The notes beneath the pieces are model-generated. The model saw only the letters and a list, made by a program, of their open reading frames with translations. It was not told the DNA's origin and ran no database searches. Positions 1 to 37,122 of a DNA stretch of 37,122 bases are shown here, in pieces. A program made the position numbers and the translations under genes. Position 1 is the first letter of the stretch, and every line of letters begins with the position of its first letter. This DNA comes from a virus, in IMG/VR virus record IMGVR_UViG_3300021069_000004, positions 1 through 37,122 of that record; one strand, given 5' to 3'.

Positions 1-50
1 GGCTACCCTAGCTTGAATGTATATACCCCCTACAGGCAACACTTTTTTCA

Positions 51-88
51 CGCTCCAAATAATGAAGCGTATCGCTCCAGATAATGGA
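51..88. promoter_or_regulatory. Pair of 16-bp direct repeats upstream of the rightward operon
   Basis: CGCTCCAAATAATGAA (51-66) recurs as CGCTCCAGATAATGGA (73-88), 14 of 16 bases identical, with starts exactly 22 bp apart, close to two helical turns. The pair lies about 100 bp before the ERF gene in the divergent control region. This arrangement suits a regulator binding the same DNA face twice. The protein that binds is unknown; operator function is an inference. Confidence 0.5.
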
Positions 89-92
89 CACC

Positions 93-106
93 ATAAAGGG
101 CTTTAT
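93..106. promoter_or_regulatory. Short palindrome ATAAAG-gg-CTTTAT
   Basis: Six-base arms separated by two bases form a near-perfect palindrome between the direct repeats and the ERF gene. It could be an operator half-site pair. There is no U-run after it, so it is not a convincing terminator. Confidence 0.35.
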
Positions 107-126
107 GACCCCCCTTAAAATACTTA

Positions 127-146
127 CACACTTGTCCAAAAGTGTG
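127..146. promoter_or_regulatory. Inverted repeat CACACTT / AAGTGTG
   Basis: Perfect 7-bp arms (127-133 and 140-146) with a 6-base spacer lie 40 bp before the ERF start. Position and symmetry fit an operator overlapping the promoter of the rightward operon. No convincing -35/-10 pair could be assigned, so the promoter itself is not called. Confidence 0.45.
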
Positions 147-161
147 ATACTGTCAGTCTGC

Positions 162-183
162 AACATTAACCACAGAGGAGAAT
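162..183 (+). promoter_or_regulatory. Shared 5' leader with ribosome-binding site, copy 1
   Basis: This 22-nt block ends in the AGAGGAGAAT ribosome-binding site of the ERF gene (start 187). The identical 22 nt occur on the minus strand at 34264-34285 before another early gene, and 15 nt of it at 34021-34035. Sharing extends well beyond the Shine-Dalgarno core, which suggests a conserved translation-initiation leader or regulatory site. Confidence 0.7.
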
Positions 184-186
184 TAC

Positions 187-789
187 ATGAGAGATGATAA
201 CGGTCAGCAACAGCAGGAACAGGAAGCACAGCAACAGATGGCTTACCTGGGTGTCTATTATAAACTGATGGATGCCAGACAACAATTAGCAGCACTCCCC
301 CTCAAGAAGTCAGGACAAAACAAGTTTGCTGGTTACTTTTATTTTGAACTGGGAGATTTTCTTCCTAGTGTTCAGGATATTTTCTACGCACTTGACTTAT
401 GTTCGGTAATCTCATTCACAGCAGACACGGCTACGCTTACGATCATTGACACACAAGATGGTGGCGAGATAGTCATTACAAGCCCAATGGGGTCAGCAGC
501 CCTCAAAGGTTGCCATGAAGTCCAGAACATAGGCGCAGTCCAGACCTATCAAAGGCGATATCTTTGGGTCACGGCTATGGAGATAGTCGAGCATGATGCC
601 CTAGATGCCTCCGCAGCAGTCGGTACAGATGATGCAGTAAACTTGATTAAGGCGGTACGTTCGTCAGCAAACATGGAGTTGCTCAAGTCTAACTATGATG
701 CAGCTATCGCCATGTGTGGTAAACAGCACCATCCGCGTATCATTGAAGCTAAAGATGCTCGCAAATTACAATTAACCAAAGGAGAATAA
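187..789 (+). CDS. erf: ERF-family single-strand annealing protein
   Basis: Resembles the ERF recombinases (P22 Erf superfamily), which anneal complementary single strands in phage recombination and genome circularisation. The 200-residue product has the typical core: a Lys-rich start (KKSGQNKFAGYFYFELGDFLP, about residues 38-58), the stretch around SPMGSAALKGCHEVQNIGA (about 100-118) and the hallmark QTYQRRYLW (about 120-128), then EHDALDA. The N-terminus is Gln/Glu-rich (residues 5-16). The ATG is preceded by GAGGAG at good spacing. It heads the rightward operon, five bases before an SSB gene, the usual partner of such annealing proteins. The family assignment rests on pattern recognition and is strong. 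Confidence 0.88.
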   Translation: MRDDNGQQQQEQEAQQQMAYLGVYYKLMDARQQLAALPLKKSGQNKFAGYFYFELGDFLPSVQDIFYALDLCSVISFTADTATLTIIDTQDGGEIVITSPMGSAALKGCHEVQNIGAVQTYQRRYLWVTAMEIVEHDALDASAAVGTDDAVNLIKAVRSSANMELLKSNYDAAIAMCGKQHHPRIIEAKDARKLQLTKGE

Positions 790-793
790 CACT

Positions 794-1243
794 ATGAATA
801 TATTCACATTTACAGGACATTTGGCTCAAGACATCATTGTTCGTAGCACTAAAAAGGGTGATGCAGTTTCATCATTCGCAGTCACTATGGATGACGAATC
901 CAACTCTGTAGGCTCATTCGCAGTAGGAGTGAAGTCTGGATGGGGTAAGAACGAAAAGACCCAATGGGTTAATTGCTCATTATGGGGCAAACGTGCCGAT
1001 AGTCTTGCGCCATATCTTTTGAAGGGTCAGGGAGTTGCCATTTCGGGAGAATGTAGCCTACGGTTGTATAAGAAAAATGATGGCTCAGATGGGGCTTCTA
1101 TCGAGGTCAGAGTTCAGGATGTTACCCTGACAGGTAAAAAAGAAGATCGTGCGCCTATGACCCCTCAAATGGCTTCCAAATCGATTCCTAAGGGAGATGG
1201 TGGCTTCGATGCGTTTGATGACGATAGCAGTTTGCCATTCTGA
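794..1243 (+). CDS. ssb: Single-stranded DNA-binding protein (SSB)
   Basis: A 149-residue OB-fold SSB. It begins MNIFTFTGHLAQD, has the TQWVNCSLWGKRADSLAPYL strand pattern in the middle, KGQGVAISGECSLR, then a short linker and the acidic C-terminal tip DDDSSLPF, like the partner-recruiting tail of bacterial SSBs. It protects single strands and would work with the ERF annealing protein just upstream. The start has AAGGAG at proper spacing. Its TGA overlaps the next ATG (TGATG), implying translational coupling. Confidence 0.94.
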   Translation: MNIFTFTGHLAQDIIVRSTKKGDAVSSFAVTMDDESNSVGSFAVGVKSGWGKNEKTQWVNCSLWGKRADSLAPYLLKGQGVAISGECSLRLYKKNDGSDGASIEVRVQDVTLTGKKEDRAPMTPQMASKSIPKGDGGFDAFDDDSSLPF

Positions 1244-1737
1244 TGAAGATATCACTTTATCAGGCTAATGAACTAGCATCCCTCGAACTCTTTGTCGATG
1301 ACGATGGTGTTGTCGATATGGAGGGGTGGGAAAATGCTAAGATGGTGGTGGCTGACAAGCAACGTGCTGTCTGCGCCCATATCAAGAATCAGTCGGCAGG
1401 AGTGTCAATGCTGGAAACTGCGATAGCCTCGTTACTGGAAAAAAAGAGGGTCATCGAGGCTCAACAGGAGAGATTGAAAGCGTACCTACTGGAAAACATG
1501 AAAGAACATGGGGTTAAGGAGATTAAAGCCCTAGATGGTACGTTTTCTGCTACAATCAGTTATCTCCGAGATTCTGAATTGGTCTGGACTTGTGAAACCG
1601 CTGATATTCCTATGGACTTCAAAACCATTAAGACAGTCGCAACACCGTCTAAAACACTTGCCAAAGAAGCAATCTTGAGAGGAGAACCTGTGTCCTGTGC
1701 AGTCTTAACGCATAAAGACAGGCTCACTATCAAATGA
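1243..1737 (+). CDS. Gp157-like phage protein (siphovirus Gp157 family)
   Basis: A 164-residue protein with a long central helical, coiled-coil-prone region (about residues 45-90: SVSMLETAI, LEKKRVIEAQQERLKAYLLENM) and a beta-rich C-terminus. This matches the Siphovirus Gp157 family, reported in some phages to be linked to resistance or nuclease inhibition. The biochemical role is uncertain. It overlaps the SSB stop by one base and the next ATG by four (ATGA), so it is co-translated with the recombination genes. The location fits a recombination or anti-nuclease accessory. Confidence 0.72.
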   Translation: MKISLYQANELASLELFVDDDGVVDMEGWENAKMVVADKQRAVCAHIKNQSAGVSMLETAIASLLEKKRVIEAQQERLKAYLLENMKEHGVKEIKALDGTFSATISYLRDSELVWTCETADIPMDFKTIKTVATPSKTLAKEAILRGEPVSCAVLTHKDRLTIK

Positions 1738-1880
1738 CCGAAGTCGATAAAATTAAGGCTAGGCTTGATATGGCTCGCCAGAAGGTACAAGTTCTGGGAG
1801 ATCAATACCTAGCTGCTCAAGAGGCATACATGAAACTTGTTCGTGAGTATGCGAACGCTATCCTGGAGAACGTAAAATGA
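1734..1880 (+). CDS. Small helical hypothetical protein (48 aa)
   Basis: Starts ATG overlapping the previous TGA (ATGA) and ends in another ATGA overlap, so it sits in an unbroken translational chain. The product begins MTEVDKIKARLDMARQKV and is strongly helical, heptad-like and charged. No family recognised. The reading frame is supported by the tight overlaps on both sides and the even composition. It may be a small partner of the neighbouring Gp157-like protein. Confidence 0.62.
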   Translation: MTEVDKIKARLDMARQKVQVLGDQYLAAQEAYMKLVREYANAILENVK

Positions 1881-2053
1881 CCGAACATAACGCAAAGAAA
1901 CGTGCAGAATCAGTTGCTTACCTGAAAGAACGTGGCAAGTATCTGCTAGATAACAGTTCATTTGTACCCACACCATCACATCTGACCGACATTAAAGTTA
2001 CCATGAAATGCTCGGCTGATACGATGGGCTTCCCCAGAAGGTGTCATAAGTAA
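1877..2053 (+). CDS. Small basic hypothetical protein (58 aa)
   Basis: Begins MTEHNAKKRAESVAYLKE and ends with GFPRRCHK. The start overlaps the preceding stop as ATGA, and its stop overlaps the next start as TAATG. Basic, two cysteines near the C-terminus (KCSAD, RRCHK), no recognised domain. Its place inside the recombination operon is the only clue to its role. Confidence 0.58.
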   Translation: MTEHNAKKRAESVAYLKERGKYLLDNSSFVPTPSHLTDIKVTMKCSADTMGFPRRCHK

Positions 2054-2394
2054 TGCACATACTGCCGAAAGACCTTGCAAATATGTATGTCATGTTTGTG
2101 GGAATGAGGCCGTTGAACCGTTGGAAACTACCACCAGTTGAAGATATAACTTTTCAGATAAATGATGATTTAGACTGTCTAGGCTCTTACTGCCATGATG
2201 GTGACAAGCATATTATTACTATTTCGAGGGCTAAATCCTCACATCTTGCAACTATCCAAAAGACGCTTTGCCATGAGATTATCCATATGTGTCGTGGCGA
2301 GCATCCCTACAAGTACCTTTTACATGATGCTTACTTCCTAAGAAGGAGTACGGCAATCGCACTAGAGTTCGGATTCGACCCATTAGAGTTATAG
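2053..2394 (+). CDS. SprT-like zinc metallopeptidase-domain protein
   Basis: A 113-residue protein with a zincin motif HEIIH at residues 74-78 (context TLCHEIIHMC), preceded by a beta-rich segment and followed by helices. This matches the small SprT-like/SprT-family putative metalloproteases often found in phage early regions. HExxH supplies two zinc ligands and the catalytic Glu. The third ligand could be H83 or H91; this is not certain from sequence alone. The substrate is unknown; cellular SprT/Spartan proteins act on DNA-protein crosslinks, so a DNA-metabolism role is plausible. Starts with TAATG overlap after the 58-aa gene. Confidence 0.66.
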   Translation: MHILPKDLANMYVMFVGMRPLNRWKLPPVEDITFQINDDLDCLGSYCHDGDKHIITISRAKSSHLATIQKTLCHEIIHMCRGEHPYKYLLHDAYFLRRSTAIALEFGFDPLEL

Positions 2395-2401
2395 GAGATG
2401 T

Positions 2402-3181
2402 ATGACTAAATCGCGTAGGCACTTAGTTATTCCAGATGTACAAGCTAAAAGTGGTATTGATTTTGCATTTTTAACTGCAATAGGTAGATTCGCAGCAGAT
2501 AAACAGCCAGATGTGATCGTTTGTGGTGGGGATTTCGCGGATATGCCTTCTCTGTCTAGTTTTGATGTGGGTAAGAAGGAGTTCGAGGGTAGAACGTACT
2601 GGGCTGATATTCAAGCAGCCAGGTTAGCTATGGACACCTTGATGAAGCCTATCCACGCAGAGATCCACAGACAGCATAAGAAGGGTGTAGAGAAGCCTTG
2701 GCATCCTGAACTACATCTAACGCTAGGGAATCACGAACACCGCATAAATCGCGCTATTAACGCTGATCGTAAGCTAGATGGGTTGATAGGGATTAATGAC
2801 TTGCAGTATTACAGGCATGGTTGGCAGATATACCCATTCCTAGAGGTGGTTACTATTGATGGTATTGCTTACTCTCACTACTTTACGAGTGGGATTATGG
2901 GTAGACCTATCTGCTCGGCTGCTGCTTTATTGACTAAACTGCACCAGTCTTGCTTCGCCTTCCACCAACAGGGTAGATTGATTAGCTACGGTAAACGTGC
3001 GGATGGAGTAGAGTTAACAGCTATTTTGGCAGGATCATGCTATGAACATGACGAAGGCTATCTCAATGCCCAGACCAATCAGCATTGGAGAGGGTGTTAT
3101 ATGCTAAATGACGTACAGCCCAACGGTCAATTTGACGAGATGGCTTTAAGTATCAAGTATCTGAAGTCGAAGTATCTGTAA
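2402..3181 (+). CDS. Calcineurin-like metallophosphoesterase
   Basis: A 259-residue protein with the metallophosphoesterase motifs in order: VIPDVQ (D12), GGDFAD (about 42-47), GNHEH (about 109-113) and a later His in the SHYF segment (about 158-161), expected to bind two metals. Such phage enzymes hydrolyse phosphoesters of nucleotides, nucleic acids or proteins; the true substrate cannot be read. RBS AGGAG precedes the ATG. It is the last rightward gene, and its 3' end overlaps the oppositely transcribed endolysin gene by 29 bp. Two ORF ends sharing a coding segment on both strands is unusual but both frames look real. Confidence 0.85.
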   Translation: MTKSRRHLVIPDVQAKSGIDFAFLTAIGRFAADKQPDVIVCGGDFADMPSLSSFDVGKKEFEGRTYWADIQAARLAMDTLMKPIHAEIHRQHKKGVEKPWHPELHLTLGNHEHRINRAINADRKLDGLIGINDLQYYRHGWQIYPFLEVVTIDGIAYSHYFTSGIMGRPICSAAALLTKLHQSCFAFHQQGRLISYGKRADGVELTAILAGSCYEHDEGYLNAQTNQHWRGCYMLNDVQPNGQFDEMALSIKYLKSKYL

Positions 3182-3632
3182 TCGGGTCTATTTGGGTGAA
3201 TAATCGGTACTCGGCTTGCCTTCGTCTGGTCAAGCCTTTTATAGCCTTACCGCCTACTTTGTCATATTTGAGTAATTCCTTCGATGCAGCTTCTCCATCT
3301 TTTCGGAGAATTTTTTGTCGCATCGTACTGCGTTGGAGTGTCCCCAGCCCAAGGTTATAAGCCCAGCTAGTAAGAGCATCAAACTGAGATTGAGTGAGAT
3401 GCACGGTACAGTAGCGTAGCACACCGCGTTCAAATCTTGCCAAATCTGTTCTGAGTAAGACATCAACTTCCTCCTTGGTAAATAGGCGATTATCCGCTTC
3501 TGCTAGTGTAGCACCATTTCCTATAACGTGACCATAACCGACTGTCCAAAACTTTGCAGGGCAGAGGTATGGCTTTAGTCTGCATCCCTCAAAACTTTTG
3601 ATTAGGTCAATGCCTTGTTGTGAGATACGCAT
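3153..3632 (-). CDS. Endolysin, GH24 lysozyme (T4/P22-type muramidase)
   Basis: A 159-residue lysozyme that cleaves the MurNAc-GlcNAc bond of peptidoglycan. The catalytic signature E-8aa-(D/C)-5aa-T is present as E15, C24 and T30 (SFEGC, then FWTVGYGH), and the downstream SQFDALTSWAYNLG motif (about 100-113) is typical. The middle residue is Cys, as in P22-type enzymes, rather than Asp as in T4. There is no N-terminal signal or SAR segment, so release must depend on the holin encoded upstream. No good Shine-Dalgarno is seen before the ATG. It is the last gene of the leftward block and overlaps the phosphoesterase gene tail to tail by 29 bp. Confidence 0.92.
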   Translation of the reverse strand: MRISQQGIDLIKSFEGCRLKPYLCPAKFWTVGYGHVIGNGATLAEADNRLFTKEEVDVLLRTDLARFERGVLRYCTVHLTQSQFDALTSWAYNLGLGTLQRSTMRQKILRKDGEAASKELLKYDKVGGKAIKGLTRRRQAEYRLFTQIDPITDTSTSDT

Positions 3633-3661
3633 ATATTACATTTTCAGGGTTAATAGCTAAT

Positions 3662-3677
3662 CGGACAAAAATGTCCG
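3662..3677. promoter_or_regulatory. Inverted repeat CGGACA-aaaa-TGTCCG in the lysis intergenic region
   Basis: Perfect 6-bp arms around AAAA lie between the holin gene and the endolysin start. Neither strand has a U-run after it, so it is more likely an operator or mRNA hairpin controlling endolysin expression than a terminator. Confidence 0.4.
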
Positions 3678-3694
3678 CTTATAGGTGAGGGTCT

Positions 3695-3736
3695 TGTTGC
3701 ATCTAACGTTGCACCATTGCAACATCTTTTGCAACA
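3695..3736. promoter_or_regulatory. Nested dyad of four GTTGCA half-sites
   Basis: GTTGCA occurs at 3696-3701 and 3708-3713, and its complement TGCAAC at 3718-3723 and 3730-3735. Copies on each side are 12 bp apart, and the set is symmetric about the CCAT at 3714-3717. It can fold as a hairpin with an internal loop in RNA or bind a multimeric regulator in DNA. It lies in the only sizeable gap of the lysis cassette, before the endolysin. Confidence 0.5.
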
Positions 3737-3765
3737 TTCCCGATATATGACATTTTTGCGTTTAA

Positions 3766-4251
3766 TTACTTCTTGGCAAACGCTCTCGACCCGAACCAGA
3801 ATGATAAAACGCTTGCCCAAACGATCTTCATGTCCTCATCCCATAGCTTATCTATGGCTACTGGGAACGGTACTCCAGTTTGTGTAGCGTAGATGAATCC
3901 TGCTACCTCGATAAATACCAGAAGTAGAAGCAGGATATAGGTAACAATGGGGCGCACCAAACTACGAGCATTGATAGCCCATTGACTAGCCCCCTTGCCG
4001 ATCTCAATGTCATGTGTGTACAGGGCTTGTTGCTCTGCGCTAGCTGTCTGCGTCTGAATCTCGTCAAGTTTAATCTCCTCAATCTTTGCTTGTTGTACGA
4101 ATCCAGCCTTCTGGAGTTCAAGTTCTCTCGTCAACTGCAACTGCGCCATCTCCAGTTCGTGCTTCTTGTCGCCCTTGTCCTGGAAGAAGTCTAGCACCTT
4201 GGGAACACCAGCAGTCAAAAAAGACACGATTGTCGTGAATAAACTGAACAT
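3766..4251 (-). CDS. Holin, putative (3TM GTA-type holin family)
   Basis: A 161-residue membrane protein. It has an N-terminal hydrophobic segment (about 1-22, MFSLFTTIVSFLTAGVPKVL), a long charged coiled-coil-like middle (about 25-80), a strongly hydrophobic segment (ARSLVRPIVTYILLLLLVFIEVAG, about 93-120) and a C-terminal hydrophobic stretch (IVWASVLSFWFGSRAFAKK). This layout, with the ARSLVRP and SFWFGSR signatures, fits the 3-TM holin family used for release of gene transfer agents and many phages. It would permeabilise the inner membrane to let the endolysin out. It starts with a TAATG overlap after the small membrane gene at 4251-4505. Confidence 0.8.
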   Translation of the reverse strand: MFSLFTTIVSFLTAGVPKVLDFFQDKGDKKHELEMAQLQLTRELELQKAGFVQQAKIEEIKLDEIQTQTASAEQQALYTHDIEIGKGASQWAINARSLVRPIVTYILLLLLVFIEVAGFIYATQTGVPFPVAIDKLWDEDMKIVWASVLSFWFGSRAFAKK

Positions 4252-4505
4252 TATTTACCTCCGAATAAATGGATTAGATAGCCAATACCTGACCCCAAAG
4301 CAGCACCTGCACCGCCAACAACCATTAACATTCGCCATCCACCCTTGGCTTCGGATAGTGTTAAATTGATAGAGGTGAGCGTAGCAGACAACTGCGTTAT
4401 AGCTGTCGTTATCTCGCTTAAATCAGTTTCAACCCTAGATAGTTTTTCTGTTAACACGGCTTGCGCTACTGCGAGTTCGTTGACTTTTCTGCGTTCTTCT
4501 TCCAT
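4251..4505 (-). CDS. Small coiled-coil/one-TM membrane protein, holin-associated
   Basis: 84 residues: a heptad-rich N-terminal two thirds (LTEKLSRVETDLSEITTAI, Leu/Ile spaced as in a coiled coil) followed by one C-terminal hydrophobic segment (MLMVVGGAGAALGSGIGYLI, about 60-79) containing a glycine zipper. The layout recalls XhlA-type haemolysin proteins and phage antiholins rather than i-spanins, which have the membrane anchor first. It precedes the holin gene with overlapping stop and start codons. A pore accessory or second holin is inferred. Confidence 0.6.
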   Translation of the reverse strand: MEEERRKVNELAVAQAVLTEKLSRVETDLSEITTAITQLSATLTSINLTLSEAKGGWRMLMVVGGAGAALGSGIGYLIHLFGGK

Positions 4506-4511
4506 TATCCA

Positions 4512-5030
4512 TTATCCGTTAAATTTTCTAAAAGGAGTCCATCTGGCTACGAACTGACCAGAGGGCTTCCATCCTATACTTGCCTCATAGCACTTACCAT
4601 TCCCACGATCTTTGACTAGCTTGTACTGAAAGTATTGAACCCCCTCGGCATCTTCAAAGATACGGAGATACGAGCCTTCTATAGCAGGTGCGCGGTCAGA
4701 TGGGTTAACCCCCTCCTCGGACAAGGTTCTGAATGGTGCTGTTCCACCTAGTATTGAGTACGCAAATCCGTACGCGTTGTTACGATATAGCCACATGACA
4801 CGCAGTATGTAGGTATATATTACATTTTGAGAGCCTCTCAACCAACTTGTAGCTTCGATAAACCTCGGTTCTTTGCCATCTAGCGTAGAGTCGTAGGTCT
4901 GAAACCATCTGAGCCATGAGGGTAGGTTGCCATCGCTATCTGCGAAGATAGGCAGGATGGGGTTTATGCAGTAGCCTATTAGGTTTACTGTGAAGTCTAG
5001 GGTTAGGTATATCAGGAAGCGTGTGTACAT
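4512..5030 (-). CDS. Conserved phage hypothetical protein, Trp/Tyr-rich
   Basis: 172 residues, rich in aromatic residues (LPSWLRWFQTYDS, ATSWLRG, IYTYILRVMWLYRN), with a hydrophobic N-terminus (about 1-30) that may be membrane associated. The C-terminal half looks beta-rich (YLRIFEDAEG, FQYKLVKDRGNGKCYEASIGWKPSG). I recognise it only as a type of uncharacterised protein often found next to phage lysis genes. It sits between the tail-fibre accessory and the holin genes; its ATG overlaps the previous TAA. Confidence 0.5.
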   Translation of the reverse strand: MYTRFLIYLTLDFTVNLIGYCINPILPIFADSDGNLPSWLRWFQTYDSTLDGKEPRFIEATSWLRGSQNVIYTYILRVMWLYRNNAYGFAYSILGGTAPFRTLSEEGVNPSDRAPAIEGSYLRIFEDAEGVQYFQYKLVKDRGNGKCYEASIGWKPSGQFVARWTPFRKFNG

Positions 5031-5188
5031 TATGCTGGCTCTGGTACGTTGCCTTCAGCAAGCCACTTTAAATAGACTTGGTAGTCTGTGTTGGCAGGGT
5101 CAAATGGTATGCAAGCATTGTCTGAAAGACGGATTACACCAGCCATTTGTTTAGTAAATGAATCTTTAAGTAATTGATATTCACTCAT
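5030..5188 (-). CDS. Small tail-fibre-linked protein (52 aa)
   Basis: Directly after the tail-fibre gene. The product starts [18 protein letters not shown] and ends [17 protein letters not shown]. The (Y)xxYLxWLAEGNxPEPA ending is typical of short proteins and domains encoded beside phage tail fibres, including tail-fibre assembly proteins. Its TAA shares a base with the next ATG. A fibre-assembly chaperone or accessory role is an inference from the motif and position. Confidence 0.62.
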
Positions 5189-5190
5189 TT

Positions 5191-6822
5191 TTATAACTCC
5201 GCCGAAAAGTTAAATCCATTTGATGTGCCATTTAAATAATAATAACAATCTCCTGCGGCAGCACTATCAACATAAAATGTAACATAATCATTTGTAAAAC
5301 AAGTTGGAGTTGTTGGACCAGCACCACCTGAAGTATTTGTTTGTGTCCAAGAACCTACTTGTGTTGCTGTTGGTGATGTTCGCATTGATTGAGGAAATTT
5401 AATATTAAGTCCTGGTCCTTGTCCTGCTGCATTAGCATTATTTCTAGCAATCAATGATGGTGTTGCTGTTGTTCCTCTTAACGGAAAATAATACCGCTGA
5501 CACAAAGCCAACTCCGTACCATAAGGTCGATAGTCGAATGATGTGGCAGTAGAGCCTTTTTCTAGTTGTACTCCTGTGATGTAGAAGGTTGCACCGTTAG
5601 TGCCTACTACAGATGTTGCGCCTGTGGCTGAAAGATATACAGAACCAGTCCATGCACCCGCTGTTCCACTCATTGATGACCCACTACCCAAACTAAATAT
5701 AACTTTTATTCCAATTCCATTGGTTGTGAGCCAAGTACCACTTGTTGACCCTGTAATTGTGACTGAAATTGTTGTCCAAGTATTTGCTACTGGGATTGAA
5801 TAACTGAATGGATAGCATTGGGTATTTGCACTATTTAAAAGAGAGCCACCAAATGTTCCAGTTAAAGATGAATAAACTTGAAACGACATAGTGACGGTTT
5901 TAGCATTGGCTGTTCCCCAAGCTAAGTCTGTAATATTTAATCCTTCAATGCGTTGCTGTAAGACAAAATAATCTCCAGCTAGAACTGCATAAGCGGATAA
6001 AGATGTTGCCCCTAGATAGTTAATAAACCCTACTGGTGGAGTTACCGCACCAGCATTTTGTTGAGCAGAGTATTTAGAGGCTTGGGTTAAATCAGCCGAC
6101 CATCTATCAACCAAATATTGTCCTGATGTAGGAGTAACACTAGCCCCAGCATTACGCTGGTCAATCACCATAGCCGAATTTATCAGTCTATTCTTGAAGC
6201 CACAATACCCTACGGTTGTGCCTGTACCGCCTTGTGCCTCAGTTAGTGGAGTTGTAAGACCACTTAAACTGGTTATATTAGAATTAGCCCCAGCAGTAGC
6301 AACTAAGTAGCTGTTTAATAACTGGAATCTTGTACCATCGTACTGTACTACCACTACCCTACCCGAAGTTAACGCACCAGCCGTTAGAGCAGTAGTGCCA
6401 TTTGTGACCGCTATAGCACCCAATCCGTCTATGTTTATGGTTACATTGGTAGTATTCGTACTCCCGACGATAAACGTGAACATATCACCATTGACATAGG
6501 CTGTATATGTTGGTGTCATTACACCTGTGATTACATCAGCAGTTCCAGCTACGGTAATTAGCTTATTTATGCCAGTTTGTAACTGTTCAAACCTGACAGA
6601 ATGACCATTGGCAGTACCAGCAGACAATCCTGTGAGTTTAAATGACCCCATAGGTAGGTTAGTAGTGGGTGGAGATTGCCCATCCCTTGTTACGCAGTTA
6701 GATAGGGCAGTAGCTAGATCCGCAGTCAATGTGTTGAATGTTGAATCTAGTATGTCCGTACCTGCTACTACTGGTTGCCCAGCAGTCAACGTGTATTGTC
6801 CTGAACCGTTATAAGGTGGCAT
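5191..6822 (-). CDS. Tail fibre protein
   Basis: 543 residues. The N-terminal part (about 1-85: [20 protein letters not shown], then [19 protein letters not shown]) is the virion-anchoring pattern of podovirus-type fibres. A beta-rich Thr/Gly/Asn-rich region follows (about 90-190), then a [12 protein letters not shown] hinge (about 193-204). The C-terminal module starts at [20 protein letters not shown] (about 209) and YLVDRWS, a receptor-facing beta-sandwich type common in phage fibres. It should recognise the host surface. The ATG has GGAAGGA upstream. It is first in the fibre/lysis block, with an HNH gene inserted on its 5' side in the opposite orientation. Confidence 0.82.
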
Positions 6823-6876
6823 TTGCTTTTCCTTCCATTATGTGCCATAATATCATTTTATGTACACGGTTAATAT

Positions 6877-7449
6877 ATGTCATATTTGATTGTACCCCCA
6901 TTATACAGCACTTGGTGTGGCATGAAGTCTAGATGTAACAATCCCAACAATCCCCACTATAAGAATTATGGTGGCAGAGGCATTACAATCTGTGCCGAAT
7001 GGTCTATTAGCTATCATGCTTTCATTGCAGATATGGGATTGAAGCCTGTCGGTACTACCCTAGACAGAATAGACAACAACCAAGGGTACAGTAAAGCTAA
7101 TTGCAAGTGGTCTACACGCAAAGAACAACAACGCAACCAGACAGTTACACGCTTTATCACAGTCGATAACGTAGTGTATAAAGTGGCTGATTTAGCTGAA
7201 CAGTCTGGGCTTAAATCCGATACCATCATTAGCCGATCAGAACGTGGGCTTACCTTGCAAGACATAGTAGCCAAGACAATCTTTAGGGATTTAGCTGGAT
7301 TAGCTTTGGGCGCACAGGCTAGTTCAATAGCGCGAAAGGCTCGCACACATTGCAAGTATGGGCATCCTTTTAGGGATGGATTAAGAAAATGCAACATCTG
7401 TAATGCAGCCAGAGAAAGGAAGCGTAATCAAATTAAAAGGGGTTCCTGA
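6877..7449 (+). CDS. HNH homing-type endonuclease with C-terminal zinc finger
   Basis: 190 residues. The segment YSTWCGMKSRCNNPNN, then YKNYGGRGITICAEW (about 10-43), followed by TTLDRIDNNQGYSKANCKW and STRKEQQRN (about 60-86), is the phage HNH family core. A helix-turn-helix-like region (VADLAEQSGLKSDTIISRS, about 103-121) and a CxxxH/CxxC finger (THCKYGHPF, KCNICNAARERKR, about 156-183) follow, probably for DNA recognition. It is the only plus-strand gene inside the minus-strand virion block, which supports recent insertion as a mobile homing gene. No clear RBS is seen. Related to the HNH gene at 19338-19988. Confidence 0.85.
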   Translation: MSYLIVPPLYSTWCGMKSRCNNPNNPHYKNYGGRGITICAEWSISYHAFIADMGLKPVGTTLDRIDNNQGYSKANCKWSTRKEQQRNQTVTRFITVDNVVYKVADLAEQSGLKSDTIISRSERGLTLQDIVAKTIFRDLAGLALGAQASSIARKARTHCKYGHPFRDGLRKCNICNAARERKRNQIKRGS

Positions 7450-7537
7450 ACCGTTAAATGCCATGAGTTAACCTCTTGTGTTATAATAAGTTATGAAGTT
7501 TTTGTACTGCATAGTTCTGTATACTTTTCTCATCGTA

Positions 7538-9628
7538 TTAGCGTCTTGGCTGATTGCCACCTACCATCGCGCCTGTCAATGGTGGCAGAACATTCAGCAT
7601 AGCCGAGTTTCTGGCTTGTTCCGCTGTGAGCGCAAATGGTTTGGCTACTACATTGGGGTTCATCGCCTGAGAAACAGCCATTTCGTTCTTTATGCCTCCT
7701 GTCGCAAATCTACCAGCAGCTAACATGGCTTGCCCCATAGGGATTTGACCAGCTATCCCAGAGATAATGGGATTGTTCATCGCAGCAGACACAAATGTGT
7801 TAGAAGTGTTAACAGGTGAACTAGCTGGGTGCTTATTGATATAAGAGCCTACCCTAGACATAGTGTTTAATTGCTCTATCTCCTCTGGTGAGAAGAACGC
7901 AGCCAACTTATCTTTACCAAATGTCCTCAATGCTTTAGCATATCTCTCTGGCGAAAATGGTGCATCACCAGCAACATTCTCTCCGTAGGCAGCACGTTTC
8001 AGGTGATTTCCCATCTGTTCTCTAGCTGCATTGAACTGGTCAGGATCTGTGCGTTGTAGTAATTTAGCCAGTTGTTGTACATCGGCTGTTTTGCCACCAA
8101 TAATGTACTGTTGTACCAAAGTATCTGGTTCAGCGTTCCCCCTGGACACAGCTTTGAGAGCAGGAACAGCATCTTGTAGTTTGAATCTCTCTTGAGCAGC
8201 CTTGACTGCTGGTGCGAATGGGCCACCAGTAGCATCTACATCGTATACAGCTTTTTTGACTGCATCACGCATTTCCTTGAGTGCTGTGTTGACAGTAGTG
8301 TCTTTACCCACATGGGTATTAATATTCTTGAGCAGTAGGTCTGCATCCTCAATGGTGAATACTTTGGTTTGTTTGCCCCCGAATAATCCATATTGCTTAA
8401 ACGCATCTAGTGGTAAGCTTTTCATTACTGTTTCGCTATACCTAGATGACATATCCGCAATATCTTGCGCCACACCTTGAAGTGGAACATCTAAGTCCTT
8501 ACCAGCAGACTTTCTGGCAGCTTGATATAGGGCAGATACGTTCTGTCTCATGCCCTCATCTGTTCTTAGCAGAGATGCAGCCATGTTTTTACCAACAGTT
8601 TGATGCTCTGCATCCGAACCGTACCCAGCCATCATGTCTTGAAGTTGGGTGTTTTGTGTCCTAAAACGACCTGCCAAGTCCATTGAATTACCGCGCAAAT
8701 TAATCTCTTGTGCGTATTGGTTAGCATCTCTAGTTAACTGACCTTGAGTGCCTTGCATACCAAGTTTGCCAAAGTCACGTTCGCGCAACTTAGCAGCAGC
8801 ATCTAACTCCTTGCCACCGAAAGCTGCATCTATGACTTGCTGTCTTATGGTTTGTATCTCGGCTGGGTCTATATCGGCTGGGTCTATCCCTGAATCTTTG
8901 AACGCTTTAGCTAGTGAAGCATCGACTTCTGTGTTAATCCTAGCTGTCTTGGTTACTGGGTTCTCTGGGAATAGCCCTCTAATTAATGACCTTCCAACAT
9001 TGGTGTTGGCTAGATAGGTGACTGCTCTCTCTACTGTACCGCCAAGTACACCGCCTACGGTAGCACCGATTGCGCCACCAGTAGCTGTATCTCCCTCTGG
9101 TGCATTAGCTGCGCCTAGAACCATACCGCTACCAGCACCGCCTACAACAGCTTGCTTGAATGGCTGTTTTGCTAGTTTAGGGATAGTTGTAGCTAGTTGA
9201 TACCCTTTAACACCTGTGTAAAGCGCAGTAGGATCTAGCAGTTGTCCTGTAGTCCTAAAGCCAGATTGCGGATGAGTTGCACCTTGTGGGAATAGCGTAT
9301 CGCCAAGCCCACCGCCCTTGTTCCCTGTTACCAAACTAGACAAGGTTGGCTCTGCTGGGCTGATCTTATTCAGCACGTTGCGCGTCATGTCAGTCATGCC
9401 AGCACCAACATCTGCTACTTTAGACAGGATAGGATGCTCTGCTTGCCATGCAGTCTTAGATGATTGCTGTATGAACTCAGGAGTAACGTGCGATGTATTA
9501 ATATCTATAACAGTCCTTGGGTATGGTGTAGCTACCATATTTTGCTGAATGGCAGCCTCTATCTGAGCATTACTCATGCTATCTGGGAACTCTACAGTTC
9601 CGTGTCCAGGTACATCAATTAAAGCCAT
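7538..9628 (-). CDS. Internal virion / DNA-ejection protein, putative
   Basis: 696 residues. The N-terminus MALIDVPGHGTVEFPDSMSN, then AQIEAAIQQN, is a motif common at the start of podovirus internal virion proteins. A Gly/Ala-rich hydrophobic stretch (about 160-203, AVVGGAGSGMVLGAANAPEG and GGAIGATVGGVLGG) looks like a glycine-zipper membrane-inserting segment. Most of the rest is long charged helix, and a second Gly/Ala/Met-rich hydrophobic patch lies near the C-terminus. No enzymatic motif is seen. It would be ejected with DNA and help form a channel through the envelope, like P22 gp16/gp20-type proteins. Start overlaps the previous TAA (TAATG). Confidence 0.68.
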   Translation of the reverse strand: MALIDVPGHGTVEFPDSMSNAQIEAAIQQNMVATPYPRTVIDINTSHVTPEFIQQSSKTAWQAEHPILSKVADVGAGMTDMTRNVLNKISPAEPTLSSLVTGNKGGGLGDTLFPQGATHPQSGFRTTGQLLDPTALYTGVKGYQLATTIPKLAKQPFKQAVVGGAGSGMVLGAANAPEGDTATGGAIGATVGGVLGGTVERAVTYLANTNVGRSLIRGLFPENPVTKTARINTEVDASLAKAFKDSGIDPADIDPAEIQTIRQQVIDAAFGGKELDAAAKLRERDFGKLGMQGTQGQLTRDANQYAQEINLRGNSMDLAGRFRTQNTQLQDMMAGYGSDAEHQTVGKNMAASLLRTDEGMRQNVSALYQAARKSAGKDLDVPLQGVAQDIADMSSRYSETVMKSLPLDAFKQYGLFGGKQTKVFTIEDADLLLKNINTHVGKDTTVNTALKEMRDAVKKAVYDVDATGGPFAPAVKAAQERFKLQDAVPALKAVSRGNAEPDTLVQQYIIGGKTADVQQLAKLLQRTDPDQFNAAREQMGNHLKRAAYGENVAGDAPFSPERYAKALRTFGKDKLAAFFSPEEIEQLNTMSRVGSYINKHPASSPVNTSNTFVSAAMNNPIISGIAGQIPMGQAMLAAGRFATGGIKNEMAVSQAMNPNVVAKPFALTAEQARNSAMLNVLPPLTGAMVGGNQPRR

Positions 9629-11427
9629 TATTCAATCTTCCCTGTGTCTGGGTTGTACTTCTTAACACCACCAGAAGGTGCAGAACCTGACTTCTTGCTC
9701 AAGTCGAACTGTCCACCACCCCATTCGTTTTGGTATTTCTGCGCTGCTGCGGATTGCACATTATCCAATATGCCAAGTGCACCGTTATACGCATCTCTAG
9801 CTGCTTTTGGCTCATCAGTTCTTGCAACAACAGCCAGATTGGAGGCCATCTTACTCCATTCAGCTACAGCCAAAGCACCAATAGAGCCATTTTCTTGCTT
9901 GTTAATACCCAAGCCTCTAGCCTCGAATTGAGCCTGAATACTTCTGAATAAATTAGCGACTTTTTGCACATCTTTATCCCAATCAGCAGTACGACCACCA
10001 ATTTGTCCGAATGATTTATCAAATGCTGGGTTTGCTAGTAATGATTTAATATCATTACGCAATTTATCTGAGCCACGATTGAGCGAAGTAAGGCTTTGAA
10101 ATTCTCCTGAACTATCACTTTTGGCTTTCATCCATGTTGGAGAACCAATTCTCAACTCTACCTTACCAGTAGGCTGACCCTTGTCATCTAGCACTTCTAT
10201 TTCATCTTTGGCAAGTTTACCTTGTAGTGCTTGGGCTCTGGCATCTTGCCTGTCTTCTTGGCGCATATTCTGACCTCTACGAGTTGTAGCATCAGCTATT
10301 TTCTGTATCTCCATCCTAAAGTTATGCTCGCTTTGGGCTTTAGCTTTGTCATCTATTACTCGTTGTGCATCGCGTTCTTTCCTGTCTGTAATCTGGGCTG
10401 TCGCAAGGTCTTGCCTTAGTTCTCTATTCATCTCGCCTTCGCGCTGCATTTTTCTGTCAGCAGTTGCAGCATTAGCCTTGGATGTTTCTGAAGCTAGACG
10501 CTCTTTAATATATGCACCTACTGCATCAGCAGCGTGAAACTGATCGTTCGCTATGAGTTTTTGTTGCTGCGCGAGCCATTCACCCTCGTTATAACCTTTA
10601 ACTGCTGGCATACGTTCAGTAACCGCAGCTATATTCTCTACTCTAGCTGGTCTAGCATCAAATGGATTCTCACCGCGCAAGATACGCGCAGTAGCCTCGT
10701 TATTGGCAGGGGATTCCTGTGGCACTTCCCTAGGCAATATTTGCTCTGCTGGTGCAGATGCAGTTCCTCCTGTTAGGGTAGGGTTCTTAATATCGGCAGC
10801 TAGGACAGCACCAGGGGTAGTATTGCCTAGTGGCGCATTACGCACAGCGTTAGCCAATGGCACATTTTCAGATGCAGTTAGTTCCTGCGCGTCTGTGGGT
10901 AGATGTGTGGTATACCGATTGCTCGTAGGATTAGCGTTTATATTGCCAGTAGCTGTAGTTGTAGGTGGAACGTAAGCCTGTGCGCCATTTGGTGTAGGTG
11001 CAGGTTCGCCAGTAAACATACTCTGTGGCTCTCTAGTGGTTGCCTGATCCTCTGGGTTAACTAGAACCGTACTAGCAGGTGTTACTTCTCTATCGTATGC
11101 TGGTTGTGCATCTGCTGTTGATAGTCCAGCCTGTGTAAGAGCATTGGCTTTTGTCGCTGCGTTCCTTGCATCTATCAGTTCCTGTGCCTTTGCTGTACCA
11201 GCTTGCTCATTCTTGTAATTGTTATATTGCATCATCGCATCAGCGAGATTCTGTGTTAAGGTTGGCTTAACGTACCATCCACCTACCATTTGACCTTGTG
11301 TGGGCTTAAACGCGTTCCTGAGTGCGCGAGCAGTCGCAGCTTGCTCTCTAGCACCAAGTATCTCCATGTCAGCACCACTTAGCTGACCGTATTTCTCTGA
11401 AAACTTAGATGTGTAATCACTAGGCAT
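9628..11427 (-). CDS. Internal virion / ejection protein, putative (599 aa)
   Basis: Highly helical, Ala/Gln/Glu/Arg-rich protein with long charged regions (about 290-390, with repeated DRKMQREGEMNRE, DRKERDAQRV-type segments). Residues about 45-75 contain VGGWYVKPTLTQNLADAM, matched by the small protein encoded just upstream (11420-11680). No enzymatic motif recognised. Position between two other large internal proteins and its composition fit an ejection protein that accompanies DNA. The ATG lies within the previous gene's last codons (8-nt overlap). Confidence 0.6.
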   Translation of the reverse strand: MPSDYTSKFSEKYGQLSGADMEILGAREQAATARALRNAFKPTQGQMVGGWYVKPTLTQNLADAMMQYNNYKNEQAGTAKAQELIDARNAATKANALTQAGLSTADAQPAYDREVTPASTVLVNPEDQATTREPQSMFTGEPAPTPNGAQAYVPPTTTATGNINANPTSNRYTTHLPTDAQELTASENVPLANAVRNAPLGNTTPGAVLAADIKNPTLTGGTASAPAEQILPREVPQESPANNEATARILRGENPFDARPARVENIAAVTERMPAVKGYNEGEWLAQQQKLIANDQFHAADAVGAYIKERLASETSKANAATADRKMQREGEMNRELRQDLATAQITDRKERDAQRVIDDKAKAQSEHNFRMEIQKIADATTRRGQNMRQEDRQDARAQALQGKLAKDEIEVLDDKGQPTGKVELRIGSPTWMKAKSDSSGEFQSLTSLNRGSDKLRNDIKSLLANPAFDKSFGQIGGRTADWDKDVQKVANLFRSIQAQFEARGLGINKQENGSIGALAVAEWSKMASNLAVVARTDEPKAARDAYNGALGILDNVQSAAAQKYQNEWGGGQFDLSKKSGSAPSGGVKKYNPDTGKIE

Positions 11428-11680
11428 TTGGTACTCCTACTGGTGGAACTGCGGTACTAGGTGGCATAGTGTTCTTCCATTGTTGCATAGCACCATAGTT
11501 CTTGAGTGCTTGAGCCAGTTGAGATGTAGCACTAGGTGCAACAGCCCATCCACCTACGTTCTGTGTTTGTGGGGCTTGTGCGCCTAAGATTAAGCCAGCA
11601 GCATTGTGGTCAGCACGTCTATCACGTTGACCTTGATAGGTGTTATCGTATGTCTGTGTTGCATCGAATGGATTGTTCAT
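11420..11680 (-). CDS. Small virion-region protein, paralogous to the next gene's N-terminus
   Basis: 86 residues. The central part NVGGWAVAPSATSQLAQALK, then NYGAMQQWKN, aligns without gaps to MVGGWYVKPTLTQNLADAMM, then QYNNYKNEQ of the 599-aa protein encoded next. This suggests a shared interaction element or a partial duplication. The C-terminus is Pro-rich (MPPSTAVPPVGVPNA). Start overlaps the preceding TAA/TAG region by one base. Structural or assembly role inferred from context only. Confidence 0.55.
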   Translation of the reverse strand: MNNPFDATQTYDNTYQGQRDRRADHNAAGLILGAQAPQTQNVGGWAVAPSATSQLAQALKNYGAMQQWKNTMPPSTAVPPVGVPNA

Positions 11681-12825
11681 TACAGCCCTAACATCGAGTA
11701 GTTAACCATCTTGAATCCAGTTGGGTGCATAACCACAGCTTCTGGCATAATTTGCTCTACTTCGTCAGCCATAACACCGCGTGAATGTTCGCCCCATACA
11801 TAATCCCATGAGTAAATGTTCATGCCGTTATCGTGCTTGCCGATTAGTTGAATGTTAGTCTTGAGCCTACGATCTGATGCAGCTAACGCTGGTGCTGCTG
11901 CTGGTGCAGCATACATCAACGCACCAGCCATACCAAGTTGTCCTAAACCACCCATCGTAGCCCCTGCTCTGGCTTGGTCAGCATTGTAGATACCTTGTGC
12001 GTATTGTCCTTTAGCAGTCGCAGCACCCAGCATATCAGGCCCAGCAGTACCTTGTTGCATAGCCACGTTCTGTTGTGTAGGCAAGGTGGCTGTGTTGAGT
12101 TGCTGACCAGTTCTGACCGCGTTCAGCATATTGATAGGGTTTTGTTGCAATGCTTGTCTTGCTGCGAAGTCCTGTGCGCTAGTAGCGTTCTGGAGTTGTG
12201 AGTTCTGCAAGTTCTGCCCGAACATACCCTGTGCAGCACCTACAGCTTGTCCTGTAGCTGAGTTCCTAGCTGATTCATACGCTTGCTGACGAGCATTAGA
12301 TTGGTTCAGCATAGCTGCGTTATAAGCCTCTGAGCCTTGCGTAACACCTTGATTAGCTAGTCGAGATTCGAGTGCCTTGTCTGACTGAGCAAACTGTGGG
12401 TCGAGGTATTGAGTGGAGTTCTTGTACAGCGCGTTCTGTACGTTTTGCTGTAATAGTTGTGGATCGCCAGCATTAGTAGATAGGGCATTGGCTGCACCTA
12501 GTGGCTGGTTTAACGCGCTTTTAACGTAGCCCAGACCTTGTTGCGCTACACCGCCAAGCTGTTCGTTAATCTGATTGTTTTGGTCAAATTGTCGTTGTTG
12601 CGTAGGCGATAGACTTGTGGTCATGTTCCACCCAGCGTCTTTGTTCAAGACACCATCAACACCGTAAGTAGGTGTTTGACTGTAGTTTATAGAGCCATAC
12701 GGAGTTGTTTGGTTAACGCGATTGGCACTAGCTGCTGCTCTAGCTGCTTCAAGATTACCAGCAGCAGTTTGTGTCGCTGCGCCTGCGTAGTCTGGTGCTG
12801 GTGGTGGAGATGACTTGCTACCCAT
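11680..12825 (-). CDS. Virion protein with C-terminal S74 chaperone-like domain
   Basis: 381 residues. N-terminal Ser/Pro/Ala patch (MGSKSSPPPAPDYAGAA), a long Gln/Asn/Ala-rich helical middle (about 60-270), a hydrophobic Ala/Met/Pro segment (about 290-315, GQLGMAGALMYAAPAAAPAL), then a short Peptidase_S74-like domain starting at about S317 (SDRRLKTNI, SWDYVWGEHSRGVMADEVEQ, MPEAVVMHPTGFKMVNYSML). In endosialidases and fibres this domain trimerises the protein and cuts itself off at the Ser. Here it is only about 65 residues. An ejection or needle-type virion protein is likely. RBS AAGGAA lies before the ATG. Confidence 0.7.
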   Translation of the reverse strand: MGSKSSPPPAPDYAGAATQTAAGNLEAARAAASANRVNQTTPYGSINYSQTPTYGVDGVLNKDAGWNMTTSLSPTQQRQFDQNNQINEQLGGVAQQGLGYVKSALNQPLGAANALSTNAGDPQLLQQNVQNALYKNSTQYLDPQFAQSDKALESRLANQGVTQGSEAYNAAMLNQSNARQQAYESARNSATGQAVGAAQGMFGQNLQNSQLQNATSAQDFAARQALQQNPINMLNAVRTGQQLNTATLPTQQNVAMQQGTAGPDMLGAATAKGQYAQGIYNADQARAGATMGGLGQLGMAGALMYAAPAAAPALAASDRRLKTNIQLIGKHDNGMNIYSWDYVWGEHSRGVMADEVEQIMPEAVVMHPTGFKMVNYSMLGL

Positions 12826-12890
12826 AGTATTTTCCTTTAATTAGCTATGAGTGGGTTGCCACTTTTAAGCATTATACCTTAAATTGATGA

Positions 12891-13289
12891 TTAGATGTAC
12901 TTACATTGCTCTCTTGTCATGGTCATAAGTATCATATCGCCATTTCTACACGCATCCTTGATGACAGCTTCCTCGATATAACCGAACTTTAGATTCATGT
13001 TATAAGCCCTTGTATTGTCGCTTGATACCATGCCAATTAGCTTATTAACCTTTGCAGTATCAAAGACATACCTAAAACAGAACTTAATCCACTTCAAGTC
13101 CATCCTGTTGCCATCTACAGCTAAATGACCCATGATACTGGCTGTATTGTAGTCCTCAAACCCTGCTACAGCGCATATAAGACCATTTCGTTCAAGTCCT
13201 ATATACACACCCCTACCAGCAAAATAAGTACCGCCCAGCCTTGACATTAACCACCTTCCAAGTTCCTCTTGGCGATCAGTTACTATCAA
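12891..13289 (-). CDS. GNAT-fold N-acetyltransferase-like protein, probable TTG start
   Basis: 132 residues from the TTG at 13289: MIVTDRQEELGRWLMSRLGG at the N-terminus, and SSDNTRAYNMNLKFGY (the GNAT acceptor-side motif with Asn-x-x-x-Ala and LxxFGY) about residues 85-100. Similar GNAT-like proteins occur in podovirus virion clusters. The TTG is chosen because AAGGG lies nine bases upstream and the TTG shares two bases with the previous gene's TGA, matching the overlap style of the genome. An in-frame upstream TTG (13331) has no RBS, and the next ATG would remove the conserved start. Substrate unknown. Confidence 0.68.
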   Translation of the reverse strand: MIVTDRQEELGRWLMSRLGGTYFAGRGVYIGLERNGLICAVAGFEDYNTASIMGHLAVDGNRMDLKWIKFCFRYVFDTAKVNKLIGMVSSDNTRAYNMNLKFGYIEEAVIKDACRNGDMILMTMTREQCKYI

Positions 13290-14812
13290 AAGCCGATACC
13301 CTTCTCGAATACATGGGTAGTAGATTGCCAAGTAAACGAAGCATTGTTACTAGCTGTGGTAATGTGCATACCAGCGCAGTAGCCTATCCCACCAGAGGTA
13401 TTCCACGCTGACTTCACGTTACCGTTGGATGAACCCCATACGCAGCCGTTCCACTTGGATGTATTCCAGATACCAGAAGTTCCTGGTGATGGTACGGTAG
13501 CTGTTGATAATGGTTGATTAAAGTTGTAGTCTATATTCAGCCCTAGCGTAATTCCTACTGAGTGTGAAGTAGTGGAGAATATCGGTCTAGCAAGTTTGAA
13601 GTGCTTGAGATTCTGTGTTCCAAGATAGTTAAATGCCTGAATAATATCAGTATTTATGTTAGCACCATTATCTGCGTTGGTATCCCATGCCTTGCATACG
13701 TTCCCTAGTCCATCACCATAGTATATGTCATCAGCGTACATCTCCCAGCACCGAGCATCCCAGCCTGTGAACTTGCACCAAGCACCAGTTATGGTGTTCA
13801 TAGCGTACTGATAATTATTGCTATTGCCAACAGGAACATTCATAAGTAGCATATTCTCTCTTGGGAACAGTCTGCATTGCCACCCAGCATTAGCTGAATA
13901 TGTGCTTATATCCAATGACATAATGTATTGAATCTTATCAGTTAAGCTGACTTTATTGCTTACGCGTGAACTCATCAATGCCTTAGACATTGGCATAAGC
14001 CCATCTTGAGTAATGATTAGTAGGTCGGATGCGTACTGCGACATACATCTTCTACCTATTGGTGAGCCGATCTGATAAGTACCCACCAATCCCCATGTAG
14101 TAGATGACGATGGATCAATTCCTCGATATGTGGCTACCTCACCCTCAGAAGTAACGAATACAGCGTAGTCATCCATACCTGCGCCAGAGTCGATAGTCCA
14201 ACTACCCATAGCCATCAAGTATCCACCGCGCTTGAATATCGACGAGAAGTCAATGGCTGTGGCTGCACCTGCAATAGCGTTTACTCCTAGATACCAGACC
14301 TTCATGGTGTTCTTCTGTATGAACCATTGTCGTTGCATATGAACCGTTACGTTGATTAGCGTAGTGGCAGTAACCCCTGTGATAGCAGGATTAGTCCAAG
14401 TTGTACCATCGAACGCTTTGGGTGCATCTACACCATTGACACATGATAGGTAATACCCACCAGAGGTAGCAAAGTTAACGTGCTGCCAGCTAGAGTTCGT
14501 ACAGGTCGTTACAGCAGCCCCTACAGCCCCACCAGCAGTCACATCGTAGAAGTTAGTACCAGCGACAGCTATTAGCTTCTGCGTCGTGCCAGCGTTGTAT
14601 GCCATGATGGTGTTGACAGCAGCACCTAGCCCTGTAGCCCACTTAGAGTAGCCAGCCCTCACCCTTACACTTGTAGTAAGTGGAAACCAGTTGTCCATCT
14701 TAACCGCATCAGCAGCATCCATAGCTGCATAGGAATCTCGCGCATTTAGACCGCCAACTGGTGCAGATACGTTAGCTGTGGCTGATACTCGTTTAGTGTT
14801 TCGTATTTTCAT
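13286..14812 (-). CDS. P22 gp10-like tail stabilisation protein, putative
   Basis: 508 residues, almost entirely beta-strand-like with Gly/Thr/Asn-rich turns. The N-terminus (TKRVSATANVSAPVGGLNAR, then DSYAAMDAADAVKMDNWFP) is a recognisable start of podovirus tail proteins related to P22 gp10, which plugs and stabilises packaged DNA and joins the adaptor to the tail needle/spikes. Repeated FxTSEGEVATYRG- and LLIITQDGLMPMS-type blades suggest a propeller-like body. Position downstream of the head-tail adaptor and upstream of ejection proteins agrees with this. The start overlaps the previous TGA (ATGA). Confidence 0.65.
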   Translation of the reverse strand: MKIRNTKRVSATANVSAPVGGLNARDSYAAMDAADAVKMDNWFPLTTSVRVRAGYSKWATGLGAAVNTIMAYNAGTTQKLIAVAGTNFYDVTAGGAVGAAVTTCTNSSWQHVNFATSGGYYLSCVNGVDAPKAFDGTTWTNPAITGVTATTLINVTVHMQRQWFIQKNTMKVWYLGVNAIAGAATAIDFSSIFKRGGYLMAMGSWTIDSGAGMDDYAVFVTSEGEVATYRGIDPSSSTTWGLVGTYQIGSPIGRRCMSQYASDLLIITQDGLMPMSKALMSSRVSNKVSLTDKIQYIMSLDISTYSANAGWQCRLFPRENMLLMNVPVGNSNNYQYAMNTITGAWCKFTGWDARCWEMYADDIYYGDGLGNVCKAWDTNADNGANINTDIIQAFNYLGTQNLKHFKLARPIFSTTSHSVGITLGLNIDYNFNQPLSTATVPSPGTSGIWNTSKWNGCVWGSSNGNVKSAWNTSGGIGYCAGMHITTASNNASFTWQSTTHVFEKGIGF

Positions 14813-16089
14813 TTTGACCTTAATGCGTTGACTAATGCTTGGTTTTGTTCTATGGATCTTAATATGTCAGATGTTATAATACCGCCATAAGGTGACATTT
14901 GTAACGCTCGCAAATCTTCTGCACTAGGGTTTGTTGGATTAACAATACCTCTCTCTGAGAGGGTGTGTGGCATTAATTGAAATATATTGACATCTTCTTT
15001 TATTCTGCCAAGTCCTTGTCCTGGGATTCCACTTGTATACGATGGGTGTCCAGAGTCTTGAATAATTGGGCTTCCAGCATATATTTCCCCAGCATTTTGT
15101 ATGCCACCATCTGGTGCTATAAGTTGCCTTGGATCTGTTACAGCCAATCGTGCCTCTCCAGAACTTAAACTTCCTGAGTTACGAAACTGTTTATCCATAA
15201 TCTCTTTAATTTGATCGCGGACAACCTTGGGAGAATTGATAAATTGACTGACACTATTTTCTGACCCTAATCCACCCCATGTTGGTATAAATTGCTTAAT
15301 TTGTGAATTGAGAGCCTTTTTATTAGCTGCGTTCATGGCACTATCTGCATACGACAGCATTGTTTCACCTGACATATGGGCAAAGTCACCACCAGTTGGC
15401 GCCATGCGCCAAGGCACATATAATGGATTTTGACCTGTTAAAGTCTTGAGTAAACCAGCATACTGCGCTAGTGATTTTGCTGGCTGCGTACCGCTTGCCC
15501 ATACTTGGCCTGGATTGTTAAACATATAATCTTGACCGCCTCGCAAGGCTACAGGGCTATTTAATTCTACATCATTAATCTTTTTCAACACCCCACCAGC
15601 AGCAGTTCTGTCTGCCATAGTGGTTATAAATGGCTTGCCTTCTTGGTCAAAGATAGATATTTCTGGTATTGGTTGTGCAGATGTATTGTCTATCCCAGTT
15701 ACTAATGACCTCATTCTATGTTGTTCATTGACCCTTGGGTCGAATCTAGGGTCAAAGTTTAATCCAGATTTTGGTGCTACAGCTTTGCTTACTTTAATCG
15801 TGCCTAACCCACCACCAAATAGGCTCATTCCCATGTCTACTGGATCTTGCTGAGTAAAGTTCTGCACACCTTGCGCTATGGTGTCGGTTGGGTTCATTAT
15901 GCGCTGACCTGATTCCTTGAGCCATGCTTGGAATGGATTGTCTGGTACGTTGCGGATAGAACTGTTGGGTTCAGCGTTCTCCATAGCTGCTTGTGCGATA
16001 GGCTGTCTATATCTGGAACGTAGGATATTAGCAGCAGTAATGCCACTATCATTGCCCATCAATCCGAATAAGCCAGATGAATCAGCCAT
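14809..16089 (-). CDS. Virion-region protein of unknown function (426 aa)
   Basis: No confident family. The centre has SPVALRGGQDYMFNNPGQVW and ASGTQPAKSLAQYAGLLK (about 178-214), followed by NPLYVPWRMAPTGGDFAHMS (about 221-240). This resembles, weakly, a block found in large phage polyvalent proteins that are packaged with DNA. The rest is mixed alpha/beta with no catalytic motif visible. It shares overlap-type start and stop codons with its neighbours, so it is expressed with the tail genes. Could be a co-ejected effector; this is an inference from position and the weak similarity. Confidence 0.5.
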   Translation of the reverse strand: MADSSGLFGLMGNDSGITAANILRSRYRQPIAQAAMENAEPNSSIRNVPDNPFQAWLKESGQRIMNPTDTIAQGVQNFTQQDPVDMGMSLFGGGLGTIKVSKAVAPKSGLNFDPRFDPRVNEQHRMRSLVTGIDNTSAQPIPEISIFDQEGKPFITTMADRTAAGGVLKKINDVELNSPVALRGGQDYMFNNPGQVWASGTQPAKSLAQYAGLLKTLTGQNPLYVPWRMAPTGGDFAHMSGETMLSYADSAMNAANKKALNSQIKQFIPTWGGLGSENSVSQFINSPKVVRDQIKEIMDKQFRNSGSLSSGEARLAVTDPRQLIAPDGGIQNAGEIYAGSPIIQDSGHPSYTSGIPGQGLGRIKEDVNIFQLMPHTLSERGIVNPTNPSAEDLRALQMSPYGGIITSDILRSIEQNQALVNALRSK

Positions 16090-16261
16090 AAGACTTGTTG
16101 CGTAGTGCGTGTGCCATCTTAACGTGCGCTGGTAGGTTCTTGCTTGCTGGGTGCGAATACTCCTTGCCTACAGTCTGTGGTATTCCTACCTTCTTGGCAA
16201 ATTCTGGATTATGTGCAACGGCTTGCATCAGATGTAATTGGGCTTTACTCTTTGCTGGCAT
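16082..16261 (-). CDS. Small DUF3008-like protein (59 aa)
   Basis: Starts MPAKSKAQLHLMQAVAHNPE and continues FAKKVGIPQTVGKEYS. The MPAKSxAQ...M.AV...P..A...GI pattern is that of the DUF3008 family of small basic proteins found in phages and bacteria. The ATG at 16261 shares a base with the previous gene's TAA; a 9-codon upstream extension without that coupling is less likely. Function unknown. Confidence 0.68.
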   Translation of the reverse strand: MPAKSKAQLHLMQAVAHNPEFAKKVGIPQTVGKEYSHPASKNLPAHVKMAHALRNKSYG

Positions 16262-16662
16262 TATCTTACTCCCTGTGATTTGTTCCAATCAGCCTCGGTA
16301 GCACCAACTGAATCAGGGTTTATCCCATTGTTGGCTCTCATGTAATACTCTTTCCATGCTGTCGGATGATCTGGTGATTTCAGCATAGTGCCATCAGGTA
16401 GCGCAGAAGGCCAATGTAAAGCATTATTGTCGTATGGGTCTGGCTGTGGCTGTACTCCGTTAGCAACAGCTAGTCGGTAGTTGTAATCACCACCAGGTTG
16501 GATGTCAGGTTGCTCTTGAAACCTTTGCACGAATTGAGAATACCAAGGGCTATTCTTTATAGTCTTTTGGAACTCTTGCTCTTTCAATGCACTAGCCAGA
16601 TTCTGTGGCTCAGTAGCACCCATAGGCTGAACTGGATTACCGTACATTCCTGAGTTATCCAT
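16261..16662 (-). CDS. Conserved small virion-region protein (133 aa)
   Basis: N-terminus Asn/Gln/Pro-rich. The middle SPWYSQFVQRFQEQPDIQPG, then DYNYRLAVANG (about 38-70), and the end HWPSALPDGTMLKSPDHPTA, then WKEYYMRAN, match a pattern (YDYR..., W.....KSP.HPT) seen in short proteins of many phage tail regions. No catalytic residues are evident. Lies directly after the adaptor gene; the spacing suggests co-translation. Role unknown. Confidence 0.55.
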   Translation of the reverse strand: MDNSGMYGNPVQPMGATEPQNLASALKEQEFQKTIKNSPWYSQFVQRFQEQPDIQPGGDYNYRLAVANGVQPQPDPYDNNALHWPSALPDGTMLKSPDHPTAWKEYYMRANNGINPDSVGATEADWNKSQGVR

Positions 16663-17370
16663 TTATACTGACCAACTTCCAGATGGAACTACAACGGCTG
16701 GGAAGATGTCGTATCTCGCCTCGCCCATATTCAAGATAGGTTTAGCACCATCTCTGCCAATCTCCATTAACACTCTGGTTTCGTACTTCTGGTAGTCTGT
16801 GCCGAAGTCTAGCCCCTTGTTGGCTTTCCATCTCCAGATAAGACCTAGCGTCATTATGTCCTCATTGTGCAAGGATATATCGCTGTCTACCGTGAAGGAT
16901 GATTTGTATACCGCGCCAGTAGTGTCAGTAGCGAAATACTTCGACACATACTCGAAGTAGCAAGATTGACCAGCAGCAGGTGCAGGGAAAAATGTAAGGT
17001 TGTTACCCTTTACTCGGTATTGATTCCAAGGGCCAGCAGTAAACATAGCCTTTTGTTGTTGCCAATACTGTGCGCCTAGTGGCCCGAATACAGGTCTACG
17101 GAGAGTCCTGTTCCAGATAGTATCATTGATAATGTAGTTTAATCCTGGACATATTGTAGCGAGAGTACCTTGAATCTCAGCAGCTAGTGTTGTAAAACTA
17201 GCTTCCTTGATTAATACTTGCCACTCTGTCCTAGCAGATAACTCGCTACCTTCCTCGTTGAGAAGGGCTAGGAGTTGTAGGTATTGAACATCTGAACTTG
17301 TTGCTACTGCGTTTGGGGAAGGTAGACCCAGCCTAACACAAGCTGACTGCACCATCGTTAACATTGACAT
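16663..17370 (-). CDS. Head-tail adaptor (P22 gp4 / SU10-adaptor type)
   Basis: 235 residues beginning MSMLTMVQSACVRLGLPSPN with a helical N-terminal half (LQLLALLNEEGSELSARTEW, about 30-49) and a beta-rich C-terminal half (GNNLTFFPAPAAGQSCYFEYVSKYF, about 121-145). This pattern (...NEEG.EL..R..WQ.L...., then FEY.S) is that of podovirus adaptor proteins that bind the portal and close the packaged head. The position downstream of the coat genes and upstream of the gp10-like gene agrees. Confidence 0.72.
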   Translation of the reverse strand: MSMLTMVQSACVRLGLPSPNAVATSSDVQYLQLLALLNEEGSELSARTEWQVLIKEASFTTLAAEIQGTLATICPGLNYIINDTIWNRTLRRPVFGPLGAQYWQQQKAMFTAGPWNQYRVKGNNLTFFPAPAAGQSCYFEYVSKYFATDTTGAVYKSSFTVDSDISLHNEDIMTLGLIWRWKANKGLDFGTDYQKYETRVLMEIGRDGAKPILNMGEARYDIFPAVVVPSGSWSV

Positions 17371-17387
17371 ACACTTCCCCTATAAAG

Positions 17388-17969
17388 TTATTCCTTCGGT
17401 TTACGCTTCTTCTCTGGCTGATTAGCCATTAACTTGTCTAGCTGTTCTTGCATAGCCTCAAGTTTAGCTTTCAGCGCAGTATTTTCTTCTGCTACCTTAG
17501 ATCCAGCAAAGTTCTCTAGTATCTTCTCTGCCTTCTGTTTAAGTGTTCTACCACCCATACCCATGTTATTCATGGCTTGTTCGTTGCATACCGCTAGGGC
17601 TTCCAATGTAAAGATTTTGACACTCTCACATTGTGCTACCTCGGCTGGGCTAAATGCTAGACTAGCCCTGATTGGTGTACCGTCAGTAGCCATGTCAACA
17701 CCATCTTTATAGGCATCGAGCATCTTACTGAATCGTTTGTGCCAATCCTCATACTCGTTAGCTGCTGAATCGAATGGGCCTCTAGTCTGGCTCTTGTCCA
17801 TCAACTGAACAATCCACTCATCTGCTAACTTTACGATCTCATCCTTACTCCCTGCTGGGGTAATATGAGCCATAATCACGTTTCTATACTGGTTGTGACC
17901 ATCTAAATCCTTGGTCACTTCTACTTCTGTTTCAAAGCGTACATACGGTAACTTCGCTGCTACTATCAT
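17388..17969 (-). CDS. Conserved phage protein with C-terminal coiled coil
   Basis: 193 residues: a beta-rich N-terminus (LPYVRFETEVEVTKDLDGHN), a helical middle containing FSPAEVAQCESVKIFTLEAL, and a C-terminal coiled coil (about 155-183, EENTALKAKLEAMQEQLDKL) ending in a basic tail KKRKPKE. Similar proteins accompany head genes in other podovirus-like genomes but have no assigned function. The ATG is inside an ATGA overlap with the Maf-like/methyltransferase gene upstream. Confidence 0.55.
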   Translation of the reverse strand: MIVAAKLPYVRFETEVEVTKDLDGHNQYRNVIMAHITPAGSKDEIVKLADEWIVQLMDKSQTRGPFDSAANEYEDWHKRFSKMLDAYKDGVDMATDGTPIRASLAFSPAEVAQCESVKIFTLEALAVCNEQAMNNMGMGGRTLKQKAEKILENFAGSKVAEENTALKAKLEAMQEQLDKLMANQPEKKRKPKE

Positions 17970-19357
17970 TTTCTCTCCTGTTGGGTTGCCAAAGGTTTAT
18001 TAACGTAAAACATTGCTGCTATCTCATTTCCGTGCGCTTCGATGACATTATACCCTAGTTTAACGAATAAATCTTGCCACCATGCTTGACTTTCTACTGT
18101 TAAATGAAGTATTTGCCCTATTAGGAAGCCCATTTCGTCATCAACTAGGGAGATTTGAAAGAAGCAGTAATCTACACACTCCATGATGTTGTGGATCACC
18201 TTCTCCACATTCTCAGGCTCTATGTGTTCCATGACATCCGTACAGTAGCCATATTTGGCAAATACATCGCCTGGTAGTGGTTTAGTAAGGTCATGCTGTA
18301 GGAATGGAAACAGCATAGCTTCCTTATCCCTTGAATTGACTGCAAAATCCACTAGGAAAGGTGAGCATCCATACTCATGTATCTTGATAGAGCCACGACC
18401 AGTACCCGACCCAAAGTCGATTACCTTACCGCTAGGTTTGGCAATTTGGAAGAAGTTAGATGCACAGCGTTCGCCTGGAGAGCCTTCACGGTACTCATCG
18501 AGTTGCCATACTTGCTCGTACTTCTCCTGCTCGGTCATGGTTTCCTTGATGTTAGGATTAGCCCACATATCAGGCAATAATCCTGTGCCATGTACGGTTA
18601 GGCTAACACCTGAATCAACTAAAGCCTGTGCAATACCCCTAAACCGTTCAGCCTGTAGCTTCATGGTGAACGATGAAGAGTATTCCTTGCCGTTGAATGT
18701 GGTGATAGCTTGTGGGTCGTCTGCGTTCATAGCTTGGTAGAAAGCGTGTCCATGACCATCTTTGTTGCTTGAATCGTAGCCAAATAGGTGTACGTTACGG
18801 TATCCTAACGTATAGACTAGGCATGGGGCTGTATTGCCTACGGAAGCTGCGCCACCGATTAGCGCATAGGCTGGCTCGTACCACTCTAGTTCCTTCTCTA
18901 CATCACCGATCTGTAAGTGCCATAATTGGGCTTCTGGCTTGATTACAAAGCAATCTGGGTGTACTTGAGATGCGAATAGGTACTTTTTAGCCTTGTCGAT
19001 TAGTGTGGATGTTTCCCTTCGAGCATCTAGGATAATTTGATAGTCTGGCAGAATACCTCGATCATTTAAGAACTTGGCTGCACCGTTGAGCGCGAATATA
19101 GTACCACCACCCAGCTTTAATTGTCTTATGCTTTCTACGGTATCTGCTAATGATGGCCCACTCCCGACGATAATTGCCATTCCATCATGTTCTGGTAAGA
19201 GTTTAACCCAATCGCCACGATTGCGAGAGTTAACCTTAATATGTGTGTACAGGTCATCATCTGATGTATTACACACAACGTGAATAGGTAAAACAAGAGG
19301 CATAGTAGCCTCTTTATTTTGGAACTTAACGCGCAAACTAGCGTGTGGCTGTGGCAT
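17966..19357 (-). CDS. Fusion: Maf/MptE-like (DUF115) domain + SAM-dependent methyltransferase
   Basis: 463 residues. The N-terminal domain (about 55-265) has the GSGPSL signature (65-70), ALNGAAKFL and PDYQIILDAR, and SVGNTAPCLVYTLGYRNVHL FGYD, all hallmarks of the motility-accessory-factor/MptE-like family, whose members transfer nonulosonic acids to flagellin or act on pterin precursors. The C-terminal domain (about 300-440) is a class I methyltransferase: VIDFGSGTG (312-320), DVMEHI (374-379). A role in glycosylating or capping a virion or host glycan is inferred from its site beside the capsid genes. Two starts have good RBSs: 19357 (AAGGAG) and 19303 (AGAGG). The former overlaps the HNH gene by 20 bp. 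Confidence 0.78.
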   Translation of the reverse strand: MPQPHASLRVKFQNKEATMPLVLPIHVVCNTSDDDLYTHIKVNSRNRGDWVKLLPEHDGMAIIVGSGPSLADTVESIRQLKLGGGTIFALNGAAKFLNDRGILPDYQIILDARRETSTLIDKAKKYLFASQVHPDCFVIKPEAQLWHLQIGDVEKELEWYEPAYALIGGAASVGNTAPCLVYTLGYRNVHLFGYDSSNKDGHGHAFYQAMNADDPQAITTFNGKEYSSSFTMKLQAERFRGIAQALVDSGVSLTVHGTGLLPDMWANPNIKETMTEQEKYEQVWQLDEYREGSPGERCASNFFQIAKPSGKVIDFGSGTGRGSIKIHEYGCSPFLVDFAVNSRDKEAMLFPFLQHDLTKPLPGDVFAKYGYCTDVMEHIEPENVEKVIHNIMECVDYCFFQISLVDDEMGFLIGQILHLTVESQAWWQDLFVKLGYNVIEAHGNEIAAMFYVNKPLATQQERK

Positions 19358-19988
19358 TGATACTCCTTGGTGTATTCCATCTATTGTACTTAATATTTTT
19401 TACCGCTGCTTCTACTGACATTCCAAGTCTTAGCCTATTTTCAACAACCTTTCTTTGTATCCCATGTATTTCAGCCAACTCAGATGCTGTCATCATTCTG
19501 CCTTCCCATAGGTATAATTTTGAATTTGTTTTATTTCTTGCTTGTTCCTTGTATGTTGCCCATCGGCAATTAGATGGTTCGTAACCTTTAGTGCCATCGA
19601 TTCTATCGACTGTCTTGCCTTCTTGAATATCTCCCATATCTGCATAGAAGTTTCTGAAGTCTGCCCATCTTTCGCAAACTTTTATTCCTTTAGCACCATA
19701 GTTCGGATAACTTGTTGAGTTGGGATTATTGCATCTTGCTAACATTTGCGCCCAAGTGTTGTAGATCCTAGTGCCTTCTTTGCCATGTTTAGTAGTTCTA
19801 TCCCTAGAAAAGCATCCGCATGATTTTGTCCGCCCACTCTTTAATTGAAAGGTCGAAGTAATCACGTCTTTTCCACAACTACATAAGCATAGCCACATTG
19901 AATGTTTTAATCTGCTCTGCACAGTCAATCGATTAAACACTAATCCAGCAAGTTCCGATCTAAATGGTGACCCTTTAACTCTTGGCAT
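19338..19988 (-). CDS. HNH homing-type endonuclease with N-terminal Cys-rich domain
   Basis: 216 residues. The N-terminus (LVFNRLTVQSRLKHSMWLCL, CSCGKDV, SGRTKSCGCF; about 16-58) is the RLTV/CxCG/CGC zinc-binding module. The HNH core follows: YNTWAQMLARCNNPN, YPNYGAKGIKVCERW (about 77-110), TVDRIDGTKGYEPSNCRWAT and EQARN (about 125-151). The C-terminus has a helix-turn-helix-like segment (ASELAEIHGIQRKVVENRLR). It interrupts the otherwise normal order between a decoration gene and the Maf-like gene and has a 60-bp gap on its 5' side. Its last 20 bp lie inside the next gene, which suggests insertion at that gene's start. Confidence 0.85.
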   Translation of the reverse strand: MPRVKGSPFRSELAGLVFNRLTVQSRLKHSMWLCLCSCGKDVITSTFQLKSGRTKSCGCFSRDRTTKHGKEGTRIYNTWAQMLARCNNPNSTSYPNYGAKGIKVCERWADFRNFYADMGDIQEGKTVDRIDGTKGYEPSNCRWATYKEQARNKTNSKLYLWEGRMMTASELAEIHGIQRKVVENRLRLGMSVEAAVKNIKYNRWNTPRSINATATR

Positions 19989-20048
19989 AATACCCTCCCG
20001 ATGTGATGAGAAGGTATTATACCACGAATTACAAGGTCGTGTTATCTA

Positions 20049-20546
20049 TCACGTCACTCTTCCCTGCTTGGTAGGTCTGGCAATCATCACCTTAACAGTT
20101 ACGCGACCAGCAATATTCGAAGCAACAGCAGCAACTACCGCACCTTGAATTTCCTTGCCTGTTCCTGTTCCAGCGATTAGTCCTATAGTCAATACTCCGA
20201 CAGCAGCACCAGCAGCCAATGATACGGTTGCTGTCTTAGCTACTACTGCTTGTCCAGAGATTTGATACCAACCGTACTGGCTGGCAACGTTAGCTGACAT
20301 AGCAATAGCTACTGCGCGAGGGATGTTACCACCGACAGCACTCAATACCGTTTGGTATGTAGATGCATCATAAGTAACTACTGAACCCACAGTTGTTGAA
20401 GCCACTCCAAGCAGATAGATAAACTCTCCATCTCCTAAGGTTGGATCATTAGCACGGATAACCGTACCTAGTGGGTGGTTTTGCACCGTGTCTGTAGTCG
20501 CGATTGCTTGACTACCGATGCGAGGGTCTGATGTTCCATAAGCCAT
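20049..20546 (-). CDS. Head decoration protein, putative
   Basis: 165 residues, beta-rich with Gly/Ala/Thr/Val predominating. The pattern (PLGTVIRANDPTLGDGEFIY, then SVVTYDASTYQTV, then YGWYQISGQAVVAKTATVSL) is that of small capsid decoration proteins encoded just downstream of the coat gene. It is likely to coat the outside of the capsid and stabilise it. No cysteine or catalytic residues seen. Confidence 0.65.
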   Translation of the reverse strand: MAYGTSDPRIGSQAIATTDTVQNHPLGTVIRANDPTLGDGEFIYLLGVASTTVGSVVTYDASTYQTVLSAVGGNIPRAVAIAMSANVASQYGWYQISGQAVVAKTATVSLAAGAAVGVLTIGLIAGTGTGKEIQGAVVAAVASNIAGRVTVKVMIARPTKQGRVT

Positions 20547-20579
20547 TTTTAATACTCCTTATAAGTGAATTGATTAAGA

Positions 20580-21563
20580 CTAAGCCTTCATGCAGCCTTG
20601 TAGGAATCTGGCACTAACTACCAAGTTACCTTGGGTTAGAACTGGAATAACTACAGCGTCTTGGTTAACGGATCTCAACTCATCCATCATGGTCATGTTG
20701 GCATCACGATGCACAACCCACTCAAGATAGTCTGTGTTCAGGAAGTAAGCATGGCTTGCTGGAATACCACCAGATGTATCGAAGAATACGTCAGCACTCT
20801 TGTACTTCATGCTAATCATACCGCCTTGGCCAGTCTCGTCAGAAGTATAACGCTTCAATGAAGTCTGGCTTTGCTCGAACATGGTGAAGTAGATGTCATC
20901 CATAACAATCATGTCAGGCATATCAGTACCGCGAGTCAGCTTGAGCCACAATGGAAGCATCAATGATTCGATGGTGCTTGCCGATGGGGTGATAGCTGAA
21001 ACACCGTTCAAAGGTGCTGCTGCTGATTGAAGGATAGACTTCCAGAATGTCCAAGTTGTTGAATTGATACCACCTACAGTACCAGTTCCCAGATCAGACA
21101 CTAGGGCTTGCAGACCGCCAATTTGGTTAGCAGCAGTTCCATCCGAGTACATATCGGTAGAAAGACCGTTAGCCATTGAGCGCATAGCGTTCTTGACTTT
21201 AGCTTTGGTGAAGTTGATGATTCTGTTCTCGCCAGAGTTAGTACGCAGTTCTAAGCCAGATGCAGCTACGTTTACTGCTACTTGCCTCCAAGGGAACTCA
21301 GCACTTGTCAGTACGTCAACAGCGTTGATGTTCAGAACATCGAAGCCAGAATAACGCTGATAAGTGGAGTTAGCTTGGTAATCAAGTGGTTGAACGATGG
21401 TAAGCCCACCATCTTCCACTCTAGTACGGCCTTTTTCTGTCAAACGTCTAAACAGGGCATTGTGTTTTGTTACCTGATCGGCTACTTCTTTCGAGTGAGC
21501 GCGATAAGTCGTGGAAGCTAGTTCACTCCACGCTGTGATAATGGTGCTTGCTGGTGATGCCAT
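20580..21563 (-). CDS. Major capsid (coat) protein
   Basis: 327 residues starting MASPASTIITAWSELASTTY. Features typical of this HK97-fold coat group are NALFRRLTEKGRTRVEDGG, QPLDYQANSTYQRYSGFD (about 59-76), SGENRIINFTKAKVKNAM (about 108-125) and the C-terminal VVIPVLTQGNLVVSARFLQG. Strong context: scaffold directly upstream with a short gap, decoration gene downstream. RBS AAGGAG lies six bases before the ATG. It would form the capsid shell. Confidence 0.88.
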   Translation of the reverse strand: MASPASTIITAWSELASTTYRAHSKEVADQVTKHNALFRRLTEKGRTRVEDGGLTIVQPLDYQANSTYQRYSGFDVLNINAVDVLTSAEFPWRQVAVNVAASGLELRTNSGENRIINFTKAKVKNAMRSMANGLSTDMYSDGTAANQIGGLQALVSDLGTGTVGGINSTTWTFWKSILQSAAAPLNGVSAITPSASTIESLMLPLWLKLTRGTDMPDMIVMDDIYFTMFEQSQTSLKRYTSDETGQGGMISMKYKSADVFFDTSGGIPASHAYFLNTDYLEWVVHRDANMTMMDELRSVNQDAVVIPVLTQGNLVVSARFLQGCMKA

Positions 21564-21574
21564 AATTTATCTCC

Positions 21575-22564
21575 TTAATACATCCCAAGTTCTTTAGCCT
21601 TGGAACGAATGGTATCTTCGATTGAGCCTACCGCAGCTTGAGCAGGTATTACTCCCCTGGTTTTCACGTTTGCGCTAGACAATTTTTTTGCTTCTATAGC
21701 CTTGGTAGCTGCTTTAGAACGAATCTCTCTTTGCTGTTCTGCAAGTAGAGTTGCCCTAATCGCTGGGTCTGCCCATATAGCTGTTTCGTAAGCCTCTTGA
21801 AGTGACTTGGCTGCGTTACCCTCTAGAAGGGTAGCCATCCTGTCCCTAACTGCTTCAAAATGCTCACTCTTTGCTGCAAAGGCAGTAATATCGTTGTTTA
21901 GCGATGCTGCCTCACGTTCCTGCATATTCTGCATCTGTTGAGCCTGTTGAGCCTCAAACTGTTGCAATCTGTTCTGCAAGTGTCCTATCTCAGGATTGGC
22001 TTGCGAGTTATTCTGTTGATCGAACCATTCGGGATTGATACCGTATGATTGGATAATGTGTTGAATTACCGCTACTTTCTGTGCTGGTGAGCCGAACCGT
22101 AGATTATGGTCGGTCTGCATCAGTCCAGTAATAGCCTGTTCTGGTGTCGAGCCTATCTTTTGGATAGTATCTCTAAATGGGGCAAATGCCTTCTCGTAGG
22201 TGTTCCCACGTTCAGCAGCTACCTTGTAATGCTCTACACCTCTATGTATATCGCCTTCTCGTCTAGCTATCTCTGCCTGTATATCCGGTGGCAAGCTAGA
22301 GAACTTGGCTTGTTGTTCCTTCTTCCATGAAGATGGGGCGCGTACTGTTGATTCTGGTTCTACCGCAGGAATCGATTCTGAAGCCTCTGAAGGGGTCGTA
22401 AGCGCATTATCTTCTGAACTAGCTACCTCAGGGGCAGATTCAGTTACTTCCTTCTCTTGAGCCTCTGGTTCGTTCCTAGACTGTATCTCAGCCCAAGCAC
22501 TACCTATTGTTTCATCCATCGTTGGTGCTACTTCGTCTTTCTGGGTTTCCAGATCGTCACTCAT
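21575..22564 (-). CDS. Scaffold protein
   Basis: 329 residues with an acidic disordered N-terminus (about 1-75, Glu/Ser/Pro-rich), then long charged helices with Gln-rich coiled coil (LQNRLQQFEAQQAQQMQNMQ, about 196-215) and a C-terminal basic/helical segment ending SIEDTIRSKAKELGMY. This composition and position immediately before the coat gene are characteristic of podovirus scaffolds, which guide coat assembly and leave the procapsid. The ATG overlaps the preceding gene's end by eight bases. Confidence 0.8.
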   Translation of the reverse strand: MSDDLETQKDEVAPTMDETIGSAWAEIQSRNEPEAQEKEVTESAPEVASSEDNALTTPSEASESIPAVEPESTVRAPSSWKKEQQAKFSSLPPDIQAEIARREGDIHRGVEHYKVAAERGNTYEKAFAPFRDTIQKIGSTPEQAITGLMQTDHNLRFGSPAQKVAVIQHIIQSYGINPEWFDQQNNSQANPEIGHLQNRLQQFEAQQAQQMQNMQEREAASLNNDITAFAAKSEHFEAVRDRMATLLEGNAAKSLQEAYETAIWADPAIRATLLAEQQREIRSKAATKAIEAKKLSSANVKTRGVIPAQAAVGSIEDTIRSKAKELGMY

Positions 22565-22946
22565 GTGCAGCTTCTCCGCTAGTTAAAACCTTTCGTGTTG
22601 CTAGAGGTAAGTCGTGAAATGCTGTGGTTGCAGCCTTCTCTGCCGACTTGTCTAGCATAGAATCGAACTCTTTCTCTCGACCCTGCGCCATCTGTGTTTC
22701 TATCTCTTTACCCTCCCAAGGTCTTGAGCCTGAATCAGCTAAGTCCTTCTTGCGTTGGTTGGGTGAATCTATCCATTGTCCTGTTACTGGACTTTGGTAT
22801 GACTGCATAACGTATACGTTACAACAGGATAGCTGTTTCTCAGCAGTCTTACCGCACTCACAATACTGTTGCTCGGCTACGTTGGCAGCCTTTAAGAATC
22901 TCTCGAACTTCTTACCGCATGGGCATAGATAGTCAAATACTGGCAT
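22557..22946 (-). CDS. FmdB-like zinc-ribbon protein
   Basis: 129 residues. The N-terminus (MPVFDYLCPCGKKFERFLKA) and the following CECGKTAEKQL provide CxC and CxCG pairs of an FmdB/CxxC-type zinc ribbon (about 1-42). The C-terminal part is charged and helical (QRKKDLADSGSRPWEGKEIE). Similar short proteins lie between portal and scaffold genes in many phages, so a head-assembly role is inferred; the exact function is unknown. Confidence 0.7.
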   Translation of the reverse strand: MPVFDYLCPCGKKFERFLKAANVAEQQYCECGKTAEKQLSCCNVYVMQSYQSPVTGQWIDSPNQRKKDLADSGSRPWEGKEIETQMAQGREKEFDSMLDKSAEKAATTAFHDLPLATRKVLTSGEAAHE

Positions 22947-22948
22947 CT

Positions 22949-23170
22949 TTAATCGGCTACCATAGCGTTAGTAATGGTTGTGGCTTGTGCTGCTGCTGAA
23001 CCTGTGTTGGTCGTAATAACCCATCTATTCTTGCCAGCGTAAGGTGCGACACCGCCAGATACATAGAACTCGTCTTTAGTTGAACTGACAGGATTAACCC
23101 TCAGAATCTTCATATTCTTTTCAGTCGCATCTAGTGCTGCCTGAACTGCTACTGCGCTTACGATTGCCAT
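22949..23170 (-). CDS. Small conserved head-region protein (73 aa)
   Basis: Begins MAIVSAVAVQAALDATEKNM and has a predicted beta-rich rest (EFYVSGGVAPYAGKNRWVIT) ending in a Thr/Ala-rich tail. No family recognised. Its start has AGGAGAT at proper spacing, and it lies between the repeat protein and the zinc-ribbon protein, so it is a minor head or assembly component by context only. Confidence 0.5.
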   Translation of the reverse strand: MAIVSAVAVQAALDATEKNMKILRVNPVSSTKDEFYVSGGVAPYAGKNRWVITTNTGSAAAQATTITNAMVAD

Positions 23171-23179
23171 GTGTATCTC

Positions 23180-23917
23180 CTAAATGAACATTAAAATAGC
23201 TTCTTCGTCATCTATTTCTAAATGCGATTGTAACTCATTTGCACTAACTAGTGTTGGTTTTTGTGTATATTTTTCAACAGTTAATGCAGATATTGCCTCT
23301 GGTACAACGATTTCATTCCCAAAGTCATCCTTTCGTGGCTTGGGCTTGTATTTGAGATTCTTGACGGATCTAGGTGCGTCATCACCACCTTGCTTGGTTT
23401 TAGATGTTACATAATCTAGCTTGGATGCTATTCCTGCGTAGGTATATGAGCCAGTAGCGCATAGTAACGTATATGTTACTGGTGATAAGCTTACATAGGT
23501 TAATGTTGCTGCTTGTCCTGCGTAAGCGTAAGCCCCTACGTTACAAAGTAGGCTATGGTTTACCTTGAGAGATGCAGCTATTCCTGTGTAAGTGTATGAT
23601 CCTGAGTTACAAAGTAAAGTATGCTTTACATTTAGTGTGGAAGCTATTCCTATATAAGCGTATGCACCAGTTGCACATGATAAACTGCGCTTTAGAGATA
23701 ATGTAGCAGCTAGACCAGCGTAAGCATACGAGCCAGTGGCGCAAGTGAGGCTATGCTGTACAGATAGTGTTGCAGCCTGTCCTACATAACTATAAGCACC
23801 GACTGCACATACTAGGGTGTAATTGACCGCAACACCACCGCCACGCAAGACCGTTGGATCTGATGCCTTTACATCATTCGGGTTCGCCTCGCCAGGGTAG
23901 GCAAATATATCGGTCAT
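23180..23917 (-). CDS. Head-region protein with six 22-residue Cys/Gly/Tyr repeats
   Basis: 245 residues. Residues about 33-173 hold six copies of (Y/H)(T/S)L-x-C-xx-G-(A/S)-Y-x-Y-x-G-x-A-(A/S)-x-L. Cysteines fall at 37, 59, 81, 103 and 125, exactly 22 apart, and the last at 153 after a 6-residue insertion. The alternating Tyr/Gly/Ala strands suggest a beta-solenoid or stacked hairpins. The C-terminal 70 residues are charged (KYKPKPRKDDFGNEIVVPEA) and end with acidic LEIDDEEAILMF. Probably a structural minor protein by position near the portal. Start overlaps the preceding gene by one base. Confidence 0.6.
   Translation of the reverse strand: MTDIFAYPGEANPNDVKASDPTVLRGGGVAVNYTLVCAVGAYSYVGQAATLSVQHSLTCATGSYAYAGLAATLSLKRSLSCATGAYAYIGIASTLNVKHTLLCNSGSYTYTGIAASLKVNHSLLCNVGAYAYAGQAATLTYVSLSPVTYTLLCATGSYTYAGIASKLDYVTSKTKQGGDDAPRSVKNLKYKPKPRKDDFGNEIVVPEAISALTVEKYTQKPTLVSANELQSHLEIDDEEAILMFI
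23416..23821 (-). repeat. Tandem repeat region, 66-bp unit, six copies
   Basis: This is the DNA of the six 22-residue repeats in the gene at 23180-23917. The protein copies are more alike than the DNA copies, so the array looks old and kept by selection on the protein rather than freshly expanded. Confidence 0.75.
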
Positions 23918-24267
23918 TACGCGCCTACTAGGTTATTCTTGGTAGCCCCTGCCTTGTCTGGAGAACCAGCTAAGTACGATAAAATCCAATATTGCTCACC
24001 TGAACCTACTGTAAAGGAATATCCACCGCCAGCATCTGAGATGGTAGTTTCAATTAGGGTTGGTACATTATTGTTTAATCCTCTCATAGCCATCAGATAC
24101 ACCGTGAACCCTGCTGCTGCTGCACCAGTCTCGTCTTTAGTGATACCCTGTATAACCAGATAGCTTGGGGTCTCATACATGACCCCTGACATCGGTGGTG
24201 GTTTACCTCTACGAGATAGCCCTGCGCCTAATTGCAACTTGTTTAGCGGAAACAGGAATACCGCCAT
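23917..24267 (-). CDS. Minor structural protein with Ig-like/carboxypeptidase-regulatory-type fold, putative
   Basis: 116 residues. After a Pro/Gly/Arg N-terminus (LGAGLSRRGKPPPMSGVMYE), the body reads as a small beta sandwich: YLVIQGITKDETGAAAAGFT, VYLM, then TTISDAGGGYSFTVGSGEQY and WILSYL. The GxxxDetG...aGftVyl...tisDagG.Ysf pattern is that of carboxypeptidase-regulatory-like domains. Lies between two small head-region genes, with which it shares stop/start codons; structural role inferred. Confidence 0.55.
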   Translation of the reverse strand: MAVFLFPLNKLQLGAGLSRRGKPPPMSGVMYETPSYLVIQGITKDETGAAAAGFTVYLMAMRGLNNNVPTLIETTISDAGGGYSFTVGSGEQYWILSYLAGSPDKAGATKNNLVGA

Positions 24268-24268
24268 T

Positions 24269-24820
24269 TTAGTTCAGCGCAGTCACTTCCATATCAACTA
24301 CTTGCATAGTTTCAGCAGTAGAGCCAGAACGCAGATACTGTACGCTAATAATGTTAGCTGCAGTCAAGTCACAAGCACCAGAAGCTGCAGGGGCAGAAGC
24401 AGGAAGAAATACACCGCCAGCTAAAACAGCCTCGTTGAACTTAGCCCAGCCATCGCAGAACAGAGTACCAGCCGAGCCAGTAGTCCTGCAAGATACATAA
24501 ATTTCTGCGTACCACGACAAGTTGGTCTGGGAAGCCGTAAGTGCTACTGGAGTGCCTGTCATCAATAGAACACCAGTTGCATCTGCACCTGAACCGTAGT
24601 AGACGTTGAATGAACCGTTACCAGGAGTAATCCCAGTTGTAATCTGCCCGAACAGGCGAATCATTATCTTCTTTCCTGGGCGAGAGAAATACTGACCGCC
24701 CAACACAGGGAAGTTAGATGCCGTGTATAAAGCCTTTGCAGTTGCAGCAAGAGTAACTGCTGTTGGTGCTACCGTTAAGAATGGTTCGCGTAAATCGTTG
24801 TAAAATAAGCCGTCTGCCAT
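24269..24820 (-). CDS. Minor capsid/decoration protein, putative (183 aa)
   Basis: Thr/Ala/Gly-rich beta protein starting MADGLFYNDLREPFLTVAPT, with a jelly-roll-like composition (KKIMIRLFGQITTGITPGNG, FNVYYGSG). Such proteins are found in the stretch between portal and scaffold in environmental podovirus-like genomes. No specific function can be assigned. Preceded by AGGAGAT RBS. Confidence 0.5.
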   Translation of the reverse strand: MADGLFYNDLREPFLTVAPTAVTLAATAKALYTASNFPVLGGQYFSRPGKKIMIRLFGQITTGITPGNGSFNVYYGSGADATGVLLMTGTPVALTASQTNLSWYAEIYVSCRTTGSAGTLFCDGWAKFNEAVLAGGVFLPASAPAASGACDLTAANIISVQYLRSGSTAETMQVVDMEVTALN

Positions 24821-24828
24821 ATTATCTC

Positions 24829-25260
24829 CTAGGGTGTAGTTATTGTGAATGTACCGCCAGAAGCATCTAGCGTTGGGGTGAAAGTATCTGCGTTAGTGCC
24901 GTTCATTACTACTGATGAGCCGTAGTCCCAGTACCCGACACATTGAGTGTTGGTAAGATTGTAAAGAATGACATATCTAAACGTAAACCCACCACCACTA
25001 GCAGTCCATGTAGGGCTTACAGGTGCAGCTAGGATTAATTTGTACACACCTGCTGTCTGTGAGGATGAAGTAACTGTACAACTTACACCTCCAGCCGTGT
25101 AGCCTCCAGCAGTACCTAGTTCGGTAGCAGAAACTGCAGTAGTATTAGTAGCTACGTTAGGTGCTGTGTTGGATAGAATGATCTTCCAGCTATCGGTAAG
25201 TGCGTTACCGCCCTCTACCAACATATCTGTTGCTATTTGATACCCGACATAAGCTGCCAT
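24829..25260 (-). CDS. Minor structural protein, putative (143 aa)
   Basis: Starts MAAYVGYQIATDMLVEGGNA, with DSWKIILSNTAPNVATNT, GGYTAGGVSCTVTSSSQTAG and FRYVILYNLTNTQCVGYWDYG. This beta-sandwich pattern with W-D-Y-G near the end is recurrent in small structural proteins of phages. The start shares a base with the portal gene's stop (TAATG). Likely a decoration or minor head protein. Confidence 0.5.
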   Translation of the reverse strand: MAAYVGYQIATDMLVEGGNALTDSWKIILSNTAPNVATNTTAVSATELGTAGGYTAGGVSCTVTSSSQTAGVYKLILAAPVSPTWTASGGGFTFRYVILYNLTNTQCVGYWDYGSSVVMNGTNADTFTPTLDASGGTFTITTP

Positions 25261-27755
25261 TATTGTACCCCTGCAATCTTACCGTTAGCATCACGGAGTA
25301 TTGTTCTTGGTTTCTGTAAGTGTTCCATGACTGAGCCTATTTGACCCATAGCATCGTTGTGCATCTGCATCATCATGTCCAGTTTGTTGTTATCATCATT
25401 GAACATAGTGTTGTTGTTGCCTAGCGATTCTGCTACCTCTGTGTTGGCTGCGTTGGTAGCTGCGAGCATGGCTGTGTCCATAGTGGTCTTGGAACTGATC
25501 TGTCCTAGCAGGATCTTGGTAGATGCGTCTAGTTCAGCCTTCCATCTCTCGAACTCTTGTTCTTTATCGAGTTTAGCCATCTCCATCTGAGCCGAGTATT
25601 GAGAAGCCATATCATCAGACTGAGCCTTGAGTTCAGCCTTGAAGCGTTCGACTTCCATCGTGGCTTGGGCTTGGGCTTGACTAGCGCGAGCATCTGCTTC
25701 TGCCCTCATCTGTTCAGACTGAGCAGTAGCTTGCGTTTTCATCTGTTCTAGTTGAGCAGACTGTGCTAGTTTGGCTTGCTCTAGCTGTCCTTGACCTTGC
25801 AACTCCATGTTCTTGAGTTGTAGCAAGTCTTGGTGCTTACGCATCTCAAGCTGTTGTTTGGCTTGTTCAGCAGCAGCAGCACCTGCATTTGGATCTTGTG
25901 GGGCTGGTGGCTCTTTCATCTTGTCAAGAGCATCCTCTACCGCAGAACCCATCTTAGACCTACGGCAAATGGTCATCATGATCTCTTTGGCAGCTTCCAT
26001 AGGTAATGCACCCATCTGTACTGCTGGGGCTACACCTTGCACGAATTGGACAATACCTGATAGCAACTCAGTCAAGCCCTTCATGTCCTCGGCTACCGTA
26101 GAAGCTGTGGTTGAATCGGTTTCGACATCTATCTTGTAGGTACGTTGGCAGTCATCCTTCATAACCTTCTGCAAACTCTCCCAAGTGAATGGTGGAGGGG
26201 CAGGCTGTTGTGGTGGCTGTGGTGGTGGTTGACCGCCCATTGGTGGCTGTCCTGGTTGACCTTGTGGCTGCATTTGAGCCATCTGAGCCTGTTGGTTGTA
26301 CATCTCCATCTGTGACTGGAACTGCATCATGGCTTGCTGTACTTGCTCGTCAGTAGCATAGTTTAAGCCTGTCATCTTCTGCAAAGTATCCAGTTGGAAC
26401 TTCTCCGAGATGATCTCAGCCATAATACGCATCATATCCCTGATATAACGCTGTAATTCACGTTGCAAGGTAGATATACGCATCGTACCCCATTGGGCTT
26501 TGATTTGCTGGGCGCCTAGAGTTTCACTAGCGTTTGACTGACCGCGTAGAATATCGCCTAATCCGTTGATTTCGTAGATAACTTGCTTACAGGCTTCACG
26601 TTGCTGAGTAAGAATCACTACCACCTTGGCAGCTTGCTCTATAGGCATCATCCAGATAGCCTTCTCAATACCACCACGTTCTAGCCAAGCAGCAGCATTT
26701 TGGGCTGGAATCAAGTCGTTATCGTTACCCTTCAAGAGTTCGGATACTTCGCTCATGGTCGAATCGTATATACCTCTAACCTTGAGGGCATCGTATATCT
26801 TGTTGATTCTAGTGGATACTTTGTCCAGTTCCTCGGCTTGCTCTTGATACTGCGAGTAGAGAGTAGTGGGTAGCATCGTACCGCCATCTACAATAGCGTA
26901 TACAGGTCTAGCGATAGGGAAGAATGAAGTCAGTTCAAGTGGATCTTCCAATACCTTGAGTGGCTCAGTACAGTTCTGGGATACGAATAAGACTTGTTTT
27001 TCCTCTTTATCCCATATCTCCCATACACTTGCAGTCTTGAAGGCATCGATAGTGGATTCATCTTCCCTATTAACATCCTCATCGTTGGTGTCATCGAGGC
27101 GCATCTTCTCGCCCTTATCGCCAAACTTCTCAACTAGATCATCTCTGGTCATCCTGTGGTGGAAGGCTATCCATTGGATTTCTTCCCATGTCTTGCCAGC
27201 ACCCATACGAAAGTCATCGTACTGAACGTGTTCAATAACGACTTGTTCCCACTTGAGTTCCTCGGTTGTTTCAACTTCTAGTGACTGGGTTGCTTCTGAT
27301 TCGTTCTCTTGGCCTTCTTCGTCTGAGTAGCCTACTTGCTCGAATGATGGAACGTACCTAATACGGTTCACACCACGACCGGTTAATAGCATATCCAGGA
27401 GTGAGTGCTTGATAGCCGTGTCGAACTGCTCGATGTCTACGCTAAACTCTAAACTGCGTGAGAGTATGTCAGATACAGCCTTACCTACTGGATCTTCGTC
27501 TTTGAAGCGTCTACGGACATTCGGCTGGGGAAGTGAGTTGTATACCGCAGGCATAAGCGTTTCGGTATTCGACCACAGGATGTTGAAGCTGTTCTTCTTC
27601 CTGTTCCTACCACGATACCTGTCGATAGTAGACTTGGCAGTCTTGCGCCATTCCGCCTCACGTTTATCAGATAGCTTGAGTTCGAGCATCCACCTTCTTT
27701 GGACACCCTTATCTCCCTTACCCAGTTCCTCTTTACGTTCGTTCTGGGCTTCCAT
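25260..27755 (-). CDS. Portal protein (P22 type)
   Basis: 831 residues, the length of P22-type portals with an extended C-terminal barrel. The N-terminal half has DRYRGRNRKKNSFNILWSNT, GRGVNRIRYVPSFEQVGYSD, the acidic region and wing/stem segments, DVETDSTTASTVAEDMKGLT and so on. Residues about 480-525 are a Gln/Pro/Gly/Met-rich linker (QPGQPPMGGQPPPQPPQQPA), and about 620-770 is a long Gln/Ala/Glu/Lys coiled coil likely forming the internal barrel. It is the gate for DNA packaging and ejection and binds terminase and adaptor. Position next to terminase and scaffold agrees. Confidence 0.88.
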   Translation of the reverse strand: MEAQNERKEELGKGDKGVQRRWMLELKLSDKREAEWRKTAKSTIDRYRGRNRKKNSFNILWSNTETLMPAVYNSLPQPNVRRRFKDEDPVGKAVSDILSRSLEFSVDIEQFDTAIKHSLLDMLLTGRGVNRIRYVPSFEQVGYSDEEGQENESEATQSLEVETTEELKWEQVVIEHVQYDDFRMGAGKTWEEIQWIAFHHRMTRDDLVEKFGDKGEKMRLDDTNDEDVNREDESTIDAFKTASVWEIWDKEEKQVLFVSQNCTEPLKVLEDPLELTSFFPIARPVYAIVDGGTMLPTTLYSQYQEQAEELDKVSTRINKIYDALKVRGIYDSTMSEVSELLKGNDNDLIPAQNAAAWLERGGIEKAIWMMPIEQAAKVVVILTQQREACKQVIYEINGLGDILRGQSNASETLGAQQIKAQWGTMRISTLQRELQRYIRDMMRIMAEIISEKFQLDTLQKMTGLNYATDEQVQQAMMQFQSQMEMYNQQAQMAQMQPQGQPGQPPMGGQPPPQPPQQPAPPPFTWESLQKVMKDDCQRTYKIDVETDSTTASTVAEDMKGLTELLSGIVQFVQGVAPAVQMGALPMEAAKEIMMTICRRSKMGSAVEDALDKMKEPPAPQDPNAGAAAAEQAKQQLEMRKHQDLLQLKNMELQGQGQLEQAKLAQSAQLEQMKTQATAQSEQMRAEADARASQAQAQATMEVERFKAELKAQSDDMASQYSAQMEMAKLDKEQEFERWKAELDASTKILLGQISSKTTMDTAMLAATNAANTEVAESLGNNNTMFNDDNNKLDMMMQMHNDAMGQIGSVMEHLQKPRTILRDANGKIAGVQ

Positions 27756-27756
27756 C

Positions 27757-28254
27757 TTAGCTTACAGTCGCGCCAGCTTGAAATGGGGAGTATCTAAGGT
27801 AATGTTTCCATGTGCCTGTCGTTGATCCTACACCTATGACTATTTTCAGCGTTCCTGCTGGGAAATGAACACCGCGAGCAGCTTGGCTTAGTCCTACACC
27901 ATTGGGTGAGATTGTAGGGGCAGTAGCTAGGGCATCGCCTGCTAGGGTAACTATCGTTCCTGCTGCTACTGAGGCTAGTGTGGTAGTCGCACCTGAGATT
28001 GTGGTTGATGTTCCTATGGTGGGAACTATCTGATATTGAAGTGTTGAGGCAGTAGCGTTGTTGGCTGTCACGCAGACAGATACTAGGTCGTGTACCGTAA
28101 CATCGCCAGTAGCCGTGAATATCGTGTTGCCGTTCACCATGACCGCTGTGGCGGATACTACAGGGTTATCATCAAGCCCAGAGAGTTGCATCCCTGTGTG
28201 GCTGTACCATACTCCATTGTGGTAAATATCTAGTGGGTCAGTTCCGAACGGCAT
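27757..28254 (-). CDS. Small beta-rich protein between terminase and portal (165 aa)
   Basis: Starts MPFGTDPLDIYHNGVWYSHT, followed by repeated Thr/Ala/Val strands (TLQYQIVPTIGTSTTISGAT, TLASVAAGTIVTLAGDALAT) and VGSTTGTWKHYLRYSPF. No catalytic motif seen. Its length, composition and place next to the portal point to a minor virion or decoration protein. RBS AGGAGAT precedes the ATG. Confidence 0.5.
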   Translation of the reverse strand: MPFGTDPLDIYHNGVWYSHTGMQLSGLDDNPVVSATAVMVNGNTIFTATGDVTVHDLVSVCVTANNATASTLQYQIVPTIGTSTTISGATTTLASVAAGTIVTLAGDALATAPTISPNGVGLSQAARGVHFPAGTLKIVIGVGSTTGTWKHYLRYSPFQAGATVS

Positions 28255-28262
28255 GGTATCTC

Positions 28263-29600
28263 CTAATCATCATTAATGCGCTTATTGCGCTGGGCTGTAA
28301 TTAACTCAGCTATCGTCTGCTGGGTTGGGAATCTAATCTCAGGAGGGGGTTTAGGTTTCTGTTCCTCTCGCCAAGCTACTGATAACATTCTGAAAGCATC
28401 GGCATCGTGAGAAGTCCAATCATGCAACGGATGCTCTCTAAACACCTTCCTACCCTCGTCAAACTCTCTACGGTAAAGACTGAGGCTGTTTAGTCCGTCT
28501 TTGCAATTCTCTCTGTCAAACCAACACTTTGGAAGTGTCATTCTAGTAGCCTGTATGCCGTCTTGAATAGACAGCGTAGGCACTATCCTACTTGCGTAAC
28601 CTAGTTCTAGAAACTGTTGCTGTACGCTCTTACCAGCAGCAGCTAATGTCTTTGCTCTCGCATCATGGGGTAGCCAGATAAAAGGCTTACCCCCGAACTT
28701 GTTGTAATTATACCCCTTTTCGGAGAGTTTGGTGGCATAAAATGAGATATTTTCCCCATTTGTGGCAAAGTGGTCGATAACGTGGATCTCGCCATTGACG
28801 ATCTGATACCACCAAATTGAGGTATCGTCGCTGAATCCTATGTCGAAAGCAGCGAATACATCCACATCTGGTTGCCAAGGTACTGAGGTAATCTGGCCCG
28901 AACTCTCCAATAGGGCTAGTTCCTTACCGTAGTACGAACCCTGAATGGCTGCCTCGAATGAACATTCAAACTCTTGCTCATATTGGTCATCGGTCATTTC
29001 GCACTTGGCAGCAGCTAACTCTACTGAATCAACCAGACCTGATTGCGATGCTTTGAGCATTAACCTAAACCAATCTGCTGACGATTCGGTACGCATCCAT
29101 AGGTCGTAGAAGTCATTATGGCCTTTAGGTGTACCAATAAACACTCCCCAGCCCTTCCTATCTGCTAAAGCTGGTCTAAGCACCTCACCCCATATAGATG
29201 GCTTCATATCAGCGTATTCATCGAGTATAACCCCATCAAGGTATAGTCCTCGCATACGATCTGGATTGTCAGCACCGTATAGCCTGATTCTAGCCCCATC
29301 CTTATCACCCTTTGGTGGTAGGTCGGCTCTCAATTCGGATTCGTTATAGGATATGCCAGGTATATCAGAGGTGAGCATCTTGAGATACACCCAAGCCACA
29401 TCCTTTGCCTGATTGAACTGTGGACAGATATAGGCATAGCGAGCGTTGGGTTTGTTAGTAACTAGCGCACAAGCTACGAGTTCAGCTATACACGCTACAG
29501 TCTTACCTGCTCGTCTATGGCAGACTAGGACAGCCCAGCGTTCTTTCCTACGATGAAATGGGTCGAATGGGGCGCGTACTTGATAGGCATTGATGCCCAC
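28263..29600 (-). CDS. terL: Terminase large subunit (packaging ATPase-nuclease)
   Basis: 445 residues. Walker A CHRRAGKT (27-34), Walker B VILDEY (124-129), coupling motif VFIGTPKGH (about 153-161), and RNase H-fold nuclease acids D253 and D258 (FDIGFSDDT) with HD at 312-313 and a C-terminal HDADAF motif. It pumps DNA into the head through the portal and cuts the concatemer. The start is GTG at 29600: there is an in-frame TAA two codons upstream and no ATG before the ATPase core. It overlaps the small-subunit stop (TAGTG), so it is translated by coupling. Confidence 0.94.
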   Translation of the reverse strand: MGINAYQVRAPFDPFHRRKERWAVLVCHRRAGKTVACIAELVACALVTNKPNARYAYICPQFNQAKDVAWVYLKMLTSDIPGISYNESELRADLPPKGDKDGARIRLYGADNPDRMRGLYLDGVILDEYADMKPSIWGEVLRPALADRKGWGVFIGTPKGHNDFYDLWMRTESSADWFRLMLKASQSGLVDSVELAAAKCEMTDDQYEQEFECSFEAAIQGSYYGKELALLESSGQITSVPWQPDVDVFAAFDIGFSDDTSIWWYQIVNGEIHVIDHFATNGENISFYATKLSEKGYNYNKFGGKPFIWLPHDARAKTLAAAGKSVQQQFLELGYASRIVPTLSIQDGIQATRMTLPKCWFDRENCKDGLNSLSLYRREFDEGRKVFREHPLHDWTSHDADAFRMLSVAWREEQKPKPPPEIRFPTQQTIAELITAQRNKRINDD

Positions 29601-29998
29601 TAATTATTTCGGTCAATCATGTTCTGGGTGACGAATGGGAGTAGTAACTCGAACTTATGATCCACGTTGAGTTGTCCTGGTGCGTTATAGCCGTGCATAC
29701 AGTTTAATTCCTTGACTGCTGATACCTTGTCTGAACACTTAGCATCTAGTGAGTTGTAGACTGCGACTAATGCGATTACTGACTTCTCGCGTGTCCATAA
29801 CTCCTTTGAAACCAAGCCCTTGCGTAACTCAGCTATCCTTGCTACAATCTTGGGGTTTGAAACTAATCTGCTTGCTTCTGAATGTATTGTACTTTCCTGA
29901 TAGTTTTCAGTATCATACGCTACTTTGTAAGCATCTATCTGCGTAGTACCATTGACTATAGCTAATGCGAATGATTCTTGTTTAGCTGTGAGTGTCAT
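29600..29998 (-). CDS. terS: Terminase small subunit, putative
   Basis: 132 residues beginning MTLTAKQESFALAIVNGTTQ, then AYKVAYDTENYQESTIHSEA and SRLVSNPKIVARIAEL, the helical N-terminal pattern of terminase small subunits (helix-turn-helix recognising the packaging site: KQE.F...... G....AY..AY...N.....I...A..L..NPK...RI.EL). The ATG (29998) is inside an ATGA overlap with the DruA-like gene, and its stop overlaps the large-subunit GTG. Confidence 0.86.
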   Translation of the reverse strand: MTLTAKQESFALAIVNGTTQIDAYKVAYDTENYQESTIHSEASRLVSNPKIVARIAELRKGLVSKELWTREKSVIALVAVYNSLDAKCSDKVSAVKELNCMHGYNAPGQLNVDHKFELLLPFVTQNMIDRNN

Positions 29999-30615
29999 AA
30001 ATCTAAGCACAAACTACGGTTAACTGCACAAACCTTTGGTTTATTCCAAGTTGGATTGTATGCTGTTGATAATGCTGTTTTTAATATCTTCTTAGCATAT
30101 ATCATCTTAATGTTCGTAGTAATACGTTCAGATTTGGTAGCCAGTCCCTTATGGGTTTTAGTGCTTCCCGATGTTTCACCTAAATATAGCCAATTATCAG
30201 CTAAATATAATGCACCTTTTCTATGATCTTCCTCGACTACGAAAGTTTCAAACCCATGCACTTTGACTTTATACCTTTCTTCCCAATCAACAGCAACCCT
30301 CTTGCGCCAACGTGATAATACAAATGTAGCTAAGTTAGGCTCGTGTTTTTCCAACCTAAATACTGTGTTATTTATGATAGATGGTAGGGCTACCCGTTTA
30401 TTTTCCTTGTTAAGTCCAAAGTAGTCATCCCTGGATTTTACCGCCCACACGCAACTAGCCCCGCTTATTATCCCAACTATATCTTCGTCAAGTTTAATAA
30501 GATAGTGAAGCTGCTGTCCATGCGTACCCCTGTTTGGAACATAATGCCTATTACGAATATCTTGATATATAGGCTCAGTTCTCTTGCATCTAATCAGTTC
30601 TATATTAAACGTCAT
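29995..30615 (-). CDS. DruA/DUF4338-like (Mom-related?) protein
   Basis: 206 residues. RHYVPNRGTHGQQLHYLI (23-40), GIISGASCVWAVKSRDDYFG (48-67), INNTVFRLEKHEPNLATFVL (81-100), DWEERY and FETFVVEED (about 110-130), then LADNWLYLGETSGSTKTHKG (138-157). This sequence order is that of the DUF4338 family, which includes DruA of Druantia; some phage members are annotated as Mom-like adenine modification proteins. The fold is probably acyltransferase-like. The function is open: DNA modification, anti-defence or host exclusion. ATGA overlaps on both sides link it to the zinc-finger and terminase genes. Confidence 0.68.
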   Translation of the reverse strand: MTFNIELIRCKRTEPIYQDIRNRHYVPNRGTHGQQLHYLIKLDEDIVGIISGASCVWAVKSRDDYFGLNKENKRVALPSIINNTVFRLEKHEPNLATFVLSRWRKRVAVDWEERYKVKVHGFETFVVEEDHRKGALYLADNWLYLGETSGSTKTHKGLATKSERITTNIKMIYAKKILKTALSTAYNPTWNKPKVCAVNRSLCLDL

Positions 30616-30821
30616 TTCACACCCTTCCTGAGTTGCCAGAAGTCCCTACATGGTGTCTTACCATTAACTGGCGAACACCAACGCGCGCCTTTGTCTGTCT
30701 TTACTCCACACTCCAAGCATACACTGGAACGTGGCGTCTTTTTAACTAGGGCGCGTACTCGTCTTAACTCTGCATCTCTTTGAATCTCCTCATTAATTGA
30801 GGCTATATCTGTGTCATCCAC
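30612..30821 (-). CDS. Small zinc-finger-like protein (69 aa), GTG start
   Basis: A C4-type arrangement CLECGVKTDKGARWCSP (about 35-51) plus a later Cys (PCRDFW, about 58) in a basic context suggests a small zinc finger, reminiscent of DksA/TraR-like or treble-clef fingers. The start is GTG (30821): the only nearby ATG is out of frame and runs quickly into a stop. It overlaps the preceding gene by 8 bp and the next ATG by 4. A DNA- or RNA-polymerase-binding role is a guess. Confidence 0.55.
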   Translation of the reverse strand: MDDTDIASINEEIQRDAELRRVRALVKKTPRSSVCLECGVKTDKGARWCSPVNGKTPCRDFWQLRKGVK

Positions 30822-31062
30822 TACGTTTTAGTCTTTCTGGTGTTGTTTCGCAATAGTAAGTTAGTGAGTTTAGATGTTCTATAGCCTCTTGTATACGAGG
30901 CAAAGCAGACCGATACTCTCGGTCATTACAGTCACCAGCTATGTTATTGATTAGCTTACGAAGTGCTATTATATCACCAGCCCAGTCTTTTGGGGTAGAA
31001 AGTGGTGAAGTCATTAAATGTCCTACTGTAGTAAGATTTTCAGGTACAGGGAAGTCTAGCAT
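30814..31062 (-). CDS. Hypothetical protein (82 aa)
   Basis: Begins MLDFPVPENLTTVGHLMTSP. The central part (WAGDIIALRKLINNIAGDCN, then ALPRIQEAIEHLNSL) is helical. No family recognised. The start shares a base with the previous gene's TAA (TAATG) and the stop lies inside the next gene's start region, so it belongs to the same translational chain as NinG and the terminase genes. Confidence 0.5.
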   Translation of the reverse strand: MLDFPVPENLTTVGHLMTSPLSTPKDWAGDIIALRKLINNIAGDCNDREYRSALPRIQEAIEHLNSLTYYCETTPERLKRSG

Positions 31063-31493
31063 TACCAGTACCCTCCTTCCATTGTAGATCCGACAGAATT
31101 GCGTGGTAGTTTTCTTAGGGGCTGGGCTAACGCTTTCGTTCCGTACTTATTTAGCATTAGATCGTCTACAAATACCATTCTGCCATAAGGTGATTTCTTA
31201 AACTCTAGTGGGTCATCTGGTTTAGGTACATGAACGTAGTCAGGATTCAAGATAAAGCCCTTTAACCGCCCTTGACCAGTATTAGCTAGGTAAACTGTAG
31301 TGAACTCATCTCTGATACTTCGCATGGCATTAGTAACCACAAAATCAGTTAACCCCATGATTACAGCCATCTCTTTGGTACGAATTAGTGGCTTCTGGGC
31401 TATTAGCTGCCGAATACGTTCTTGTCTGGTTTGTTTTAGGTCGCGTTGTTCATTCCTGCTTAGATAAACTCTGTCTGCGCTCATGTGTTTCAT
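31062..31493 (-). CDS. Helix-turn-helix DNA-binding protein, putative regulator
   Basis: 143 residues. Residues about 20-65 (RQTRQERIRQLIAQKPLIRT, then KEMAVIMGLTDFVVTNAMRS, IRDEF) form a typical helix-turn-helix, winged-helix-like arrangement with a recognition helix around DFVVTNAMRSI. The C-terminal part (YLANTGQGRLKGFILNPDYV) has an unknown fold. It lies between NinG and the terminase genes, the usual place for a late-gene regulator in lambdoid phages, so an activator role is plausible but unproven. AAGGAG precedes the ATG. Confidence 0.6.
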   Translation of the reverse strand: MKHMSADRVYLSRNEQRDLKQTRQERIRQLIAQKPLIRTKEMAVIMGLTDFVVTNAMRSIRDEFTTVYLANTGQGRLKGFILNPDYVHVPKPDDPLEFKKSPYGRMVFVDDLMLNKYGTKALAQPLRKLPRNSVGSTMEGGYW

Positions 31494-32029
31494 ATCATCT
31501 CCTTGTTTAATTTATGATATTTCTGTTGGATTTCTTTCAACTCGTCGATAGTCCACTTCTTTTCTACTGGTGCGGATTCTAAAACATCTACTGCTTCCTG
31601 ACCAATTTTCTTGATTAGGTTGATACGATAGCACAATAAGTTGCCTGACAAGTGAGTATTACACGGTTGACATTGTTTATGTACGTTATCCTCCGTGAAT
31701 CTCAAGTTGGGTCGTACACTCGTAGCCATGTAGTGTCCAGCATGATACTGCCCTGTGTGGTGTCGATTACAGCTAATGCAAGGCTCGGTAGCATCCCTAG
31801 TGCGGATGAACTTGTTAAATGCCTTCTGAGTATCTTGCAGCCATTCTCTGCGTGTCTTTAACTCCTTTCTACCTTTGGATTGCTCTAACCGGATAGCGCG
31901 TAGCTTCTTTTTAGCTGCTGTAAAGAAGTTCAGCGCACCAGCACATTCCCAATCGCATACTATCTGCATGGGTCTGTGAGGGGTAAATTCTACCCCACAG
32001 GATTTACATTTTTTCGATTTGACTATCAT
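31490..32029 (-). CDS. ninG: NinG/Rap-like recombination protein
   Basis: 179 residues. The N-terminal finger (KKCKSCGVEFTPHRPMQIVC, then WEC) and the HNH-like core (CISCNRHHTGQYHAGHYMAT, then LRFTEDNVHKQCQPCNTHLSG) are those of lambda NinG (Rap), which promotes lambda recombination and is proposed to be a structure-specific endonuclease on branched DNA. It complements the ERF/SSB set encoded at the other end. The ATG lies 26 bp within the upstream small gene. Confidence 0.85.
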   Translation of the reverse strand: MIVKSKKCKSCGVEFTPHRPMQIVCDWECAGALNFFTAAKKKLRAIRLEQSKGRKELKTRREWLQDTQKAFNKFIRTRDATEPCISCNRHHTGQYHAGHYMATSVRPNLRFTEDNVHKQCQPCNTHLSGNLLCYRINLIKKIGQEAVDVLESAPVEKKWTIDELKEIQQKYHKLNKEMI

Positions 32030-32174
32030 CTAAAGCTGCGATTGCGACTAAAGTGCCTCTATCTGCGAACAGTTGCACCGCATTTCGTGCATCGTTTGGC
32101 TCAATGTCTATCATAATCCTTAACGTGCCATCCGCCATGTCCCTGTATCCGCTAGTCGTTCCTTTGATTACCAA
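32004..32174 (-). CDS. Small protein (56 aa), TTG start
   Basis: Reads MVIKGTTSGYRDMADGTLRI, then MIDIEPNDARNAVQLFADRG from the TTG at 32174, which has GGGAG seven bases upstream. An internal ATG (32138) gives a 44-residue form without the GTTSG part. The pattern (G.T.G......DGTLR..IDIEP.DA..A..LF...GT.VA.A.L) recurs in short phage proteins encoded near NinG-type genes. Overlaps both neighbours (22-26 bp). Function unknown. Confidence 0.58.
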   Translation of the reverse strand: MVIKGTTSGYRDMADGTLRIMIDIEPNDARNAVQLFADRGTLVAIAALDDSQIEKM

Positions 32175-32460
32175 TCTCGTTCTCCCTTGTAAAAAATGCG
32201 TTTATCTTACTTTCTGTACTGTTCTTGCTGTAATACTCGTTATCCACGTCACATTGGGCTAAAGCATCATCCTGATCTATGACTTGGAAGGACAGTATAC
32301 TCTCTCCAACGTAGTGCTGCGAGAACTCTTTTGCTTCCTGATTAGTAACTGTATCGAGAGCATACTCTGGGAAGTCAGCAGGACATTCCACAACGTATTT
32401 AGTTACAAACTGCTGAATACACTCAATTAGAACCCAAACAGTTTGGTCAGCCATGCCCAT
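32152..32460 (-). CDS. Hypothetical early protein (102 aa)
   Basis: Starts MGMADQTVWVLIECIQQFVT, or at the second Met (32454) with a similar context. It is acidic, with two Cys and many Gln/Glu/Asp residues. No known domain. Overlaps the previous gene by 34 bp and the next TTG-started gene by 23 bp, typical of this dense early region. Confidence 0.5.
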   Translation of the reverse strand: MGMADQTVWVLIECIQQFVTKYVVECPADFPEYALDTVTNQEAKEFSQHYVGESILSFQVIDQDDALAQCDVDNEYYSKNSTESKINAFFTRENEIGNQRND

Positions 32461-32771
32461 CCCCCAGGTGATTTAACTTCGATAAAGTGCGTTATGTCCG
32501 TCATTCCCCTACGCTTCTCCTCGGCAAAGTATGCCCTTCTATGCTCTGGATTAATCCATCTTAGCCCTGTACAGTCTGAGTTGGAGTATGAGCATACTTT
32601 GTACACCTCAAGCGTTTCCTTGTCGTAACAGATAGTGTAAGTGCGACCATCTTCGCATCCCCACTCACTTTCTAAGCAGGTAGCGTTAGATCCGAAACAG
32701 TCCCAATGCCACACATAGCTATCGGTTATACGGTACTGTACACCATCCATCCAGTCTTTAATTGTTATCAT
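32427..32771 (-). CDS. Hypothetical Cys/Trp-rich protein (114 aa)
   Basis: Five cysteines (DCFGSNATCLESEWGCEDGR, ICYDKETLEVYKVC, SDCTG) and many Trp/Tyr suggest a small disulfide- or zinc-stabilised beta fold. No family recognised. It starts with ATGA overlap after the 53-aa Asp/Ala/Trp-repeat gene. Role unknown. Confidence 0.5.
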   Translation of the reverse strand: MITIKDWMDGVQYRITDSYVWHWDCFGSNATCLESEWGCEDGRTYTICYDKETLEVYKVCSYSNSDCTGLRWINPEHRRAYFAEEKRRGMTDITHFIEVKSPGGWAWLTKLFGF

Positions 32772-32929
32772 TCCTTCTCCTTTAGTGCTTTGTAATAAGC
32801 ATCCCTCGCAGCCTCAAAAGCATCCCACGCAGCATCCCACGCATCATCCTCAGCATCATCCTCAGCATCATCCAACGCATCCAACGCAACATCCCATGCA
32901 TCTTTAAGTTCCTCAATAGTCTTGGTCAT
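32768..32929 (-). CDS. Low-complexity Asp/Ala/Trp repeat protein (53 aa)
   Basis: Starts MTKTIEELKDAWDVALDALD and continues with DDAE/WDAA-type units to a basic end (YYKALKEKE). In helix register the Asp and Trp/Ala residues alternate between faces, so an amphipathic acidic helix is likely. The DNA shows a 12-base repeat (GCATCATCCTCA on the plus strand, around 32841-32866). GGAGGTG is a strong RBS, and the stop overlaps the next ATG. Acidic helical proteins can act as DNA mimics, but that is a guess. Confidence 0.62.
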   Translation of the reverse strand: MTKTIEELKDAWDVALDALDDAEDDAEDDAWDAAWDAFEAARDAYYKALKEKE

Positions 32930-32974
32930 TCTTCACCTCCAATGCGAACATATATGCACCGATTAAGAGCCACA

Positions 32975-33472
32975 TTACAGCTTATTCAACTTAATAATCA
33001 AGTCTACGAATTGCTTGATTTTCTGCAAATCCTGCACACCGCCCTTGTCGCGCCACCTAGAGATGTAGCCTACAATACAACCATCCATAAAGTCCATCTT
33101 GTTAGCGTGTATGTACTCGACAGGCTGTATCTTCATCTTGGTATAGTGATCGCCACCAACCTGATAGCTCAAAGGGTCTGTGGCATCGTTAGGTTCGGAT
33201 ATGTCTGGTCTGACTGCATCCCAGTCTTGTGCTGTGGCATCGTTAATGGATTTGCTACCACAATACTTGTCAGTCCAGCCTGTCCAATCTTGTGCTGTTT
33301 TCTCATCCACCCAGTAGTTCTTCTTCTCTGGTGGTGTGCAGTATTCCTGGGCGAGTTTAATCTCTTGCCAAGTCCATCCGTAGTCCTTCATCATTTTCTT
33401 CTCTATCTCCTCGGCAGTTAGTGGTGGAGTTTGTTTCAGCAGTTCTTTGTACTTCAAAAATATCTCGTTCAT
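32975..33472 (-). CDS. DUF3310-domain protein (T7 gp1.7-like)
   Basis: 165 residues. The C-terminal part (YQVGGDHYTKMKIQPVEYIH, then DFMDGCIVGYISRWRDKGG, then QDLQKIKQFVDLIIKL; about 103-163) is the DUF3310 pattern shared with T7 gp1.7 nucleotide kinases and similar phage nucleotide-related proteins. The N-terminal 100 residues are variable and Trp/Lys-rich. A role in nucleotide metabolism is inferred from the family. Confidence 0.78.
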   Translation of the reverse strand: MNEIFLKYKELLKQTPPLTAEEIEKKMMKDYGWTWQEIKLAQEYCTPPEKKNYWVDEKTAQDWTGWTDKYCGSKSINDATAQDWDAVRPDISEPNDATDPLSYQVGGDHYTKMKIQPVEYIHANKMDFMDGCIVGYISRWRDKGGVQDLQKIKQFVDLIIKLNKL

Positions 33473-33474
33473 GG

Positions 33475-33552
33475 TCAGATTCCTAAAAAGATCAGTACAG
33501 CCAGCAGAATCCCGAATAATGCCCCTACCAAGTAATCTATGTATTTTTCCAT
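33475..33552 (-). CDS. 25-residue single-TM membrane peptide
   Basis: MEKYIDYLVGALFGILLAVL followed by IFLGI: a short charged head and an almost continuous hydrophobic helix. GGAGG is five bases before the ATG, a very good RBS. The ORF fits exactly between the genes at 33554 and 33472, with one base after the previous stop. It may be a membrane-acting peptide such as an early superinfection or inhibition factor; no family recognised. Confidence 0.6.
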   Translation of the reverse strand: MEKYIDYLVGALFGILLAVLIFLGI

Positions 33553-33553
33553 C

Positions 33554-33841
33554 TCAGCCTCCGCACATTTCGTTATCACGTTTAGCATCTGCTCTAGCCT
33601 CATCAGCCTCGCGCTTTTCTTCTTCCATCGCCATGTAACACTCATCCCACAACTTGCTATCTAGGATGTCCTTGTCAAGTTTACCGAGCAGATAGTATAT
33701 ATCATTCGCAGCCATGTCTGTGCTGATATAAACCTTGGTTACTTCGCAGCCAAAGTCCCTGTCCTCGCCTGAGTATTCACCTTCTACGGTTACTTCTAGG
33801 TTATCGCCTACTACTGTGTCAAATTCTACTGTGCTGTTCAT
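33554..33841 (-). CDS. Acidic hypothetical protein (95 aa)
   Basis: Begins MNSTVEFDTVVGDNLEVTVE with a beta-rich N-terminal half (LEVTVEGEYSGEDRDFGCEV, TKVYIS) and a strongly acidic/charged helical end (AMEEEKREADEARADAKRDN). No family recognised. Overlaps the preceding gene's stop (ATGA). Confidence 0.55.
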   Translation of the reverse strand: MNSTVEFDTVVGDNLEVTVEGEYSGEDRDFGCEVTKVYISTDMAANDIYYLLGKLDKDILDSKLWDECYMAMEEEKREADEARADAKRDNEMCGG

Positions 33842-34014
33842 TTTGAATCTCCCTGTCTTTCGAGTAAGTGATCTATAGCATCTTTAGCAGTTGCCCCCCA
33901 ACCCACCAACCCATCAGGTTCGTAGTTGTCAAAGGTTGCCGACCAATCAAAATCTCTAATGGGCAATGGTGTGTACTCGAAGTGTGTGATTATGTCTGCG
34001 TTAGTGTCGTTCAT
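33838..34014 (-). CDS. Small hypothetical protein (58 aa)
   Basis: Starts MNDTNADIITHFEYTPLPIR and has DWSATFDNYEPDGLVGWGAT ending in a helical AKDAIDHLLERQ. The RBS is in the shared leader (copy 3), and a stable hairpin lies just upstream. The stop overlaps the next ATG. Function unknown. Confidence 0.58.
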   Translation of the reverse strand: MNDTNADIITHFEYTPLPIRDFDWSATFDNYEPDGLVGWGATAKDAIDHLLERQGDSK

Positions 34015-34020
34015 GTCATT

Positions 34021-34035
34021 TCCTCTGTGGTTAAT
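34021..34035 (-). promoter_or_regulatory. Shared 5' leader, copy 3 (15 nt)
   Basis: On the minus strand ATTAACCACAGAGGA matches the core of the leader at 162-183 and 34264-34285 and supplies the RBS of the 58-aa gene starting at 34014. The upstream flank is different here and contains the hairpin at 34036-34051. Confidence 0.6.
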
Positions 34036-34051
34036 AGGGGCTTGCGCCCCT
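34036..34051 (-). promoter_or_regulatory. GC-rich hairpin with GNRA-type loop
   Basis: AGGGGC-GCAA-GCCCCT on the minus-strand RNA: six base pairs with a GCAA tetraloop, four bases after the stop codon at 34056 and just before the RBS of the next gene. There is no U-run behind it, so it may stabilise or process the mRNA, or attenuate, rather than terminate. Confidence 0.5.
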
Positions 34052-34055
34052 TTGG

Positions 34056-34259
34056 TTATTTAAAGTTATACCCAGACAACGCCAACGCTTGTGCGCCTGT
34101 ATTTGCTTCATGACCTCTACACAATACAAATCTATCACCACTAGCCCATGCCACCCATGCTGGGGAAATGCTGGCATCAACAACATGGTTGTAAAAGCCA
34201 TCCTCTAAATAAACTTCATCAATCGTTACAAATTTTCTGCCGTTAAATATTTTTTTCAT
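34056..34259 (-). CDS. Small hypothetical protein (67 aa)
   Basis: Starts MKKIFNGRKFVTIDEVYLED with GHEANTGAQALALSGYNF at the end. Beta-rich, no family recognised. It is first in its sub-operon: a 119-base gap separates it from the next gene upstream, and its RBS is copy 2 of the shared leader. Confidence 0.58.
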   Translation of the reverse strand: MKKIFNGRKFVTIDEVYLEDGFYNHVVDASISPAWVAWASGDRFVLCRGHEANTGAQALALSGYNFK

Positions 34260-34263
34260 TTTG

Positions 34264-34285
34264 ATTCTCCTCTGTGGTTAATGTT
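34264..34285 (-). promoter_or_regulatory. Shared 5' leader with ribosome-binding site, copy 2
   Basis: Reverse complement of this 22-bp block is identical to 162-183. It ends five bases before the ATG of the 67-aa gene. Upstream of both copies lies GTCTGCA, so similarity may extend into the promoter or leader. Confidence 0.72.
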
Positions 34286-34351
34286 TCGTTTGGTGCAGAC
34301 GAATAATTACATATCTAAATACGTTCCACAAGCACATAAACACGATTTCTT

Positions 34352-34365
34352 TTGACAATTGTCAA
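34352..34365. promoter_or_regulatory. Perfect 14-bp palindrome TTGACAATTGTCAA
   Basis: Every base is self-complementary, and the first six bases on each strand are TTGACA, the -35 consensus. It lies in the 119-bp gap before the 67-aa gene. Read leftward, no strong -10 follows at 16-18 bp. A dimeric regulator's operator, possibly overlapping a promoter, is the likeliest reading. Confidence 0.5.
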
Positions 34366-34378
34366 GGAAAGTGAAGAT

Positions 34379-34633
34379 TTATTTACTTTTACCCCTAGAT
34401 TCCCTGTAAGCCTTGTCCCACGCTTGTCCACCGCAGATTAACTCGGCTCTTTCACGCCCAGGCATTACCCATCTCGGCTCAAGCATAATCCTGTGATAGC
34501 AGTCGCAGTAGGGCTTGACAAGGTGTTCTGGCAGCTTCTCGATGCCTTTAGATGGGCAAGCGAAGATGTCGGTCATGGCGAGCATTAAGATCACAGCTAT
34601 TGCGATTAGTGAATAATCCAGAAAGTTCCTCAT
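34379..34633 (-). CDS. Secreted or membrane-anchored Cys-rich small protein (84 aa)
   Basis: The N-terminus FLDYSLIAIAVILMLAMTDI (about 4-23) is a signal or anchor segment followed by FACPSKG. The rest has Cys pairs (YCDCYH, LICGG), with a mostly charged helix at the end. It should enter the inner membrane or periplasm. The IFAC context is not a good lipobox. Its ATG overlaps the Mom-like gene's stop (ATGA). A superinfection-exclusion role is possible but not shown. Confidence 0.58.
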   Translation of the reverse strand: MRNFLDYSLIAIAVILMLAMTDIFACPSKGIEKLPEHLVKPYCDCYHRIMLEPRWVMPGRERAELICGGQAWDKAYRESRGKSK

Positions 34634-35241
34634 CTTATTACACCTTGCGACCTTTTATCATCTTGACAGTCATACATATATTTATATTTTTTTAAACCCA
34701 TTACAACTACAGCCTCGCCACTTTTAACTGCCTCTCTCAGAGTATAGCTATATGGTCGTTCAATAGTTAGGCTTCTCATGTGGTACTGCTTGCCTTTCCA
34801 TAGTATATGCTTTGATGGTGGGGTTTCGCCAATAAGTTTAAAATTGCAAGCCTTATATATTGTTCCATGATGCCCTTGTGTTTCATCTGCGAAGGTTAAA
34901 ATCTTGTTTGCGAGGCCATGTTTCTTGATTTCACGAATGGTTTTACCTAAAAAGAAACTCTCACTATTTTTAGGTGCATCATCAACTAGCGCAAAACGTC
35001 TTAAATCCGTAACACCATCGCCATATGAGGAAGCGTGTCTTGGTGGCCCATATACCGCGCCCCCTATGACAATACCTTTATATTCTAAAGCAAAACAAAA
35101 AGCTATAGCACCTCCCATATGCCCAGCTTTATAGTGATTATCCTCAAATATTGCTCTAATATAGCTAAATGCACACTTGCGTATAGTTGATTTTTTTAGT
35201 GCAAATGTAGCCCAATCTATACAAAACAACTCTTGTGTCAT
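34630..35241 (-). CDS. Mom-like DNA modification protein (acyltransferase-like)
   Basis: 203 residues. GGAVYGPPRHASSYGDGVTD (60-79), RRFALVDDAP, SFFLGKTIREIKKHGL (about 95-110), and FADETQGHHGTIYKACNFKL (117-136) match the Mu Mom family, which forms a GNAT-like fold and modifies adenine to protect phage DNA from restriction. The last part LREAVKSGEAVVVMGLKKYK is compatible. Strongest signature: ADxxxGHxGTIYKAxNF. It overlaps the 59-aa gene (ATGA) and the signal-peptide gene. Modification of this phage's own adenines is inferred. Confidence 0.78.
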   Translation of the reverse strand: MTQELFCIDWATFALKKSTIRKCAFSYIRAIFEDNHYKAGHMGGAIAFCFALEYKGIVIGGAVYGPPRHASSYGDGVTDLRRFALVDDAPKNSESFFLGKTIREIKKHGLANKILTFADETQGHHGTIYKACNFKLIGETPPSKHILWKGKQYHMRSLTIERPYSYTLREAVKSGEAVVVMGLKKYKYMYDCQDDKRSQGVIR

Positions 35242-35417
35242 TTCTTCTCCATTTCTAGTTTAGCTGCTTTGGCCTTCGCAGCAGTAACGTAAGAGCCTAC
35301 CACATCTCTGCCACGATACAGGCAGAATTTGGTTACTCCGCATACCGTGTTCCTGTCTATGTGCCAATCGCCTTCGGTTTCTACGATACTTACTGGGCTA
35401 GTCTGTTTCCACATCAT
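35238..35417 (-). CDS. Small hypothetical protein (59 aa)
   Basis: MMWKQTSPVSIVETEGDWHI, then TVCGVTKFCLYRGRDVVGSY, ending in a basic Lys/Ala helix (AKAKAAKLEMEKK). AAGGAGG is upstream; two adjacent ATGs (35417 and 35414) are possible, the second with better spacing. Its end overlaps the Mom-like gene start. No family recognised; possibly linked to the adjacent Mom-like protein. Confidence 0.62.
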   Translation of the reverse strand: MMWKQTSPVSIVETEGDWHIDRNTVCGVTKFCLYRGRDVVGSYVTAAKAKAAKLEMEKK

Positions 35418-35815
35418 TTGGCCTCCTTGAGTAGTTTTGATGTTTCCAACATACGCATAATACTTGCTAGTTGCTTTTTACCATTGGCAATAGCAGTTTC
35501 AGATAGGTGGTTTGGCAGAGCATGGTACGCTTCTGTGGTTCTAAACTGCTTACAGAGGGCTTCAAAAGCTGGCAAGCTAGGCGGATGCTCTGGTAAGTTC
35601 AATAGCGCGTTCTTGATAGCACCTTTGTCGTTTAAGAAGCATCCTAGCTTTAATGCCCACATCTTTTTAGTAGCCTGTAAACCTTCGTCTAGGTTATGCG
35701 AATCCATCACTCCATTTGACCACTTACGCAAGAAAGATACTCCGTAGTTGGTGAACATACTCTTAAATATCTCCTCGATCCAGCTAAACGGTAATGGTTT
35801 ATCAGAAGTTATCAT
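35414..35815 (-). CDS. Lambda P-like replication protein (helicase loader), putative
   Basis: 133 residues from ATG 35815 (GGAGAG eight bases before). WIEEIFKSMFTNYGVSFLRK (about 11-30), TKKMWALKLGCFLNDKGAIK (about 48-67) and ALLNLPEHPPSLPAFEALCK (about 69-88) follow the replication-P pattern: a helicase-loader-type protein that brings host DnaB to the initiator. It is shorter than lambda P (133 against about 230 residues). It directly follows the DUF1376 initiator gene with a 14-bp overlap, the O-P order of lambdoid phages. Confidence 0.72.
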   Translation of the reverse strand: MITSDKPLPFSWIEEIFKSMFTNYGVSFLRKWSNGVMDSHNLDEGLQATKKMWALKLGCFLNDKGAIKNALLNLPEHPPSLPAFEALCKQFRTTEAYHALPNHLSETAIANGKKQLASIMRMLETSKLLKEAK

Positions 35816-36578
35816 GGTCGTGACTCTCCAGTTGTGGGTTGTCAAAGGTGTGTAATGTTTCATAGCCAGGGGTACGACCAAAGCCAATGGTTCTGGCAGA
35901 GGCTTGCATCTGCTGTTGGTGTACGGTCAGCTTCTTGTCATCCAACCATTCAGCTTTTAATCCTGACCAACCACGTTCGGCACAAACTCTAAGGCCAGCT
36001 TCCAGAGATAGCCCAGCTTTGGTTGCTTCCCTTGCGATGCCGTTTAGTGCCGTCTGTGTCATTGGCTTGCCTTTTCTTACAGACAAGTAATCAGACCATA
36101 ACTCAGGAGATACACCGTCAGGTGTAGGCATCTTTGCTGTAGTTGTTTTTGTTTTTATAATGGGTAGTGGGTTATGGGTTATGGGTAGCATACAATCCGC
36201 ATCACTTTTCGGTACGTTCGCATCAATTTTGGATGCGTTCGCTATGCGTTCGCATTGCGTTTGCATAGTATTGGCATCCCATCGGGATTTGGCAGATGCT
36301 CTAGCCTTCTCTGATTTATCGTAAAATCCTTTAATTTCCCTCTCGCAGCGAATATGAATCCACGCACCATCTCTGGATATAAAAAAATGCTTGAGAAGCG
36401 TTCGCACCGTTTTTTCATCCGAACGCACAGTAAACGCAATATCTTCGCATAATCCAGATAAAGGTGCTTCGTCTAGGTAATACTTCCATAACATCCGTAA
36501 GTAGGTCATGGATTGGTGGTCATCAAGATTTGATGTGTCCTTAATGAAGTCACCAATATGGTGTTTGTAATATTGCAT
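35802..36578 (-). CDS. DUF1376 replication initiator (lambda O-like role)
   Basis: 258 residues from MQYYKHHIGDFIKDTSNLDD. The DUF1376 domain (about 1-90: TYLRMLWKYYLDEAPL, RSDEKTVRTLLKHFFISRDG, WIHIRCEREIKGF) is a winged-helix DNA-binding module found in phage replication proteins. After a low-complexity linker (about 100-145) comes a C-terminal region ending RTIGFGRTPGYETLHTFDNP. The start at 36578 follows the upstream stop by one base with GAGG upstream; a longer reading frame exists but lacks this. The linker DNA carries the candidate origin. Confidence 0.82.
   Translation of the reverse strand: MQYYKHHIGDFIKDTSNLDDHQSMTYLRMLWKYYLDEAPLSGLCEDIAFTVRSDEKTVRTLLKHFFISRDGAWIHIRCEREIKGFYDKSEKARASAKSRWDANTMQTQCERIANASKIDANVPKSDADCMLPITHNPLPIIKTKTTTAKMPTPDGVSPELWSDYLSVRKGKPMTQTALNGIAREATKAGLSLEAGLRVCAERGWSGLKAEWLDDKKLTVHQQQMQASARTIGFGRTPGYETLHTFDNPQLESHDHDNF
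36135..36266. other. Candidate replication origin (iterons, 7-bp repeats, AT-rich stretch)
   Basis: Inside the DUF1376 gene: ACGTTCGCAT (36214), GCGTTCGCTA (36235), GCGTTCGCAT (36246) and GCGTTTGCAT (36257) are spaced 21, 11 and 11 bp; a fifth weak copy at 36193 is 21 bp before the first. Next come GGGTTAT direct repeats (36169-36182, flanked by GGGTA) and an AT-rich run (36141-36161). Iterons plus AT-rich DNA inside the initiator gene is the lambda ori design. Based on sequence layout only. Confidence 0.6.
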
Positions 36579-36579
36579 C

Positions 36580-36801
36580 CTATACCTCGCTTTCTTCGCT
36601 GCCTTGGGTAGACCACCATTCGTCTGCGTATAGAAGTTTTGACTCCATGTCCACGATAATTGGGCGCATCTGTTCTGGTGATAGAACAATGTTTGAGTAT
36701 ATTGTATCTCCTGTGTGAGAACACACTTCTGGTTGACTGATTACATAATACCCAGACTCAGAAATGAAGGTCAGCGTTGCTACTGTTTCTTTAAGTTTCA
36801 T
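36580..36801 (-). CDS. Hypothetical early protein (73 aa)
   Basis: Starts MKLKETVATLTFISESGYYV, acidic overall, ending EWWSTQGSEESEV. First gene of the leftward operon, with GGAGG before the ATG. No family recognised. A small regulator or accessory of replication is possible from its position just after the leader structure. Confidence 0.58.
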   Translation of the reverse strand: MKLKETVATLTFISESGYYVISQPEVCSHTGDTIYSNIVLSPEQMRPIIVDMESKLLYADEWWSTQGSEESEV

Positions 36802-36825
36802 AATTCCTCCAATTTAAAATGCAAA

Positions 36826-36903
36826 AAGATTGAATTACACGCTGCCACTATTTCTAGAGGCTGACAGAACGGTACAGGAACCGCTAGCGTGTAAATCAAT
36901 CTT
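36826..36903 (-). ncRNA. Structured leader RNA / terminator-like element
   Basis: Arms AAGATTGAATTACACGCT (36826-36843) and AGCGTGTAAATCAATCTT (36886-36903) pair at 17 of 18 positions. The enclosed 42 bases hold two hairpins: CGGT/ACCG (36870-36883) and CTGCCA/TGACAG (36842-36867, one G-U). On the minus strand the stem is followed by UUUUUGCAUUUU. This fits an intrinsic terminator or attenuator, or a structured leader, before the 73-aa gene. Confidence 0.55.
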
Positions 36904-36907
36904 CCCT

Positions 36908-36939
36908 GTGTTGAACACCTGTCAAGTGCAGTTGAACTG
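36908..36939. promoter_or_regulatory. Twin palindromic operators with a TTGACA between them
   Basis: GTGTTGAACAC (36908-36918) and CAGTTGAACTG (36929-36939) are perfect 11-bp palindromes with the same GTTGAAC core, centres 21 bp apart (two helical turns). On the minus strand TTGACA (36925-36920) lies between them and the first operator covers the spacer to a weak AAGATT. A repressor-controlled leftward promoter is the natural reading, though the -10 is poor. Confidence 0.55.
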
Positions 36940-36950
36940 TACCACAGATT

Positions 36951-37055
36951 TTACTTTGCCAACAAGTATTTTCTTTTAGGCAAGGCGCTCAAGGCGCTCA
37001 CATTATTTGAATGAGCATCTTGAGCATCTTGAGCATCTTGAGTATTGTTGGCCAT
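36951..37055 (-). CDS. Possible 34-aa protein encoded by 9-bp repeats
   Basis: MANNTQDAQDAQDAHSNNVS, then ALSALPKRKYLLAK. The frame crosses two tandem arrays whose 9-bp units keep it open: TGAGCATCT x3 (37012-37038) and AAGGCGCTC x2 (36982-36999). The RBS is weak (GGGTAG), and no family is known. The same DNA could instead be iteron-type binding sites. Low confidence as a gene. Confidence 0.3.
   Translation of the reverse strand: MANNTQDAQDAQDAHSNNVSALSALPKRKYLLAK
36982..37042. repeat. Two 9-bp tandem arrays in the control region
   Basis: AAGGCGCTC repeats twice in tandem (36982-36999), and TGAGCATCT three times (37012-37038) with a partial fourth. Both families share the CTCAAG/CTTGAG junction. 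Nine-bp periods are not helically phased, so protein-coding or slippage origins are as possible as binding sites. Confidence 0.6.
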
Positions 37056-37091
37056 GTTGTCTACCCACACTCGTACATAGGTATGCCATTT

Positions 37092-37101
37092 AAACGCGTT
37101 T
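37092..37101. promoter_or_regulatory. 10-bp palindrome AAACGCGTTT
   Basis: Perfect palindrome immediately before the G-rich tract at the window's right end, in the divergent control region. Possible operator; nothing else supports it. Confidence 0.3.
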
Positions 37102-37104
37102 TGA

Positions 37105-37121
37105 GGGGGTGGGGCTGGGGG
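37105..37121 (+). other. G-rich tract (possible G-quadruplex)
   Basis: GGGGGTGGGGCTGGGGG with one- and two-base gaps gives three G-runs; the first bases of the window (GG) would supply a shorter fourth if the molecule is circular. Such DNA can block polymerases, and may be why the contig ends here. Confidence 0.45.
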
Positions 37122-37122
37122 T

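Follow-up and report, generated by a model that had tools for sequence, protein, structure and literature searches.

Start-associated sequences (SAS) have so far been described mainly in one mycobacteriophage cluster, cluster K. They are short asymmetric repeats with AGGAG that lie a few nucleotides before start codons, occur only at non-structural genes, whose families differ between relatives, are conserved past the stretch that pairs with 16S rRNA, and are rare in host genomes (PMC3203893). Part of the SAS copies stand behind a promoter (ESAS), and others do not (PMC11373665). In the portion of the report on Citrobacter phage Mordin that was consulted, a 26-bp SAS-like repeat, CCAACAATCCTAAACTGGAGAATCTA, is placed upstream of eight hypothetical gene starts (PMC4611695). 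The leader sequence described below resembles the cluster K SAS in each of the features just listed, including the placement of some copies behind a promoter and of others elsewhere.

Leader copies in the window and its relatives

The window, by which we mean the whole stretch analysed, is a 37,122-base virus record from a freshwater-type phage. It contains the 22-nt leader AACATTAACCACAGAGGAGAAT at 162-183 on the plus strand, 5' of the ERF gene; the same 22 nt at 34264-34285 on the minus strand, 5' of a 67-aa gene whose start is at 34259; and, at 34021-34035 on that strand, a 15-nt core 5' of a 58-aa gene whose start is at 34014. The two 22-nt arms are 100% identical and the 15-nt match is likewise exact, both as originally predicted. 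That prediction also held that these matches exceed chance, which is borne out for the 22 nt but not for the 15 nt alone. At up to three mismatches the 22-mer has exactly two matches in the window and none in 100 dinucleotide shuffles, the composition gives a chance expectation of about 6e-5 direct and 4e-5 inverted pairs of this length (about 1e-4 in total), and the longest inverted repeat measures 22 nt versus at most 17 nt in 60 Markov-simulated windows. Counting both strands, the only 14-mers that occur three times in the window are those of the leader core. The 15-nt match is not significant by itself, as about 1.5 such pairs are expected in the window; we accept this third copy as real because it precedes a start codon and recurs in relatives.

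The core of the leader is ATTAACCACAGAGGA, and its part 5' of AGGAG is ATTAACCAC; an A/C-rich stretch is thus followed by a Shine-Dalgarno sequence, and A/C richness is also seen in the leaders of other phage groups. The distance from the end of the leader to the ATG is 6-8 nt in all three window copies and in all intact copies of relatives. Where no hairpin is present, the leaders show no more folding than shuffled sequences (z +0.35 to +1.4), and they are predicted to be open around the Shine-Dalgarno sequence. Only these three copies occur in the window, and the majority of its small genes have no leader. At 772-785 the SSB leader (TTAACCAAAGGAGA) resembles a degenerate copy; since it falls within the 3' coding end of ERF (..QLTKGE*), we did not count it.

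ERF (187-789, plus strand) opens the rightward early unit and encodes an Erf-like ssDNA-annealing protein (PHROG 155, 5.9e-20; Pfam ERF, 4.9e-9). The 67-aa gene (34056-34259, minus strand) has relatives in the contigs L203 and L204 (86% and 57% identity), and the 58-aa gene (33838-34014, minus strand) has one in L205 (51% identity); a search of PHROG and Pfam found no family match for either. Among annotated phages we found no near DNA relative of window positions 1-20000, and the closest portal match reaches 42%. In the relative L123 the two ends of the window adjoin, separated by 17 extra bases; the two 22-nt copies therefore lie about 3 kb apart and head two oppositely read units, and the record probably represents a circular or circularly permuted genome opened at 37122/1. 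A Mom-like DNA modification gene is located at 34630-35241 on the minus strand (Pfam, 3e-24); at the same position L123 has an open reading frame in which we read, by reading only, a TSPPYN motif typical of DNA methyltransferases.

Relatives were found by scanning for the leader core and for neighbouring proteins; a first 14-mer scan of viral contigs gave chance matches for the most part. Six related phage contigs harbor nine further intact copies and one copy with a 3-nt deletion, although several of these contigs are short and further copies may be missed: three copies in L209, two in L211/L225, two in L210, one in L212, one in the distant relative L217, and the altered copy, which has lost AGA, in L123. 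Over the 12 intact copies in six genomes A(T/C)TAACCACAGAGGA is invariant apart from its T/C position, one of the two copies in L210 reading ACTAACC, while the sequence on either side varies. The next base, which ends the Shine-Dalgarno sequence, is G in eight of the copies and A in four. The conserved flank and the varying last Shine-Dalgarno base together mean that pairing with the anti-Shine-Dalgarno does not explain the conservation. Sharing that extends upstream of the Shine-Dalgarno core, a part of the original prediction, is thus seen over all 12 intact copies, and retention of AGGAG alone with random flanks did not occur in the relatives. L123 shows the reverse: the flank is kept and the Shine-Dalgarno sequence is partly lost, in a copy whose counterparts at ERF are conserved in L209, L210 and L211. 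Selection on the leader flank is indicated, since the flank is kept while promoter, hairpin and gene all change.

In L211 the opposite-strand leaders around 1346 (minus) and 3830 (plus) are identical over 30 nt (AACATTAACCACAGAGGAGAATCAAAATGA), versus 22 nt in the window; this exceeds the identity in the other genomes and hints at conversion between leader copies. In L217 a long stretch is duplicated in inverted orientation (about 1502-3299 and 12337-14134), which may be an artefact of assembly.

Proposed promoters, hairpins and a probable exchangeable gene slot

Reading the sequence upstream of ERF, we propose a promoter at 123-151 on the plus strand, consisting of TTACAC, a 17-nt spacer, and GATACT with TG before it. 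Identity over the block 141-180 is 100% in each of L209, L210 and L211, and the flanking DNA drops in identity; in L210 the block is fully conserved although ERF is 69% identical and the DNA upstream about 50%. Since this block contains an extended -10-like element, TGTGATACT, the first leader copy is probably the 5' untranslated region of the ERF transcript, whose start we predict at about 158, just 5' of the leader. The proposed promoters were read by eye, and in a consensus promoter scan they fell below threshold, the ERF site included. An inverted repeat, CACACTT-GTCCAA-AAGTGTG, lies over the proposed ERF promoter at 127-146; its arms are largely kept in relatives, and its centre is variable.

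On the minus strand, 34286-34370 is a putative promoter region, called type I, for the accessory gene unit; over 80 nt it shares 89-95% identity with L212 and L211, and it is unrelated in L209 and L210 except for a TTGACA..GTCAA part. The accessory leader copy stands behind a type I region in the window, L211 and L212, and behind a different one (type II) in L209 and L210. A perfect palindrome, TTGACAATTGTCAA, at 34352-34365, upstream of the second leader copy, has near-copies in the same place in L209, L210 and L211; it is possibly an operator or part of the promoter.

The third leader copy is preceded by a hairpin, AGGGGC-GCAA-GCCCCT, at 34036-34051 on the minus strand, between the stop codon of the 67-aa gene and the leader (fold z -2.7). 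Its counterparts in L209 and L217 are likewise preceded by a GGGGC-GNAA-GCCCC hairpin, which in the window and L217 lies just past the stop codon. Among 26 distinct GGGC-NNNN-GCCC stems located before a Shine-Dalgarno sequence and start, the loop is of the GNAA type in 20 (GCAA 14, GAAA 5, GTAA 1), versus few among 53 such stems located elsewhere. The outer pairs of the hairpin covary, with five double-changed cells in an alignment of 15 recurring copies versus 1.2 in shuffles, and many related phage contigs have, between small genes, the same module of GGGGCGCAAGCCCC followed by CTAAGGAG or by a leader. Querying annotated phages with hairpin plus leader gave no record covering 80% of the query; the matches were mostly short and statistically weak. 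Termination is the less likely function, because the coding strand lacks a T-run at the window hairpin, and an insulating or 3'-protecting role seems likelier.

In five genomes four different genes stand behind the same accessory leader: the 67-aa gene in the window, unrelated genes of 56 aa in L209 and 71 aa in L211, and, directly behind the leader in L212 and L210, the 95-aa gene g33554 (33554-33841, minus strand, in the window), which is constant in relatives. Between the window and L209 the leader is identical at 25 of 25 positions, whereas identity is 0.44 both upstream and downstream (shuffles, about 0.35); between the window and L211 it is 0.95 upstream, 1.00 in the leader and 0.42 downstream. 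The single leader of L212 is a hybrid: its pre-core part matches the second window copy and its post-core part (AAATGACATGAA) the third, as expected if a gene between two leaders was lost or gained. The layout is promoter and leader, then an optional unit of gene, hairpin and leader, then the constant gene, and the best reading of these sequences is that the leader copies border a single-gene cassette slot, occupied in the window by the 67-aa gene. Neither this border nor the hairpin was part of the original prediction. At 15-30 nt the leaders are short for recombination; alternatively, the swap points could lie nearby, with the leader retained through selection.

A parallel architecture is found in a second, only distantly related group of ERF phages (L135, L138, L139, L145, L146, L149, L152, L153 and L154), whose leader is ATTGACAACAACA. 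The first copy stands behind a conserved promoter (TTGACA, 17 nt, TAAAGT) and another behind a GGGGGC-GCAA-GCCCCC hairpin, with a variable gene between the copies. No mutual similarity at E 1e-3 is seen among the slot occupants of L135, L145, L146, L153 and L154; the gene that follows the second copy is homologous across the group (47-98%); and L138 and L152 have an empty slot, the order being promoter, leader and constant gene. In L204 at least four starts are preceded by a third leader, CACGAAAAGGAGAA. A shared 13-mer or longer sequence upstream of two or more starts occurs in 17 of 98 loci versus 0-2 in five in-gene controls, where the 98 loci are related to one another and the 17 do not represent as many independent cases.

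Possible roles of the leader

We consider it fairly probable that the sequence is a lineage-specific start-associated leader that serves ribosome loading in the RNA and forms the border of a cassette slot in the DNA. The leader would supply small early or accessory genes, as well as the first gene of the ERF unit, with an unstructured A/C-rich stretch and a Shine-Dalgarno sequence, and in the RNA it would most likely act as a standard ribosome-loading site, placed straight after a promoter (first and second copies) or after an insulating hairpin past the upstream stop codon (third copy). Swaps, gains and losses of genes in the slot would probably proceed via the short stretches of homology that the leaders provide, perhaps with help from the ERF annealing protein of the phage itself. 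A more sweeping version seems to us rather doubtful: each phage lineage would keep a private leader as a universal ribosome-landing pad and as docking homology for single foreign genes, after a promoter or a GNAA hairpin, with the copies kept alike by the ERF annealing protein, whose own gene carries one.

The gene swaps fall exactly at the leader, and the 30-nt leader of L211 looks as if one copy had converted the other. Both observations also fit a neutral junction relic, in which recombination happened to attach incoming genes to a promoter and ribosome-binding site already in place, the Shine-Dalgarno sequence alone matters, and the flank is co-inherited. However, a neutral flank is expected to drift, whereas here the tail of the Shine-Dalgarno sequence varies and the flank does not; moreover, the upstream TTAACCAC is kept across differing promoters and hairpins, and in L210 and L217 together with far-diverged genes. 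We therefore regard a neutral relic as unlikely. An independently selected ribosome-binding site at each gene, host-derived or generic but strong, would explain AGGAG at good spacing, and the core does occur with an ATG 8 nt later in two enterobacterial contigs and one cyanobacterial contig. The 31 matches in 257 billion bases of bacterial and archaeal genomes are, however, of about chance order, few of them precede starts, and the other phage groups have different leaders, which makes this explanation highly improbable. As to a host origin, a scan of genome contigs gave mainly chance matches and other repeats, and we rejected it.

The original prediction offered an early-gene translation signal or the site of a phage regulator. 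The former is favoured by the position of the leader, the predicted lack of structure at the Shine-Dalgarno sequence and the upstream conservation. CsrA/RsmA-type sites consist of ACANGGA in a loop; the leader has one extra base and no stable hairpin presenting GGA, and we discarded this candidate. A regulator controlling both units, bound to the DNA or, as a translational repressor, to the RNA leader, would account for a sequence that is common to divergent early units and whose conservation exceeds the Shine-Dalgarno sequence, and the cluster K authors suggest the like for SAS (PMC3203893, PMC11373665). However, the dyad in the leader is weak, with six of nine pairs, and falls to four of nine in three of the 12 intact copies and in L123; in addition, the third copy and its counterparts in L209 and L217 stand behind a hairpin and not a promoter, for which the window copy, following a hairpin past a stop codon, leaves no room. 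Nor did a candidate RNA-binding protein turn up in passing. A regulator site thus appears quite unlikely, although an RNA-binding regulator might still fit, and a palindromic operator of a dimeric regulator is not supported, as the dyad symmetry is not kept in all copies.

If the preferred reading of a start-associated leader at a slot border is correct, lineage-specific analogues of SAS in several phage groups, located at the exact borders of gene change between close relatives, suggest a simple rule for plugging in early genes. The leader would then also provide a search handle, as genes behind a phage's private leader would be recent accessory genes and a likely place for host-takeover and anti-defence proteins.

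Comparison with described systems

The closest known shuffling cassettes are probably the PeSLs of T4-type phages. A PeSL combines an early promoter with a stem-loop terminator and lies between genes of a plastic region; these short intergenic cassettes, reportedly treated by Arbiol in 2010 and Comeau in 2014, are said to shuffle small early genes. The window differs in that its repeat appears to be a translation-start leader and its hairpin lacks both a T-run and a following promoter. A hairpin followed by a promoter-like copy is found only in L135, where at 4185-4275 a hairpin and then a further promoter copy come after the occupant gene, an arrangement that resembles the T4 cassettes.

The Mordin repeat, as given in the consulted portion of its report, likewise has an A/C-rich stretch and then GGAGAAT; it differs in sequence, has more copies and belongs to a Felix O1-like myophage, and that portion describes neither a slot nor a hairpin (PMC4611695).

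The cluster K SAS consensus, GGGATAGGAGCCC, is not matched by ATTAACCACAGAGGA, the common part being the AGGA(G) core. Genomes of the window group have two to three copies, on both strands and in divergent units, whereas cluster K genomes have 11-19 SAS, nearly all in one orientation. The third window copy is preceded by a GNAA hairpin, whereas in cluster K a 17-bp inverted repeat precedes the copy, and, unlike the cluster K SAS, the leader copies border an exchangeable gene slot. The best reading is that the leader is an analogue of the cluster K SAS that would work in a similar way; because its sequence, its copy number and its use on two strands differ, we do not file it as SAS.
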